Source: Pseudomonadota bacterium (GTDB taxonomy: Bacteria > Pseudomonadota > Gammaproteobacteria > Burkholderiales > Burkholderiaceae_C). Taken from it: 43,139 nucleotides of DNA. The notes under the pieces were generated by a model. It saw nothing but the letters and a program-made list of their open reading frames with translations, did not search any database and was not told the DNA's origin. The position numbers and the translations under genes are program-made. This document shows, in pieces, positions 1 through 43,139 of this stretch. Location of the stretch: NCBI GenBank assembly GCA_018240985.1, contig JAFEER010000298.1:1-43139 (forward strand), written 5' to 3'. Numbering within the stretch: position 1 is the stretch's first letter; each line of letters opens with the position of its first letter.

Positions 1-1
1 C

Positions 2-433
2 CGGCAGTGGTTCCTGCTGCCACCCGAGCGCGGTGCCAGGGGCGTGGTGACCGCGCCCGTCCAGCTGTCCATCCGCCAGGCGCGCGGCCACGGTGATGGC
101 GTGGTGGCCAGCGCGCAGGGGTTCGGCGACCGCAGCGCCGCCGAGGGCCTGAAGGGCGCGCGCATCTTCATCGCGCGCTCGGACTTTCCGCCCTTGCCCG
201 AGGGCGAGTACTACTGGGTCGACCTGATCGGCCTGCCGGTGCGCAACCGCGAGGGCGTGGCGCTGGGCGAGGTGGTCGATCTGATGTCCACCGGCCCGCA
301 GCAGGTGCTGGTGGTGCGCGAAGCGCAGGGCGAACGTCCGATCGAACGCCTGATTCCCTTCGTCGACGCCTATGTGGACGAGGTCGATCTGCCGGCGCGG
401 CAGCTGCGGGTGGACTGGCAGCCCGACTACTGA
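2..433 (+). CDS. rimM: Ribosome maturation factor RimM, C-terminal part
   Basis: The reading frame is open from the left window edge, so the start and most of the N-terminal domain lie outside. RimM binds the 30S subunit and ribosomal protein S19 and helps mature the 16S rRNA head. The visible part covers the end of the RimM N-domain and the whole PRC-barrel domain: GARIFIARSDFP, then EGEYYWVDLIGL, then the TGPQQVLVV strand, and the closing ERLIPFVDAYVDEVD with a terminal VDWQPDY. The last residues overlap the convergent ftsB gene by 7 bp. In most proteobacteria trmD and rplS follow rimM. Here they do not, so the usual rpsP-rimM-trmD-rplS order is broken at this point. Identification is secure despite truncation. 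Confidence 0.93.
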   Translation, partial: RQWFLLPPERGARGVVTAPVQLSIRQARGHGDGVVASAQGFGDRSAAEGLKGARIFIARSDFPPLPEGEYYWVDLIGLPVRNREGVALGEVVDLMSTGPQQVLVVREAQGERPIERLIPFVDAYVDEVDLPARQLRVDWQPDY

Positions 434-726
434 GGTTTTTTGGGCGGCGGTGCGGGGTTGACCTGCACGAAGATTTCGTTGGGCCGCACCATGCCCAGTG
501 CGGTGCGTGCCTTTTCCTCGACCGTGCCCAGGCCCGCCCGCAGGTCGGCGACCTCGGACGCGAGCTGGTCGTTGAGCACTTTGGCCTTGGCGTTGGCGGC
601 CTGCTGCTCGGCCAGCGTGCGCTGCAGCCCCGCCACCTCGGGCAGGCTGCCGCGGCCGAACCACAGCTGCCCGTGCACCACCCCCAGCAGCGCCACCAGC
701 ACGACCGGAACGATGCGTTGCGCCAT
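427..726 (-). CDS. ftsB: Cell division protein FtsB
   Basis: FtsB is a small bitopic inner-membrane protein that joins FtsL and FtsQ in the divisome and takes part in activating septal peptidoglycan synthesis. The 99-residue product has the expected layout: a short N-terminus, one membrane segment at about residues 5-21, a heptad-like coiled coil at about 28-70 (LAEQQAANAKAKVLNDQLA), and a short periplasmic tail with the family-typical EEKARTALGMVRPNEIFVQV. It ends in a proline-rich PAPPPKKPQ. It lies 43 bp downstream of eno on the same strand, the common eno-ftsB arrangement, so it is probably cotranscribed. Its 3' end overlaps rimM on the opposite strand. Confidence 0.93.
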   Translation of the reverse strand: MAQRIVPVVLVALLGVVHGQLWFGRGSLPEVAGLQRTLAEQQAANAKAKVLNDQLASEVADLRAGLGTVEEKARTALGMVRPNEIFVQVNPAPPPKKPQ

Positions 727-769
727 GTCTGCCTGTGCTGTGGGGTGCGGCGCGCGGCGGGCCGGTGCC

Positions 770-2080
<1,311 letters not shown>

Positions 2081-2109
2081 TCAGGGAATTCAAAAAAACG
2101 GTCAGGCCA

Positions 2110-2128
2110 GCATTTGAACGGCAAATGC
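2110..2128. repeat. Perfect inverted repeat between kdsA and eno
   Basis: The arms GCATTTG and CAAATGC are separated by 5 bases in the 135-bp gap between kdsA and eno. Read on the minus strand the hairpin is followed about 11 bases later by a run of seven T, so it could be an imperfect terminator or attenuator after kdsA, or an operator for eno. The spacing to the T-run is too long for a standard intrinsic terminator. Confidence 0.45.
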
Positions 2129-2191
2129 CCGCGCTGAGTCATTCACTGGCGGCAATAACTGTTATGCGATGCACGCGCCCAGGCCAAAAAA

Positions 2192-3049
2192 TCAGGCGGA
2201 AAAATGGTCTTCGAGAAAACCGTTTTTCTTGGCGATGGTGTCGAGTGCCACCAGGGTTTCCAGCAGCGCGCGCATGTGCTGCAACGGCACGGCATTGGGC
2301 CCGTCAGACCAAGCTTCAGCGGGCTTAGGGTGCGTTTCCATGAAGAAGCCCGCGACGCCCACGGCAGCGCCGGCGCGCGCCAGCACCGGCACCATCTCGC
2401 GCGCCCCACCGCTCACCGCGCCCAGGCCGCCGGGCTTTTGCACCGAGTGCGTCACGTCGAAAACGACAGGAGCGCCGGAATTGCGCATTTCGGCCAGGCT
2501 GGTCATGTCGGCCACCAGGTTGTTGTAGCCAAAGCTCACGCCGCGCTCGCAGGCCAAAAAGCGGTCTTCGGACAGCCCCACCTCGCTGGCGGCGGCACGC
2601 GCCTTGTCGATCACGTTCTTCATGTCCCAGGGCGCGAGGAACTGCCCCTTCTTGATGTTCACAGGCTTGCCGGACTGCGCCACGGCGCGGATGAAGTCCG
2701 TCTGGCGGCAGAGAAAGGCCGGGGTCTGCAGCACATCGACCACGCTGGCCACCTCGGCCACCTGGGAGGCATCGTGCACGTCGGTCAGGATGGGAACTTG
2801 TAGCTGGCGGCGCACCTCGTCCAGAATCTTCAGTCCAGCATCGATGCCCACACCGCGCTTGCTGGCGCCGGAAGAGCGGTTCGCCTTGTCGAACGAGCCC
2901 TTGTAGATCAGCGGCACGCCCAGCTGCGTGCAGGCCTCCTTGAGCTGGCCTGCCACGTCGAGCGACATCTGCAGGCCCTCGATGGAGCAGGTGCCGGCAA
3001 TCAGGAAAAAGCGTTGATCCAGGCCAACGTCGAAGCCGCAGAGTTGCAT
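2192..3049 (-). CDS. kdsA: 3-deoxy-8-phosphooctulonate (KDO-8-P) synthase
   Basis: KdsA condenses phosphoenolpyruvate with arabinose 5-phosphate to make KDO-8-phosphate, the first committed step to the KDO of lipopolysaccharide inner core. The product is 285 residues, against 284 in E. coli. Recognisable family stretches are [11 protein letters not shown] near the N-terminus, [33 protein letters not shown] and [14 protein letters not shown], then [14 protein letters not shown] and the C-terminal [18 protein letters not shown]. It starts 6 bp after the pyrG stop, so the two are cotranscribed. No strong ribosome site is visible, which fits translational coupling to pyrG. Confidence 0.97.
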
Positions 3050-3055
3050 GGTGAT

Positions 3056-4729
<1,674 letters not shown>

Positions 4730-4949
4730 TTAGAAGGGGGTGAGGGCAGGTGGTTGTGCCACCGGCCGAAAGCCGATCCGCGGTCGGCGCATGATCGGTT
4801 CAAACGCATGATTTTACTGTGCCCAACTGCTGGCGCTCCCGACCCCGGCGGGGAGTGGAGTTCTCGCCGTATGGGCAGGGGCATGTCAGGAAGCGAGCGG
4901 CCATGCCGGCAGCGCCTTGTGCGCGGCAGCGGTGCTACATTGCCACCCC

Positions 4950-6176
4950 ATGACGGAACTCGCTGGCAAACACATCGTCCTGGGCCTGAGCGGAGGCGTG
5001 GCCTGCTACAAGAGCGCCGAGCTCACGCGGCTGCTGACCAAGGCCGGCGCCACGGTGCAGGTGGTGATGACCGAGGCGGCCGAGCAGTTCATCACGCCCG
5101 TGACCATGCAGGCCCTGTCCGGGCGGCCGGTCTATGCCTCGCAGTGGGATGCGCGCGAGGGCAACAACATGCCCCACATCAACCTGAGCCGCGCGGCCGA
5201 TGCGATTTTGATCGCGCCCTGCAGCGCCGACTTCATGGCGCGCCTGGTGCAGGGCCGGGCCGACGAGCTCTTGAGCCTGATGTGCCTGGCGCGCCCGATC
5301 GAGCGCGTGCCGCTCCTCATCGCTCCGGCCATGAACCGCGAGATGTGGGCCCACCCGGCCACGCAGCGCAACCTGGCGCAGCTGGCGCAGGACGGCGCCC
5401 AGGTGCTGGGCGTGGGCTGCGGTGACCAGGCCTGCGGCGAGGTAGGCGACGGCCGCATGCTGGAGGCCGAGGAGATCTTCGAGGAACTAGCGGCGTTTTT
5501 TGCGCCCAAGCTGCTCGCCGGCCAGCGCGTGCTGATCACGGCCGGCCCCACCTTCGAGGCCATAGACCCGGTGCGCGGCATCACCAATCTGTCATCCGGC
5601 AAGATGGGTTTTGCCATTGCCCGCGCCGCGCGCGCGGCTGGCGCCGATGTCACGCTGGTGGCCGGCCCGGTGCACCTGGCAACGCCGCGCGGTGTGCGGC
5701 GCATCGATGTGCGTTCTGCACAAAATATGTTTCAAGCGGTTGAGGGGCAAGCGCAAGCAGCTACCGTGTTCATAGCAACTGCAGCGGTCGCCGACTGGCG
5801 CCCGGCCAACTCTGCCGAGCACAAGATCAAGAAGGACGGCTCGGGCCAGGTGCCCACGCTGGCCTTTGTCGAAAACCCGGACATCCTGGCCACGGTTGCG
5901 CAATCCGATCGTGCACGCTCTGGCGCGCTCTACTGCGTGGGCTTTGCCGCCGAGAGCGAGCACCTGCTCGCCCACGCCAGCGCCAAGCGTGCGCGCAAGG
6001 GCGTGCCGCTGCTGGTGGGCAATATCGGCCCGGCCACCTTCGGGCAGGACGACAACGCCCTGCTGCTGGTCGACGCCCAGGGCCACCGCGAGCTGCCGCG
6101 CGCCTCCAAGGCCGAGCTGGGGCGCCAGCTGGTGCTTGAGATCGCACGCCGCCTGCGTGCCATGTCTGCGCCATGA
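4950..6176 (+). CDS. coaBC: Bifunctional phosphopantothenoylcysteine decarboxylase/phosphopantothenate-cysteine ligase
   Basis: CoaBC carries out two consecutive steps of coenzyme A synthesis: it couples cysteine to 4'-phosphopantothenate (CoaB, C-terminal) and decarboxylates the product (CoaC, N-terminal, FMN-dependent). I chose the ATG at 4950, giving 408 residues and the canonical start MTELAGKHIVLGLSGG; an in-frame ATG 33 bp upstream would add a non-family extension. The CoaC half shows the active-site His in NMPHINLSRAADA, the PAMN motif, and the cysteine-containing GDQACGEVGDGRM. The CoaB half starts with AGPTFEAIDPVRGITNLSSG. A copy of the dispersed repeat lies inside the CoaB coding region at 5721-5775 without breaking frame. 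The stop overlaps the next gene (ATGA). Confidence 0.96.
   Translation: MTELAGKHIVLGLSGGVACYKSAELTRLLTKAGATVQVVMTEAAEQFITPVTMQALSGRPVYASQWDAREGNNMPHINLSRAADAILIAPCSADFMARLVQGRADELLSLMCLARPIERVPLLIAPAMNREMWAHPATQRNLAQLAQDGAQVLGVGCGDQACGEVGDGRMLEAEEIFEELAAFFAPKLLAGQRVLITAGPTFEAIDPVRGITNLSSGKMGFAIARAARAAGADVTLVAGPVHLATPRGVRRIDVRSAQNMFQAVEGQAQAATVFIATAAVADWRPANSAEHKIKKDGSGQVPTLAFVENPDILATVAQSDRARSGALYCVGFAAESEHLLAHASAKRARKGVPLLVGNIGPATFGQDDNALLLVDAQGHRELPRASKAELGRQLVLEIARRLRAMSAP
5721..5775 (-). repeat. Dispersed ~50-bp repeat, copy A (inside coaBC)
   Basis: On the minus strand it reads TAGCTGCTTGCGCTTG, then a short loop, then CCGCTTGAAAC and an AT-rich end, matching the intergenic copies elsewhere in the window. 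It is in frame within coaBC and encodes the helix around QAVEGQAQAATVF. Confidence 0.6.
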
Positions 6177-6559
6177 ATGCGCCTGATCCCAGGCTTGGCG
6201 ACTACCGCGAGCCGCCCGATGGCGACTACGCCAGCTATGTCGAGCGCCTGCTGCAAAGCCACGCCGCACCGGGCGCCGTGCAGCCGCCCTTGGCGCAGCG
6301 CAGGCTGGGTGTGGTGGTAAAGAATGCCAGGCCTGCCGCAGCCACAACCGATGCTGCCGCCATCGAGCAGGCGCAACGCAAGCGCGCCGCGGGCATGAAG
6401 CTGCTCGCCCGGCTGGCGCTGCTGCCCTGGATTGCGTTCGTGCTGCTGATGTGGTTTGCACCCGCGCTGCTGCCCTTTGCGATAGGGGCCGTGGTGGTGG
6501 GCGGCATCGCTTACGGCGTATGGAAGTCCAAGCTCGGCCCGCCGGGCGGCAAAAACTGA
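6173..6559 (+). CDS. Small membrane protein of unknown function
   Basis: I do not recognise the family. The 128-residue product has a hydrophilic N-terminal half, with DYREPPDGDYASYVERLLQS near the start and a basic patch RKRAAG at about 66-71. It is followed by two closely spaced hydrophobic segments, roughly residues 75-93 and 96-116, so it is probably an inner-membrane protein with a cytoplasmic N-terminus. Its ATG overlaps the coaBC stop by 4 bp and dut follows 21 bp later. It is therefore probably translated by coupling within a coaBC-dut operon. The frame is clearly coding, but the function is unknown. Confidence 0.75.
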   Translation: MNAPDPRLGDYREPPDGDYASYVERLLQSHAAPGAVQPPLAQRRLGVVVKNARPAAATTDAAAIEQAQRKRAAGMKLLARLALLPWIAFVLLMWFAPALLPFAIGAVVVGGIAYGVWKSKLGPPGGKN

Positions 6560-6580
6560 TTCCCAAGCACCATTGTTCTT

Positions 6581-7027
6581 ATGAAGATAGACGTCAAAGT
6601 TCTCGATCCGCGCATGGCAGACCAGCTGCCCGCCTATGCCACGCCAGGCAGTGCCGGGCTCGACCTGCGTGCCTGCCTGGATGCGCCGCTGGAGCTCGCT
6701 CCCAATGCCTGGCAGCTTGTGCCAACGGGCATCGCCATCCACCTGAAAAACCCCGGCTATGCCGCGCTCATCCTGCCGCGCTCGGGGCTGGGGCACAAGC
6801 ATGGCATCGTGCTGGGCAACCTGGTGGGCCTGATAGACAGCGATTACCAGGGCCAGCTCATGGTCAGCGCCTGGAACCGCAGCGAGCAGGCCTTTACCCT
6901 GCAACCCATGGAGCGGCTGGCGCAGCTGGTCGTCGTGCCCGTGGTGCAGGCGCAGTTCCAGGTGGTCTCGGATTTTCCCGCCAGCACGCGCGGCGAGGGC
7001 GGCTACGGGTCTACCGGCAAGCATTGA
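6581..7027 (+). CDS. dut: dUTP diphosphatase (dUTPase)
   Basis: Dut hydrolyses dUTP to dUMP and pyrophosphate, keeping uracil out of DNA and feeding thymidylate synthesis. The 148-residue protein is a standard trimeric dUTPase. The five family motifs appear in order: GSAGLDLRA (about 24-32), [22 protein letters not shown] with the catalytic aspartate region, [11 protein letters not shown], and the flexible C-terminal [11 protein letters not shown] that closes on the substrate. It is the last gene of the coaBC operon; 143 bp follow before the next gene. Confidence 0.97.
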
Positions 7028-7170
7028 GGCGCAGGACGGCCGACAGCTGACCCCCGCTGGAACCATTGCCGCGGCGTCGCAATCCAACAGCTTGCCGCGT
7101 TGCATCGACCGGCGGTACGTCTGTACGGCCGGGGATACATGTTTCAGGCCGACTGAGGAGTGATTCCATC

Positions 7171-7659
7171 ATGTTTCGCCATTTGCGCCTTGTGACCCTG
7201 GTTGGATCGGCATGCCTGGCAGGCATGCTGGCCGGCTGTGTCTACTATCCCTATCCGCACCCTGCGTATGCCTATGCGCCCCAGCCGGTGCCGGGCTATG
7301 CCGGCTATCCCGACCAGCGCGGCGTCGAGTTCGGGACGGTGTCGTACATCGAGGGCCTGCAGGCACCCAACCGCACCACGGGCCTGGGGGTCATCCTGGG
7401 TGCGGTCGTCGGTGGCGTACTGGGTAACCATATCGGAGGTGGTGCAGGACGTGCCGCCACTACCGCCATCGGCGCTGTGGGCGGCGCCGTGGCCGGCAAT
7501 GCCATCGAAGGGCGGGGTGCGCCACCGGCATACGCGGCCTTCCGCATCACCGTGCAGCTAGACCAGGGCGGCCAGCGCGTCTACCAGGTTCCCTCACCCG
7601 GCGCACTGCGCCCGGGCGATCGGGTGCGCCTCTACGAAGGGCAGATTTCGCGCCTGTAA
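7171..7659 (+). CDS. Glycine-zipper outer-membrane lipoprotein (SlyB/Pcp-like)
   Basis: The 162-residue product is a predicted lipoprotein of the 17-kDa antigen/SlyB group, which helps keep outer-membrane integrity. The start at 7171 is set by a GAGGAG ribosome site ten bases upstream and by the signal peptide that begins there. The lipobox is LAGC with the lipidated cysteine at 23; the next residue is not aspartate, consistent with outer-membrane sorting. A Tyr/Pro-rich linker (YYPYPHPAYAYAPQPVPGY) leads to a glycine-zipper segment at about 70-112 (GVILGAVVGGVLGNHIGGG, then AIGAVGGAVAGNAIEG). The C-terminus is a small beta domain. It converges with the SlyD-like gene, with 13 bp between stops. 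Confidence 0.88.
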   Translation: MFRHLRLVTLVGSACLAGMLAGCVYYPYPHPAYAYAPQPVPGYAGYPDQRGVEFGTVSYIEGLQAPNRTTGLGVILGAVVGGVLGNHIGGGAGRAATTAIGAVGGAVAGNAIEGRGAPPAYAAFRITVQLDQGGQRVYQVPSPGALRPGDRVRLYEGQISRL

Positions 7660-7672
7660 TGTGGGTGCAGAA

Positions 7673-8197
7673 TCAGTGCAGCAGGTTGCTGCCCGGGGCC
7701 TGGGGCTGGATGCGGAAAAAACCTGTGCCGGCGCTGCCGCGGCCGATTTCCTCCTCGGTCGCCTCGCGCACGCCATGCACCTTGAGCTTCAGGCGCAGCG
7801 CAATGCCGGCCAGGGGGTGGTTGCCGTCCAGCACCACATGCTCCGGATAGATCTGCGCCACGGTGTAGAGCGCGTCGCGCGGTGCCTCGGGGTTGGTGCC
7901 ATCGGGCAGGGCCGTGCCCTCGAAGGTCATGCCTTCCTCGATGTCGTCGGGGAATAGCCGGCGCGGCTCCAGGAACAGCAGCTTGTCCTGGTAGTCGCCA
8001 AAGGCGTCCTCGGGCTCCAGGTGCAGCGCCAGCTCCGCGCCCACGCCATGGCCCTGCAGAGCCTCTTCGATGCGCGCCAGCAGATCGTCGCCGCCGACCA
8101 GAAACTCCACCGGATCGTCGAGTACGTCCAGTTCGTCGCCCAGCGTGTCCTTCAAGACCCAGGTCAGGGCGACCACACATTGTTCAGTGATTTCCAT
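7673..8197 (-). CDS. FKBP-type peptidyl-prolyl isomerase, SlyD-like
   Basis: This is a SlyD-family prolyl isomerase/chaperone expected in the cytoplasm. I place the start at the ATG at 8197, giving 174 residues beginning MEITEQCVVALTWVL; a longer upstream reading adds a non-homologous extension. The split FKBP fold is visible: an N-terminal strand, LVGGDDLLARIEEALQGHGVG, the insert-in-flap region around EPEDAFGDYQDKLLF, and the return at NHPLAGIALRLKLKVHGVREAT. Unlike E. coli SlyD there is no histidine/cysteine-rich metal-binding tail, so a role in nickel delivery is not indicated. It is divergent from roxA. Confidence 0.9.
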   Translation of the reverse strand: MEITEQCVVALTWVLKDTLGDELDVLDDPVEFLVGGDDLLARIEEALQGHGVGAELALHLEPEDAFGDYQDKLLFLEPRRLFPDDIEEGMTFEGTALPDGTNPEAPRDALYTVAQIYPEHVVLDGNHPLAGIALRLKLKVHGVREATEEEIGRGSAGTGFFRIQPQAPGSNLLH

Positions 8198-8250
8198 AGG
8201 ACAATTGTCGCAGTTCACTGCCTTTCGGCCCGTGCGGCCCGCCTTATTCC

Positions 8251-9366
8251 ATGGATGTACAGCAAGCATTGCCCCTGCTCGGGGGGCTGAGCCCGGCGCA
8301 GTTCATGCGCCGCCACTGGCACAAGAAACCGCTGCTGGTGCGCCAGGCGATTGCCGGCTTCAAGCCGCTGCTCTCGCGCGCCGAGCTGCTGGAGCTGGCC
8401 GGGCAGGAGGGCGTGGAGTCGCGCTTCATCCAGGACAAGGCCGGCCAATGGGTGTTGCGCCATGGGCCGCTGGCGCGCCGCTCGCTACCGCCCCTGTCCA
8501 CACCGCGCTGGACGGCGCTGGTGCAGGGCGTGGATCTGCACCACGACGGCGTGCACGCCCTGATGCAGCAGTTCCGCTTCGTGCCGGAGGCGCGGCTCGA
8601 TGACCTGATGATCAGCTACGCCACCGATGGCGGCGGCGTGGGGCCGCATTTCGACAATTACGACGTGTTCCTGCTGCAGGCCCATGGCCAGCGGCGCTGG
8701 CGCATTGGCCGACAGAAGGACAAGACCTTGCGCCCTGGCCTGCCGCTGAAGATCCTGGCGGCCTTCGAGCCCGAGGAGGAGCATGTGCTCGATCCCGGCG
8801 ACATGCTCTACCTCCCCCCCGGCTGGGCGCACGACGGCATTGCCGTGGGCGAATGCATGACCTACTCGATCGGCTTTCGCTCGCCCCATGGCGCGCAGCT
8901 GGCCCACGAGGTGCTGCAGCGCATGGCCGATGCGGCGGCCGACGATGAGGGCGCCATTTACCGCGACGCGCAGCAGCCCGCCGTGGCCGGGCCCGGCGCC
9001 ATTCCGGCCGAGCTGCAGGACTTTGCCCGCAAGGCCGTGCAGCGCGCGCTGGCCGAGCCGCAGGCGCTGGAATGCGCGCTGGGCGAGGCCTTGACCGAAC
9101 CCAAGGCTAACGTCTGGTTCGAGCCGGGCGAGGCCCGCGGCATGCTGGAGCGCATCAGCCTCGACCGGCGCACGCGCATGATGTACGACGACAAGCATGT
9201 CTTCATCAACGGCGAGAGCTACCGCGCCGCCGGGCGCGACGCCACGCTGATGCGGCGCCTGGCCGATGCACGCGCGCTTGCGCCGCGTGACCTGGCGCGG
9301 GCCAGCGACGCGGCGCTGGAACTGCTGTCGGCCTGGTGCGAGGCGGGCTGGGCGCATGCCGTCTGA
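8251..9366 (+). CDS. roxA: Ribosomal protein L16 arginine hydroxylase (JmjC/cupin oxygenase)
   Basis: RoxA (YcfD) is a 2-oxoglutarate/Fe(II) oxygenase that hydroxylates an arginine of ribosomal protein uL16. The 371-residue product carries the cupin iron-binding HxD motif at His133/Asp135 (GPHFDNYDVFLLQ) and the distal histidine at His194 in LPPGWAHDG. The N-terminal FMRRHWHKKPLLVRQA is typical of the family, and the C-terminal third is the winged-helix dimerisation/substrate region. The following gene starts inside its last codons (11-bp overlap), so the two are cotranscribed. Confidence 0.92.
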   Translation: MDVQQALPLLGGLSPAQFMRRHWHKKPLLVRQAIAGFKPLLSRAELLELAGQEGVESRFIQDKAGQWVLRHGPLARRSLPPLSTPRWTALVQGVDLHHDGVHALMQQFRFVPEARLDDLMISYATDGGGVGPHFDNYDVFLLQAHGQRRWRIGRQKDKTLRPGLPLKILAAFEPEEEHVLDPGDMLYLPPGWAHDGIAVGECMTYSIGFRSPHGAQLAHEVLQRMADAAADDEGAIYRDAQQPAVAGPGAIPAELQDFARKAVQRALAEPQALECALGEALTEPKANVWFEPGEARGMLERISLDRRTRMMYDDKHVFINGESYRAAGRDATLMRRLADARALAPRDLARASDAALELLSAWCEAGWAHAV

Positions 9367-9868
9367 GCTGGAGCAGCCCCCGTTTGCATTGCCGGGCGGC
9401 CGCTTCGAAGGGCGGGGCGCCTTCCAGCAATTGGTGCGCGATGCCCTGGCCTGCGCTGCGCAGGAAGGCTGGCGCGAGCTGATTCTCTGCGATGCCGACT
9501 TCCATGACTGGCCCCTGGGCGAGCGCGCCGTGGCCGAGTCGCTGCAGCAATGGGCGCGCAGCGGGCGGCGCCTGACCCTGCTCGCGGCCGACTATGGCGA
9601 GCTGCAGCGGCGCCACGCGCGCTTCGTGCAGTGGCGCGTGCGCTGGGATCACATCATCCAGTGCCGCCGCGCCGGCGCGGCGGATCCACAGGATCTGCCC
9701 AGCGCCATCTGGTCGCCGCAATGGGTGTTGCAGCGCCATGATCCGTTGCGCTGTAGCGGTGTCACCGGCACCGAGCCCGAGCGGCGTGTATTGCTGCGCG
9801 AGGCCATCGATGAATGGTTGGATCGAAAGAGCACACCTGGCTTTTCCGCGTCAATCTTGGGTTTGTGA
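9356..9868 (+). CDS. Conserved hypothetical protein following roxA
   Basis: The 170-residue product begins MPSELEQPPFALPGG at an ATG overlapping the end of roxA. It resembles a widespread betaproteobacterial family without an assigned function (I believe a DUF7931-type protein, not certain). Visible features are the FEGRGAFQQLVRDAL segment and an acidic strand ELILCDADFHDWPLGERA followed by an arginine-rich stretch. The middle is reminiscent of a phosphatidylserine synthase/PLD-like or NYN-like alpha/beta fold, but no catalytic HKD motif is present. It is soluble, with no signal peptide. The overlap suggests coexpression with the L16 hydroxylase. Confidence 0.7.
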   Translation: MPSELEQPPFALPGGRFEGRGAFQQLVRDALACAAQEGWRELILCDADFHDWPLGERAVAESLQQWARSGRRLTLLAADYGELQRRHARFVQWRVRWDHIIQCRRAGAADPQDLPSAIWSPQWVLQRHDPLRCSGVTGTEPERRVLLREAIDEWLDRKSTPGFSASILGL

Positions 9869-9934
9869 CAGTTGTGCGCTGTTGTAAAAAACATCGCGGT
9901 TTCTTCGCGTTATCCACTATTGACGAAAATTTTC

Positions 9935-9940
9935 TATAAT
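9935..9940 (+). promoter_or_regulatory. Perfect TATAAT -10 box for the repeat lipoprotein
   Basis: TATAAT lies about 125 bp upstream of the 10066 gene in an AT-rich gap. No consensus -35 is found 16-18 bp upstream; a TTGACG at 9920-9925 is only 9 bp away. The gap to the gene leaves a leader of about 120 nt. This is a likely promoter core only. Confidence 0.45.
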
Positions 9941-10065
9941 CGCGGGCTGGTATCGCACCTGGTGTTTGCTTTATATCAAGCAATGCATCGTCGTCGGGTC
10001 TACCGCTGCAAGAGGCGGGTGTCGCGGCTTTTCATGACCATCCATTGTCCCCATAGGAAACTGAA

Positions 10066-10407
10066 ATGAAGAATTCCGTCGTTCTGGCTGCCCTGATTGC
10101 TGCCGCTGCCCTGGTTGCCTGCGGCAAGAAGGAAGAGCCCGCTCCGGCTCCTGCACCGGCCCCCGCCGCCGTCGAAGCTCCCGCTCCTGCACCTGCTGCT
10201 GAAGCCGCCAAGGAAGCCGCTGGTGCTGCCGTAGACGCTGCCAAGGACGCAGCCGGCTCCGCCGCCGAAGCCACCAAGGACGCAGCCACCGCTGCCGCCG
10301 ACGCTACCAAGGAAGCCGTAGACGCCACGGCCGACGCTGCCAAGAAGGCCGCTGACGCTGCTGCCGAGGCCGCCAAGAAGGCTGCCGAAGCTGCTACGTC
10401 CAAGTAA
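10066..10407 (+). CDS. Alanine-rich lipoprotein made of six 11-residue repeats
   Basis: The 113-residue precursor has a lipoprotein signal with lipobox LVAC, Cys19 as the lipidated residue and Gly20 after it, so it is expected in the outer membrane facing the periplasm. A Pro/Ala linker (about 25-45) leads to six consecutive 11-residue units of the form A-(A/T)-K-(E/D/K)-A-(A/V)-x-x-A-x-(D/E). Examples are AAKEAAGAAVD and ATKDAATAAAD. Such 11-mers form long amphipathic helices, as in LEA group 3 proteins and apolipoproteins. The gene is monocistronic, with its own -10 box and a strong terminator, and is probably well expressed. Function is unknown; an envelope spacer, stress or membrane-binding role is an inference. 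Confidence 0.82.
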   Translation: MKNSVVLAALIAAAALVACGKKEEPAPAPAPAPAAVEAPAPAPAAEAAKEAAGAAVDAAKDAAGSAAEATKDAATAAADATKEAVDATADAAKKAADAAAEAAKKAAEAATSK

Positions 10408-10452
10408 GCCGAGCGCAATCCGGGCGAAATCCGGGCCTTTTGGCCCGGTAAG

Positions 10453-10499
10453 GCCCACAAAAAAACCCCGGTCATTTGCCGGGGTTTTTTTTTGTGGGC
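10453..10499. terminator. Bidirectional intrinsic terminator between the repeat lipoprotein and bamC
   Basis: The stem is CCCCGG/CCGGGG with a 7-base loop, flanked by A7 on one side and T9 on the other, and closed further out by GCCCAC/GTGGGC. Because both T-tracts are present it can end transcription of the two convergent genes. Confidence 0.92.
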
Positions 10500-10509
10500 G
10501 CTGTGCTTC

Positions 10510-11598
10510 TTACTTCAGGTCGTCGGCTAGTACGCGCACGATGCGCTCGGCGTTGGCCGAACTCTCGGGCGCGCCGGTGGCATTCAGTACCGAGACCGTG
10601 CTCTGGTTGCCCTCGCTGCGCACCACGATGCGGTACTTGAGCGGAGCGCTGGCCTCGCCCGAGCCTGAGAACAGCTTGCTGAAGAAGCCCTTCTCCTTCT
10701 TGTCGGCGGGCGCCACATAGCGCACGAAGTACACGCCCTGGGTGCGGTCGCGGTCTTCCACCGTGAAGCCGGTGCGATCGAGCGACACGCCCACGCGGCG
10801 CCATGCGCGGCCAAAGCCTTCGTCCATCTGCACCACCGGCACGTTGTTCACCGTGGCCATGCGCGCGCCGGGCGTCACAGGCACGGGGGCGGCTGCGGCG
10901 GCCTTGGCCTGTTCCTCGGCCGCGCCGAGCTTGACCATCAGGCGGCGCAGGAATTCGGTCTCCAGCTCCGGATCCACCGGACGGGGTTGCCAGATGGTGC
11001 TGTCCTTCTGCTGGGTGCTGTAGACCTCCTGCATGCCGCGATGGGTGATGAAGATCTCGGTGGAGCCGTCGGTCGTGCGCTCCAGGCGGGTGCGGAATTT
11101 GTCGCGCTCGCCGGTGGAGTAGAGCGAGTCGAACACCTTGCCGATGGTGGAGCGGATGATGTCCTGCGGCAGCTTGGCGCGGTTTTCGGCCCAGTCGGTT
11201 TCCAGGATGCCGAGCTTGGGCTGCTCCAGGGTGAAGACGAAGCCGTTTTCCAGCCAGAAGTCGCGCACCGGATCCCACAGTTTGTCTATGGGGCGCTTCA
11301 CCACCAGCCAGCGCTGGTTGCCGTCACGCTCGATGCGCACGTCGCCCATGGACTGGGGCGCGGCATTGGCGGCGCCACGCGGTTGCTGCGCCTGGGCGGT
11401 CTCGAAGGCCGCGGCCGACACGGCGCCGCCGGGCACGTTGTAGCGCGTTTCCTGCGACAGCTGGTTCAGGTCGGGGGGCACCTCCAGTGTTGCGCCCTTG
11501 GTGGCGCTCTTGTAGTTGATCTTGTCGCTCTCCAGCACGGAGCAGGCGGACAGGCTCAGGGCAAGGCCCAGCAGGCCCAGGCGGGTGGTACGTTTCAC
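10510..11598 (-). CDS. bamC: Outer-membrane assembly lipoprotein BamC
   Basis: BamC (NlpB) is an accessory lipoprotein of the BAM complex that folds and inserts outer-membrane beta-barrels. The start is GTG at 11598, preceded by AAGGAA. The signal peptide ends in a SLSAC lipobox at about residues 15-19, followed by the BamC-typical lasso region with KINYKSATKGATLEVPPDL, which contacts BamD. Two helix-grip domains follow, around 95-220 and 250-362. The product is 362 residues, slightly longer than in E. coli, with an Ala-rich linker (EEQAKAAAAAP) between the domains. It lies 60 bp downstream of dapA on the same strand, the conserved dapA-bamC pairing. Confidence 0.92.
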   Translation of the reverse strand: MKRTTRLGLLGLALSLSACSVLESDKINYKSATKGATLEVPPDLNQLSQETRYNVPGGAVSAAAFETAQAQQPRGAANAAPQSMGDVRIERDGNQRWLVVKRPIDKLWDPVRDFWLENGFVFTLEQPKLGILETDWAENRAKLPQDIIRSTIGKVFDSLYSTGERDKFRTRLERTTDGSTEIFITHRGMQEVYSTQQKDSTIWQPRPVDPELETEFLRRLMVKLGAAEEQAKAAAAAPVPVTPGARMATVNNVPVVQMDEGFGRAWRRVGVSLDRTGFTVEDRDRTQGVYFVRYVAPADKKEKGFFSKLFSGSGEASAPLKYRIVVRSEGNQSTVSVLNATGAPESSANAERIVRVLADDLK

Positions 11599-11658
11599 GC
11601 GAAATTCCTTATGGATGCCATGGCAGCCGGGCAGGCCCAGCCGACGGCGCGGTGTCGG

Positions 11659-12567
11659 TCAGGCGTTCGAAGGCAGCAGGCCTGCGGCGCGCAGGGCGGT
11701 CTCGACCACGGCCTCGTTGCCCTGGGCCAGCGGCGTCATGGGCAGGCGCATGGTGCCGCCGCACAGCCCCATGCGGGCCATGGCCCACTTGACGGGGATG
11801 GGGTTGGCCTCGACGAACAGCTGCTTGTGCACCGGCAGCAGCTGGAACTGGATCTCCATGGCGCGGCGCGCATCGCCGGCGATGGCGGCCACGCACAGCT
11901 CGTGCATCAGGCGCGGCGCCACGTTGGCCGTGACGCTGATATTGCCCTGGCCGCCGCACAGCATCAGGGCCACGGCCGTGGGGTCGTCGCCCGAATACAC
12001 GGCAAAGTCCTTGGGCACGTCGCGAATCAGCCACTGCGCACGCTCGATGTTGCCCGTGGCCTCCTTGATGCCAATGATGCCGGGCACCTGCGTCAGGCGC
12101 AGCACGGTCTCGTGGTGCATGTCGGCCACGGAGCGTCCGGGCACGTTGTACAGCACCATGGGCAGGTCGCCCGTGGCCTCGGCTATTGATCGGAAGTGCT
12201 GGTACTGGCCCTCTTGCGTGGGCTTGTTGTAGTAGGGCACGACCTGCAGCTGGCTGTCGGCGCCGACCTTCTTGGCGAACCTGGCCAGCTCGATGGCCTC
12301 GGCCGTGGAGTTGGCGCCGCAGCCGGCCATGACGGGCACGCGCCCGGCAGACTGCTCGACGGACACGCGGATGATCTCGCAATGTTCATCCACGTTCACC
12401 GTGGGCGACTCGCCCGTGGTGCCCACGACGCCGATGCAGTCGGTGCCTTCCTGGATATGCCAGTCGATGAGTTTGCGCAGTGTGGGGTAGTCCACACTGC
12501 CGTCGTCGTGCATGGGGGTGACGAGGGCGACGGTGCTGCCGGTGAGGGTGGCGCTGGAAGAGGTCAT
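11659..12567 (-). CDS. dapA: 4-hydroxy-tetrahydrodipicolinate synthase
   Basis: DapA condenses pyruvate with aspartate semialdehyde at the entry to diaminopimelate and lysine synthesis. The 302-residue protein has all key residues: the [11 protein letters not shown] strand with the Thr-Thr pair at about 50-51, the proton-relay tyrosine Tyr140 in LYNVPGR, and the Schiff-base lysine Lys168 in GIKEATGN. The substrate-carboxylate-binding arginine lies in the NVPGR loop. It heads the dapA-bamC unit. Length and motifs are normal. Confidence 0.97.
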
Positions 12568-12601
12568 GTCCGCGGTCGAAAACGGTAAAAGAGCATTTTA
12601 A

Positions 12602-13153
12602 CTAGCAAGGGCTGCAAAGCGGCAGCCGCAAAGGTCTGGCAGGTGACAGTGGCTCGCGCACGGCGGCGATGCGCTGCACGAAGCGCGCGGGCGCGTCCAG
12701 AAAACCGTCCTCGTAGGCCACTATGCGCAGACTCTCGCAGGCGCGCAAAAGTTCACCGGGACGCAGCAGGAATTCGGGCCGCGCGGGCCGTCCCACGGTC
12801 TCATTGCCCAGCGCAAAGGTTTCGTACAGCAGCACGCCGCCCGGCGCCACGCTGCCCACGATGGTGGGCAGCAGCGGACGCCACAGGTAGTTGGTGACCA
12901 CCACGCAGTCAAAGCGCCGGCCGGGCAGGGGCCAGGGGCCGGTTTCGATGTCGGCGCATATCGTTTCGCCCAGGTTTGCTGCTGAATTAATAGCTTCCAG
13001 CGCTTTGTCTACGCCCGCTACAGGGTGATTTCTTTCAAAAAACCAGCGGATGTGCCGGCCCTCGCCGCAGGCCACGTCCAGCACGCTGCCGCCCGCGGGC
13101 ACCAGGTGCGTCCAGCGCCGGATCCAGTCGGACGGGGCCATCTGGCCGTGCAT
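12602..13153 (-). CDS. Class I SAM-dependent methyltransferase (TehB-like)
   Basis: The 183-residue product has a Rossmann methyltransferase core: motif I DVACGEGRH (26-34), an acidic end of strand 2 in AGVDKAL, and strand 4 in FDCVVVTNYLWRPLLP, followed by PGGVLLYETFALGNE. The substrate is not evident; the closest general resemblance is to TehB/UbiE-like small methyltransferases. Its ATG overlaps the stop of a 42-residue membrane protein (TGATG), so I prefer this start to a longer reading beginning at 13312. The piece encoding RNHPVAGVDKALEAINS coincides with a copy of the dispersed repeat, which would have been absorbed in frame between strands 1 and 2. Confidence 0.82.
   Translation of the reverse strand: MHGQMAPSDWIRRWTHLVPAGGSVLDVACGEGRHIRWFFERNHPVAGVDKALEAINSAANLGETICADIETGPWPLPGRRFDCVVVTNYLWRPLLPTIVGSVAPGGVLLYETFALGNETVGRPARPEFLLRPGELLRACESLRIVAYEDGFLDAPARFVQRIAAVREPLSPARPLRLPLCSPC
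12984..13042 (+). repeat. Dispersed ~50-bp repeat, copy B (inside the methyltransferase)
   Basis: On the plus strand it contains AATAGCTTCCAGCGCTTTG, then a loop, then CGCTACAGG and a TTTC/AAAA-rich end. It matches the layout of the intergenic copies and lies fully inside the methyltransferase reading frame. Confidence 0.55.
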
Positions 13154-13281
13154 CAGAAGCAGGACCAGACCTGGTCGGCCAGCGTGCGCATGAATTCCGG
13201 CTGCAGGTACAAGGCGAACACGGCCAGCAGCACGATCAGCGCTGCAGCATATGCCAGCCAGCGTTTGTGTGCGGTGCGCAT
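13153..13281 (-). CDS. 42-residue single-pass membrane protein
   Basis: A small open frame lies between the MFS transporter and the methyltransferase. It starts with ATG 2 bp after the transporter stop and ends in a TGA that shares its A with the methyltransferase ATG. The product has a basic N-terminus (MRTAHKRW), one hydrophobic segment at about 9-27 (AYAAALIVLLAVFALYL) and a short tail ending VWSCF, so it is probably inserted in the inner membrane with the N-terminus inside. The tight junctions on both sides fit translational coupling. I do not recognise the family. Context alone supports it being real. Confidence 0.68.
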   Translation of the reverse strand: MRTAHKRWLAYAAALIVLLAVFALYLQPEFMRTLADQVWSCF

Positions 13282-13283
13282 GT

Positions 13284-14501
13284 TCAGGCCGCCTGTGGCA
13301 CGGGCCGGGCAATCGCGCCCTCGCGCACCGGCAGGTTGATCAGGCCGGCGGCCACGCCCAGGGCAATGGACAGGTACCAGACGACGTCATAGCTGCCGGT
13401 GGTGTCGTACAGATAGCCGCCCAGCCAAACGCCAAAAAAGCTGCCGATCTGGTGGCTGAAGAAAACGAAGCCGCTGAGCATGGACAGATGCTGCACGCCA
13501 AAGATCTGCGCCACGGCGGCATTGGTGACCGGTACGGTGGACAGCCACAGCGCCCCGATCACGGCCGAGAACACATATACCGACATGGGCGACAGCGGCA
13601 CCAACAGGAAGATGGTGATGGCCACCGAGCGCGTGAAGTAGATGAAGGCCAGGATGTGGCGCTTGGCCATGCGCTGGCCCAGCGAGCCCGCGATATAGGT
13701 GCCGAACACGTTGAACAACCCGATCAGCGCCAACGCGTAGCTGGCCACCTGGGGCGCCAGGCCATGGTCGCGCAGGTAGCTGGGCATGTGCACGCCGATG
13801 AACACCACCTGGAAGCCGCAGACGAAGTAGCCCGCGGTGAGCAGCAGAAAGCTCGGATAGCGCAGCGCCTCAGAAAAGGCATGGCCCGCAGATTGGGTGC
13901 GTTGTAACCGCGCGCTGCCGTGAAAGCCGGGCTCGCGCAGGCCGAAGGCCAGCGGCACGATCAGCAGCACCATGGCCGCGAGCACCAGCAGCGCGTTCTG
14001 CCAGCCCAGCTGCGCGATCAGCTGGCCCTCCAGCGGCATCATCAAAAACTGCCCGAACGAGCCCGCCGCCGCCGCCACGCCCATGGCCCAGGAGCGCCGC
14101 TCGGCCGAAATCTGCCGCCCCAGCACGCCATAGATCACGGCATAGGTCGTGCCCGCCTGGGCCGCGCCGATCAGCACGCCCGTGGTCAGCGAAAACACCA
14201 GTGGCGTGGGCGACAGCGCCATGCCGGCCAGGCCCAGCGCGTACAGCAGGGCGCACAGAACGAGCACGCGAAACGCGCCGAAGCGGTCGGCCATCATGCC
14301 GCCGAAGATGCCAAAAATGCCCCAGGACAGGTTCTGAATGGCCATGGCCAGGGCGAAGGTCTGGCGCGTCCAGCCCATGTCCTGCGTGACCGGCTGCAGC
14401 CACAGGCCAAAGCCGTGGCGAATGCCCATGGACAGGGTGACGATGGTGGCGCCGCAGATCAGTACCTGCGTGATCGAGAGCTTATGTGTCGGGGGCTGCA
14501 T
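13284..14501 (-). CDS. MFS transporter
   Basis: The 405-residue product has twelve predicted membrane segments in two halves, a membrane protein of the major facilitator superfamily. The first half contains the motif A-like loop GGMMADRFGAFRVLVLCA between segments 2 and 3. The middle loop after about residue 200 carries SARLQRTQSAGH, and the second half ends in VREGAIARPVP. It resembles the oxalate/formate-antiporter-like or monocarboxylate-type MFS branch of Burkholderiales, but the substrate is not evident. It is 33 bp downstream of an HxlR-type regulator on the same strand and 2 bp upstream of the small membrane protein. Confidence 0.88.
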   Translation of the reverse strand: MQPPTHKLSITQVLICGATIVTLSMGIRHGFGLWLQPVTQDMGWTRQTFALAMAIQNLSWGIFGIFGGMMADRFGAFRVLVLCALLYALGLAGMALSPTPLVFSLTTGVLIGAAQAGTTYAVIYGVLGRQISAERRSWAMGVAAAAGSFGQFLMMPLEGQLIAQLGWQNALLVLAAMVLLIVPLAFGLREPGFHGSARLQRTQSAGHAFSEALRYPSFLLLTAGYFVCGFQVVFIGVHMPSYLRDHGLAPQVASYALALIGLFNVFGTYIAGSLGQRMAKRHILAFIYFTRSVAITIFLLVPLSPMSVYVFSAVIGALWLSTVPVTNAAVAQIFGVQHLSMLSGFVFFSHQIGSFFGVWLGGYLYDTTGSYDVVWYLSIALGVAAGLINLPVREGAIARPVPQAA

Positions 14502-14534
14502 GATGGTGGGATTAGAAAGCAGTTGCTGGATCGG

Positions 14535-15041
14535 TTACGCAGTGGCACCGTGGCAGGCGCCATGGCGGCGGGCCTGGCGCTCGGCTTCGAAGCATTCGCC
14601 GATGCTGGCCTGGGTGTCTCTGGGGCCAAACGGCTCATGGCATTCGGGGCAGATCAGCTGCAGGCCAATTTCGTGGCCGCACTGGCGGTGGGTGATGACC
14701 ATGGCCGGGGCGGCTTGCGGCTCCAGCCCGCCCCATTTCTCGCCCCAGGCCTTCAGGCTGAGCAGCAGCGGATACAAATCCAGGCCCTTGGGCGTCAAGC
14801 GGTATTCGTGGCGCAGGGGGCGCACGCTGTAGGGCTGGCGGCTGACGATGCCGTCGCCCTCCAGGCGCTTGAGGCGTGTGGACAGCAGGTGTGACGACAT
14901 GCCTGTCTGCACCTGAAATTCCTCAAAACGCTTCACGCCGAGGAACAGCTCGCGCACGATCAGCCCCGTCCAGCGATCGCCGACGACAGCCAGCGTGCGG
15001 GCGACGGGGCATACGCTGTCGCCCACTTGCGTCCAAGCCAT
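14535..15041 (-). CDS. HxlR-family winged-helix transcriptional regulator
   Basis: The 168-residue product begins MAWTQVGDSVCPVARTLAVVGDRWT, with the HxlR-typical cysteine before the first helix. The DNA-binding wing follows (RFEEFQVQTGMSSHLLSTRLKRLEGDGIVSR is the recognition-helix region). The start at 15041 is preceded by AAGGA at a good distance. Unlike a minimal HxlR protein of about 110 residues it has a C-terminal extension carrying HRQCGH and CPECHEP, a possible zinc-binding knuckle or redox sensor. It heads a minus-strand group with the MFS transporter, which it probably controls; the inducer is unknown. Confidence 0.87.
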   Translation of the reverse strand: MAWTQVGDSVCPVARTLAVVGDRWTGLIVRELFLGVKRFEEFQVQTGMSSHLLSTRLKRLEGDGIVSRQPYSVRPLRHEYRLTPKGLDLYPLLLSLKAWGEKWGGLEPQAAPAMVITHRQCGHEIGLQLICPECHEPFGPRDTQASIGECFEAERQARRHGACHGATA

Positions 15042-15097
15042 ATTGCATTCCTTCAAAAATTGAAGTGACTATAACGCATCTCAGGCCCACATGCACA

Positions 15098-15153
15098 GGG
15101 CCGGAGCGCCGGCATCTTGCCGGCATCGACTCGCGAGCGTCGCTGGCCCCCAC
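15098..15153 (+). repeat. 56-bp double-hairpin dispersed repeat, copy 1
   Basis: It contains GCCGGCATCTTGCCGGC followed by a second hairpin with CGAC/GTCG arms, ending in CGCTGGCCCCCAC. The copy at 42759-42814 is its reverse complement with 3 mismatches in 56. It lies in the gap between the HxlR gene and parE and is REP-like in organisation. Confidence 0.85.
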
Positions 15154-15252
15154 CTTTGGGGCCTGGTCATGCCTCGTCGTCCTGTGGGCCTGTGATGCGC
15201 CATGGGTGGTGTCGGCGTCCTGGGTTTATGTCCAGTCATACAATCCGCGCCC

Positions 15253-17229
15253 ATGGCAGTCAAACCCACCACCCCCCCCGCGTATTCCGAAGGCTCGATC
15301 CGCGTCCTGAAGGGCCTGGAGCCCGTCAAGCAGCGCCCGGGCATGTACACCCGCACCGACAACCCGCTGCACATCATCCAGGAGGTGCTGGACAACGCCG
15401 CCGACGAGGCGCTGGCGGGCTTCGGCAAGAAGATCAAGGTCACCCTGCACCAGGACGGCTCGGTCAGCGTGGAGGACGATGGCCGCGGCATCCCGTTTGG
15501 CCTGCACCCCGAGGAAGGCGCGCCGGTGGTCGAGCTGGTCTTTACCCGCCTGCACGCGGGCGGCAAGTTCGACAAGGGGCAAGGCGGCGCCTACAGCTTC
15601 TCGGGCGGCCTGCACGGCGTGGGCGTGTCGGTGACCAATGCCCTGTCAACCCGGCTGGAGGTGGCGACGCACCGCGAGGGCCAGCTGGCGCGCCTGGCCT
15701 TTGCCGCGGGCGACGTGGTCGAGCCGCTGGTGGCGCGGCCGCTCGAAGCCGGCGAGCGCAAACAGGGCACGACGGTGCGCGCCTGGCCGGACGCCAAATA
15801 TTTCGAATCCAGCCAACTGCCGCTGGGCGAGCTCACGCACCTGCTGCGCAGCAAGGCGGTGCTGATGCCCGGCGTCTCCGTCACGCTGGTGAATGAAAAG
15901 ACCCGTGAGCAGCAGACCTGGCAATACAAGGGCGGCCTCACGGATTACCTCACGCAGACCCTGCCGGCAGACCCGGTGATCCCGCTGTTCGAGGGCGAGG
16001 GCTTTGCCGATGCCGCCAGCGACAGCTTTGCCGAGGGCGAGGGCGCAGCCTGGGCCGTGGCCTTCACCGAAGACGGCGCGATCGTGCGCGAGAGCTACGT
16101 CAACCTCATCCCCACCAGCGCCGGCGGCACGCATGAAAGCGGCCTGCGCGACGGCCTGTTCCAGGCCGTCAAGGGCTTCATCGAGCTGCACAGCCTGTTG
16201 CCCAAGGGCGTCAAGCTGATGCCCGAGGATGTGTTCGCCCGCGCCAGCTACGTGCTGTCGGCCAAGGTGCTCGATCCGCAGTTCCAGGGCCAGATCAAGG
16301 AGCGCCTGAACTCGCGCGACGCCGTGCGGCTGGTGTCCAGCTTCGTCAAGCCGGCGCTGGAGCTGTGGCTGAACCAGCATGTGGACTACGGCAAAAAGCT
16401 GGCCGAACTCGCCATCAAGGCGGCGCAGACCCGGCAAAGAGCAGGCCAGAAGGTGGAGAAGAAAAAAGGCTCGGGCGTGGCCGTGCTGCCGGGCAAGCTC
16501 ACCGACTGCGAAAGCCGCGACATAGCGTACAACGAGGTCTTTCTGGTCGAGGGCGACAGCGCCGGCGGCAGCGCCAAGATGGGCCGCGACAAGGAGACGC
16601 AAGCCGTGCTGCCGCTGCGCGGCAAGGTGCTCAACACCTGGGAGGTCGAGCGCGACCGGCTGTTTGCCAACACCGAAATCCACGATATTTCGGTGGCCAT
16701 CGGCGTCGATCCGCATGGGCCGAACGACGAACCGGATTTGAGCGGTCTGCGCTACGGCAAGGTCTGCATCCTGTCTGACGCCGACGTGGACGGCGCGCAT
16801 ATCCAGGTGCTGCTGCTCACGCTGTTCTTCCGCCACTTTCCCAAGCTGATCGCCGCCGGCCATATCTACGTCGCGCGCCCGCCGCTGTTTCGCGTGGACA
16901 TTCCCGCGCGCGGCAAAAAGCCCGCCGCCAAGCTGTACGCGCTGGACGAAGGCGAGCTCGAAGCCATCCTGGATAAAGCCGCCAAGGACGGCGTGGCGCG
17001 CGAGAAATGCCAGATCAGCCGCTTCAAGGGCCTGGGCGAGATGAACGCCGAGCAGCTATGGGACACCACCTTGAACCCCGACACGCGCCGCCTGTTGCCG
17101 GTGCAGCTGGGCGCCCTGGGCTTTGACGCCACCGAGGCGTTGATCACCCAGCTCATGGGCAAGGGCGAAGCCGCCTCGCGCCGCGCGCTGATGGAGCTGC
17201 ACGGGGATGCGGTGGAGGTGGATGTGTGA
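15253..17229 (+). CDS. parE: DNA topoisomerase IV subunit B
   Basis: ParE is the ATPase subunit of topoisomerase IV, which unlinks daughter chromosomes. The 658-residue product starts at ATG 15253 (MAVKPTTPPAYSEGS); a longer reading from 15202 is not supported by homology. The GHKL ATPase signatures are EVLDNAADEALAGF and EDDGRGIPFG, with the QTK-loop region further on. The TOPRIM domain has the catalytic Glu433 in VEGDSAGGSA and the metal-binding Asp509/511/513 in LSDADVDGAH. The C-terminal RFKGLGEMNAEQLW is typical. parC is found only at 30546, about 13.3 kb away, with accessory genes between. Confidence 0.97.
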   Translation: MAVKPTTPPAYSEGSIRVLKGLEPVKQRPGMYTRTDNPLHIIQEVLDNAADEALAGFGKKIKVTLHQDGSVSVEDDGRGIPFGLHPEEGAPVVELVFTRLHAGGKFDKGQGGAYSFSGGLHGVGVSVTNALSTRLEVATHREGQLARLAFAAGDVVEPLVARPLEAGERKQGTTVRAWPDAKYFESSQLPLGELTHLLRSKAVLMPGVSVTLVNEKTREQQTWQYKGGLTDYLTQTLPADPVIPLFEGEGFADAASDSFAEGEGAAWAVAFTEDGAIVRESYVNLIPTSAGGTHESGLRDGLFQAVKGFIELHSLLPKGVKLMPEDVFARASYVLSAKVLDPQFQGQIKERLNSRDAVRLVSSFVKPALELWLNQHVDYGKKLAELAIKAAQTRQRAGQKVEKKKGSGVAVLPGKLTDCESRDIAYNEVFLVEGDSAGGSAKMGRDKETQAVLPLRGKVLNTWEVERDRLFANTEIHDISVAIGVDPHGPNDEPDLSGLRYGKVCILSDADVDGAHIQVLLLTLFFRHFPKLIAAGHIYVARPPLFRVDIPARGKKPAAKLYALDEGELEAILDKAAKDGVAREKCQISRFKGLGEMNAEQLWDTTLNPDTRRLLPVQLGALGFDATEALITQLMGKGEAASRRALMELHGDAVEVDV

Positions 17230-17262
17230 GGGATGTCGGCTTCGGGACTCGTTTGCTGGCGA

Positions 17263-17291
17263 TTGACGATACTAACGAACTGCGATAGTAT
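17263..17291 (+). promoter_or_regulatory. higBA promoter with overlapping inverted-repeat operator
   Basis: TTGACG (17263-17268) and TAGTAT (17286-17291) are spaced by exactly 17 bp. The -10 is one arm of an inverted repeat, ATACTA (17269-17274) and TAGTAT, with 11 bp between. This places the antitoxin operator over the promoter, as expected for autoregulation. The predicted transcript start falls at about the toxin ATG (17297), which would give a leaderless mRNA. Confidence 0.7.
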
Positions 17292-17296
17292 TTGCC

Positions 17297-17578
17297 ATGG
17301 CGATTAAATCCTTTGCCGACGCCGATACCCAGGCGCTGTTTGGGCAGCAACGGGTTCGCCGCTGGGTGAACATTGAAGCCGTCGCCCTGCGCAAACTGGC
17401 CATGCTCAACCGCGCCGCCGTGCTGGACGATTTGCGTATTCCGCCCGGCAACCGCCTGGAGGCGCTGCAGGGCGACCGCAAAGGCCAGCACAGCATTCGC
17501 ATCAACGACCAATGGCGCGTGTGTTTTGTCTGGCAAGGCGGGCACGCCACGCAAGTGCAAATCGTGGATTACCACTGA
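17297..17578 (+). CDS. higB: HigB-type mRNA-interferase toxin
   Basis: The 93-residue product is a RelE/ParE-superfamily toxin of the HigB (plasmid maintenance killer) group, which cleaves mRNA on the ribosome. Family features are the start MAIKSFADADTQALF, the helix RKLAMLNRA, then IPPGNRLEALQGDRKGQHSIRINDQWRVCFVW with conserved basic residues for RNA binding and cleavage, and the C-terminal VQIVDYH. The toxin gene precedes the antitoxin, the reversed order characteristic of higBA. The antitoxin starts 12 bp downstream after an AAAGGAG ribosome site. Confidence 0.93.
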   Translation: MAIKSFADADTQALFGQQRVRRWVNIEAVALRKLAMLNRAAVLDDLRIPPGNRLEALQGDRKGQHSIRINDQWRVCFVWQGGHATQVQIVDYH

Positions 17579-17590
17579 AAGGAGTACGAC

Positions 17591-17896
17591 ATGACTACCA
17601 AAATCGCATGGCCGCACCCCGGCGAAATCCTGCTGCATGAATTTTTGGAGCCCATGGGCCTGACCCAGTACCGATTGGCCAAGGAAATCGGGGTCTCGCA
17701 GCGCCGTATCGGCGAGATCGTGGCCGGTGCACGCTCCATCACCGTCGATACCGGGCTGCGGTTGTCTAAATTTTTTGGCACGTCCGATGGGTTTTGGACG
17801 GGCTTGCAGTTCGACTACGACGCCGCCACCGCCAAGGAGCGCATGGCCGATGTGCTGGGGCGTATTCGGCGGTATGAGCATGAAGCAGCCCACTAA
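17591..17896 (+). CDS. higA: HigA-type antitoxin (XRE/HTH)
   Basis: HigA binds and neutralises HigB and represses the operon. The 101-residue product starts WPHPGEILLHEFLEPMGLTQ in the HigA-typical way (after MTTKIA). It has a helix-turn-helix at about 25-50 (QYRLAKEIGVSQRRIGEIVAG) and the conserved ITVDTGLRLSKFFGTSDGFW. AAAGGAG precedes the start. The likely DNA target is the ATACTA...TAGTAT repeat over the -10 of the operon. Its end overlaps a further small open frame. Confidence 0.94.
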   Translation: MTTKIAWPHPGEILLHEFLEPMGLTQYRLAKEIGVSQRRIGEIVAGARSITVDTGLRLSKFFGTSDGFWTGLQFDYDAATAKERMADVLGRIRRYEHEAAH

Positions 17897-18014
17897 ACAA
17901 ATCCCGCACTTCGCCCAGCACCTGCTCGATTCGATCAAGGCGGCAGCCAATGCGCGCGACGTGCCCTACCAATCCTTGATCAAGGTGTGGTTGCAGGAAA
18001 AGCTGCATGGGTAA
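17880..18014 (+). CDS. CopG/BrnA-like small protein, probably a truncated antitoxin
   Basis: The 44-residue frame (MKQPTKQIPHFAQHLLDSI...) overlaps the end of higA by 17 bp. Its C-terminal half, ARDVPYQSLIKVWLQEKL, closely resembles the helix pair of ribbon-helix-helix antitoxins of the CopG/BrnA type, where PYQSLI(K/R)xWL is a familiar stretch. The usual N-terminal part of the protein is missing, as is a partner toxin. It may be a remnant of a further toxin-antitoxin pair, or a small accessory repressor of higBA. No ribosome site of its own is clear, so coupling to higA translation is likely if it is expressed. Confidence 0.5.
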   Translation: MKQPTKQIPHFAQHLLDSIKAAANARDVPYQSLIKVWLQEKLHG

Positions 18015-18089
18015 CTGTTTGGAGAGGCCGGGCGGTGATCACAAAGGCCATGCGCATGAAGCCGCGCAAGGTTGCTGCGGATGTGTAAA

Positions 18090-18115
18090 TTAGCTATTTT
18101 GTACAAAACGGCTAA
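18090..18115. promoter_or_regulatory. 26-bp palindromic operator of the Phd/PIN pair
   Basis: The palindrome has the 12-base core TTTTGTACAAAA (18097-18108), flanked symmetrically by TTAGC and GCTAA with two mismatched bases on each side. TGTACA-centred palindromes are the known target of YefM/Phd-type antitoxins, and the following gene encodes such a protein. A possible -10, TAAAAT at 18113-18118, overlaps the right arm. Confidence 0.75.
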
Positions 18116-18144
18116 AATAAAGCCTCTATTTTCAGGAGTGCAGC

Positions 18145-18453
18145 ATGCTACAAGTCACCTCTGCTGACGCGCAAAACCGCTTTGGCCAGTTGCTGGAGAT
18201 GGCCCAGCGCGAGCCCGTGGCCATCACCCGCCATGGGCGCACGGCGGGCTATGTGATTGGCCCGGCGGACATGGAAATTTTGCTGGCGGCGCGCGGTAGA
18301 CAAGCGCTGGTGAAGCAGGATTTGGATGCCTACTTTCGCAGCCTTGATGCCGTTCGAGTGCCTGGCGCCCCCGTGCTCACAGAGGAAGATATAGCCCGTG
18401 AAATCAAGGCTGTCCGTGCACAGCGCCGCCGCGCACAGAGTGAGGGTGCATGA
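18145..18453 (+). CDS. Phd/YefM-family antitoxin
   Basis: The 102-residue product shows the Phd/YefM N-terminal DNA-binding fold, with LQVTSADAQNRFGQLLEMAQREPVAITRHGRTAGYVI at about 2-38. The C-terminal half is a charged tail expected to wrap the toxin. AGGAG lies 6 bp before the ATG. The gene overlaps the PIN toxin by 4 bp (ATGA), so the two are translated together. Pairing of a Phd-type antitoxin with a PIN ribonuclease, rather than with Doc or YoeB, is less common but well represented in genomes. Confidence 0.88.
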   Translation: MLQVTSADAQNRFGQLLEMAQREPVAITRHGRTAGYVIGPADMEILLAARGRQALVKQDLDAYFRSLDAVRVPGAPVLTEEDIAREIKAVRAQRRRAQSEGA

Positions 18454-18881
18454 GTGCTGGTCTGAGCGTGGTGCTGGACACCAACGTACTGGTCAGTGCC
18501 GCGTTGTGGCGCCATTCCACCCCGGGGCAAGTGTTTGAATGGGCCGCTGGTGCTGGCCGCTTGGTGGTGTGTGAAGCCAGCTTGCAAGAGTTGTACAAGG
18601 TGCTGCAACGCCCCAAGTTCGACCGCATCGCAGCGCGGGCGCAGCGCTTGGCCTTTGTCGATTTGGTACGCACCCACGGCCACCCCGTGGAGCCACAAAG
18701 CCAGCATCACCGCGCCGTGCAGGGCGCCTGCCGCGATGCAGACGACGAGCTGTTTCTGGCTTTGGCCCTGTCGGCACAAGCCCAAACAATCGTCAGCGGT
18801 GACGATGATCTGCTGACCCTCCATCCCTGGCGCGGCATCACGATCTGTACGCCGGCGCAATACCTGGAGCGCGCACGGTGA
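18450..18881 (+). CDS. PIN-domain ribonuclease toxin
   Basis: The 143-residue protein is of the PIN-like toxin group of COG1569 type, predicted to be a Mg-dependent endoribonuclease. Acidic active-site residues are visible: Asp10 in VVLDTNVLVSA, Glu47 in CEASLQELYKVL, Asp96/98/99 in CRDADDELFLALAL, and Asp118-120 in IVSGDDDLL. It is translationally coupled to the Phd-like antitoxin upstream. No further gene of the pair follows; a palindromic unit and a dispersed repeat come next. Confidence 0.88.
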   Translation: MSAGLSVVLDTNVLVSAALWRHSTPGQVFEWAAGAGRLVVCEASLQELYKVLQRPKFDRIAARAQRLAFVDLVRTHGHPVEPQSQHHRAVQGACRDADDELFLALALSAQAQTIVSGDDDLLTLHPWRGITICTPAQYLERAR

Positions 18882-18908
18882 GGCATACATCGCCGCCCCG
18901 GTATTGCC

Positions 18909-18929
18909 CCCTCTCCCCCTGGGAGAGGG
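18909..18929. repeat. CCCTCTCCC palindromic intergenic unit
   Basis: Nine-base arms CCCTCTCCC and GGGAGAGGG are separated by 3 bases, followed by GCTGGGGTGAGGG. This is a very common intergenic palindrome in proteobacterial genomes. It could act as a weak terminator for the PIN gene, although no T-run follows. Confidence 0.7.
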
Positions 18930-18963
18930 CTGGGGTGAGGGCCGACGATCTCAAAAAATATAA

Positions 18964-19013
18964 ACAATTTGTGCCTCTAACGCTTGCTGCATAAGTGCGA
19001 GCAGCTATAAAAA
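18964..19013 (+). repeat. Dispersed ~50-bp repeat, copy C (left of the helicase operon)
   Basis: TGCCTCTAACGCTTG, a short loop, then GCGAGCAGCTATAAAAAC. It is in the same orientation as copies D and E, so C and D stand as direct repeats on the two sides of the helicase-methylase-ATPase operon. Confidence 0.75.
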
Positions 19014-19076
19014 CAATAAAAAAAACCAAGCTGGCAAAAAGCCCACGCAAAAAAGATCAACCCGCCGGAGGATTCC

Positions 19077-19175
19077 TTGTCTGCCATCCATGACTTGATC
19101 GCCCAGATCAGCGACCTGCGTCTGCGCGTGGTGCTGCCCAGTTTCAAACCCACCACCATGATGGCTGTAGTGTGA
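19077..19175 (+). other. Possible 32-codon TTG-started frame ahead of the helicase
   Basis: A GGAGG ribosome site precedes TTG at 19077, opening a 32-residue frame (MSAIHDLIAQISDLRLRVVL...) that ends 39 bp before the helicase start. It may be the remnant of a gene cut at the island edge, a leader peptide, or chance. I recognise no family. It lies in the 333-bp gap 18882-19214, which otherwise holds only the two repeats; no clear promoter was found there. Confidence 0.25.
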
Positions 19176-19214
19176 GCAGTTGAAGTAGATAGGTTGCAGC
19201 AGGAGGAAAGTGCG

Positions 19215-22200
19215 ATGGACGGTCGTAACAGCGTTGTTTCGGGCATCAGAGACAACCACTCACGTGGGAGGGTGTCCGGCTTTCTAGCCGAAAAGATGGC
19301 TGCAGGCAGCACGCTTTCAGTTGTGTCCGCCTACTTCACCATCTATGCCTACGACGCCCTGTCGAGTCAGCTCGATCAGATCGAACATCTGAACTTCCTG
19401 TTCGGAGAGCCCCGTTTTATCGCTTCACTTGATCCGGACAAGACCGACAAGAAGGCTTTCAAAATTGAGGATGAGGGCTTGGAACTCGCCAACCGCTTGC
19501 AGCAAAAAGACGTCGCGCGTCGCTGCGCCGCATGGCTACGTGACAAGGTCGATATTCGCTCGGTTCGCCAGGCCAATCTGCTGCATGGCAAGCTCTACCA
19601 CATTGATGACAGCCGGCGCGAGCACGCCCTGATTGGCAGTTCCAACTTCACCCGTCGCGGCCTGGGCTTGTCCGAAACGCCCAATATCGAACTGAACCTT
19701 GTCGTCGATGGCGACCGTGATCGGGCAGACCTCAAGCAGTGGTTCGATGAAATCTGGGGTGATGAAACGCTGGTCGCCGATGTCAAGGCAGATGTACTGC
19801 GCTACCTCCAGCAGCTTTATGTCGATCACGCGCCAGAGTTCATCTACTTCAAAACGCTATACCACGTTTTCGAACGCTTTCTGTCTGGACAAGAGGCAGA
19901 CGCAGCGCTGTTTGACCAGACCGCGATCATCGACACCGAAATCTGGAAAGCCTTGTTCGATTTTCAGAAGGACGGCGTCAAAGGCGCCATCCACAAGATC
20001 AACGAGCACAACGGCTGCATCCTTGCCGACAGCGTGGGCCTGGGCAAGACCTACTCAGCGCTGGCGGTCATCAAGTATTTCGAACTGCGCAACCATCGGG
20101 TGCTAGTGCTGTGTCCCAAGAAGCTGCGCGACAACTGGACGACCTACCTCGCCCAGAACAACAGCGAACTCAACCCCTTCGTCAAGGATCGTTTCGCCTA
20201 CACCGTTCTTTCGCACACCGATTTATCGCGCGACAGCGGCCGGGTGGACGGCGTCGATCTGACAACGCTCAACTGGGGCAACTTCGACTTGGTCGTCATC
20301 GATGAGTCGCACAATTTTCGCAACAACACCAAAGGCAAGTACGACGAAGACGGGCTCCTCATCCGCAAGAGCCGCTACGAGCGCCTGATGGACGACATCA
20401 TCAAGGCGGGTGTCAAGACCAAGGTGCTGCTGCTCTCAGCCACGCCGGTCAACAACGACCTCAAGGACTTGCGCAACCAGATGTACTTCGTCACCGAAGG
20501 CCGCGACACCGCCTTCGCGCAGGACCTGGGGATCCCAAGCGTCAAGGACACGCTCACCGCTGCCCAGAAGACCTTCATGGATTGGGCCAGGCGTTCCGGA
20601 GAGCGCGATGCCAGTGCCTTGATGGAGCGCCTATCTGCGGGCTTTTTCACCCTGCTGGACGAGCTCACCATCGCCCGCTCACGCAAGCACATCAAAAAAT
20701 ACTACCGTGCTTCGATGGCGCAGATCGGCCAGTTTCCCAAGCGCCGAAAGCCAGAATCCGTGTTCTCGGAGATCGACCTCAAAGGCCGATTCCTCTCCTA
20801 CGACAAGCTCAACGACGAGATCGACAACTACCAGCTCTCCATCTTCAAACCATCCAAGTACGTGCTGGACCAATTCAAGCACCTGTACGCAGACGAACGC
20901 GTCAAGAACTTCAGCCAGGAGCGCCGCGAAACCTTCCTCATCGGCATGATGAAGGTGAACTTCCTCAAGCGGCTGGAGAGTTCCGTGCGCTCGTTCGCCA
21001 TCACCATGGAGCGCACCGTCAGCAAGATTGAAACACTGGAGGAGCGCCTCAAGCAATTCCAGCAACACCAGGCCAACGCAGCGCAAGACGTGCAGACCGA
21101 CCTGTTTGCCGATCAGGCAGAAGAAGACGAAGAACTGGCCGAAGCCTTTGAAGTCGGCTCCAAGCTCAAATACCGCATGGAGCATATGGACGTTGCCGCC
21201 TGGCTGGCCGATCTGGCCACCGACAAGCAGCAACTCGCACTGTTGGCCGATGCGGCCCAGGCCGTGGACGCCGCGCGCGACGCCAAGCTGGCCGAACTCA
21301 AGCGCCTGATCGAGCACAAGGTGCATCACCCCAGCACCAACACGTTGGGCAAAAGCAACCGCAAAGTCATCGTCTTCTGCGCGTTTGCTGATACCGCCGC
21401 CTATCTTTTCGAAGAGCTGCAGGGTTGGGCGCGCAACACCTTGGGCATTCACATCGCCCTGGTATCCGGTGGCGCACGTCCCAACCGCAGCACCTTCGGC
21501 AACGAAGCGTTTAGCCACATCCTCACCAACTTCGCCCCGCGTGCCAAGCAGCGCGCCAAGATGAAGGCCATGCCGCAGGATGGCGAAATCGACCTGCTGA
21601 TTGCTACCGACTGCATCAGCGAGGGCCAGAATCTGCAGGACTGCGACACCCTCATCAATTACGACATCCACTGGAACCCGGTGCGCATCATCCAGCGCTT
21701 TGGCCGCATCGATCGCATCGGCAGCCCCAATGCGGCCATCCAGCTCGTCAACTTCTGGCCCACGCCAGACCTGAACAAATACATCAACCTCAAGAACCGC
21801 GTCGAGGCGCGCATGGCGCTGGTCGATATCGCCGCCACGGCGGAAGACAACATCTTGCAAACCGAAGATTTGGAAGAGCTCATCAAGCAAGACCTGCGCT
21901 ACCGCGACAAGCAACTGCTGCGGCTCAAGGATGAAGTGCTCGATCTGGAAGATTTCAATGAGTCCGTCGCTCTGAATGAATTCACCCTGGACGACTTCCG
22001 CATGGAGCTGGCCACCTACATCGAGGCCAACCGCGAGAAGCTTGAAGAGGCGCCGTTCGGCCTGTATGCCGTGGTGCCGCCGCATGCGCAGTACAGCACC
22101 ATCCAGCCCGGCGTCATTTATTGCCTAAAGCAACGTATCGACGCCGCCGGCAACGAAGCGGTAAACCCACTGCAGCCGTACTTTCTCGTGTACATCCGCG

Positions 22201-22541
22201 ACGATGGAGAAGTGCGCTACAACTTCACCGCACCCAAGCAGGTGCTGGAAATCTTGCGCAACGTGTGTCAGGGCCAGACTGAACCGCACGCCGCGCTGTG
22301 CAAGCTGTTCGATGAAGAAACCGTCCACGGGCAAGACATGGGCCGCTACAGCACGCTGCTGGACAAGGCCGTGGCCGCCATTGCCGTACAGTTTGGGCGC
22401 AAGAATGCAGGCAACCTGTTCACTGGGCGGGGTGGCAAATTGCTGGGCAGCCAGAACACCATCAAAGCCAGCACAGACTTCGATCTCATCACCTGGCTGG
22501 TCATCCGGCAGACCACCGCCTCGAAAGGGGGCGCAGCATGA
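19215..22541 (+). CDS. PLD-nuclease/SNF2-helicase fusion (Hma-type helicase)
   Basis: The 1108-residue product starts at ATG 19215 after AGGAGGA. The N-terminal third is a phospholipase D-type nuclease domain with an intact HxKx4D motif, His124/Lys126/Asp131 in HGKLYHID, followed by GSSNFTRRGL (141-150). A superfamily 2 SNF2-type ATPase follows: motif I DSVGLGKT (272-279), motif II DESH (363-366), motif III SAT (408-410), motif V around ATDCISEGQNLQD (about 797-809), and motif VI QRFGRIDRIG (about 826-835). A long, charged, coiled region separates the two helicase lobes. PLD nucleases usually work as dimers when they carry one HKD motif. It is the first gene of a four-gene operon. Its role is probably foreign-DNA translocation and cleavage; this is inferred, not shown. 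Confidence 0.9.
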   Translation: MDGRNSVVSGIRDNHSRGRVSGFLAEKMAAGSTLSVVSAYFTIYAYDALSSQLDQIEHLNFLFGEPRFIASLDPDKTDKKAFKIEDEGLELANRLQQKDVARRCAAWLRDKVDIRSVRQANLLHGKLYHIDDSRREHALIGSSNFTRRGLGLSETPNIELNLVVDGDRDRADLKQWFDEIWGDETLVADVKADVLRYLQQLYVDHAPEFIYFKTLYHVFERFLSGQEADAALFDQTAIIDTEIWKALFDFQKDGVKGAIHKINEHNGCILADSVGLGKTYSALAVIKYFELRNHRVLVLCPKKLRDNWTTYLAQNNSELNPFVKDRFAYTVLSHTDLSRDSGRVDGVDLTTLNWGNFDLVVIDESHNFRNNTKGKYDEDGLLIRKSRYERLMDDIIKAGVKTKVLLLSATPVNNDLKDLRNQMYFVTEGRDTAFAQDLGIPSVKDTLTAAQKTFMDWARRSGERDASALMERLSAGFFTLLDELTIARSRKHIKKYYRASMAQIGQFPKRRKPESVFSEIDLKGRFLSYDKLNDEIDNYQLSIFKPSKYVLDQFKHLYADERVKNFSQERRETFLIGMMKVNFLKRLESSVRSFAITMERTVSKIETLEERLKQFQQHQANAAQDVQTDLFADQAEEDEELAEAFEVGSKLKYRMEHMDVAAWLADLATDKQQLALLADAAQAVDAARDAKLAELKRLIEHKVHHPSTNTLGKSNRKVIVFCAFADTAAYLFEELQGWARNTLGIHIALVSGGARPNRSTFGNEAFSHILTNFAPRAKQRAKMKAMPQDGEIDLLIATDCISEGQNLQDCDTLINYDIHWNPVRIIQRFGRIDRIGSPNAAIQLVNFWPTPDLNKYINLKNRVEARMALVDIAATAEDNILQTEDLEELIKQDLRYRDKQLLRLKDEVLDLEDFNESVALNEFTLDDFRMELATYIEANREKLEEAPFGLYAVVPPHAQYSTIQPGVIYCLKQRIDAAGNEAVNPLQPYFLVYIRDDGEVRYNFTAPKQVLEILRNVCQGQTEPHAALCKLFDEETVHGQDMGRYSTLLDKAVAAIAVQFGRKNAGNLFTGRGGKLLGSQNTIKASTDFDLITWLVIRQTTASKGGAA

Positions 22542-23575
22542 CCGACAAGCGTATCAGTGCGCCACCAGAGCCCGGTTTTACCGACATCGCGCAACTCATC
22601 AGCGCTGCCCGCCAGCGTGCCGTGCAGGCGGTCAACACCACGCTGATTGAGCTGCATTGGCAGATTGGCCAGCGCATCAGCCAAAAGATCGCTGCTGCCG
22701 AATGGGGCGATGGCGTGGTCGATCAACTCGCTCGTTACTTGGCGCAAACCCAACCGGGGCTGCGCGGCTTTACCCGCCGCAACCTGTTCAGGATGCGGCA
22801 GTTTTACGAGGCGTATGCCGACCCTGAAATTGTCTCGGCAGTGCTGACACAATTGCCCTGGACGCACCACCTCATCATCCTTAATCAAAGCAAGCGCCCT
22901 GAAGAACGCGAGTTCTACCTACGGCTGGCAGTGCAAGAACGATGGAGCAGCAGACAACTGGAGCGCCAGTTCAAAGCCGCTCTGTTCGAGCGTGCGGTTT
23001 TGAGTCCACCAAAAGTGTCAGCACTGCTGACACAAACCCATCCAGATGCCGCCACCGTCTTTAAAGACAGCTATCTGCTTGAATTCCTGGGTCTGCCCCA
23101 AAACCACGCCGAGGTCGACCTGCACCGCGGCCTGCTGCTGCAGCTCAAGGACTTCCTGATCGAACTGGGGCGAGACTTCTGCTTTGTGGGCAGCGAATAC
23201 CCGGTGCAGGTCGGTGGGCGCGACTTTGCGCTGGACTTGCTGTTTTTCCATCGCGGCCTCAACAGCCTGGTCGCCATCGAGCTGAAGGTCGGGCGCTTCG
23301 AGCCGGAATACCTAGGCAAGCTCAACTTCTACTTGGAAGCCCTGGACAGGGATGTAAAAAAGCCGCACGAGCACCCGGCAATCGGCGTGCTGCTGTGCGC
23401 CAGCAAGGATGACGAGGTGGTGGAGTACGCCCTGAGCCGCAGCACCGCGCCCGCCCTAGTTGCCGACTACCAAACCCAATTGCCCGACAAAGCCCTGCTG
23501 CGCGCCAAGCTGCATGAGTTTTATCTACTGCACAGCCAGGCGCTGAATGAGAGCACCGATAACAAACCTCTATGA
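22538..23575 (+). CDS. DUF1016 (YhcG-like) PD-(D/E)XK nuclease embedded in the operon
   Basis: The 345-residue protein has the two-part DUF1016 layout. An N-terminal helical domain (about 20-170) begins IAQLISAARQRAVQAVNTTLIELHWQIGQRI and includes LPWTHHLIILNQSK. A C-terminal restriction-like nuclease domain carries Asp233 in FALDLLFFHR and Glu248-Leu-Lys250 in AIELKVGRF, the expected catalytic triad. It overlaps the helicase before it and the methylase after it by 4 bp (ATGA both times), so it is integral to the operon and not a chance neighbour. DUF1016 proteins often accompany type I restriction systems; embedding between helicase and methylase is less usual. It is a clearly divergent paralogue of the protein at 29409. 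Confidence 0.92.
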   Translation: MTDKRISAPPEPGFTDIAQLISAARQRAVQAVNTTLIELHWQIGQRISQKIAAAEWGDGVVDQLARYLAQTQPGLRGFTRRNLFRMRQFYEAYADPEIVSAVLTQLPWTHHLIILNQSKRPEEREFYLRLAVQERWSSRQLERQFKAALFERAVLSPPKVSALLTQTHPDAATVFKDSYLLEFLGLPQNHAEVDLHRGLLLQLKDFLIELGRDFCFVGSEYPVQVGGRDFALDLLFFHRGLNSLVAIELKVGRFEPEYLGKLNFYLEALDRDVKKPHEHPAIGVLLCASKDDEVVEYALSRSTAPALVADYQTQLPDKALLRAKLHEFYLLHSQALNESTDNKPL

Positions 23576-26500
23576 GCACCAACACTGCCGTCAAAAACAG
23601 CATCAGCCAGCATCTTCAAGCAATAGCCACCAAGTCCTTAGCGCAAGGCGCCACCGACTTCTTGGTAGCACTGGGCTACCGCAGCGACAAGACCGCCGAC
23701 CTCGGCAATGATGCTGAAACCCTGCTGGGCAACATCGAGCAGTTCCGCCCAGACCTCGGCGCCATCAACCGCGCCAAAGTACACGCCAGCCGCTGGAAGT
23801 CCTGCACCTTCCTGTTCCAACTCAGCAACGACGAAATTCCTTCGCTGGCTCTAGGTCAGTTGCCCTTGGGTGCTGAAGAAAAACTAGCGCAAGGCCAGAT
23901 CGAGTCCTTCGTCTTCCTCGCGCTCGACCTGCAAGGCGAAGGCTGGTCACGCGGCCAACTGGCCACCATCACGCGCGAGCTGAACAAGCGTTTCCCCATG
24001 CCCGCCATCATCCTGTTCCGGCAGGAAGGGCTGTTTTCGCTGGCAGTGATTGACCGCCGCCAGAATCTGCGCGATGCCAGCCGCGACGTAATTGAAAGCC
24101 GCATCACCGTCATCAAGGACGTGCGCCTGGCCAGCCCGCATCGCGCGCACATCGACATCCTCGCCAGCCTGGCCCTGCAAAACCTGGGCGACAAGCGCCG
24201 CCCCGGCAACTTTCGCGAGTTGTACGACGCTTGGGTTGCCACCCTTTCCACCCAGAAGCTCAACAAGGACTTTTATCAGCAACTGGCCTGGTGGTACCTG
24301 TGGGCCACCAAGGAGGTGGACTTCCCCAAAGGCGGCGGGCCAGACCGCAACGCCATCGGCGTCATCCGTCTGCTCACGCGCTTGATCTTTGTCTGGTTCA
24401 TCAAAGAGCGTGGCCTGGTGCCCGAAGCCCTGTTCGACCGGGCAGCACTCCAAACCCTGCTCAAACAAGCGCCAGATGCCGCGCCGGATGACAGCAACTA
24501 CTACCACGCCATCCTGCAAAACCTGTTCTTTGCCACCCTGAACCAGGAAATGGGCGCCGAACGCCGCTGGGCCAAAACCGGCAGCGGCATGAAGGGCGAC
24601 TACCTCATCTCCCTCGTTTACCGCTATCAGGATGCCTTCCAGCATCCGGACAAGGTGTTGCAAGACAGCTTTGCCTCCGTGCCCTTCCTCAACGGCGGCC
24701 TGTTCGAATGTCTGGACGAGCAACTCACCGAAGAAGACCTTGCCCGCCGCCCAGAACTGAAAGAGCTGGTGGTGCAGGAAGGCAAGGGCTGGGTGCTGCG
24801 TGTCGATGGCTTCTCGCGCCGCCCCGAGGCGCAAGCGAAGGTGCCGAACAAGCTCTTTTTCGGCGGAACCGAAGACGCCGCGCTGAACACCGAGTTTGAA
24901 ACCAGGGGCAAACGCTACCCAGTGCAGGGCCTGATCGACCTGCTGGACAGCTACAAATTCACAGTGGACGAAAACACGCCGCTGGACGAAGAAGTGGCGC
25001 TAGACCCGGAGCTGTTGGGTAAGGTGTTCGAAAACCTGCTGGCCAGCTACAACCCCGACACCAAAACCACAGCGCGCAAGCAATCCGGCAGCTTCTACAC
25101 CCCGCGCGAAGTGGTGGACTACATGGTGGACGAGGCGCTCATCGCCTACTTCGCCGGCCATCTGCCTGATGGAGAGCAGCGCGAGCGGGACTTGCGCCAA
25201 CTGCTCTCCCACGCCGATGCCGAAGTCAATTTCAGCCCAACCGAAACCGATGCACTGGTCACGGCCATCGAGCAACTCAAGGCGCTGGACCCGGCCTGCG
25301 GCTCCGGCGCCTTTCCCATGGGCATTCTGGCCAAGCTGTTCGTGGCGCTGCAAAAGCTCGACCCCGACAACCACCGCTGGCGCGCGCAAAACCTCAGCCC
25401 TCTGGAGCAGCGCCTGGCCCTGGCCAAGAAAACGCCCGACCCCGTGCAGCGCGACGCCGAAATCGAAGACGCCGAAGCCGCGCTGCAAAAGCACAAAAAA
25501 GACTTTGCCGACTCGGCCTACGCCGACTACACCCGCAAGCTCTACCTGATCGAAAAGTGCATCTTCGGCTCCGACATCCAGCCCATTGCCGTACAGATCG
25601 CCAAGCTGCGCTTTTTCATCGCCCTCATCGTCAGCCAGCCGATTGACAAGGCTAAACCCAATTACGGCATCACCGCGCTGCCCAATCTGGAAACCAAGAT
25701 CGTCGCCGCCAACACCCTGTTTGGTGTGCCACGCCACGGCGCGCAAGGCTCGCTGCTGGACGACCCGGCCATTGCCGAGAAAGAGGCCGAGCTGCGCGAC
25801 GCCAACGCCGCCTACTTCACCGCCCGCACCCGCGCCACCAAAAAGCGCCGCAAAGAGAAGGTGCAAAAACTGCACGAGGAACTGGTCGCCCTGCTGCAGC
25901 GCGACGGCTTCGTCACCGCGCGCGACGCCGAGCGCATGGCGCGCTGGAACCCGTTTGACCAGAACCGCTTTGCCGACTTCTTCGATGTGGAATGGATGTT
26001 CGGCATGCCACGCGCGGCCGACCATTCCGAAGCGGTGTTTGACATCGTCATAGCCAACCCGCCCTATGTGCGGCAGGAAGAAATCAAGGACTTGAAGCCG
26101 CTGCTCAAGGACGTGTACCAATACGAGTGCTACACCGGCACGGCCGATCTGTTCGTCTATTTCTACGAGCGTTCGGTCAAGCTGCTCAAACCCCACGGCG
26201 CGCTGTCCTTCATCACCTCCAACAAGTGGTACCGCGCCAAGTACGGTGAAAACCTGCGCCTGTTCATGGCCACGCACACACGGCTCAAAAACATCATCGA
26301 CTTTGGCGACGAGGCCGTGTTCACCGCCATTGCCTACCCCACCATCGTCATCGCCACGCGGCGCGAGAGGCCGCTGAACCCGGCACCTGCCAGCGATCAG
26401 GTGCGTGCCTTGAATTGGGCGCAGACGCACCCGGTGGAGGAATTTCCGGCGGTTTTTCAGGCCGAGGCTTTTGCCGTGCCCCAAGCCGAACTCAAGAAAG

Positions 26501-27501
26501 AAGGCTGGCAACTGGAACCACCGGGCAAGCGTGCCTTGCTGGCGCGCATCCGCAACGCGGGCACGCCCTTGGGGCAGTATGTGAATGGCCGGTTTTATTA
26601 CGGCATTAAAACCGGTTTGAACGAAGCCTTTGTCATCGACGGTGTCACTCGTGCGCGGCTTGTTGCCGAAGACCCAAAGTCTGCAGAAGTCATCAAGCCG
26701 TTTTTGCGCGGGCGCGATGTGAAGCGGTGGGGTGTGGAATTTGAAGACCAGTACCTCATCAAGATCGAATCGTCCGAAAACGTGCCGCACCCTTGGAGTG
26801 GCAAGAAGGATGCCGAAAAGGTGTTTGCCAATTGCTACCCGGCAATTCATGCGCACTTCCAAGATTACCGGCAGGCAATGATTGACCGCTACGACCAGGG
26901 GAAATACTTCTGGGAGCTGCGCGCTTGCGTTTATTGGCAGGAATTCGAGCAGCCAAAAATCGTCTATCCGGACATCTATTTGCACCAAAGTTTCGCGTGG
27001 GACACAGAGGGCTACTACGCGGCCAACACCTGTTACTTCATTCCAACCGAAGAGCGGTGGCTTACGGGGGTTCTCAACTCTTCGCTGATCGAGTGGTTCT
27101 ACGAGCAAATTGCGAACCGAATCCAAAATGGGTATCTGCGAGCATTTTCAGACTATATGAAGCAGGTGCCCGTTTCGTCGGCAACGGCAGAGCAAAAACT
27201 GCTGGTGGATGTTGGTGTTGGTGCTGCCTTGATCGGGGCTGACGTGAGATACGAGCAACTCATCAACGGCCTCGTCTTCGAACTGTTTTTCCCGGAAGAC
27301 CTGCACGCCGCGAACATCCGTCTGTTCGACGCCTGCGAGCAGGCCGGTGTCGGCAAGCTGGCTGACTTGCAGGGCGACGCGCTGGCCAAGGCAGCGCAAA
27401 AGCTGGCCGCCACCCTCTTCGCCAACGACCACCCCATCTACGCCATGCTGTTTGACCTGCAGGCGTTGGAGGTGGTGCGCATCATCGAGGGCAGGGAATG
27501 A
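23572..27501 (+). CDS. Large Eco57I-type adenine-specific DNA methylase
   Basis: The 1309-residue protein is an N6-adenine DNA methyltransferase of the Eco57I/type IIG kind. SAM motif I is DPACGSGAF (573-581), and the catalytic motif IV is NPPY (829-832, in IVIANPPYVRQEE). Between them lies a long charged insert. About 560 residues precede the methylase core; they resemble the N-terminal part of BREX/Pgl-like and DISARM-like methylases, and I see no convincing PD-(D/E)XK nuclease there. The C-terminal 400 residues include a probable target-recognition region (LEPPGKRALLARIRNAG, FYYGIKTGLNEAFVID, then FLRGRDVKRW). It overlaps both neighbours by 4 bp. In context it probably marks self DNA for the helicase/nuclease partners. 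Confidence 0.93.
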   Translation: MSTNTAVKNSISQHLQAIATKSLAQGATDFLVALGYRSDKTADLGNDAETLLGNIEQFRPDLGAINRAKVHASRWKSCTFLFQLSNDEIPSLALGQLPLGAEEKLAQGQIESFVFLALDLQGEGWSRGQLATITRELNKRFPMPAIILFRQEGLFSLAVIDRRQNLRDASRDVIESRITVIKDVRLASPHRAHIDILASLALQNLGDKRRPGNFRELYDAWVATLSTQKLNKDFYQQLAWWYLWATKEVDFPKGGGPDRNAIGVIRLLTRLIFVWFIKERGLVPEALFDRAALQTLLKQAPDAAPDDSNYYHAILQNLFFATLNQEMGAERRWAKTGSGMKGDYLISLVYRYQDAFQHPDKVLQDSFASVPFLNGGLFECLDEQLTEEDLARRPELKELVVQEGKGWVLRVDGFSRRPEAQAKVPNKLFFGGTEDAALNTEFETRGKRYPVQGLIDLLDSYKFTVDENTPLDEEVALDPELLGKVFENLLASYNPDTKTTARKQSGSFYTPREVVDYMVDEALIAYFAGHLPDGEQRERDLRQLLSHADAEVNFSPTETDALVTAIEQLKALDPACGSGAFPMGILAKLFVALQKLDPDNHRWRAQNLSPLEQRLALAKKTPDPVQRDAEIEDAEAALQKHKKDFADSAYADYTRKLYLIEKCIFGSDIQPIAVQIAKLRFFIALIVSQPIDKAKPNYGITALPNLETKIVAANTLFGVPRHGAQGSLLDDPAIAEKEAELRDANAAYFTARTRATKKRRKEKVQKLHEELVALLQRDGFVTARDAERMARWNPFDQNRFADFFDVEWMFGMPRAADHSEAVFDIVIANPPYVRQEEIKDLKPLLKDVYQYECYTGTADLFVYFYERSVKLLKPHGALSFITSNKWYRAKYGENLRLFMATHTRLKNIIDFGDEAVFTAIAYPTIVIATRRERPLNPAPASDQVRALNWAQTHPVEEFPAVFQAEAFAVPQAELKKEGWQLEPPGKRALLARIRNAGTPLGQYVNGRFYYGIKTGLNEAFVIDGVTRARLVAEDPKSAEVIKPFLRGRDVKRWGVEFEDQYLIKIESSENVPHPWSGKKDAEKVFANCYPAIHAHFQDYRQAMIDRYDQGKYFWELRACVYWQEFEQPKIVYPDIYLHQSFAWDTEGYYAANTCYFIPTEERWLTGVLNSSLIEWFYEQIANRIQNGYLRAFSDYMKQVPVSSATAEQKLLVDVGVGAALIGADVRYEQLINGLVFELFFPEDLHAANIRLFDACEQAGVGKLADLQGDALAKAAQKLAATLFANDHPIYAMLFDLQALEVVRIIEGRE

Positions 27502-29075
27502 GCGCACAGTCGCCTGCGCCGCTCGCAGCACCAGCGGCGCCCACAACGCCGCTGCGCATCAAGTGCCTCTCGCTCACCGACTTCCGCGCTTTCCCTGGCC
27601 AAGCGCAGGCGGATTTCAACCTCGATGGCAACAATCTGCTGGTCTATGGCGAAAACGGCGCGGGCAAATCTTCGCTGTTTCACGCGCTGGGCGGCTTCTT
27701 TTCCCTTAAGCCGCCTCAGGCCTTGCGCGAGCACAAAAACGTCTTTTCTGGGCTGCCCGATACGGATTGCAGGGTAGCGGTCAAATTTTCCAATGGTGAT
27801 GATTGGGTCGAATGGACCACGTCTCGGCATCCATGCATATCGACTGCGCGTAGGCCAGCCGGAAACTGGTATAGCTTTGCTTTTGGCAATGCCGACTCGC
27901 GCGCCATCTCCACGGCACAGCGAGCCAGCTTCCTTGACTACCGCGCCTTGCTGGACACCAACTACAAGCAGGGCAATGGCCCGATCAACCTGTTTGACAT
28001 CGCCGTGGAACACCTGCTGCGTGACTTTCCCGTCGCCACAGCGGGCGGCACGTCCACCACTATTGGCGCGCTATGGGATGCTGTGGTTCGCAGCAAGCCG
28101 GGCAAGCACACCAACGCGGCACTGACCCGCATCAACCAGTCCTGCGTTGATTTCAATACCGCCTTTCGCGGCGCGTTTCCCGTACTGGTTCCGCTCGTCA
28201 ACGAGCTGATGCAATTGCTGGGCTGGAAGGATGTGGAGATCAAAGGTTTCAACACCCCTGGCCTGACCTACAACAACGCGCGCCTGAAACAGAACCGGGC
28301 AATCGACGGGCAGAAGCTGGAACCCGAGCTGAGCTTCCGCAACCACCCGCTGCGAACGCCGCAGTTGTTCCTCAACGAGGCCCGGCTCTCGGCCTTGGGG
28401 CTGTCCATCTACCTCGCCGGTCGTCTGGCCTGCACGCCGACAGCCACCGCAACCGCGCTCAAGCTGCTGGTGCTGGACGACGTGGTGATTGGGCTGGACT
28501 ACTCCAACCGTTTGCCGCTGCTGGATGTGCTGAACAGCCAATTCGCCGATTGGCAGATCGTGCTGCTCACCCATGACCGAAACTGGTTCGACCTGGCGCG
28601 CTCGCACCTGCCTGAGCCCGGCTGGAACTGCGTGGAGGTCTATGAAGGCGATGGCGCGGCCACGGCGCCCATGCCCATCATCCGGCCCACCCAAAACCGA
28701 CCCGCACGCGCCTTGCTGGCAAAAGCCAAGGAATTGATTGCCACGCCCTATGTGGAAGCCGCCGCGAACTACACCCGCCAAGCCTTTGAGCTGGGGGTGC
28801 GCGCAGCCTGCGAGCTGAAGAAGATTGAGATGCGCTACACCACCGACCCCAAGGCGCATCAGGCGCAGGATTTTCTGGACAAGCTCATAGGCTGGACGGC
28901 AACAGGCAGCGTGAAGCAGGCCGATTGGGATGCTGCGCTGGCACGGCTTCGGACGTTGAAGAACGTGGTGATGAACCCGTATTCCCACCCTGATGCACCC
29001 AACATCCCGAAAGCGGAAGTCGAGCAGGCCATTGGTGCAGTAGAGATATTTCTAGACTTGGCAGCAAAGAAATGA
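27498..29075 (+). CDS. ABC/SMC-like ATPase of the defence operon
   Basis: The 525-residue protein has a RecF/SMC-type split ATPase. Walker A is GENGAGKSS (51-59) after LSLTDFRAFPG. An LNEARLSALGLSIYLA stretch (about 292-307) occupies the place of the ABC signature. Walker B is KLLVLDDVVIGLD (322-334), with Asp-Asp instead of the more usual Asp-Glu, and the switch histidine is His359 in LLTHDRNWF. The C-terminal 140 residues are helical (RALLAKAKELIATPYVEAAANYTR). There is no long coiled coil of the Rad50 kind. It overlaps the methylase by 4 bp and ends the operon; only broken pieces lie between it and the second DUF1016 gene. Confidence 0.9.
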   Translation: MSAQSPAPLAAPAAPTTPLRIKCLSLTDFRAFPGQAQADFNLDGNNLLVYGENGAGKSSLFHALGGFFSLKPPQALREHKNVFSGLPDTDCRVAVKFSNGDDWVEWTTSRHPCISTARRPAGNWYSFAFGNADSRAISTAQRASFLDYRALLDTNYKQGNGPINLFDIAVEHLLRDFPVATAGGTSTTIGALWDAVVRSKPGKHTNAALTRINQSCVDFNTAFRGAFPVLVPLVNELMQLLGWKDVEIKGFNTPGLTYNNARLKQNRAIDGQKLEPELSFRNHPLRTPQLFLNEARLSALGLSIYLAGRLACTPTATATALKLLVLDDVVIGLDYSNRLPLLDVLNSQFADWQIVLLTHDRNWFDLARSHLPEPGWNCVEVYEGDGAATAPMPIIRPTQNRPARALLAKAKELIATPYVEAAANYTRQAFELGVRAACELKKIEMRYTTDPKAHQAQDFLDKLIGWTATGSVKQADWDAALARLRTLKNVVMNPYSHPDAPNIPKAEVEQAIGAVEIFLDLAAKK

Positions 29076-29088
29076 AGAAGAACACCGA

Positions 29089-29211
29089 ACCAGCCTGCCC
29101 AGCATCGAGCAGATCGAAAGCGAATTGCAATGGGTGGGCAATGCCTTGTGTGACATCAAGACACTACCCGAATGGAGATTTGAATGTTTTCTGCCTGTAA
29201 CGCTTGTTTGA
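29089..29211 (+). pseudogene. Severed C-terminal tail of a DUF1016 gene
   Basis: The frame TSLPSIEQIESELQWVG at 29089-29139 matches the end of the intact DUF1016 gene at 30394-30444 in 45 of 51 bases, and runs on to a stop at 29211. Only the tail survives, directly after the ATPase stop. As in the intact locus, the tail is followed by a copy of the dispersed repeat (D here, E there). This indicates a duplicated or replaced DUF1016-repeat segment. The gap 29076-29408 otherwise holds repeat D and two very short frames. Confidence 0.8.
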
Positions 29212-29236
29212 CAAGCGCAATAAGCTATTTATTTTC
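29182..29236 (+). repeat. Dispersed ~50-bp repeat, copy D (right of the helicase operon)
   Basis: TGCCTGTAACGCTTG, a loop, then CAAGCGCAATAAGCTATTTA. The right half, AGCGCAATAAGCT, is identical to copy E ahead of parC. Confidence 0.75.
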
Positions 29237-29240
29237 AAGC

Positions 29241-29412
29241 ATGAAAGACATCGTTGAACTCGACCTGTTCGCCTCCGATGCGGATGGCGCCCCCTGGCGA
29301 GCTACGCGTTTCGCCAATGGCAGACGGCTGTGAATTTGAGCCGCCGCTTGGAGCACAAATGATTTTTGCCGCTGCCAACGGTTGGGGTGGCGCACAGGAT
29401 GGCCCGCCATGA
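29241..29412 (+). other. Two short overlapping frames ahead of the second DUF1016 gene
   Basis: An ATG at 29241 opens a 30-residue frame (MKDIVELDLFASDADGAP...) ending at 29333. A second ATG at 29317, in another frame, opens 31 residues (MADGCEFEPPLGAQ...) whose TGA overlaps the ATG of the DUF1016 gene. Together they look like one short gene broken by a frameshift, but I recognise no family. They could equally be chance frames or serve translational coupling. Confidence 0.25.
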
Positions 29413-30473
29413 CCGATCAACCCATCTCCCTCGTGCCCTTGCCGCAAGGCTACGCCGACTGGCTGTCCGAGCTGAAAACCCGCATCCACAGCGCCCAGCA
29501 GCGCGCCGCGCTGGCGGTGAATCGCGAACTGGTGCTGCTGTACTGGCAGATCGGGCGTGACATTCTGGCGCGCCAGACCGAGCAGGGCTGGGGCGCCAAG
29601 GTGATCGAGCGGCTGGCGCATGACTTGCATACTGCGTTTCCGCAGATGAAGGGATTTTCGCGCGCCAACCTGATGTACATGCGCGCGTTTGCACAGGCGT
29701 GGCCTTCGGAGGAATTTGTCCAACAGCCTGTTGGACAATTGCCCTGGGGACATAACCTGGTGCTGCTGTCCAAGCTGAAGTCGGCAGACGAACGCCAGTG
29801 GTACGCGGCCAAAGCGATTGAACACAACTGGTCGCGCAACGTGCTGGTGATGCAGATCGAAACCCGCCTGCGTGAGCGCAGCGGCGCGGCGGTTACCAAT
29901 TTTGCGCAGCGCCTGCCGCAGCCCCAATCCGACCTGGCGCGCGAGTCGCTCAAAGACCCCTACCGGTTTGATTTTTTGGGCCTGACGGATGAAGCGCAGG
30001 AGCGCGAGATTGAAAACGCCCTGGTGCGGCACGTCACGGAATTTTTGCTGGAGCTGGGTGCGGGCTTTGCTTTTGTCGGGCGGCAGGTGTTGTTGGACGT
30101 GGGCGGGGAGGAGTTCTTTATCGACCTGCTGTTCTATCACCTCAAGCTGCGCTGTTACGTGGTGATCGAACTCAAGGCAGGCAAGTTCAAACCCGAGCAT
30201 TTGGGGCAGCTGGGTTTTTATCTGACCGCTGTCGATCGGCAGGTGAAATCTGAGCAAGACGCACCCACCATCGGCCTGCTGCTGTGCAAGAGCCAGAACA
30301 AGGTGGTGGCCGAATATGCGCTGGGCGACAAGACCCAGCCCATGGGAGTGGCGGAATACAAGCTGATCGAATCCCTGCCCGCCGAGCTGCAAACCAGCCT
30401 GCCCAGCATCGAGCAAATCGAAGCCGAGTTGCAGGGGGTGGGCGAGGCGCCGCCGTCCACGCATCCTTCCTAG
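29409..30473 (+). CDS. Second DUF1016 (YhcG-like) PD-(D/E)XK nuclease
   Basis: The 354-residue protein has the N-terminal DUF1016 helical domain (YADWLSELKTRIHSAQQRAALAV, then LPWGHNLVLLSKLK) and the C-terminal nuclease domain with Asp239 in FFIDLLFYHL and Glu254-Leu-Lys256 in VIELKAGKF. The start MTDQPISLVP at 29409 is preferred over an upstream in-frame ATG at 29382, because the extension has no family match. It is only distantly similar to the embedded copy at 22538 and lies outside the ATGA-coupled operon, separated from it by a relic and a repeat. It may be a solo defence nuclease or the remainder of a type I restriction locus. Confidence 0.9.
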   Translation: MTDQPISLVPLPQGYADWLSELKTRIHSAQQRAALAVNRELVLLYWQIGRDILARQTEQGWGAKVIERLAHDLHTAFPQMKGFSRANLMYMRAFAQAWPSEEFVQQPVGQLPWGHNLVLLSKLKSADERQWYAAKAIEHNWSRNVLVMQIETRLRERSGAAVTNFAQRLPQPQSDLARESLKDPYRFDFLGLTDEAQEREIENALVRHVTEFLLELGAGFAFVGRQVLLDVGGEEFFIDLLFYHLKLRCYVVIELKAGKFKPEHLGQLGFYLTAVDRQVKSEQDAPTIGLLLCKSQNKVVAEYALGDKTQPMGVAEYKLIESLPAELQTSLPSIEQIEAELQGVGEAPPSTHPS

Positions 30474-30487
30474 TGAATGAATATTCG

Positions 30488-30541
30488 AATGTTTTTGGCC
30501 TCTAGCGCCCACCAGTAAAGCGCAATAAGCTCTTATTTTTG
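30488..30541 (+). repeat. Dispersed ~50-bp repeat, copy E (upstream of parC)
   Basis: TGGCCTCTAGCGCCC, a loop, then AAAGCGCAATAAGCTCTTA. It ends 4 bp before the parC ATG, so it occupies the parC ribosome-binding region. Confidence 0.75.
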
Positions 30542-30545
30542 AAGC

Positions 30546-32894
30546 ATGACAGACACTCTTTCCCTTGAATCTTCGGGCCCCGCCGCCGCCGACGACAGCC
30601 TCGGCGGCTACGCCCAGCGCGCTTATCTGGAATACGCGCTCAGCGTCGTCAAGGGCCGCGCCCTGCCCGACGTGTGCGACGGCATGAAGCCGGTGCAGCG
30701 GCGCATTCTGTATGCCATGGATCGCATGGGCCTGTCCTACAGCGGCCCGAACAGCAACACGCCGGCCAAGCCGGTGAAGAGCGCGCGCGTGGTGGGCGAT
30801 GTGCTGGGGCGCTTTCACCCGCATGGCGACCAGTCGGCCTACGACGCGCTGGTGCGGTTGGCGCAGGACTTCAACCAGCGCTATCCGCTGATCGACGGCC
30901 AGGGCAACTTCGGCTCGCGCGACGGCGATGGTGCGGCGGCCATGCGCTACACCGAGGCGCGGCTGTCCAAGATCACCACGCTGCTGCTGTCCGAGATCGA
31001 CATGGGCACGGTGGACTTTCAGCCCAACTACGACGGCAGCACGCAGGAGCCCTGCCAGCTGCCGGCGCGGCTGCCGTTTGCGCTGCTCAATGGCGCGAGC
31101 GGTATCGCCGTGGGTTTGGCGACCGAAATCCCCAGCCACAACCTGCGCGAGGTGGCCGATGCCTGCGTGGCGCTGGTGAAGAACCCGCAGCTGCCGGATG
31201 ACGAGCTGTTCACGCTGATTCCCGGCCCGGACTACCCCGGCGGCGGGCAGATCATCAGCGCTAGCAGCGACATCCAGGACGCCTACCAGAGCGGGCGCGG
31301 CAGCCTGAAGGTGCGCGCGCGCTGGAAGATCGAAGACCTGGCGCGCGGCCAGTGGCAGCTGGTGGTGACCGAGCTGCCGCCCGGCGTGTCCACGCAAAAG
31401 GTGCTGGAAGAGATCGAGGACATCAGCAACCCCAAGGTCAAGACCGGCAAGAAGGCGCTCACGCAGGAGCAGACGCAACTCAAGGCATCGATGCTGGCGC
31501 TGCTCGACGGCGTGCGCGACGAGTCGAGCAAGGACGCGCCGGTGCGCCTGGTCATCGAGCCCAAGACGGGCAAGGTGCCGCAGCAGGACTTGATCACGGC
31601 GCTGCTGGCGCACACCAGCCTGGAGACGTCCGCGCCCATCAACCTGACCATGGTGGGGCTGGATGGCAAGCCGGTGCAGAAGTCGCTGCGCCAGATGCTG
31701 CAAGAGTGGATAGCGTTCCGCCAGACGACGATTACGCGGCGGAGCGAATACCGGCTGCAGAAGGTGCTGGATCGCATCCACATCCTCGAAGGGCGGCAGC
31801 TGGTGCTGCTGAACATCGACGAGGTGATCGCCATCATCCGCGCCAGCGACGAGCCCAAGGCGGCGCTGATGGAGCGCTTCAACTTGAGCGACCGGCAGGC
31901 CGAGGACATTCTGGAAATCCGCCTGCGCCAGCTGGCGCGGCTGGAGGCCATCAAGATCGAGCAGGAATTGAAGGAGCTGCGCGAGGAGCAGGGCAAGCTG
32001 GAGGACATTCTGGCCAACCCGGCATCGCTGCGGCGCCTGATGGTCAAGGAGATCGAAGCCGACGCGAAGCAGTTTGCCGACGCGCGCCGCACGCTGATCC
32101 AGGCCGAGAAGAAGGCCGTGGCCGAAGTCAAGGTGGTGGATGAGCCCACCACCGTCGTGGTGTCGCAAAAGGGCTGGGTGCGCACGCGCCAGGGCCATGG
32201 GCATGAGGCCGCGGCCTTTGCCTTCAAGGCCGGCGACGGGCTGTATGCCACCTTTGAATGCCGCACCGTGGATCAGCTCATCGTCTTTGGCAGCAACGGC
32301 CGCCTGTATTCGGTGCCCGTGGCGCAGCTGCCGGGCGGGCGCGGCGACGGCCAGCCCATCACCACGCTGATCGACCTGGAGGCCGGCACGCAGGTGCGGC
32401 ATTACTTCGCCGGGCCGGCGCAGGCCACGCTGCTGCTGGCGGGCTCGGGCGGCTATGGCTTTGTGGCGCAGGTCGAGCACATGGTCTCGCGCAACAAGGG
32501 CGGCAAGGCCTTCGTGTCGCTGGCCGAGGGCGAAACCCTGTGCGCGCCGTCGCATGTGGCGGGCACCAGCGGCAGCCAGCCGCTGGCGGATGCCAGCCAT
32601 GTCTGCTGCGCATCGGTGGGCGGGCGCATCCTGACCTTTGAGATGGCTGAGCTCAAGACCATGGCCAATGGCGGGCGCGGCCTGCTGTTGATCGCGCTGG
32701 AGGACAAGGACAGCCTGGCCGGCGCGGCCGCCTATACGCGCAGCATCCGCATCACGGGCCTGGGCCGCGGCGGCAAGGAGCGCGAGGAGCAGCTGGAGAT
32801 CCGCAGCCTGAACAATGCCCGGGCGTTGCGCGGGCGCAAGGGCAAGGCGGCAGACCTGGGCTTCAAGCCGGCGGCGGTGACGCGCGTGGAGTAG
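30546..32894 (+). CDS. parC: DNA topoisomerase IV subunit A
   Basis: ParC is the DNA-cleaving subunit of topoisomerase IV. The 782-residue product has the breakage-reunion domain with [14 protein letters not shown] and the catalytic tyrosine Tyr135 in [11 protein letters not shown]. The quinolone-determining region lies around [19 protein letters not shown], where Asp replaces the more usual Ser of E. coli ParC position 80. The C-terminal domain is a reduced beta-pinwheel ending [16 protein letters not shown]. It carries the usual bacterial length and motifs. Its partner parE lies 13.3 kb upstream, with accessory genes inserted between; the repeat copy E abuts its start. Confidence 0.96.
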
Positions 32895-33025
32895 AGGCAA
32901 GAGGGAAGGCGAGCGGGGCCGCGCATCGATCCAGCGATCGCGGCACAATACGCGTCCGCGGCAGCCTCTGGCGCTGCGCGCGCCAACGGCTCGCACGTGC
33001 TGCGGCAACCATCCCCCTTTCCATC

Positions 33026-34240
33026 ATGCAAACCTGGCAAGACTTCAAGCACCAGTACCTGGTGCGTTTCTGGTCGCCCGTGCCCGCCGTGATTGCGGCC
33101 GGAGTGCTGTCGGCGTATTACTTCGGCATCACCGGCACCTTCTGGGCCGTCACGGGCGAGTTCACGCGCTGGGGCGGCCATGTGCTGATGTTCCTCGGCG
33201 TGGATATTTCGCACTGGGGCTACTTCAAGCTCATCGGCATGCAGGGCACGCCGCTCACGCGCGTCGATGGCGTGATGATCATCGGCATGTTCACGGGCTG
33301 CATGGCTGCGGCGCTGTGGGCCAACAACGTCAAGCTGCGCCTGCCGCAGCACCGCATCCGCATCGCGCAGGCGGTGCTGGGCGGCATCATTGCCGGCTTT
33401 GGCGCACGCCTGGCCATGGGCTGCAACCTGGCGGCCTTCTTCACCGGCATTCCGCAGTTCTCGCTGCATGCCTGGTTCTTTGCCATTGCCACGGCCATCG
33501 GGTCGCTGGCCGGCGCCAGGGTCAGCATGTGGCCGATGTTCCGCATCCACGTCAAGCTGCAGAGGGTGAGCGCGGCCCAGCCGCTGGCGCAGCATGCGGC
33601 CCAGGCCCAGCGGCGCTTTCGCATGGGCATGCTGCTGCTGGGGGCGTTTCTGCTCTGGGCGCTGTCGATGGTGCTGAGCGTCCCTAAGCTGGGCTTTGCC
33701 GCGCTGTTCGGCCTGGCCTTCGGCCTGATCATCGAGCGCGCCCAGGTCTGCTTTACCTCGGCATTCCGCGACCTGTGGCTCACCGGGCGCACGCAGATGG
33801 CCAAGGCCATCATCATCGGCATGGCGGTCAGCGCCATTGGCGTGTATGGCTACGCCCAGCTGGGGCTGGAGCAGAAAATTTTCTGGGCCGGGCCAAACGC
33901 CGTCATCGGCGGCCTGCTGTTCGGCTTTGGCATCGTGCTGGCCGGCGGCTGCGAGACGGGCTGGATGTACCGCGCCGTCGAGGGACAGGTGCATTACTGG
34001 TGGGTGGGCCTGGGCAATGTGCTGGGCTCCACGCTGCTGGCCCTGGTCTGGGACGACCTGGCGCCGGTGATTGCGCTGGACTACGACAAGGTGAACCTGC
34101 TCAAGCTGTTTGGGCCGCAGGGCGGGTTGCTGGTCACCTACGCGCTGTTGGCGCTGGCACTGGCCCTGGTGCTGGCGTGGGAGCGGCATTTCTTCCGCCA
34201 GCGCAAGCCGGTCACCAGCAGCCAGGGCGCCACCGCCTGA
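33026..34240 (+). CDS. YeeE/YedE-family thiosulfate (sulfur) transporter
   Basis: The 404-residue, roughly ten-segment membrane protein belongs to the YeeE/TsuA group, which imports thiosulfate or other sulfur compounds. Conserved cysteines sit in the expected loops: Cys133 in MGCNLAAFFTG, Cys242 in AQVCFTSAFRD and Cys309 in AGGCETGWMYRA. The two sulfur-transport repeats each carry a G-rich GxxxGxG segment. It precedes a TusA-like gene by 20 bp, exactly the TsuA-TsuB arrangement, and a DsrE-like gene after that. The second repeat is slightly longer than in E. coli YeeE. Confidence 0.9.
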   Translation: MQTWQDFKHQYLVRFWSPVPAVIAAGVLSAYYFGITGTFWAVTGEFTRWGGHVLMFLGVDISHWGYFKLIGMQGTPLTRVDGVMIIGMFTGCMAAALWANNVKLRLPQHRIRIAQAVLGGIIAGFGARLAMGCNLAAFFTGIPQFSLHAWFFAIATAIGSLAGARVSMWPMFRIHVKLQRVSAAQPLAQHAAQAQRRFRMGMLLLGAFLLWALSMVLSVPKLGFAALFGLAFGLIIERAQVCFTSAFRDLWLTGRTQMAKAIIIGMAVSAIGVYGYAQLGLEQKIFWAGPNAVIGGLLFGFGIVLAGGCETGWMYRAVEGQVHYWWVGLGNVLGSTLLALVWDDLAPVIALDYDKVNLLKLFGPQGGLLVTYALLALALALVLAWERHFFRQRKPVTSSQGATA

Positions 34241-34260
34241 TACCGGAACCAGGAACAAGC

Positions 34261-34509
34261 ATGTCTCACAACGCCACCGAAACCTACATCCCCACCTACC
34301 GCCTGGACATGATGGGCGAGCCCTGTCCCTACCCGGCCGTGGCCACGCTGGAGGCCATGCCGCAGCTCAAGCCGGGCGAGATCCTGGAGGTGGTGTCCGA
34401 CTGTCCGCAGTCGATCAACAACATTCCGCTGGATGCGAAGAACCACGGCTACGAGGTGCTGTCCATCCAGCAGGACGGGCCCACCATCCGCTACCTGATC
34501 CGCCGCTGA
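34261..34509 (+). CDS. TusA/SirA-like sulfur carrier (YeeD/YedF type)
   Basis: The 82-residue protein is of the TusA family, with the active cysteine Cys22 in GEPCPYPA (the CPxP motif) and a second cysteine Cys48 in SDCPQS. It starts with ATG after GGAAC 8 bp upstream and follows the YeeE-like transporter by 20 bp. TsuB-like proteins accept the sulfur brought in by the transporter as a persulfide; the order here supports that role. The gene overlaps nothing and the DsrE-like gene follows 11 bp later. Confidence 0.92.
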   Translation: MSHNATETYIPTYRLDMMGEPCPYPAVATLEAMPQLKPGEILEVVSDCPQSINNIPLDAKNHGYEVLSIQQDGPTIRYLIRR

Positions 34510-34520
34510 AAGGACACGCC

Positions 34521-34880
34521 ATGGCAGCACAGAACATCGTCATCCTGATTCACGCCGCGCCCCATGGCAGCGAGCGTTGCCTGTCCGGCCTGCGCGTGGC
34601 GGGGGCACTGGCCGGGCGCGGCGACATTGCCAGCGTGCGCGTGTTTTTGATGTCGGACGCCACCGTCGCGGCGCTGCCGCACCAGAGCGATGGCGCGGCC
34701 AACATGATCAGCGCACTGGTGCAGGAGCTGGTGGTCGCCGGCTGCCCGGTGCTGCTGTGCAAGACCTGCGCTGCCGCGCGCGGGCTGCTGCAGCTGCCGC
34801 TGATGGAGGGGGTGGCGATTGGCACCTTGGCAAACTTGGGCGACTGGGTCGTCGAGGCCGACAAGGTGCTTACTTTTTAA
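34521..34880 (+). CDS. DsrE-like sulfur-relay protein
   Basis: The 119-residue product has a DsrE/DsrF-like fold: NIVILIHAAPHGSERCLSGLRVAGAL at the start, then SVRVFLMSDATVAALP, and a cysteine-rich AGCPVLLCKTCAAARG with Cys75, Cys80 and Cys83. AAAGGA precedes the ATG. As the third gene after the transporter and the TusA-like protein, it is a likely sulfur acceptor or relay partner. The stop codon and last codons fall inside dispersed repeat copy F, so the C-terminus (KVLTF) is partly set by the repeat. Confidence 0.87.
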   Translation: MAAQNIVILIHAAPHGSERCLSGLRVAGALAGRGDIASVRVFLMSDATVAALPHQSDGAANMISALVQELVVAGCPVLLCKTCAAARGLLQLPLMEGVAIGTLANLGDWVVEADKVLTF

Positions 34881-34917
34881 GAGCTGCTTGCGCAGGACGG
34901 ATAAGCGTTTCAGTCCA
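34871..34917 (-). repeat. Dispersed ~50-bp repeat, copy F (at the DsrE-like stop)
   Basis: Plus strand: TTTTTAAGAGCTGCTTGCGC, a loop, then ATAAGCGTTTCAGTCC. It supplies the stop codon of the DsrE-like gene and ends within the last codons of the convergent RidA gene. Confidence 0.7.
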
Positions 34918-35368
34918 ATTCGACAATCATTTCAATCTCCACGCAGGCGCCCAAGGGGATCTGCGCCACGCCAAAGGCGCTGCGCGCATGCTTGCCCTTG
35001 TCGCCAAACACTTCGCCCAGCAGCTCGCTGGCGCCGTTGGTGACCAGGTGCTGCTCGGTGAAGTCGCCGGTGGAGTTCACCAGGCTCATCAGCTTCACGA
35101 TGCGCTGCACGCGGTTCAGGTCGCCGCCGGTGGCGGCATGCAGCGTGCCCATCAGGTCGATGGCCACGGCGCGCGCGGCCGCCTTGCCTTCCTCGGTGCT
35201 GAGGTTCTTTCCCAGCTGCGCCGCCCAGGGTTTGCCGTCCTTGCGCGCGATATGGCCGCTCAAGAACAGCAGCTTGCCGGTCTGTACATAGGGCACGTAG
35301 GCGGCGGCGGGCACTGCCACCGGGGGCAGGGTGATGTTGAGTTCCTTCAGCTTGTCGTAAACGCTCAT
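34910..35368 (-). CDS. RidA-family protein (YjgF-like, long subgroup)
   Basis: The 152-residue product is a member of the RidA/YjgF superfamily of reactive-enamine deaminases, of the longer subgroup with an N-terminal KLKELNITLPPVAVPAAAY. The characteristic GKLLFLSGHIAR and DLNRVQRIVKL strands are present. The canonical catalytic arginine region is replaced by HARSAFGVAQIPLGACVEIEMIVELD at the end, which retains the conserved Arg and Glu. It is a trimer in the family. The gene stands alone, convergent with the sulfur genes and divergent from comEC. Confidence 0.9.
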   Translation of the reverse strand: MSVYDKLKELNITLPPVAVPAAAYVPYVQTGKLLFLSGHIARKDGKPWAAQLGKNLSTEEGKAAARAVAIDLMGTLHAATGGDLNRVQRIVKLMSLVNSTGDFTEQHLVTNGASELLGEVFGDKGKHARSAFGVAQIPLGACVEIEMIVELD

Positions 35369-35422
35369 GGCAGTCTTTCAAATCTCGTAGAACGGGGAGG
35401 GCGCATACCTTAGCATGCGCCC

Positions 35423-37918
35423 ATGTTGGCGCAGCAGTCGCGTGGAGATGGTGCCGGCACGGCCCTGGCCGCGTCGGTGCCCCTGCCTGCGCGGCGTGAC
35501 TGGCCACTCTCTGCCGCCTTGGTCGGCGCCGTGCTGGGCGTGGCGCTGCAACTGCAGCAGGCGCAACTGTGGCCCTGGCCTGTCTATGCGGTGTTGTTCG
35601 CGGCCGGCCTGTTCGCTGCACTGGGGGGGCAGCGGACAAGAGCCCGCTGGCATGCGGCGGGCTTGCTGTTCGTCGCCGCTGCCTTGCTGTACGGCCTGTG
35701 CGGCCTGCGTGCCACGGCCTTTCTGGCCGATGCGCTGGATGCGCAGCTGGAGGGGCAGGATCTGCAGCTCACCGGCGTGATCGCCGCCATGCCGCAGTCG
35801 CGCGAGACCGGGCTGCGCCTGCGCCTGGCGGTGGAATCGGCGCGGCGCGATGGCGTGCCGGTGCGCCTGCCGCCGCTCATCGACCTGTCCTGGTACGCCA
35901 GCGGCCTGGGCGATGAGGGACAGACCCAGGCACCGCCCACGGTGCATGCGGGCGAGCGCTGGCGACTGACGGTGCGCCTGAAGGCCCCGCATGGCGGGCG
36001 CAACCCGCATGGCTTTGACTACGAGCTCTGGCTGTGGGAGCAGGGCGTGCAGGCCACGGGCTATGTGCGCACCAGCCCCAGACTGGACGCGCGCCACGGC
36101 CCGCCCGAGCGCCTGGCCGCCACCTGGCAGTACCCGGTCGAGCAGCTGCGTGAGAAGGTGCGCGATGCCATCCTGCGCCAGCTCGCCCCCGGGGCCGATT
36201 CCGCCGCGCAGCGCGCCATGGGCGTGGTGGCGGCCCTCGTCACGGGCGATCAGCGCGCCATCGAGCGCGCCGACTGGGATGTGTTCCGCGCCACGGGCGT
36301 GGCGCATCTGATGGCGATATCCGGCCTGCACATCACCCTGTTCGCCTGGCTGGCCGCTGCCGTCATCGGCCAGGCCTGGCGGCGCTCGCCGCACCTGTGC
36401 CTGGCCCTGCCTGCGCCCACGGCGGCGCTGGTGGGCGGCGTGCTGCTGGCCGGGGCCTATGCGCTGTTCAGCGGCTGGGGCGTGCCGGCGCAGCGCACCG
36501 TGTGCATGCTGGCCACGGTGGCGCTGCTGCGTCTGTCGGGGCGGCGCTGGCCCTGGCCGCAGGTCTGGCTGCTGGCCTGCGCCGTGGTGCTGCTGGCCGA
36601 TCCATGGGCCCTGCTGCAGGCCGGCTTCTGGCTCAGCTTTGTCGCCGTGGCGGTGCTTTTTGCTAGTGATACAGGAGCTGCTGGCGCACGACCAGCAAGC
36701 GTTTTTGGGCGATTTTTAGCCCTGTTGCGCGAGCAATGGGTGGTGACCGTGGCGCTCACGCCGCTCACGCTGCTGCTGTTCGGCCAGGTCTCGCTCGTCG
36801 GCCTGCTGGCCAATCTGCTGGCCATTCCATGGACGACCCTGGTGGTCACGCCGCTGGCGCTGCTGGGCGTGCTGGGGGCGCCACTGTGGCAGGCGGCGGC
36901 CTGGTGCGTAGAGTGGCTCACGCTGCTGCTGCAGTGGCTGGCCGGCTGGCCCTGGGCGCAGATCGCGCTGCCCCTGGCGCCGCTGTGGGCCGGCATGGCA
37001 GCCGTGGCCGGCGGCGTGCTGCTGGCGCTGCGCCTGCCCTGGGGCTGGCGCGCGCTGGGCCTGCCGCTGCTCCTACCCGCGCTGTGGTGGCAGGCGCCGC
37101 GCCCGCCGCCGGGGCAGTTCGAGCTGTTGGCCGCCGATGTGGGCCAGGGCCAGGCGGTGCTGGTGCGCACGGCAGGCCACGCGCTGCTCTACGACGCCGG
37201 CCCGCGCTACCACCAGGACAGCGATGCCGGCGAGCGCGTGCTGGTGCCGCTGCTCCGCGCTCTGGGCGAGCGGCTGGACTTGCTGCTGCTGAGCCACCGC
37301 GACAGCGACCACACGGGCGGCGCCGCGGCCGTGCTCGCGGCCCAGCCCCAGGCGCGGCTGTTGGCCTCGATCGAGGCCGATCACGCCCTGCAGGCGCTGC
37401 GCCCCATCGAGCACTGCGTGGCCGGCCAGGCCTGGCAGTGGGATGGCGTGCGCTTCGAGGTGCTGCACCCGCCGCCGGCCGGGCCAGCCGCCAGCGCCGG
37501 GGCGCGTCCGCCCAAGACCAACGCCCTGAGCTGCGTGCTACGCATCACGGCGGCGGCTGGTGCATCCGCCCTGCTGGTCGGTGACATCGAGCGCGCCCAG
37601 GAGCAGGCATTGCTGGCCGCCGGCGCGCCCCTGGCGGCAAACCTGCTGCTGGTGCCGCACCATGGCAGCAAAACCTCGTCCAGCGAGGCCTTCATCGATG
37701 CCGTGCGCCCCCAACTGGCCCTGGTGCAGGCCGGCTACCGCAACCGCTTCGGCCACCCCGCGCCCGAGGTGGCGGCGCGCTATGAGGAGCGCGGCATCGC
37801 CCTGGTGCAATCGCCGCATTGCGGCGCCGCGCGCTGGGCGTCGGATGCGCCGCAGGCGGTGCATTGCGAGCGCCAGACGGCGCGTCGCTACTGGCACCAC
37901 CGCTTGCCAACAGACTGA
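35423..37918 (+). CDS. comEC: DNA internalisation/competence protein ComEC
   Basis: ComEC is the inner-membrane channel that passes single-stranded DNA into the cytoplasm during natural transformation. The 831-residue product has the three expected parts: an N-terminal membrane/OB-like DUF4131 domain (about 30-200), the multi-span Competence domain with VAHLMAISGLHITLFAWL near 295, and a C-terminal metallo-beta-lactamase-like domain. The metal motif there is His625-x-x-x-Asp629-His630 in LSHRDSDHTGG, with VPHHGSKTSSS later. Repeat copy G is inserted in frame at about residues 411-433 (FASDTGAAGARPASVFGRF), in a loop before the next membrane segment. Length is otherwise normal. Confidence 0.93.
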   Translation: MLAQQSRGDGAGTALAASVPLPARRDWPLSAALVGAVLGVALQLQQAQLWPWPVYAVLFAAGLFAALGGQRTRARWHAAGLLFVAAALLYGLCGLRATAFLADALDAQLEGQDLQLTGVIAAMPQSRETGLRLRLAVESARRDGVPVRLPPLIDLSWYASGLGDEGQTQAPPTVHAGERWRLTVRLKAPHGGRNPHGFDYELWLWEQGVQATGYVRTSPRLDARHGPPERLAATWQYPVEQLREKVRDAILRQLAPGADSAAQRAMGVVAALVTGDQRAIERADWDVFRATGVAHLMAISGLHITLFAWLAAAVIGQAWRRSPHLCLALPAPTAALVGGVLLAGAYALFSGWGVPAQRTVCMLATVALLRLSGRRWPWPQVWLLACAVVLLADPWALLQAGFWLSFVAVAVLFASDTGAAGARPASVFGRFLALLREQWVVTVALTPLTLLLFGQVSLVGLLANLLAIPWTTLVVTPLALLGVLGAPLWQAAAWCVEWLTLLLQWLAGWPWAQIALPLAPLWAGMAAVAGGVLLALRLPWGWRALGLPLLLPALWWQAPRPPPGQFELLAADVGQGQAVLVRTAGHALLYDAGPRYHQDSDAGERVLVPLLRALGERLDLLLLSHRDSDHTGGAAAVLAAQPQARLLASIEADHALQALRPIEHCVAGQAWQWDGVRFEVLHPPPAGPAASAGARPPKTNALSCVLRITAAAGASALLVGDIERAQEQALLAAGAPLAANLLLVPHHGSKTSSSEAFIDAVRPQLALVQAGYRNRFGHPAPEVAARYEERGIALVQSPHCGAARWASDAPQAVHCERQTARRYWHHRLPTD
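36655..36719 (-). repeat. Dispersed ~50-bp repeat, copy G (inside comEC)
   Basis: Plus strand: TTTTTGCTAGTGATACAGGA, GCTGCTGGCGCACGACCAGC, then AAGCGTTTTTGGGCGATTTT. The interval is AT-rich compared with the surrounding comEC sequence, and it stays in frame. Confidence 0.65.
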
Positions 37919-37948
37919 AGCTCAATCCGCCGGCAAATCTTGCGCGCG

Positions 37949-38749
37949 CTACCGGTTCGAGTGGTTCGTCTTCTCGAGCTCAGTGCGCACAGCGCCAGCC
38001 TCTCGCCTGAGTAGAGACGCCAGATATTCCATGCGCGGAACCATCCGTGAGGCAATGGATGAGATGGACAGGGCCATGATCGGCAGCCCGTGCCGATTCA
38101 GTATGGGTACCGCCAGCGAGAGAACTTCGGGAACGCGTACGGTGCTTTTGAAAACATAGCCATCTGTTTTGGCTTGCCGGACGATCGACAGCAATTCCTC
38201 GATGGGCAGCTCCTCTGCGACTTTCAATCGCGGGGCGTTTTCATGGAGGATGGTTGCCACGTCGTGATCGGGCATGGCCGACAGCATCGACAGGCTTGCT
38301 GCACCAGTGCCCAGAGGCCGGCGCTGGCCGACTTCCATGACGAGCGCGCGCACCGGATAGGCGCCTTCTGCCCGATCGATACAGACACAGTCGGGCCCGC
38401 TTCTCGAATACAGAAAGGCGACATCTTCCGATTCATGGGCGATGCGTCGAAGCGCTGCGCTCCCTGTCTGCCGCATGTGGGCCGGGCGTCGCGCCGAGAG
38501 CCCGAGTTCATAAGCCAGGCGCCCGAGTCGATAGTGACGAGTGCCGGGATCCTGTTCGACCATCTCTTCAAGTACCAGGCGCCTGAGGATGCGATGCACG
38601 GTGGGACGTTGAAGACCCACACGATCGGCCAGAACATAAGCGGCGCTGCCGTCGCGGTGTCCTGACGCGATGGCCTTTAACAGTGCCATGGCGCGCGCAA
38701 TGGCCTGCGATCCATCCTGCTTGCCCTTGCCGGTTGCGTCCCTTGTCAT
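37949..38749 (-). CDS. IclR-family transcriptional regulator
   Basis: The 266-residue product has an N-terminal winged helix (AIARAMALLKAIASG, then ADRVGLQRPTVHRILRRLVLEEMVE at about 40-65) and the C-terminal IclR effector domain (about 85-255), with SGPDCVCIDRAEG, LGTGAASLSMLSAM and VPEVLSLAVPILNRHGLPIMALSIS. It is divergent from a LeuB-like dehydrogenase, a ThDP enzyme and a Bug binding protein across 164 bp. A perfect palindrome starts 13 bp from its start codon. It most likely controls the divergent operon and itself; its inducer is probably the imported acid or an intermediate. Confidence 0.92.
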   Translation of the reverse strand: MTRDATGKGKQDGSQAIARAMALLKAIASGHRDGSAAYVLADRVGLQRPTVHRILRRLVLEEMVEQDPGTRHYRLGRLAYELGLSARRPAHMRQTGSAALRRIAHESEDVAFLYSRSGPDCVCIDRAEGAYPVRALVMEVGQRRPLGTGAASLSMLSAMPDHDVATILHENAPRLKVAEELPIEELLSIVRQAKTDGYVFKSTVRVPEVLSLAVPILNRHGLPIMALSISSIASRMVPRMEYLASLLRREAGAVRTELEKTNHSNR

Positions 38750-38761
38750 CTATATCTCCTG

Positions 38762-38778
38762 AATCCACATAGTGGATT
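38762..38778. promoter_or_regulatory. Perfect palindrome, probable IclR operator
   Basis: AATCCAC and GTGGATT are separated by ATA, directly upstream of the iclR-type gene. A weaker inverted pair, AATGG (38782-38786) and CCATT (38795-38799), lies next to it. IclR-type regulators typically bind short palindromes in the divergent region, often as two adjoining sites. Confidence 0.72.
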
Positions 38779-38913
38779 TGTAATGGATTGACCACCATTC
38801 AATCGGCATAGCATAGACCGATGGATGGATTTTGTCGGCGATCAGTTGAATCAATGCGCTGAAATATTTGACGTCCTGGGTTGGCAATTTGGTCGTGTTT
38901 TGGTTTGGGAGTG

Positions 38914-40011
38914 ATGGTGAAAAAGCTTGTATTGATGGCAGGAGACGGGGTGGGTCCAGAAATCATGGCGCAGGCCGCAAAAATTGTGCGCTGGCTGAAA
39001 TCGAATCGTGATCTCAATATAGATATCAGTGAGGTTGAGTATGGGGAGTCCTACTTCAGAAAAGAAGGAAAGATCATCTCGGAGGGTGGGCTTGCGCAAT
39101 GCGATGCTGCCGACGCGATACTGTTTGGCTCCATTGGTGGCGATTATGTTACACAAGTGCCGCCGGATGAATGGGGCCAGACCAGGCTGACGGCGCTGCG
39201 AAAGCGGTTTGGTTTGTTTGCGAATATTCGACCCGTCCGGCCATTTCCTGAGCTTTACGAGGCTTCCTCGCTCAAGAGGGAAGTTATCGATGGCGTAGAC
39301 CTGATCATAGTCCGAGAACTCATTGGAGGCGTTTATTTTGGCAAGCCCAGGGGTATCGAGAGAACCCCGCAAGGGTGCCGGGCGGTGGATACGCAGGTCT
39401 ACACGAGTGAGGAGATCAGGAGGGTCGGGCGCGTGGCATTCGAACTGGCGAGAAGTCGGCGCGGCAAACTGTGTTCGGTCGATAAATCGAATGTGATGGA
39501 AACGGGAAAACTCTGGAGGGAAGAGATTGAACATCTCGGAAAAACCGAGTACCCGGATATTGAATTGACACACCAGCTGGCTGACAACTGCGCGATGCAG
39601 CTGGTGAGAAGGCCTGGCCAATTCGACGTGATAGTGACGGACAATTTGTTCGGGGACATTCTTGCCGATTGCGCTGCCATGATTACAGGATCGCTGGGGA
39701 TGCTGCCTTCGGCCGCATTGGCGGATATTGGCGAAAATATTGGGCGCCCCGCATTGTATGAGCCAGTGCATGGCAGTGCCCCGGACATCGCCGGAAAGAA
39801 CATCGCCAATCCCTTGGCCATGATTCTTAGCTTGTCATTGGCCCTTAGGTACTCAATTTTCAGTCCCAGGCATGCGGAATTGGTCGAGCGTGCCGTTCGG
39901 GACGTGCTGGCCAGGGGGGTTAGAACCAAGGATATTTCCAAGGACGGTGTCGATTTTGTTGATACCGAGCAGATGGGTGATGAGGTGCTGGCCAGCCTGT
40001 CTGGATGCTAA
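38914..40011 (+). CDS. LeuB-like beta-decarboxylating dehydrogenase
   Basis: The 365-residue protein belongs to the isocitrate/isopropylmalate dehydrogenase family, which oxidises and decarboxylates (substituted) malates to 2-oxoacids with NAD(P). Key residues are present: VRELIGGVYFGKPRG with Tyr141, Lys191 in DKSNVMETGKLW, and the metal-binding Asp248/Asp252 in DNLFGDILADCAAMITGSLG. The RELxGGxYFG stretch is the isopropylmalate type, not the tartrate or isocitrate type. ATG 38914 is chosen; an upstream TTG at 38881 and a GTG at 38911 are alternatives. It heads an operon with a ThDP enzyme and a Bug protein, so it may be a catabolic paralogue, not the leucine-pathway LeuB. Base composition looks lower in GC than the flanks. 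Confidence 0.88.
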   Translation: MVKKLVLMAGDGVGPEIMAQAAKIVRWLKSNRDLNIDISEVEYGESYFRKEGKIISEGGLAQCDAADAILFGSIGGDYVTQVPPDEWGQTRLTALRKRFGLFANIRPVRPFPELYEASSLKREVIDGVDLIIVRELIGGVYFGKPRGIERTPQGCRAVDTQVYTSEEIRRVGRVAFELARSRRGKLCSVDKSNVMETGKLWREEIEHLGKTEYPDIELTHQLADNCAMQLVRRPGQFDVIVTDNLFGDILADCAAMITGSLGMLPSAALADIGENIGRPALYEPVHGSAPDIAGKNIANPLAMILSLSLALRYSIFSPRHAELVERAVRDVLARGVRTKDISKDGVDFVDTEQMGDEVLASLSGC

Positions 40012-40125
40012 ATTAATTCAACCAATAATGAATGGCGTGGGCTGGATTTGAATCGGGTCTCTCTAAAATTCTGGTATTGACTTGAGTCGGGATGTTTCAA
40101 TTTTTAAATATAGGAGATTAAGCCA

Positions 40126-41670
40126 ATGAATGGAGCACAGGCACTTGTGCAGACCCTCCTGAGCAGTGGTGTCGAGGCGTGTTTTGCCAATCCAGGGACG
40201 AGCGAAATGCACTTCGTGGCGGCGCTCGACCAGAGCGTAGGGATGAAATGCACGCTCGGCCTGCATGAAAATGTAGTCACCGGCATGGCAGATGGTTATT
40301 TCAGAGTCGCACGAAAGCCGGCCTGTACGTTGCTGCACTGCGGCCCCGGTTTGGCGAATGGACTGGCGAACCTGCACAACGCGCGCCGGGCTTCCAGCGG
40401 CATCGTCAACATCGTAGGAGACCAGGCGACCTATCACCGGCAATACGACGCGCCGTTGACCAGCGATACGGAGAGCCTGGCCCGGGCAGTTTCTGGTTGG
40501 GTCTGTACATCGTCGGACGCGGCCGATGTCGGTGCCGACGCCGCGCGAGCAGTGCAAGCTGCCAATGCTCAGGGTGGACAGGTCGCAACGCTGATTTTGC
40601 CGTCCGACGCATCCTGGAGCGAGGGTGGAATTGTCGTGTCGCCTTTGTTGCCGATCGCACCCGCACCGATTGAGGCGGAGGCCCTTGAGGCTTGTGCCGC
40701 CTTGCTCAGGAGCGGCAAGAAGGTGCTCATCCTCCTGGGGGGCAACGCCCTGACAGCCGACTGCCAAGAGGCGGCCTGGCGGATTGCCAAGGCGAGCAAT
40801 GCAACGATATTGGCGGAATACTCCCCCGCCTTGGTGGCCAGGGGGTGCGGGCGCCCGCAACTCGAAAGAATCCCTTACTCCATTGATCTTGCCGTGGAGC
40901 GGCTGAAGTCGTTCGAAGGTCTGATTACGGTCAACGCCAAGGCCCCTGTCAGCTTCTTTGCGTATCCCGGCAAGCCGTCAGTCCAGTACGCGCCCGGCAC
41001 CCAGATTGCCTCGTTGTCCGACCAAGGCCAGGATCCGCTGCAGGCCTTGCACGCATTGGCCGATGAACTGCGTGCGCCAGTGGTATCCATGCCGGATCCT
41101 GGGCCTCGGCCGCTCGCCGCACGCGGAGCCATTACTTCGGAAGGCGTCGCCCAGACCTTGGCTGCGCTCATGCCGGAGAACGCCATCGTCTCCGATGAAA
41201 GCATTTCCTTCGGCAGAAATTTCTATCCCTTTTCACACGCTGCACCGCCGCATGATTGGCTGCATTTGACCGGCGGAGCCATCGGCGACGGATTGCCGGT
41301 TGCCACGGGCGCGGCGATAGCTGCAGGAGGCCGTCGTCGGGTGATCAGCCTTCAGGCGGATGGTTCGGCCTTGTACACCGTGCAGGCGCTGTGGACGCAG
41401 GCCAGAGAAAAACTGCCATGCACGACGATCATTCTGAGCAATAGGAAATACAACATTCTTATTGGTGAATATAAAAATGTTGGAGCAAAACCGGGTCAAA
41501 CGGCAATGAGCATGCTTGACCTGTCGGATCCGAATATCAGCTGGGTGAGTATTGCGAAAGGCTTTGGCGTTGAAGCCGCTAGCGCTTCCAGCTTGGAAGA
41601 GTTGGCAGATCTGCTGGCCCATAGTTTCTCTCTTGATGCTCCCTTTGTGATCGAACTGCAAATTTTCTAA
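40126..41670 (+). CDS. ThDP-dependent enzyme of the acetolactate synthase/benzoylformate decarboxylase type
   Basis: The 514-residue protein has the three-domain layout of the pyruvate-oxidase/decarboxylase family. The N-terminal domain has the cofactor-activating Glu48 in GLHENVVTGMADGY. The middle domain follows VLILLGGNALTADCQ. The C-terminal domain has the ThDP/Mg motif from Asp412 (ISLQADGSALYTVQALW) to Asn439 (LSNRKYNIL). Related genes are commonly annotated as acetolactate synthase large subunit, yet no small regulatory subunit is present, and the product is shorter than true IlvB. A 2-oxoacid decarboxylase role fits its place after a dehydrogenase that makes 2-oxoacids. The leader contains AAATATAGGAGA, AGGAG lying 9 bp before ATG. 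Confidence 0.87.
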   Translation: MNGAQALVQTLLSSGVEACFANPGTSEMHFVAALDQSVGMKCTLGLHENVVTGMADGYFRVARKPACTLLHCGPGLANGLANLHNARRASSGIVNIVGDQATYHRQYDAPLTSDTESLARAVSGWVCTSSDAADVGADAARAVQAANAQGGQVATLILPSDASWSEGGIVVSPLLPIAPAPIEAEALEACAALLRSGKKVLILLGGNALTADCQEAAWRIAKASNATILAEYSPALVARGCGRPQLERIPYSIDLAVERLKSFEGLITVNAKAPVSFFAYPGKPSVQYAPGTQIASLSDQGQDPLQALHALADELRAPVVSMPDPGPRPLAARGAITSEGVAQTLAALMPENAIVSDESISFGRNFYPFSHAAPPHDWLHLTGGAIGDGLPVATGAAIAAGGRRRVISLQADGSALYTVQALWTQAREKLPCTTIILSNRKYNILIGEYKNVGAKPGQTAMSMLDLSDPNISWVSIAKGFGVEAASASSLEELADLLAHSFSLDAPFVIELQIF

Positions 41671-41686
41671 AATATAGGAGACAAAT

Positions 41687-42688
41687 ATGTCGATGATGCA
41701 TATTTCGCGACGTTCATTTTTGACAAGCTCCGCAGTGATGGCTGGACTTTCGAGCCCGCTGGCGGTGTTTTCCAGGGATGCATGGCCGACGAAGCCGGTA
41801 AAGTTCGTCGTGACCGTAACGCCAGGAGGTTCACCCGACATAGTGGCACGGGCCTTTGCTCAATACTGGTCTAGTGTCCTGCCCCAGCCGGTGACGGTGG
41901 AGAACAGGCCTGGTGGCATGGGCATGATTGCCATGCAGTACGTGGCCACATCGCCTCCGGACGGACATACGATCTCCATCGGGGTGCATAGCCAGGTTGC
42001 GCAGGCCCCCATCATGTTGAAACGGCCCGCAGTCGATGTGAATCGAGACTTGAAGCCTGTGGCAGCGTTCTACACGGGTGCATCTCCGGCGTGCGTTCAC
42101 AAGGACTTCCCAGCCAAAACCATGCGCGAGGTGGTCGAGATTGCCAAGAAAAGAGTCGTGAACGTCGGCAACTATTCGCTGGCGTCCACCTGGCAATTGA
42201 TGCTGACGGAAATCATGAGGGAAACGGGCGCGAAGTTCAACATCGTGACCTACAAGGGGACGGGGCAGATGCTGCAGGATCTCATGTCCGGCGTGCTGGA
42301 TATGGGCGCGGGCTCATTGGGTGGAATGATGCCGGGCATTGATTCCGGACGCATCCGGCCCATCGTCATCATCACCAACCTAAAATCGGACAAGCTCCCC
42401 GGGGTTCCGATTTGGGCGGATGAGGGCTTCAAGGGCCCCGTTTTCAATGATTTGCGCGAGACGAATCTTCTTCAGGTGCCGGCGCAAACGCCCCAGTGGA
42501 TTGTGGATCGGCAGGTCGAACTCCTGAAGGAGGGTGTTGAGAAATCCGAGGCAGTACGCGCCGCGTTCAACAGTCTTGGCTTGACCTCGGACTATATGTT
42601 CTCTGGTGCTGCGCTGGACGACATGATCAAGGTCTACCGCCCTACCATTCAGCGGTTGACGAAGGAGCTGAACCTGACACCCCAATAA
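41687..42688 (+). CDS. Tripartite tricarboxylate transporter substrate-binding protein (Bug family)
   Basis: The 333-residue periplasmic binding protein begins with a twin-arginine-like signal (HISRRSFLTSSAVMAGLSS) and then the Bug-family start WPTKPVKFVVTVTPGGSPDIVAR. Other family marks are VENRPGGMGMIAMQYVATSPPDGHT, MLTEIMRETGAKFNIVTYKG, and the C-terminal LGLTSDYMFSG. AGGAG lies 6 bp before ATG and the 17-bp leader repeats the AAATATAGGAGA seen before the ThDP gene. No TctA/TctB membrane partners are in the window, which is common for Bug genes. It probably captures the carboxylic acid metabolised by the two enzymes upstream. Confidence 0.92.
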   Translation: MSMMHISRRSFLTSSAVMAGLSSPLAVFSRDAWPTKPVKFVVTVTPGGSPDIVARAFAQYWSSVLPQPVTVENRPGGMGMIAMQYVATSPPDGHTISIGVHSQVAQAPIMLKRPAVDVNRDLKPVAAFYTGASPACVHKDFPAKTMREVVEIAKKRVVNVGNYSLASTWQLMLTEIMRETGAKFNIVTYKGTGQMLQDLMSGVLDMGAGSLGGMMPGIDSGRIRPIVIITNLKSDKLPGVPIWADEGFKGPVFNDLRETNLLQVPAQTPQWIVDRQVELLKEGVEKSEAVRAAFNSLGLTSDYMFSGAALDDMIKVYRPTIQRLTKELNLTPQ

Positions 42689-42699
42689 GCAAGGCATTA

Positions 42700-42750
42700 A
42701 ATGCAATGGGGCGTAAATACCCGGAGGGAAAGCGCTGGAAGCTATGAACT
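42700..42750 (+). repeat. Dispersed ~50-bp repeat, copy H (degenerate)
   Basis: AATGGGGCG at the left and AAAGCGCTGGAAGCTATGAA at the right resemble copy B read on its minus strand, where AAAGCGCTGGAAGCTATTAA occurs. The central part is decayed. Confidence 0.45.
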
Positions 42751-42758
42751 CGACAGAA

Positions 42759-42814
42759 GTGGGGGCCAGCGACGCTCACGCGTCGATGCCGGCAAGATGC
42801 CGGCGCTCCAGCCC
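42759..42814 (-). repeat. 56-bp double-hairpin dispersed repeat, copy 2
   Basis: Reverse complement of the element at 15098-15153 with 3 mismatches in 56. In this copy one hairpin is perfect: CGACGC, GTGA, GCGTCG on the minus strand. Confidence 0.85.
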
Positions 42815-42864
42815 CCATCCCAACCTCGGTGCTGGCGGCGAGACGCCGCAGCTCTTCAGGCCGT

Positions 42865-42888
42865 CCAGTTCCGCACTTGCGGAACTGG
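42865..42888. repeat. Perfect 10-bp-arm hairpin
   Basis: CCAGTTCCGC and GCGGAACTGG flank an ACTT loop. It may end transcription of the ThDP/Bug operon in a Rho-assisted way or belong to a repeat unit; no T-run follows. Confidence 0.6.
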
Positions 42889-43139
42889 AGCCGCGGCCTT
42901 CAGCCCCAAAGGGGAAAGGAGTCTGAGGCAGCTTGCTAATCAAGTACATGTGATCTCGGCCATCGACGCTTGCCCGAGCTACAAACCCTGGCTGGACGAG
43001 AGAGCAACGGTCATGCTCACCCGCCAGCCCTCTCCGACTGCGCCGATGCCGAGGCAGAGGCCGCTGGGCGCTGCGCGACTGGCGGGTTGCGGAAGGCCGA
43101 TTCGCGTTGGGCGCGCAAGTCCTTCGCATCGGCAATGCT

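What the first reader, a model, noticed from the sequence alone, without database searches (positions are those of the whole stretch)
19215..29075. Four-gene ATGA-coupled defence operon: PLD-helicase, DUF1016 nuclease, Eco57I-type methylase, ABC ATPase
Seen: all three junctions are 4-bp ATGA overlaps, so the four proteins are made from one message in fixed order, and every catalytic motif I looked for is intact. Known: a helicase, a large adenine methylase and an ATPase together define the Hma (helicase-methylase-ATPase) class listed in the PADLOC defence catalogue, as I recall, and other genes embedded in such operons are treated as defence candidates. Inferred: this is an Hma-type system in which DUF1016 is an embedded, co-translated component and not a hitch-hiker. 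It is not DISARM (no drmA/drmB/drmC), BREX (no pglZ/brxL) or type I restriction (no hsdS).
Basis: partly seen in the sequence, partly recalled or inferred. Interest (0 to 1): 0.88.

Follow-up and report, generated by a model that had tools for sequence, protein, structure and literature searches.

The report
Restriction-like operon with exchangeable nuclease slot
This bacterial gene cluster looks like a DNA-methylating anti-virus defence system whose 'ATPase' probably also carries an RNA-cutting domain, and whose extra nuclease gene sits in a slot that related clusters leave empty or fill with other toxin-like genes.

Summary
The four ORFs and three ATGA overlaps are real; motifs are intact. 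Hma is not supported: HmaB and DUF499 (HmaC) profiles find nothing in this genome, and the HmaA profile matches 14 of 14 control genomes. In 73 homologous loci where helicase and adenine-methylase can be compared, DUF1016 is neither core nor a lone insertion: the slot between them is empty in 42, holds DUF1016 in 11, and holds other genes in 20 (toxin-antitoxin genes, Fic, AlbA_2, BRO/KilA-N and more). The three closest relatives have it empty. The fourth gene, found in 34 of 81 methylase loci, is not a plain ATPase but a Rad50-like ABC ATPase with a HEPN-like C-terminus keeping PrrC/RloC-type R-x3-E...SH residues. In this genome DUF1016 also sits in two type I restriction operons and overlaps a Type ISP gene. 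Best reading: a restriction-modification-like system (methylase plus HKD/SNF2 helicase) with a probable ABC-HEPN back-up RNase and an exchangeable embedded nuclease, on a 13-kb island between parE and parC. All function is inferred. Embedding of defence genes in restriction loci is known; this host operon, its slot census and the HEPN reading are the additions.

The parts
17230..30545 (.). Foreign-looking island between parE and parC that carries the operon
   Evidence: parE 15202-17229 and parC 30546-32894 by Pfam type II topoisomerase subunit domains (gyrB/gyrA not told apart). Island genes GC 0.58-0.63, GC3 0.69-0.78 against 0.67-0.68 and 0.88-0.91 for the flanking pair. In six near relatives with both genes adjacent the gap is 0.3-1.0 kb (read by hand); in the three of these fetched (L118-L120) it holds one gene of 275-323 aa, lytic-transglycosylase-like by eye only
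19215..22541 (+). HKD (PLD) nuclease fused to SNF2 helicase
   Evidence: Pfam PLDc_2, SNF2-rel_dom, Helicase_C; PADLOC C3a139 'HKD+Snf2' 429 bits over residues 32-1073
19584..19649 (+). HKD active-site segment H124xK126...GSSNF145
   Evidence: H124, K126, S142 and N144 conserved at 90% or more of 64 helicases
22538..22541 (+). ATGA stop/start overlap helicase / DUF1016
   Evidence: DNA
22538..23575 (+). DUF1016 (YhcG) PD-(D/E)XK nuclease in the helicase/methylase slot
   Evidence: Pfam DUF1016_N 155.6 bits, YhcG_C 185 bits; PADLOC PDC-S02 450 bits
23234..23287 (+). DUF1016 catalytic segment D233...E248xK250
   Evidence: 21-row alignment
23572..23575 (+). ATGA overlap DUF1016 / methylase
   Evidence: DNA
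23572..27501 (+). Eco57I-type N6-adenine methylase with TaqI-like specificity domain; no ExK motif conserved in the N-terminal 480 residues
   Evidence: Pfam Eco57I, TaqI_C; DPACGSGAF 573, NPPY 829; conservation over 70 rows
27498..27501 (+). ATGA overlap methylase / ABC
   Evidence: DNA
27498..29075 (+). SbcC/Rad50-like ABC ATPase with C-terminal HEPN-like domain
   Evidence: Pfam AAA_23 and SMC_N; AlphaFold2 pLDDT 81.6; Foldseek best matches Rad50 4ncj and retron-Eco7 complex 9kjx
28701..29066 (+). HEPN-like helical domain with R427-x3-E431...S496-H497
   Evidence: R427 in 32 of 32 rows, E431 in 30, H497 in 31, S496 in 26; HEPN PF05168 E 0.0011, below gathering; domain model matches HEPN structures first, weakly
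29382..30473 (+). Second, separate DUF1016 gene 306 bp downstream
   Evidence: Pfam; 40% identical to the first; 83% identical to a DUF1016 lying between a methylase and a DEAD helicase on a Polaromonas plasmid
17297..17896 (+). HigB-like toxin and HTH antitoxin pair in the island
   Evidence: Pfam
18145..18881 (+). Phd/PIN toxin-antitoxin pair in the island
   Evidence: Pfam

Best explanation
An ATP-dependent restriction-modification-like anti-phage operon with layered effectors. Step 1: the Eco57I/TaqI_C methylase recognises a DNA site and marks host adenines. Step 2: the HKD-SNF2 helicase, the only clear nuclease of the two core proteins, translocates on unmarked DNA and cuts it. Step 3: the ABC-HEPN protein is held inactive by the intact complex or by its own ATPase head, and acts as a PrrC/RloC-like RNase that stops translation when phage inhibits or overwhelms restriction. 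Step 4: DUF1016 is an exchangeable embedded nuclease, expressed with the operon, that adds a further DNA-directed effector. Shown here: domain content, operon structure, slot variability and the shared use of DUF1016 by other restriction operons. Inferred from the families: steps 1-4 as activities.
For: Domains and motifs. Helicase upstream of methylase in 73 of 81 loci, window included. No conserved ExK motif in methylase residues 1-480, while H and K of the HKD motif stand in 63 of 64 helicase rows, the 64th being cut there. ABC-HEPN: residues; HEPN or DUF4145 profile matches in 5 of 10 C-termini, all below gathering; domain model whose PDB ranks 1, 2 and 5 are titled HEPN and rank 3 is Csm6. 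RloC triad Arg-X3-Glu-X36-52-His with Ser often before His, confirmed there by mutation (PMC2610378, passages); PrrC embedded in an hsd locus, and RloC-like ABC-HEPN genes beside R-M and DOC genes (PMC3710099, section 10). Slot: 31 of 73 filled, by at least eight families. DUF1016 with R-M: 16 of 40 surveyed DUF1016 loci have an R-M gene within 2 kb on the same strand, against 0 of 20 control stretches; two hsd operons and one Type ISP gene in this genome.
Against: No activity was measured. In 32 of 66 loci with an answer the ABC gene was not found, so step 3 is optional. The HEPN Rx4-6H arginine is missing in the window protein (NVVMNPYSH; R-x6-H stands in 11 of 32 rows), E431-to-H497 spacing is 65 residues against 36-52 in RloC, and residues 496-500 are modelled at pLDDT below 50. 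The HEPN domain model has no PDB match at E 0.001 or better; ranks 1-5 have E 0.02-0.14; 5 of 10 C-termini matched no HEPN family. DUF1016 targets are unknown. The helicase tree is a quick one with long branches.
Confidence: 0.58

Rival explanations
1. DUF1016 is an obligate subunit of this system (for example the restriction nuclease), and operons without it use a replacement nuclease.
For: ATGA coupling on both sides in the window; D...(D/E)xK kept in the 10 slot copies aligned.
Against: 42 of 73 operons have nothing in the slot, including the three closest relatives with helicase 89% and methylase 78-81% identical; the cargo families are not all nucleases (antitoxins, Fic, BRO/KilA-N).
Confidence: 0.12
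2. The slot is only a tolerated insertion site: DUF1016 and the other genes are mobile or addiction passengers that gain expression and persistence from the operon and add nothing to its defence.
For: Several cargos are toxin-antitoxin genes or Y1 transposase-like genes; DUF1016 also occurs away from restriction genes on plasmids; on the helicase tree DUF1016 is no more clustered than shuffled labels (145 of 500 as low).
Against: DUF1016 recurs in the slot in four separate groups of its tree and lies by R-M genes in 16 of 40 loci against 0 of 20 controls, on the same strand, which favours a functional link or selection for that location.
Confidence: 0.23
3. It is an Hma (DUF499-centred, BREX-related) system, as first proposed.
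For: Helicase, methylase and ATPase words match; HmaA profile 91 bits.
Against: HmaA profile matches 14 of 14 control genomes; HmaB 0, DUF499 0, both of which do match one control genome; HmaC is a DUF499 ATPase (PMC12839542, passages), whereas this protein is Rad50-like ABC.
Confidence: 0.02
4. It belongs with the CxC ABC-ATPase/PbeABCD systems (HKD-SF2 helicase, methylase in some, ABC ATPase, DndE).
For: Same classes of parts (PMC10853773, passages); weak PbeA 40 bits and PbeC 23 bits.
Against: No C-x-C in 30 of 32 ABC rows, the window's included; no DndE match in the 4 operon proteins and 10 neighbours. The whole-genome DndE search gave 0 but also 0 in all controls, so it shows nothing.
Confidence: 0.05

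Closest known systems
PrrC in the EcoprrI (hsd) locus; RloC
   Same: Rad50-like ABC ATPase plus C-terminal HEPN domain with R-x3-E...(S)H; PrrC is carried in a restriction operon
   Different: PrrC's host is a type I hsd system; here it is an HKD-SNF2 helicase plus TaqI_C methylase; E-to-H spacing 65; no Rx4-6H arginine in the window protein; RNA target unknown
RloC-like ABC-HEPN + R-M + DOC/Fic neighbourhoods (PMC3710099)
   Same: ABC-HEPN with R-M genes and a Fic protein, as in L021 of this family (same-length genes in L022, L023)
   Different: I could not see whether their Figure 5 (not held) shows this helicase/methylase pair; DUF1016 is not mentioned in the main text
CxC ABC-ATPase / PbeABCD systems (PMC10853773)
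   Same: HKD-SF2 helicase, sometimes a methylase, ABC ATPase
   Different: No CxC hook; no DndE in the neighbourhood; the ABC protein here ends in a HEPN-like domain
HKD-SNF2 + DUF4391 + site-specific methylase operons on plasmids (L004-L007)
   Same: Helicase 42-45% identical to the window's, among its best plasmid matches
   Different: DUF4391 in the second position; no match to this methylase or ABC protein in these loci; a DEAD/DEAH helicase follows in two of the four
Type I hsd operons with embedded genes (DUF1016 and AlbA_2 in L144, L146; DarTG2 in EPEC, PMC12255303, passages)
   Same: Overlapping pool of accessory genes inserted among modification, specificity and helicase genes
   Different: Different core enzymes

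Membership tests
Hma | HmaA helicase | tested here: inconclusive
   91 bits, but the profile also matches 14 of 14 control genomes
Hma | HmaB methylase | tested here: not met
   PDLC00660 and PDLC00661: 0 matches in the genome; each matches 1 of 14 controls
Hma | HmaC = DUF499 ATPase | tested here: not met
   PF04465: 0 matches in the genome; 1 of 14 controls
DISARM | DrmD helicase equivalog | tested here: not met
   NF038317 163 bits against cut-off 610; PADLOC DrmD 142 bits, behind C3a139 at 429
DISARM | drmA, drmB, drmC alongside | tested here: inconclusive
   None evident among the 4 operon proteins (PADLOC; a DrmA match of 80 bits is on the helicase core) or 10 neighbours (Pfam only; two had no family); genome not searched
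BREX | PglX equivalog | tested here: not met
   NF033452 76 bits against cut-off 500
BREX | pglZ, brxC alongside | tested here: inconclusive
   None evident in the 10 neighbours (Pfam); genome not searched
Type IIG restriction enzyme | Methylase carries its own N-terminal PD-(D/E)XK nuclease | tested here: inconclusive
   Best PADLOC model is REase_MTase_IIG, 346 bits, best stretch residues 652-1202; no nuclease domain in Pfam; no ExK conserved at 80% in residues 1-480 of 70 rows. Motif level only; no fold was modelled
CxC ABC / PbeABCD | CxC Zn-hook in the ABC ATPase | tested here: not met
   2 of 32 ABC rows hold any C-x-C, the window does not
CxC ABC / PbeABCD | DndE partner | tested here: inconclusive
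   None in 4 operon proteins or 10 neighbours; genome search 0, but 0 in all 14 controls too
PrrC/RloC-like ABC-HEPN | Rad50-like ABC head | tested here: met
PrrC/RloC-like ABC-HEPN | C-terminal R-x3-E...H (Ser often before His) | tested here: met
   R427 32 of 32, E431 30, S496 26, H497 31 rows; spacing 65 instead of 36-52
HEPN superfamily | HEPN helical-bundle fold | tested here: inconclusive
   Favourable but weak: Pfam HEPN 19.6 bits against a 22-bit cut-off; domain model (pLDDT 74.7) ranks HEPN structures first but at E 0.02-0.14
HEPN superfamily | Rx4-6H motif | tested here: not met
   Window has NVVMNPYSH; 11 of 32 relatives have R-x6-H
PrrC/RloC-like ABC-HEPN | tRNA anticodon nuclease activity | not testable with these tools
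   Needs an assay
DUF1016/YhcG (PDC-S02) | DUF1016_N + YhcG_C with D...(D/E)xK | tested here: met

The most novel reading that the evidence does not exclude
The helicase/methylase junction is a dedicated effector port. Whatever co-translated protein sits there (DUF1016, Fic, PIN, AlbA_2, KilA-N and others) is held by the helicase-methylase complex and released when phage inhibits restriction, so one conserved sensor-restrictor is re-armed with new effectors from the same pool that serves type I hsd operons.
Probability: 0.22. Interest if true: 0.8.

Novelty: new variant of a known kind. Interest (0 to 1): 0.45.

Why it matters
Genes embedded in restriction operons are being used to discover defences, but why they are embedded is open. 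This family offers a clean series: closely similar helicase and methylase with the slot empty (Achromobacter, Azospira, Pollutimonas) or holding DUF1016 (window, Comamonas badia), plus other cargos, so the effect of the embedded gene can be tested in one background. It also predicts that the gene read as a plain ATPase is a guard RNase.

Tried and rejected
Hma was tested and set aside. DISARM and BREX fall below their curated helicase/methylase cut-offs; PbeABCD lacks support; a self-cleaving Type IIG enzyme is not supported at motif level but not excluded. A viral-contig scan with the methylase found no relative. The ABC protein was found in 1 of 369 genomes of the class at E 1e-10 (the window's own), the methylase in 3 of 398 of the phylum at E 1e-60 (own included): the system is uncommon. 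Solved structures by sequence: none for DUF1016 at E 0.01; helicase and methylase match generic SNF2-type helicases and TaqI/BseCI-like methylases. An apparent deficit of cargo where the ABC gene is present (9 of 32 filled against 14 of 27, counted by hand) is not significant (Fisher p 0.11) and is confounded by descent. No paper joining these parts was found: (six terms, at least five) gave 0; the listings showed none on DUF1016 function in titles or abstract starts (PMC1913061, which holds DUF1016 once, was not opened; PMC11341870 names it once in a figure legend). Preprints are not held. The source paper on embedded defences (bioRxiv 2024.01.29.577857) was seen only as a reference in PMC12255303 and PMC12137116, and the ABC-ATPase survey (gkaa726) is not held.

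Rows dropped: slot census 76 rows minus L062, L086, L088 (helicase not upstream of the methylase); five more of the 81 loci show no helicase. Helicase tree: 9 of 73 scored loci left out for helicase frames under 700 aa (L028, L039, L049, L061, L064, L069, L080, L090, L093); L062 and L086 are in the tree but not counted. ABC conservation: 32 of 34 (two frames under 400 aa left out). DUF1016 survey: 40 of 61 non-own hits, taken in list order, some on short contigs; tblastn with 12 R-M queries, of which 8 came from operons known to hold DUF1016 (five from L144/L145/L146 type I and ISP operons, two from L100, and the window's own pair counted as one source), so the queries are not blind to DUF1016, and 16 of 40 is at the same time a lower bound for unrelated R-M types. 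Control stretches (20, 8 kb) were placed by hand on the same genomes.
Full report
Observation. The window holds four + strand genes joined by three ATGA overlaps at the stated place. The helicase carries an HKD nuclease domain of the HxK...GSSN type; H and K stand in 63 of 64 aligned helicases, the 64th (L098) being cut there.

Surroundings. The operon lies in a stretch of lower G+C between a type II topoisomerase pair that I call parE (15202-17229) and parC (30546-32894), together with a HigB/HTH pair, a Phd/PIN pair and a second DUF1016 gene. In six near relatives with both genes adjacent (G749, G756, G764, G715, G788, G760) the gap is 0.3-1.0 kb, and in the three of these fetched (L118-L120) it holds a single gene of 275-323 aa that looks like a lytic transglycosylase by eye (not scanned); in the same-genus genome G750 the two genes lie far apart. 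The wider family shows gaps up to 9.7 kb (read by hand). The island is probably acquired (inference from composition and relatives).

Relatives. One scan of 84,980 genomes with a two-sequence methylase alignment gave 78 loci; with G428, G054 and the window, 81 loci were mapped by tblastn, ORF calls and profiles. The scan used two peptide patterns and kept the best matches, so the sample is biased.

The slot. In 73 loci (window included) a helicase lies upstream of the methylase (L062, L086 and L088 dropped, five without helicase). In 42 the two genes lie at most 248 bp apart without a full gene between; a candidate ATG overlaps the helicase stop by 4 or 8 bp in 27, 28 with the frame-broken L019; L049 has an ORF6N remnant. 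In 31 something lies between: DUF1016 in 11 (window, L024, L054, L055, L057, L064, L071, L075, L080 twice, L094, and a truncated copy with a Y1 transposase in L078), AbrB/PIN, ParD/PIN or antitoxin-like genes in 6, Fic in 3 (one with ORF6N), Schlafen AlbA_2 in 3 (one short, one with an SMC-like ATPase), BRO-N or KilA-N in 3, Y1 transposase-like in 2, DUF3800 in 1, an AAA ATPase in 1, unknown in 1. Most were named by Pfam; DUF1016 copies by similarity profile and L054 and L078 also by Pfam; L063, L092 by similarity to named cargo; L026/L044 antitoxins by eye. The closest relatives, Pollutimonas, Achromobacter and Azospira (L021-L023; helicase 89%, methylase 78-81%), have an empty slot; L021 has a Fic gene overlapping the helicase start by 4 bp and a SIR2-like gene downstream (Pfam), and L022 and L023 have genes of the same lengths there. 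On the helicase tree (64 labelled rows, quick method) the DUF1016 label (9 rows) needs 8 changes, as starred branches force, and is no more clustered than shuffled labels (145 of 500 as low); empty/filled needs 12 and is clustered (0 of 500). On a DUF1016 tree (21 rows, careful method; the 11 other rows chosen by me) ten slot copies form four separate groups, 4 label changes, also forced; direction is not determined. The window's double ATGA is not general among slot copies; spacing is tight in some and up to about 450 bp in others (L064, L071).

DUF1016 as an embedded gene elsewhere. The same genome has six DUF1016_N matches: the two here; one in an operon of hsdM end, a small ORF, hsdS, DUF1016 (overlapping hsdS by 4 bp), a small ORF and hsdR (L144); one in hsdM-hsdS-DUF1016-AlbA_2-hsdR (L146); one overlapping a Type ISP gene by 4 bp (L145); and a partial one (L147). 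Of 61 further DUF1016 hits in 120 family genomes I took 40 in list order: 16 have an R-M gene within 2 kb on the same strand; 20 control stretches of 8 kb from the same genomes have none. Several of the R-M queries come from operons that hold DUF1016, so the survey is not fully blind.

The fourth gene. Its 26-row alignment keeps Walker, signature and D-loop residues and, past residue 400, R427, E431, N493, P494 and H497 (R 32, E 30, H 31 of 32 rows). Pfam HEPN (window E 0.0011, L021 0.012) or DUF4145 (L040 0.014, L055 0.015, L029 0.16) match weakly in 5 of 10 C-termini, all below gathering; the other five match no HEPN family. The AlphaFold2 model matches Rad50 and retron-Eco7 complex chains in its head. 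The C-terminal domain modelled alone (pLDDT 74.7) ranks HEPN structures 1wol, 2hsb and 4nqf and Csm6 among its first five PDB matches, but at E 0.02-0.14, with none at 0.001 or better. RloC's mutagenised triad is Arg-X3-Glu-X36-52-His with Ser often before His (PMC2610378, passages), and PrrC/RloC are ABC heads with C-terminal HEPN domains (PMC3710099, section 10 read). The window protein fits in architecture and residues but has a longer spacing and lacks the Rx4-6H arginine. I rate 'HEPN-like fold' at about 0.8 and 'active RNase' at about 0.55.

Family placement. Hma fails on two of three parts (definitions from PMC8565338 and PMC12839542, passages; PMC8565338 calls HmaB an m5C enzyme, PMC12839542 an N6 one). 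DISARM and BREX fail their curated cut-offs. PbeABCD fails on the CxC hook; its DndE test is inconclusive. Type IIG is not supported but open. What it works like: an ATP-dependent R-M system with PrrC-style back-up. What it is a member of: the HKD-SNF2/Eco57I helicase-methylase family of the 73 loci, for which I found no published name; PADLOC holds the helicase as model C3a139 'HKD+Snf2'.

Novelty. Embedding of defence genes in restriction loci, ABC-HEPN proteins beside R-M and DOC genes, and HKD-helicase/methylase/ABC assemblies are each in print. The census of this slot, its overlap in cargo with hsd operons of the same genome, and the HEPN reading of this ATPase are the additions, as far as paper searches could show.

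Noticed in passing
window 29382-30473: A second DUF1016 gene, 40% identical to the first and 83% identical to one embedded between a methylase and a DEAD helicase on a Polaromonas plasmid (L100).
   Followed up: partly
window 17230-30545: The parE-parC interval is 13.3 kb here, 0.3-1.0 kb in six near relatives and up to 9.7 kb in the family: it may be an insertion hotspot.
   Followed up: partly
L021, L022, L023 (5636 to about 19340): Runs of same-length genes (353 aa Fic, helicase, methylase, ABC, 623 aa SIR2-like, 485 aa) in Pollutimonas, Achromobacter and Azospira, which suggests recent exchange; the 485-aa protein of L021 has no Pfam match.
   Followed up: no
L144, L146 (own genome C145, C244): Two type I hsd operons carrying embedded DUF1016, one with AlbA_2 as well.
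   Followed up: partly
L036:10140-11186: A RhuM gene (Pfam) overlaps the end of the ABC gene by 4 bp: a second insertion point downstream of the core.
   Followed up: no
L013-L016 (cyanobacterial plasmids): The gene order is reversed (methylase first, helicase last) with two or three unannotated genes between.
   Followed up: no
L075:3935-11396: Three DUF1016 genes in one region, one in the slot and two downstream of the methylase.
   Followed up: no
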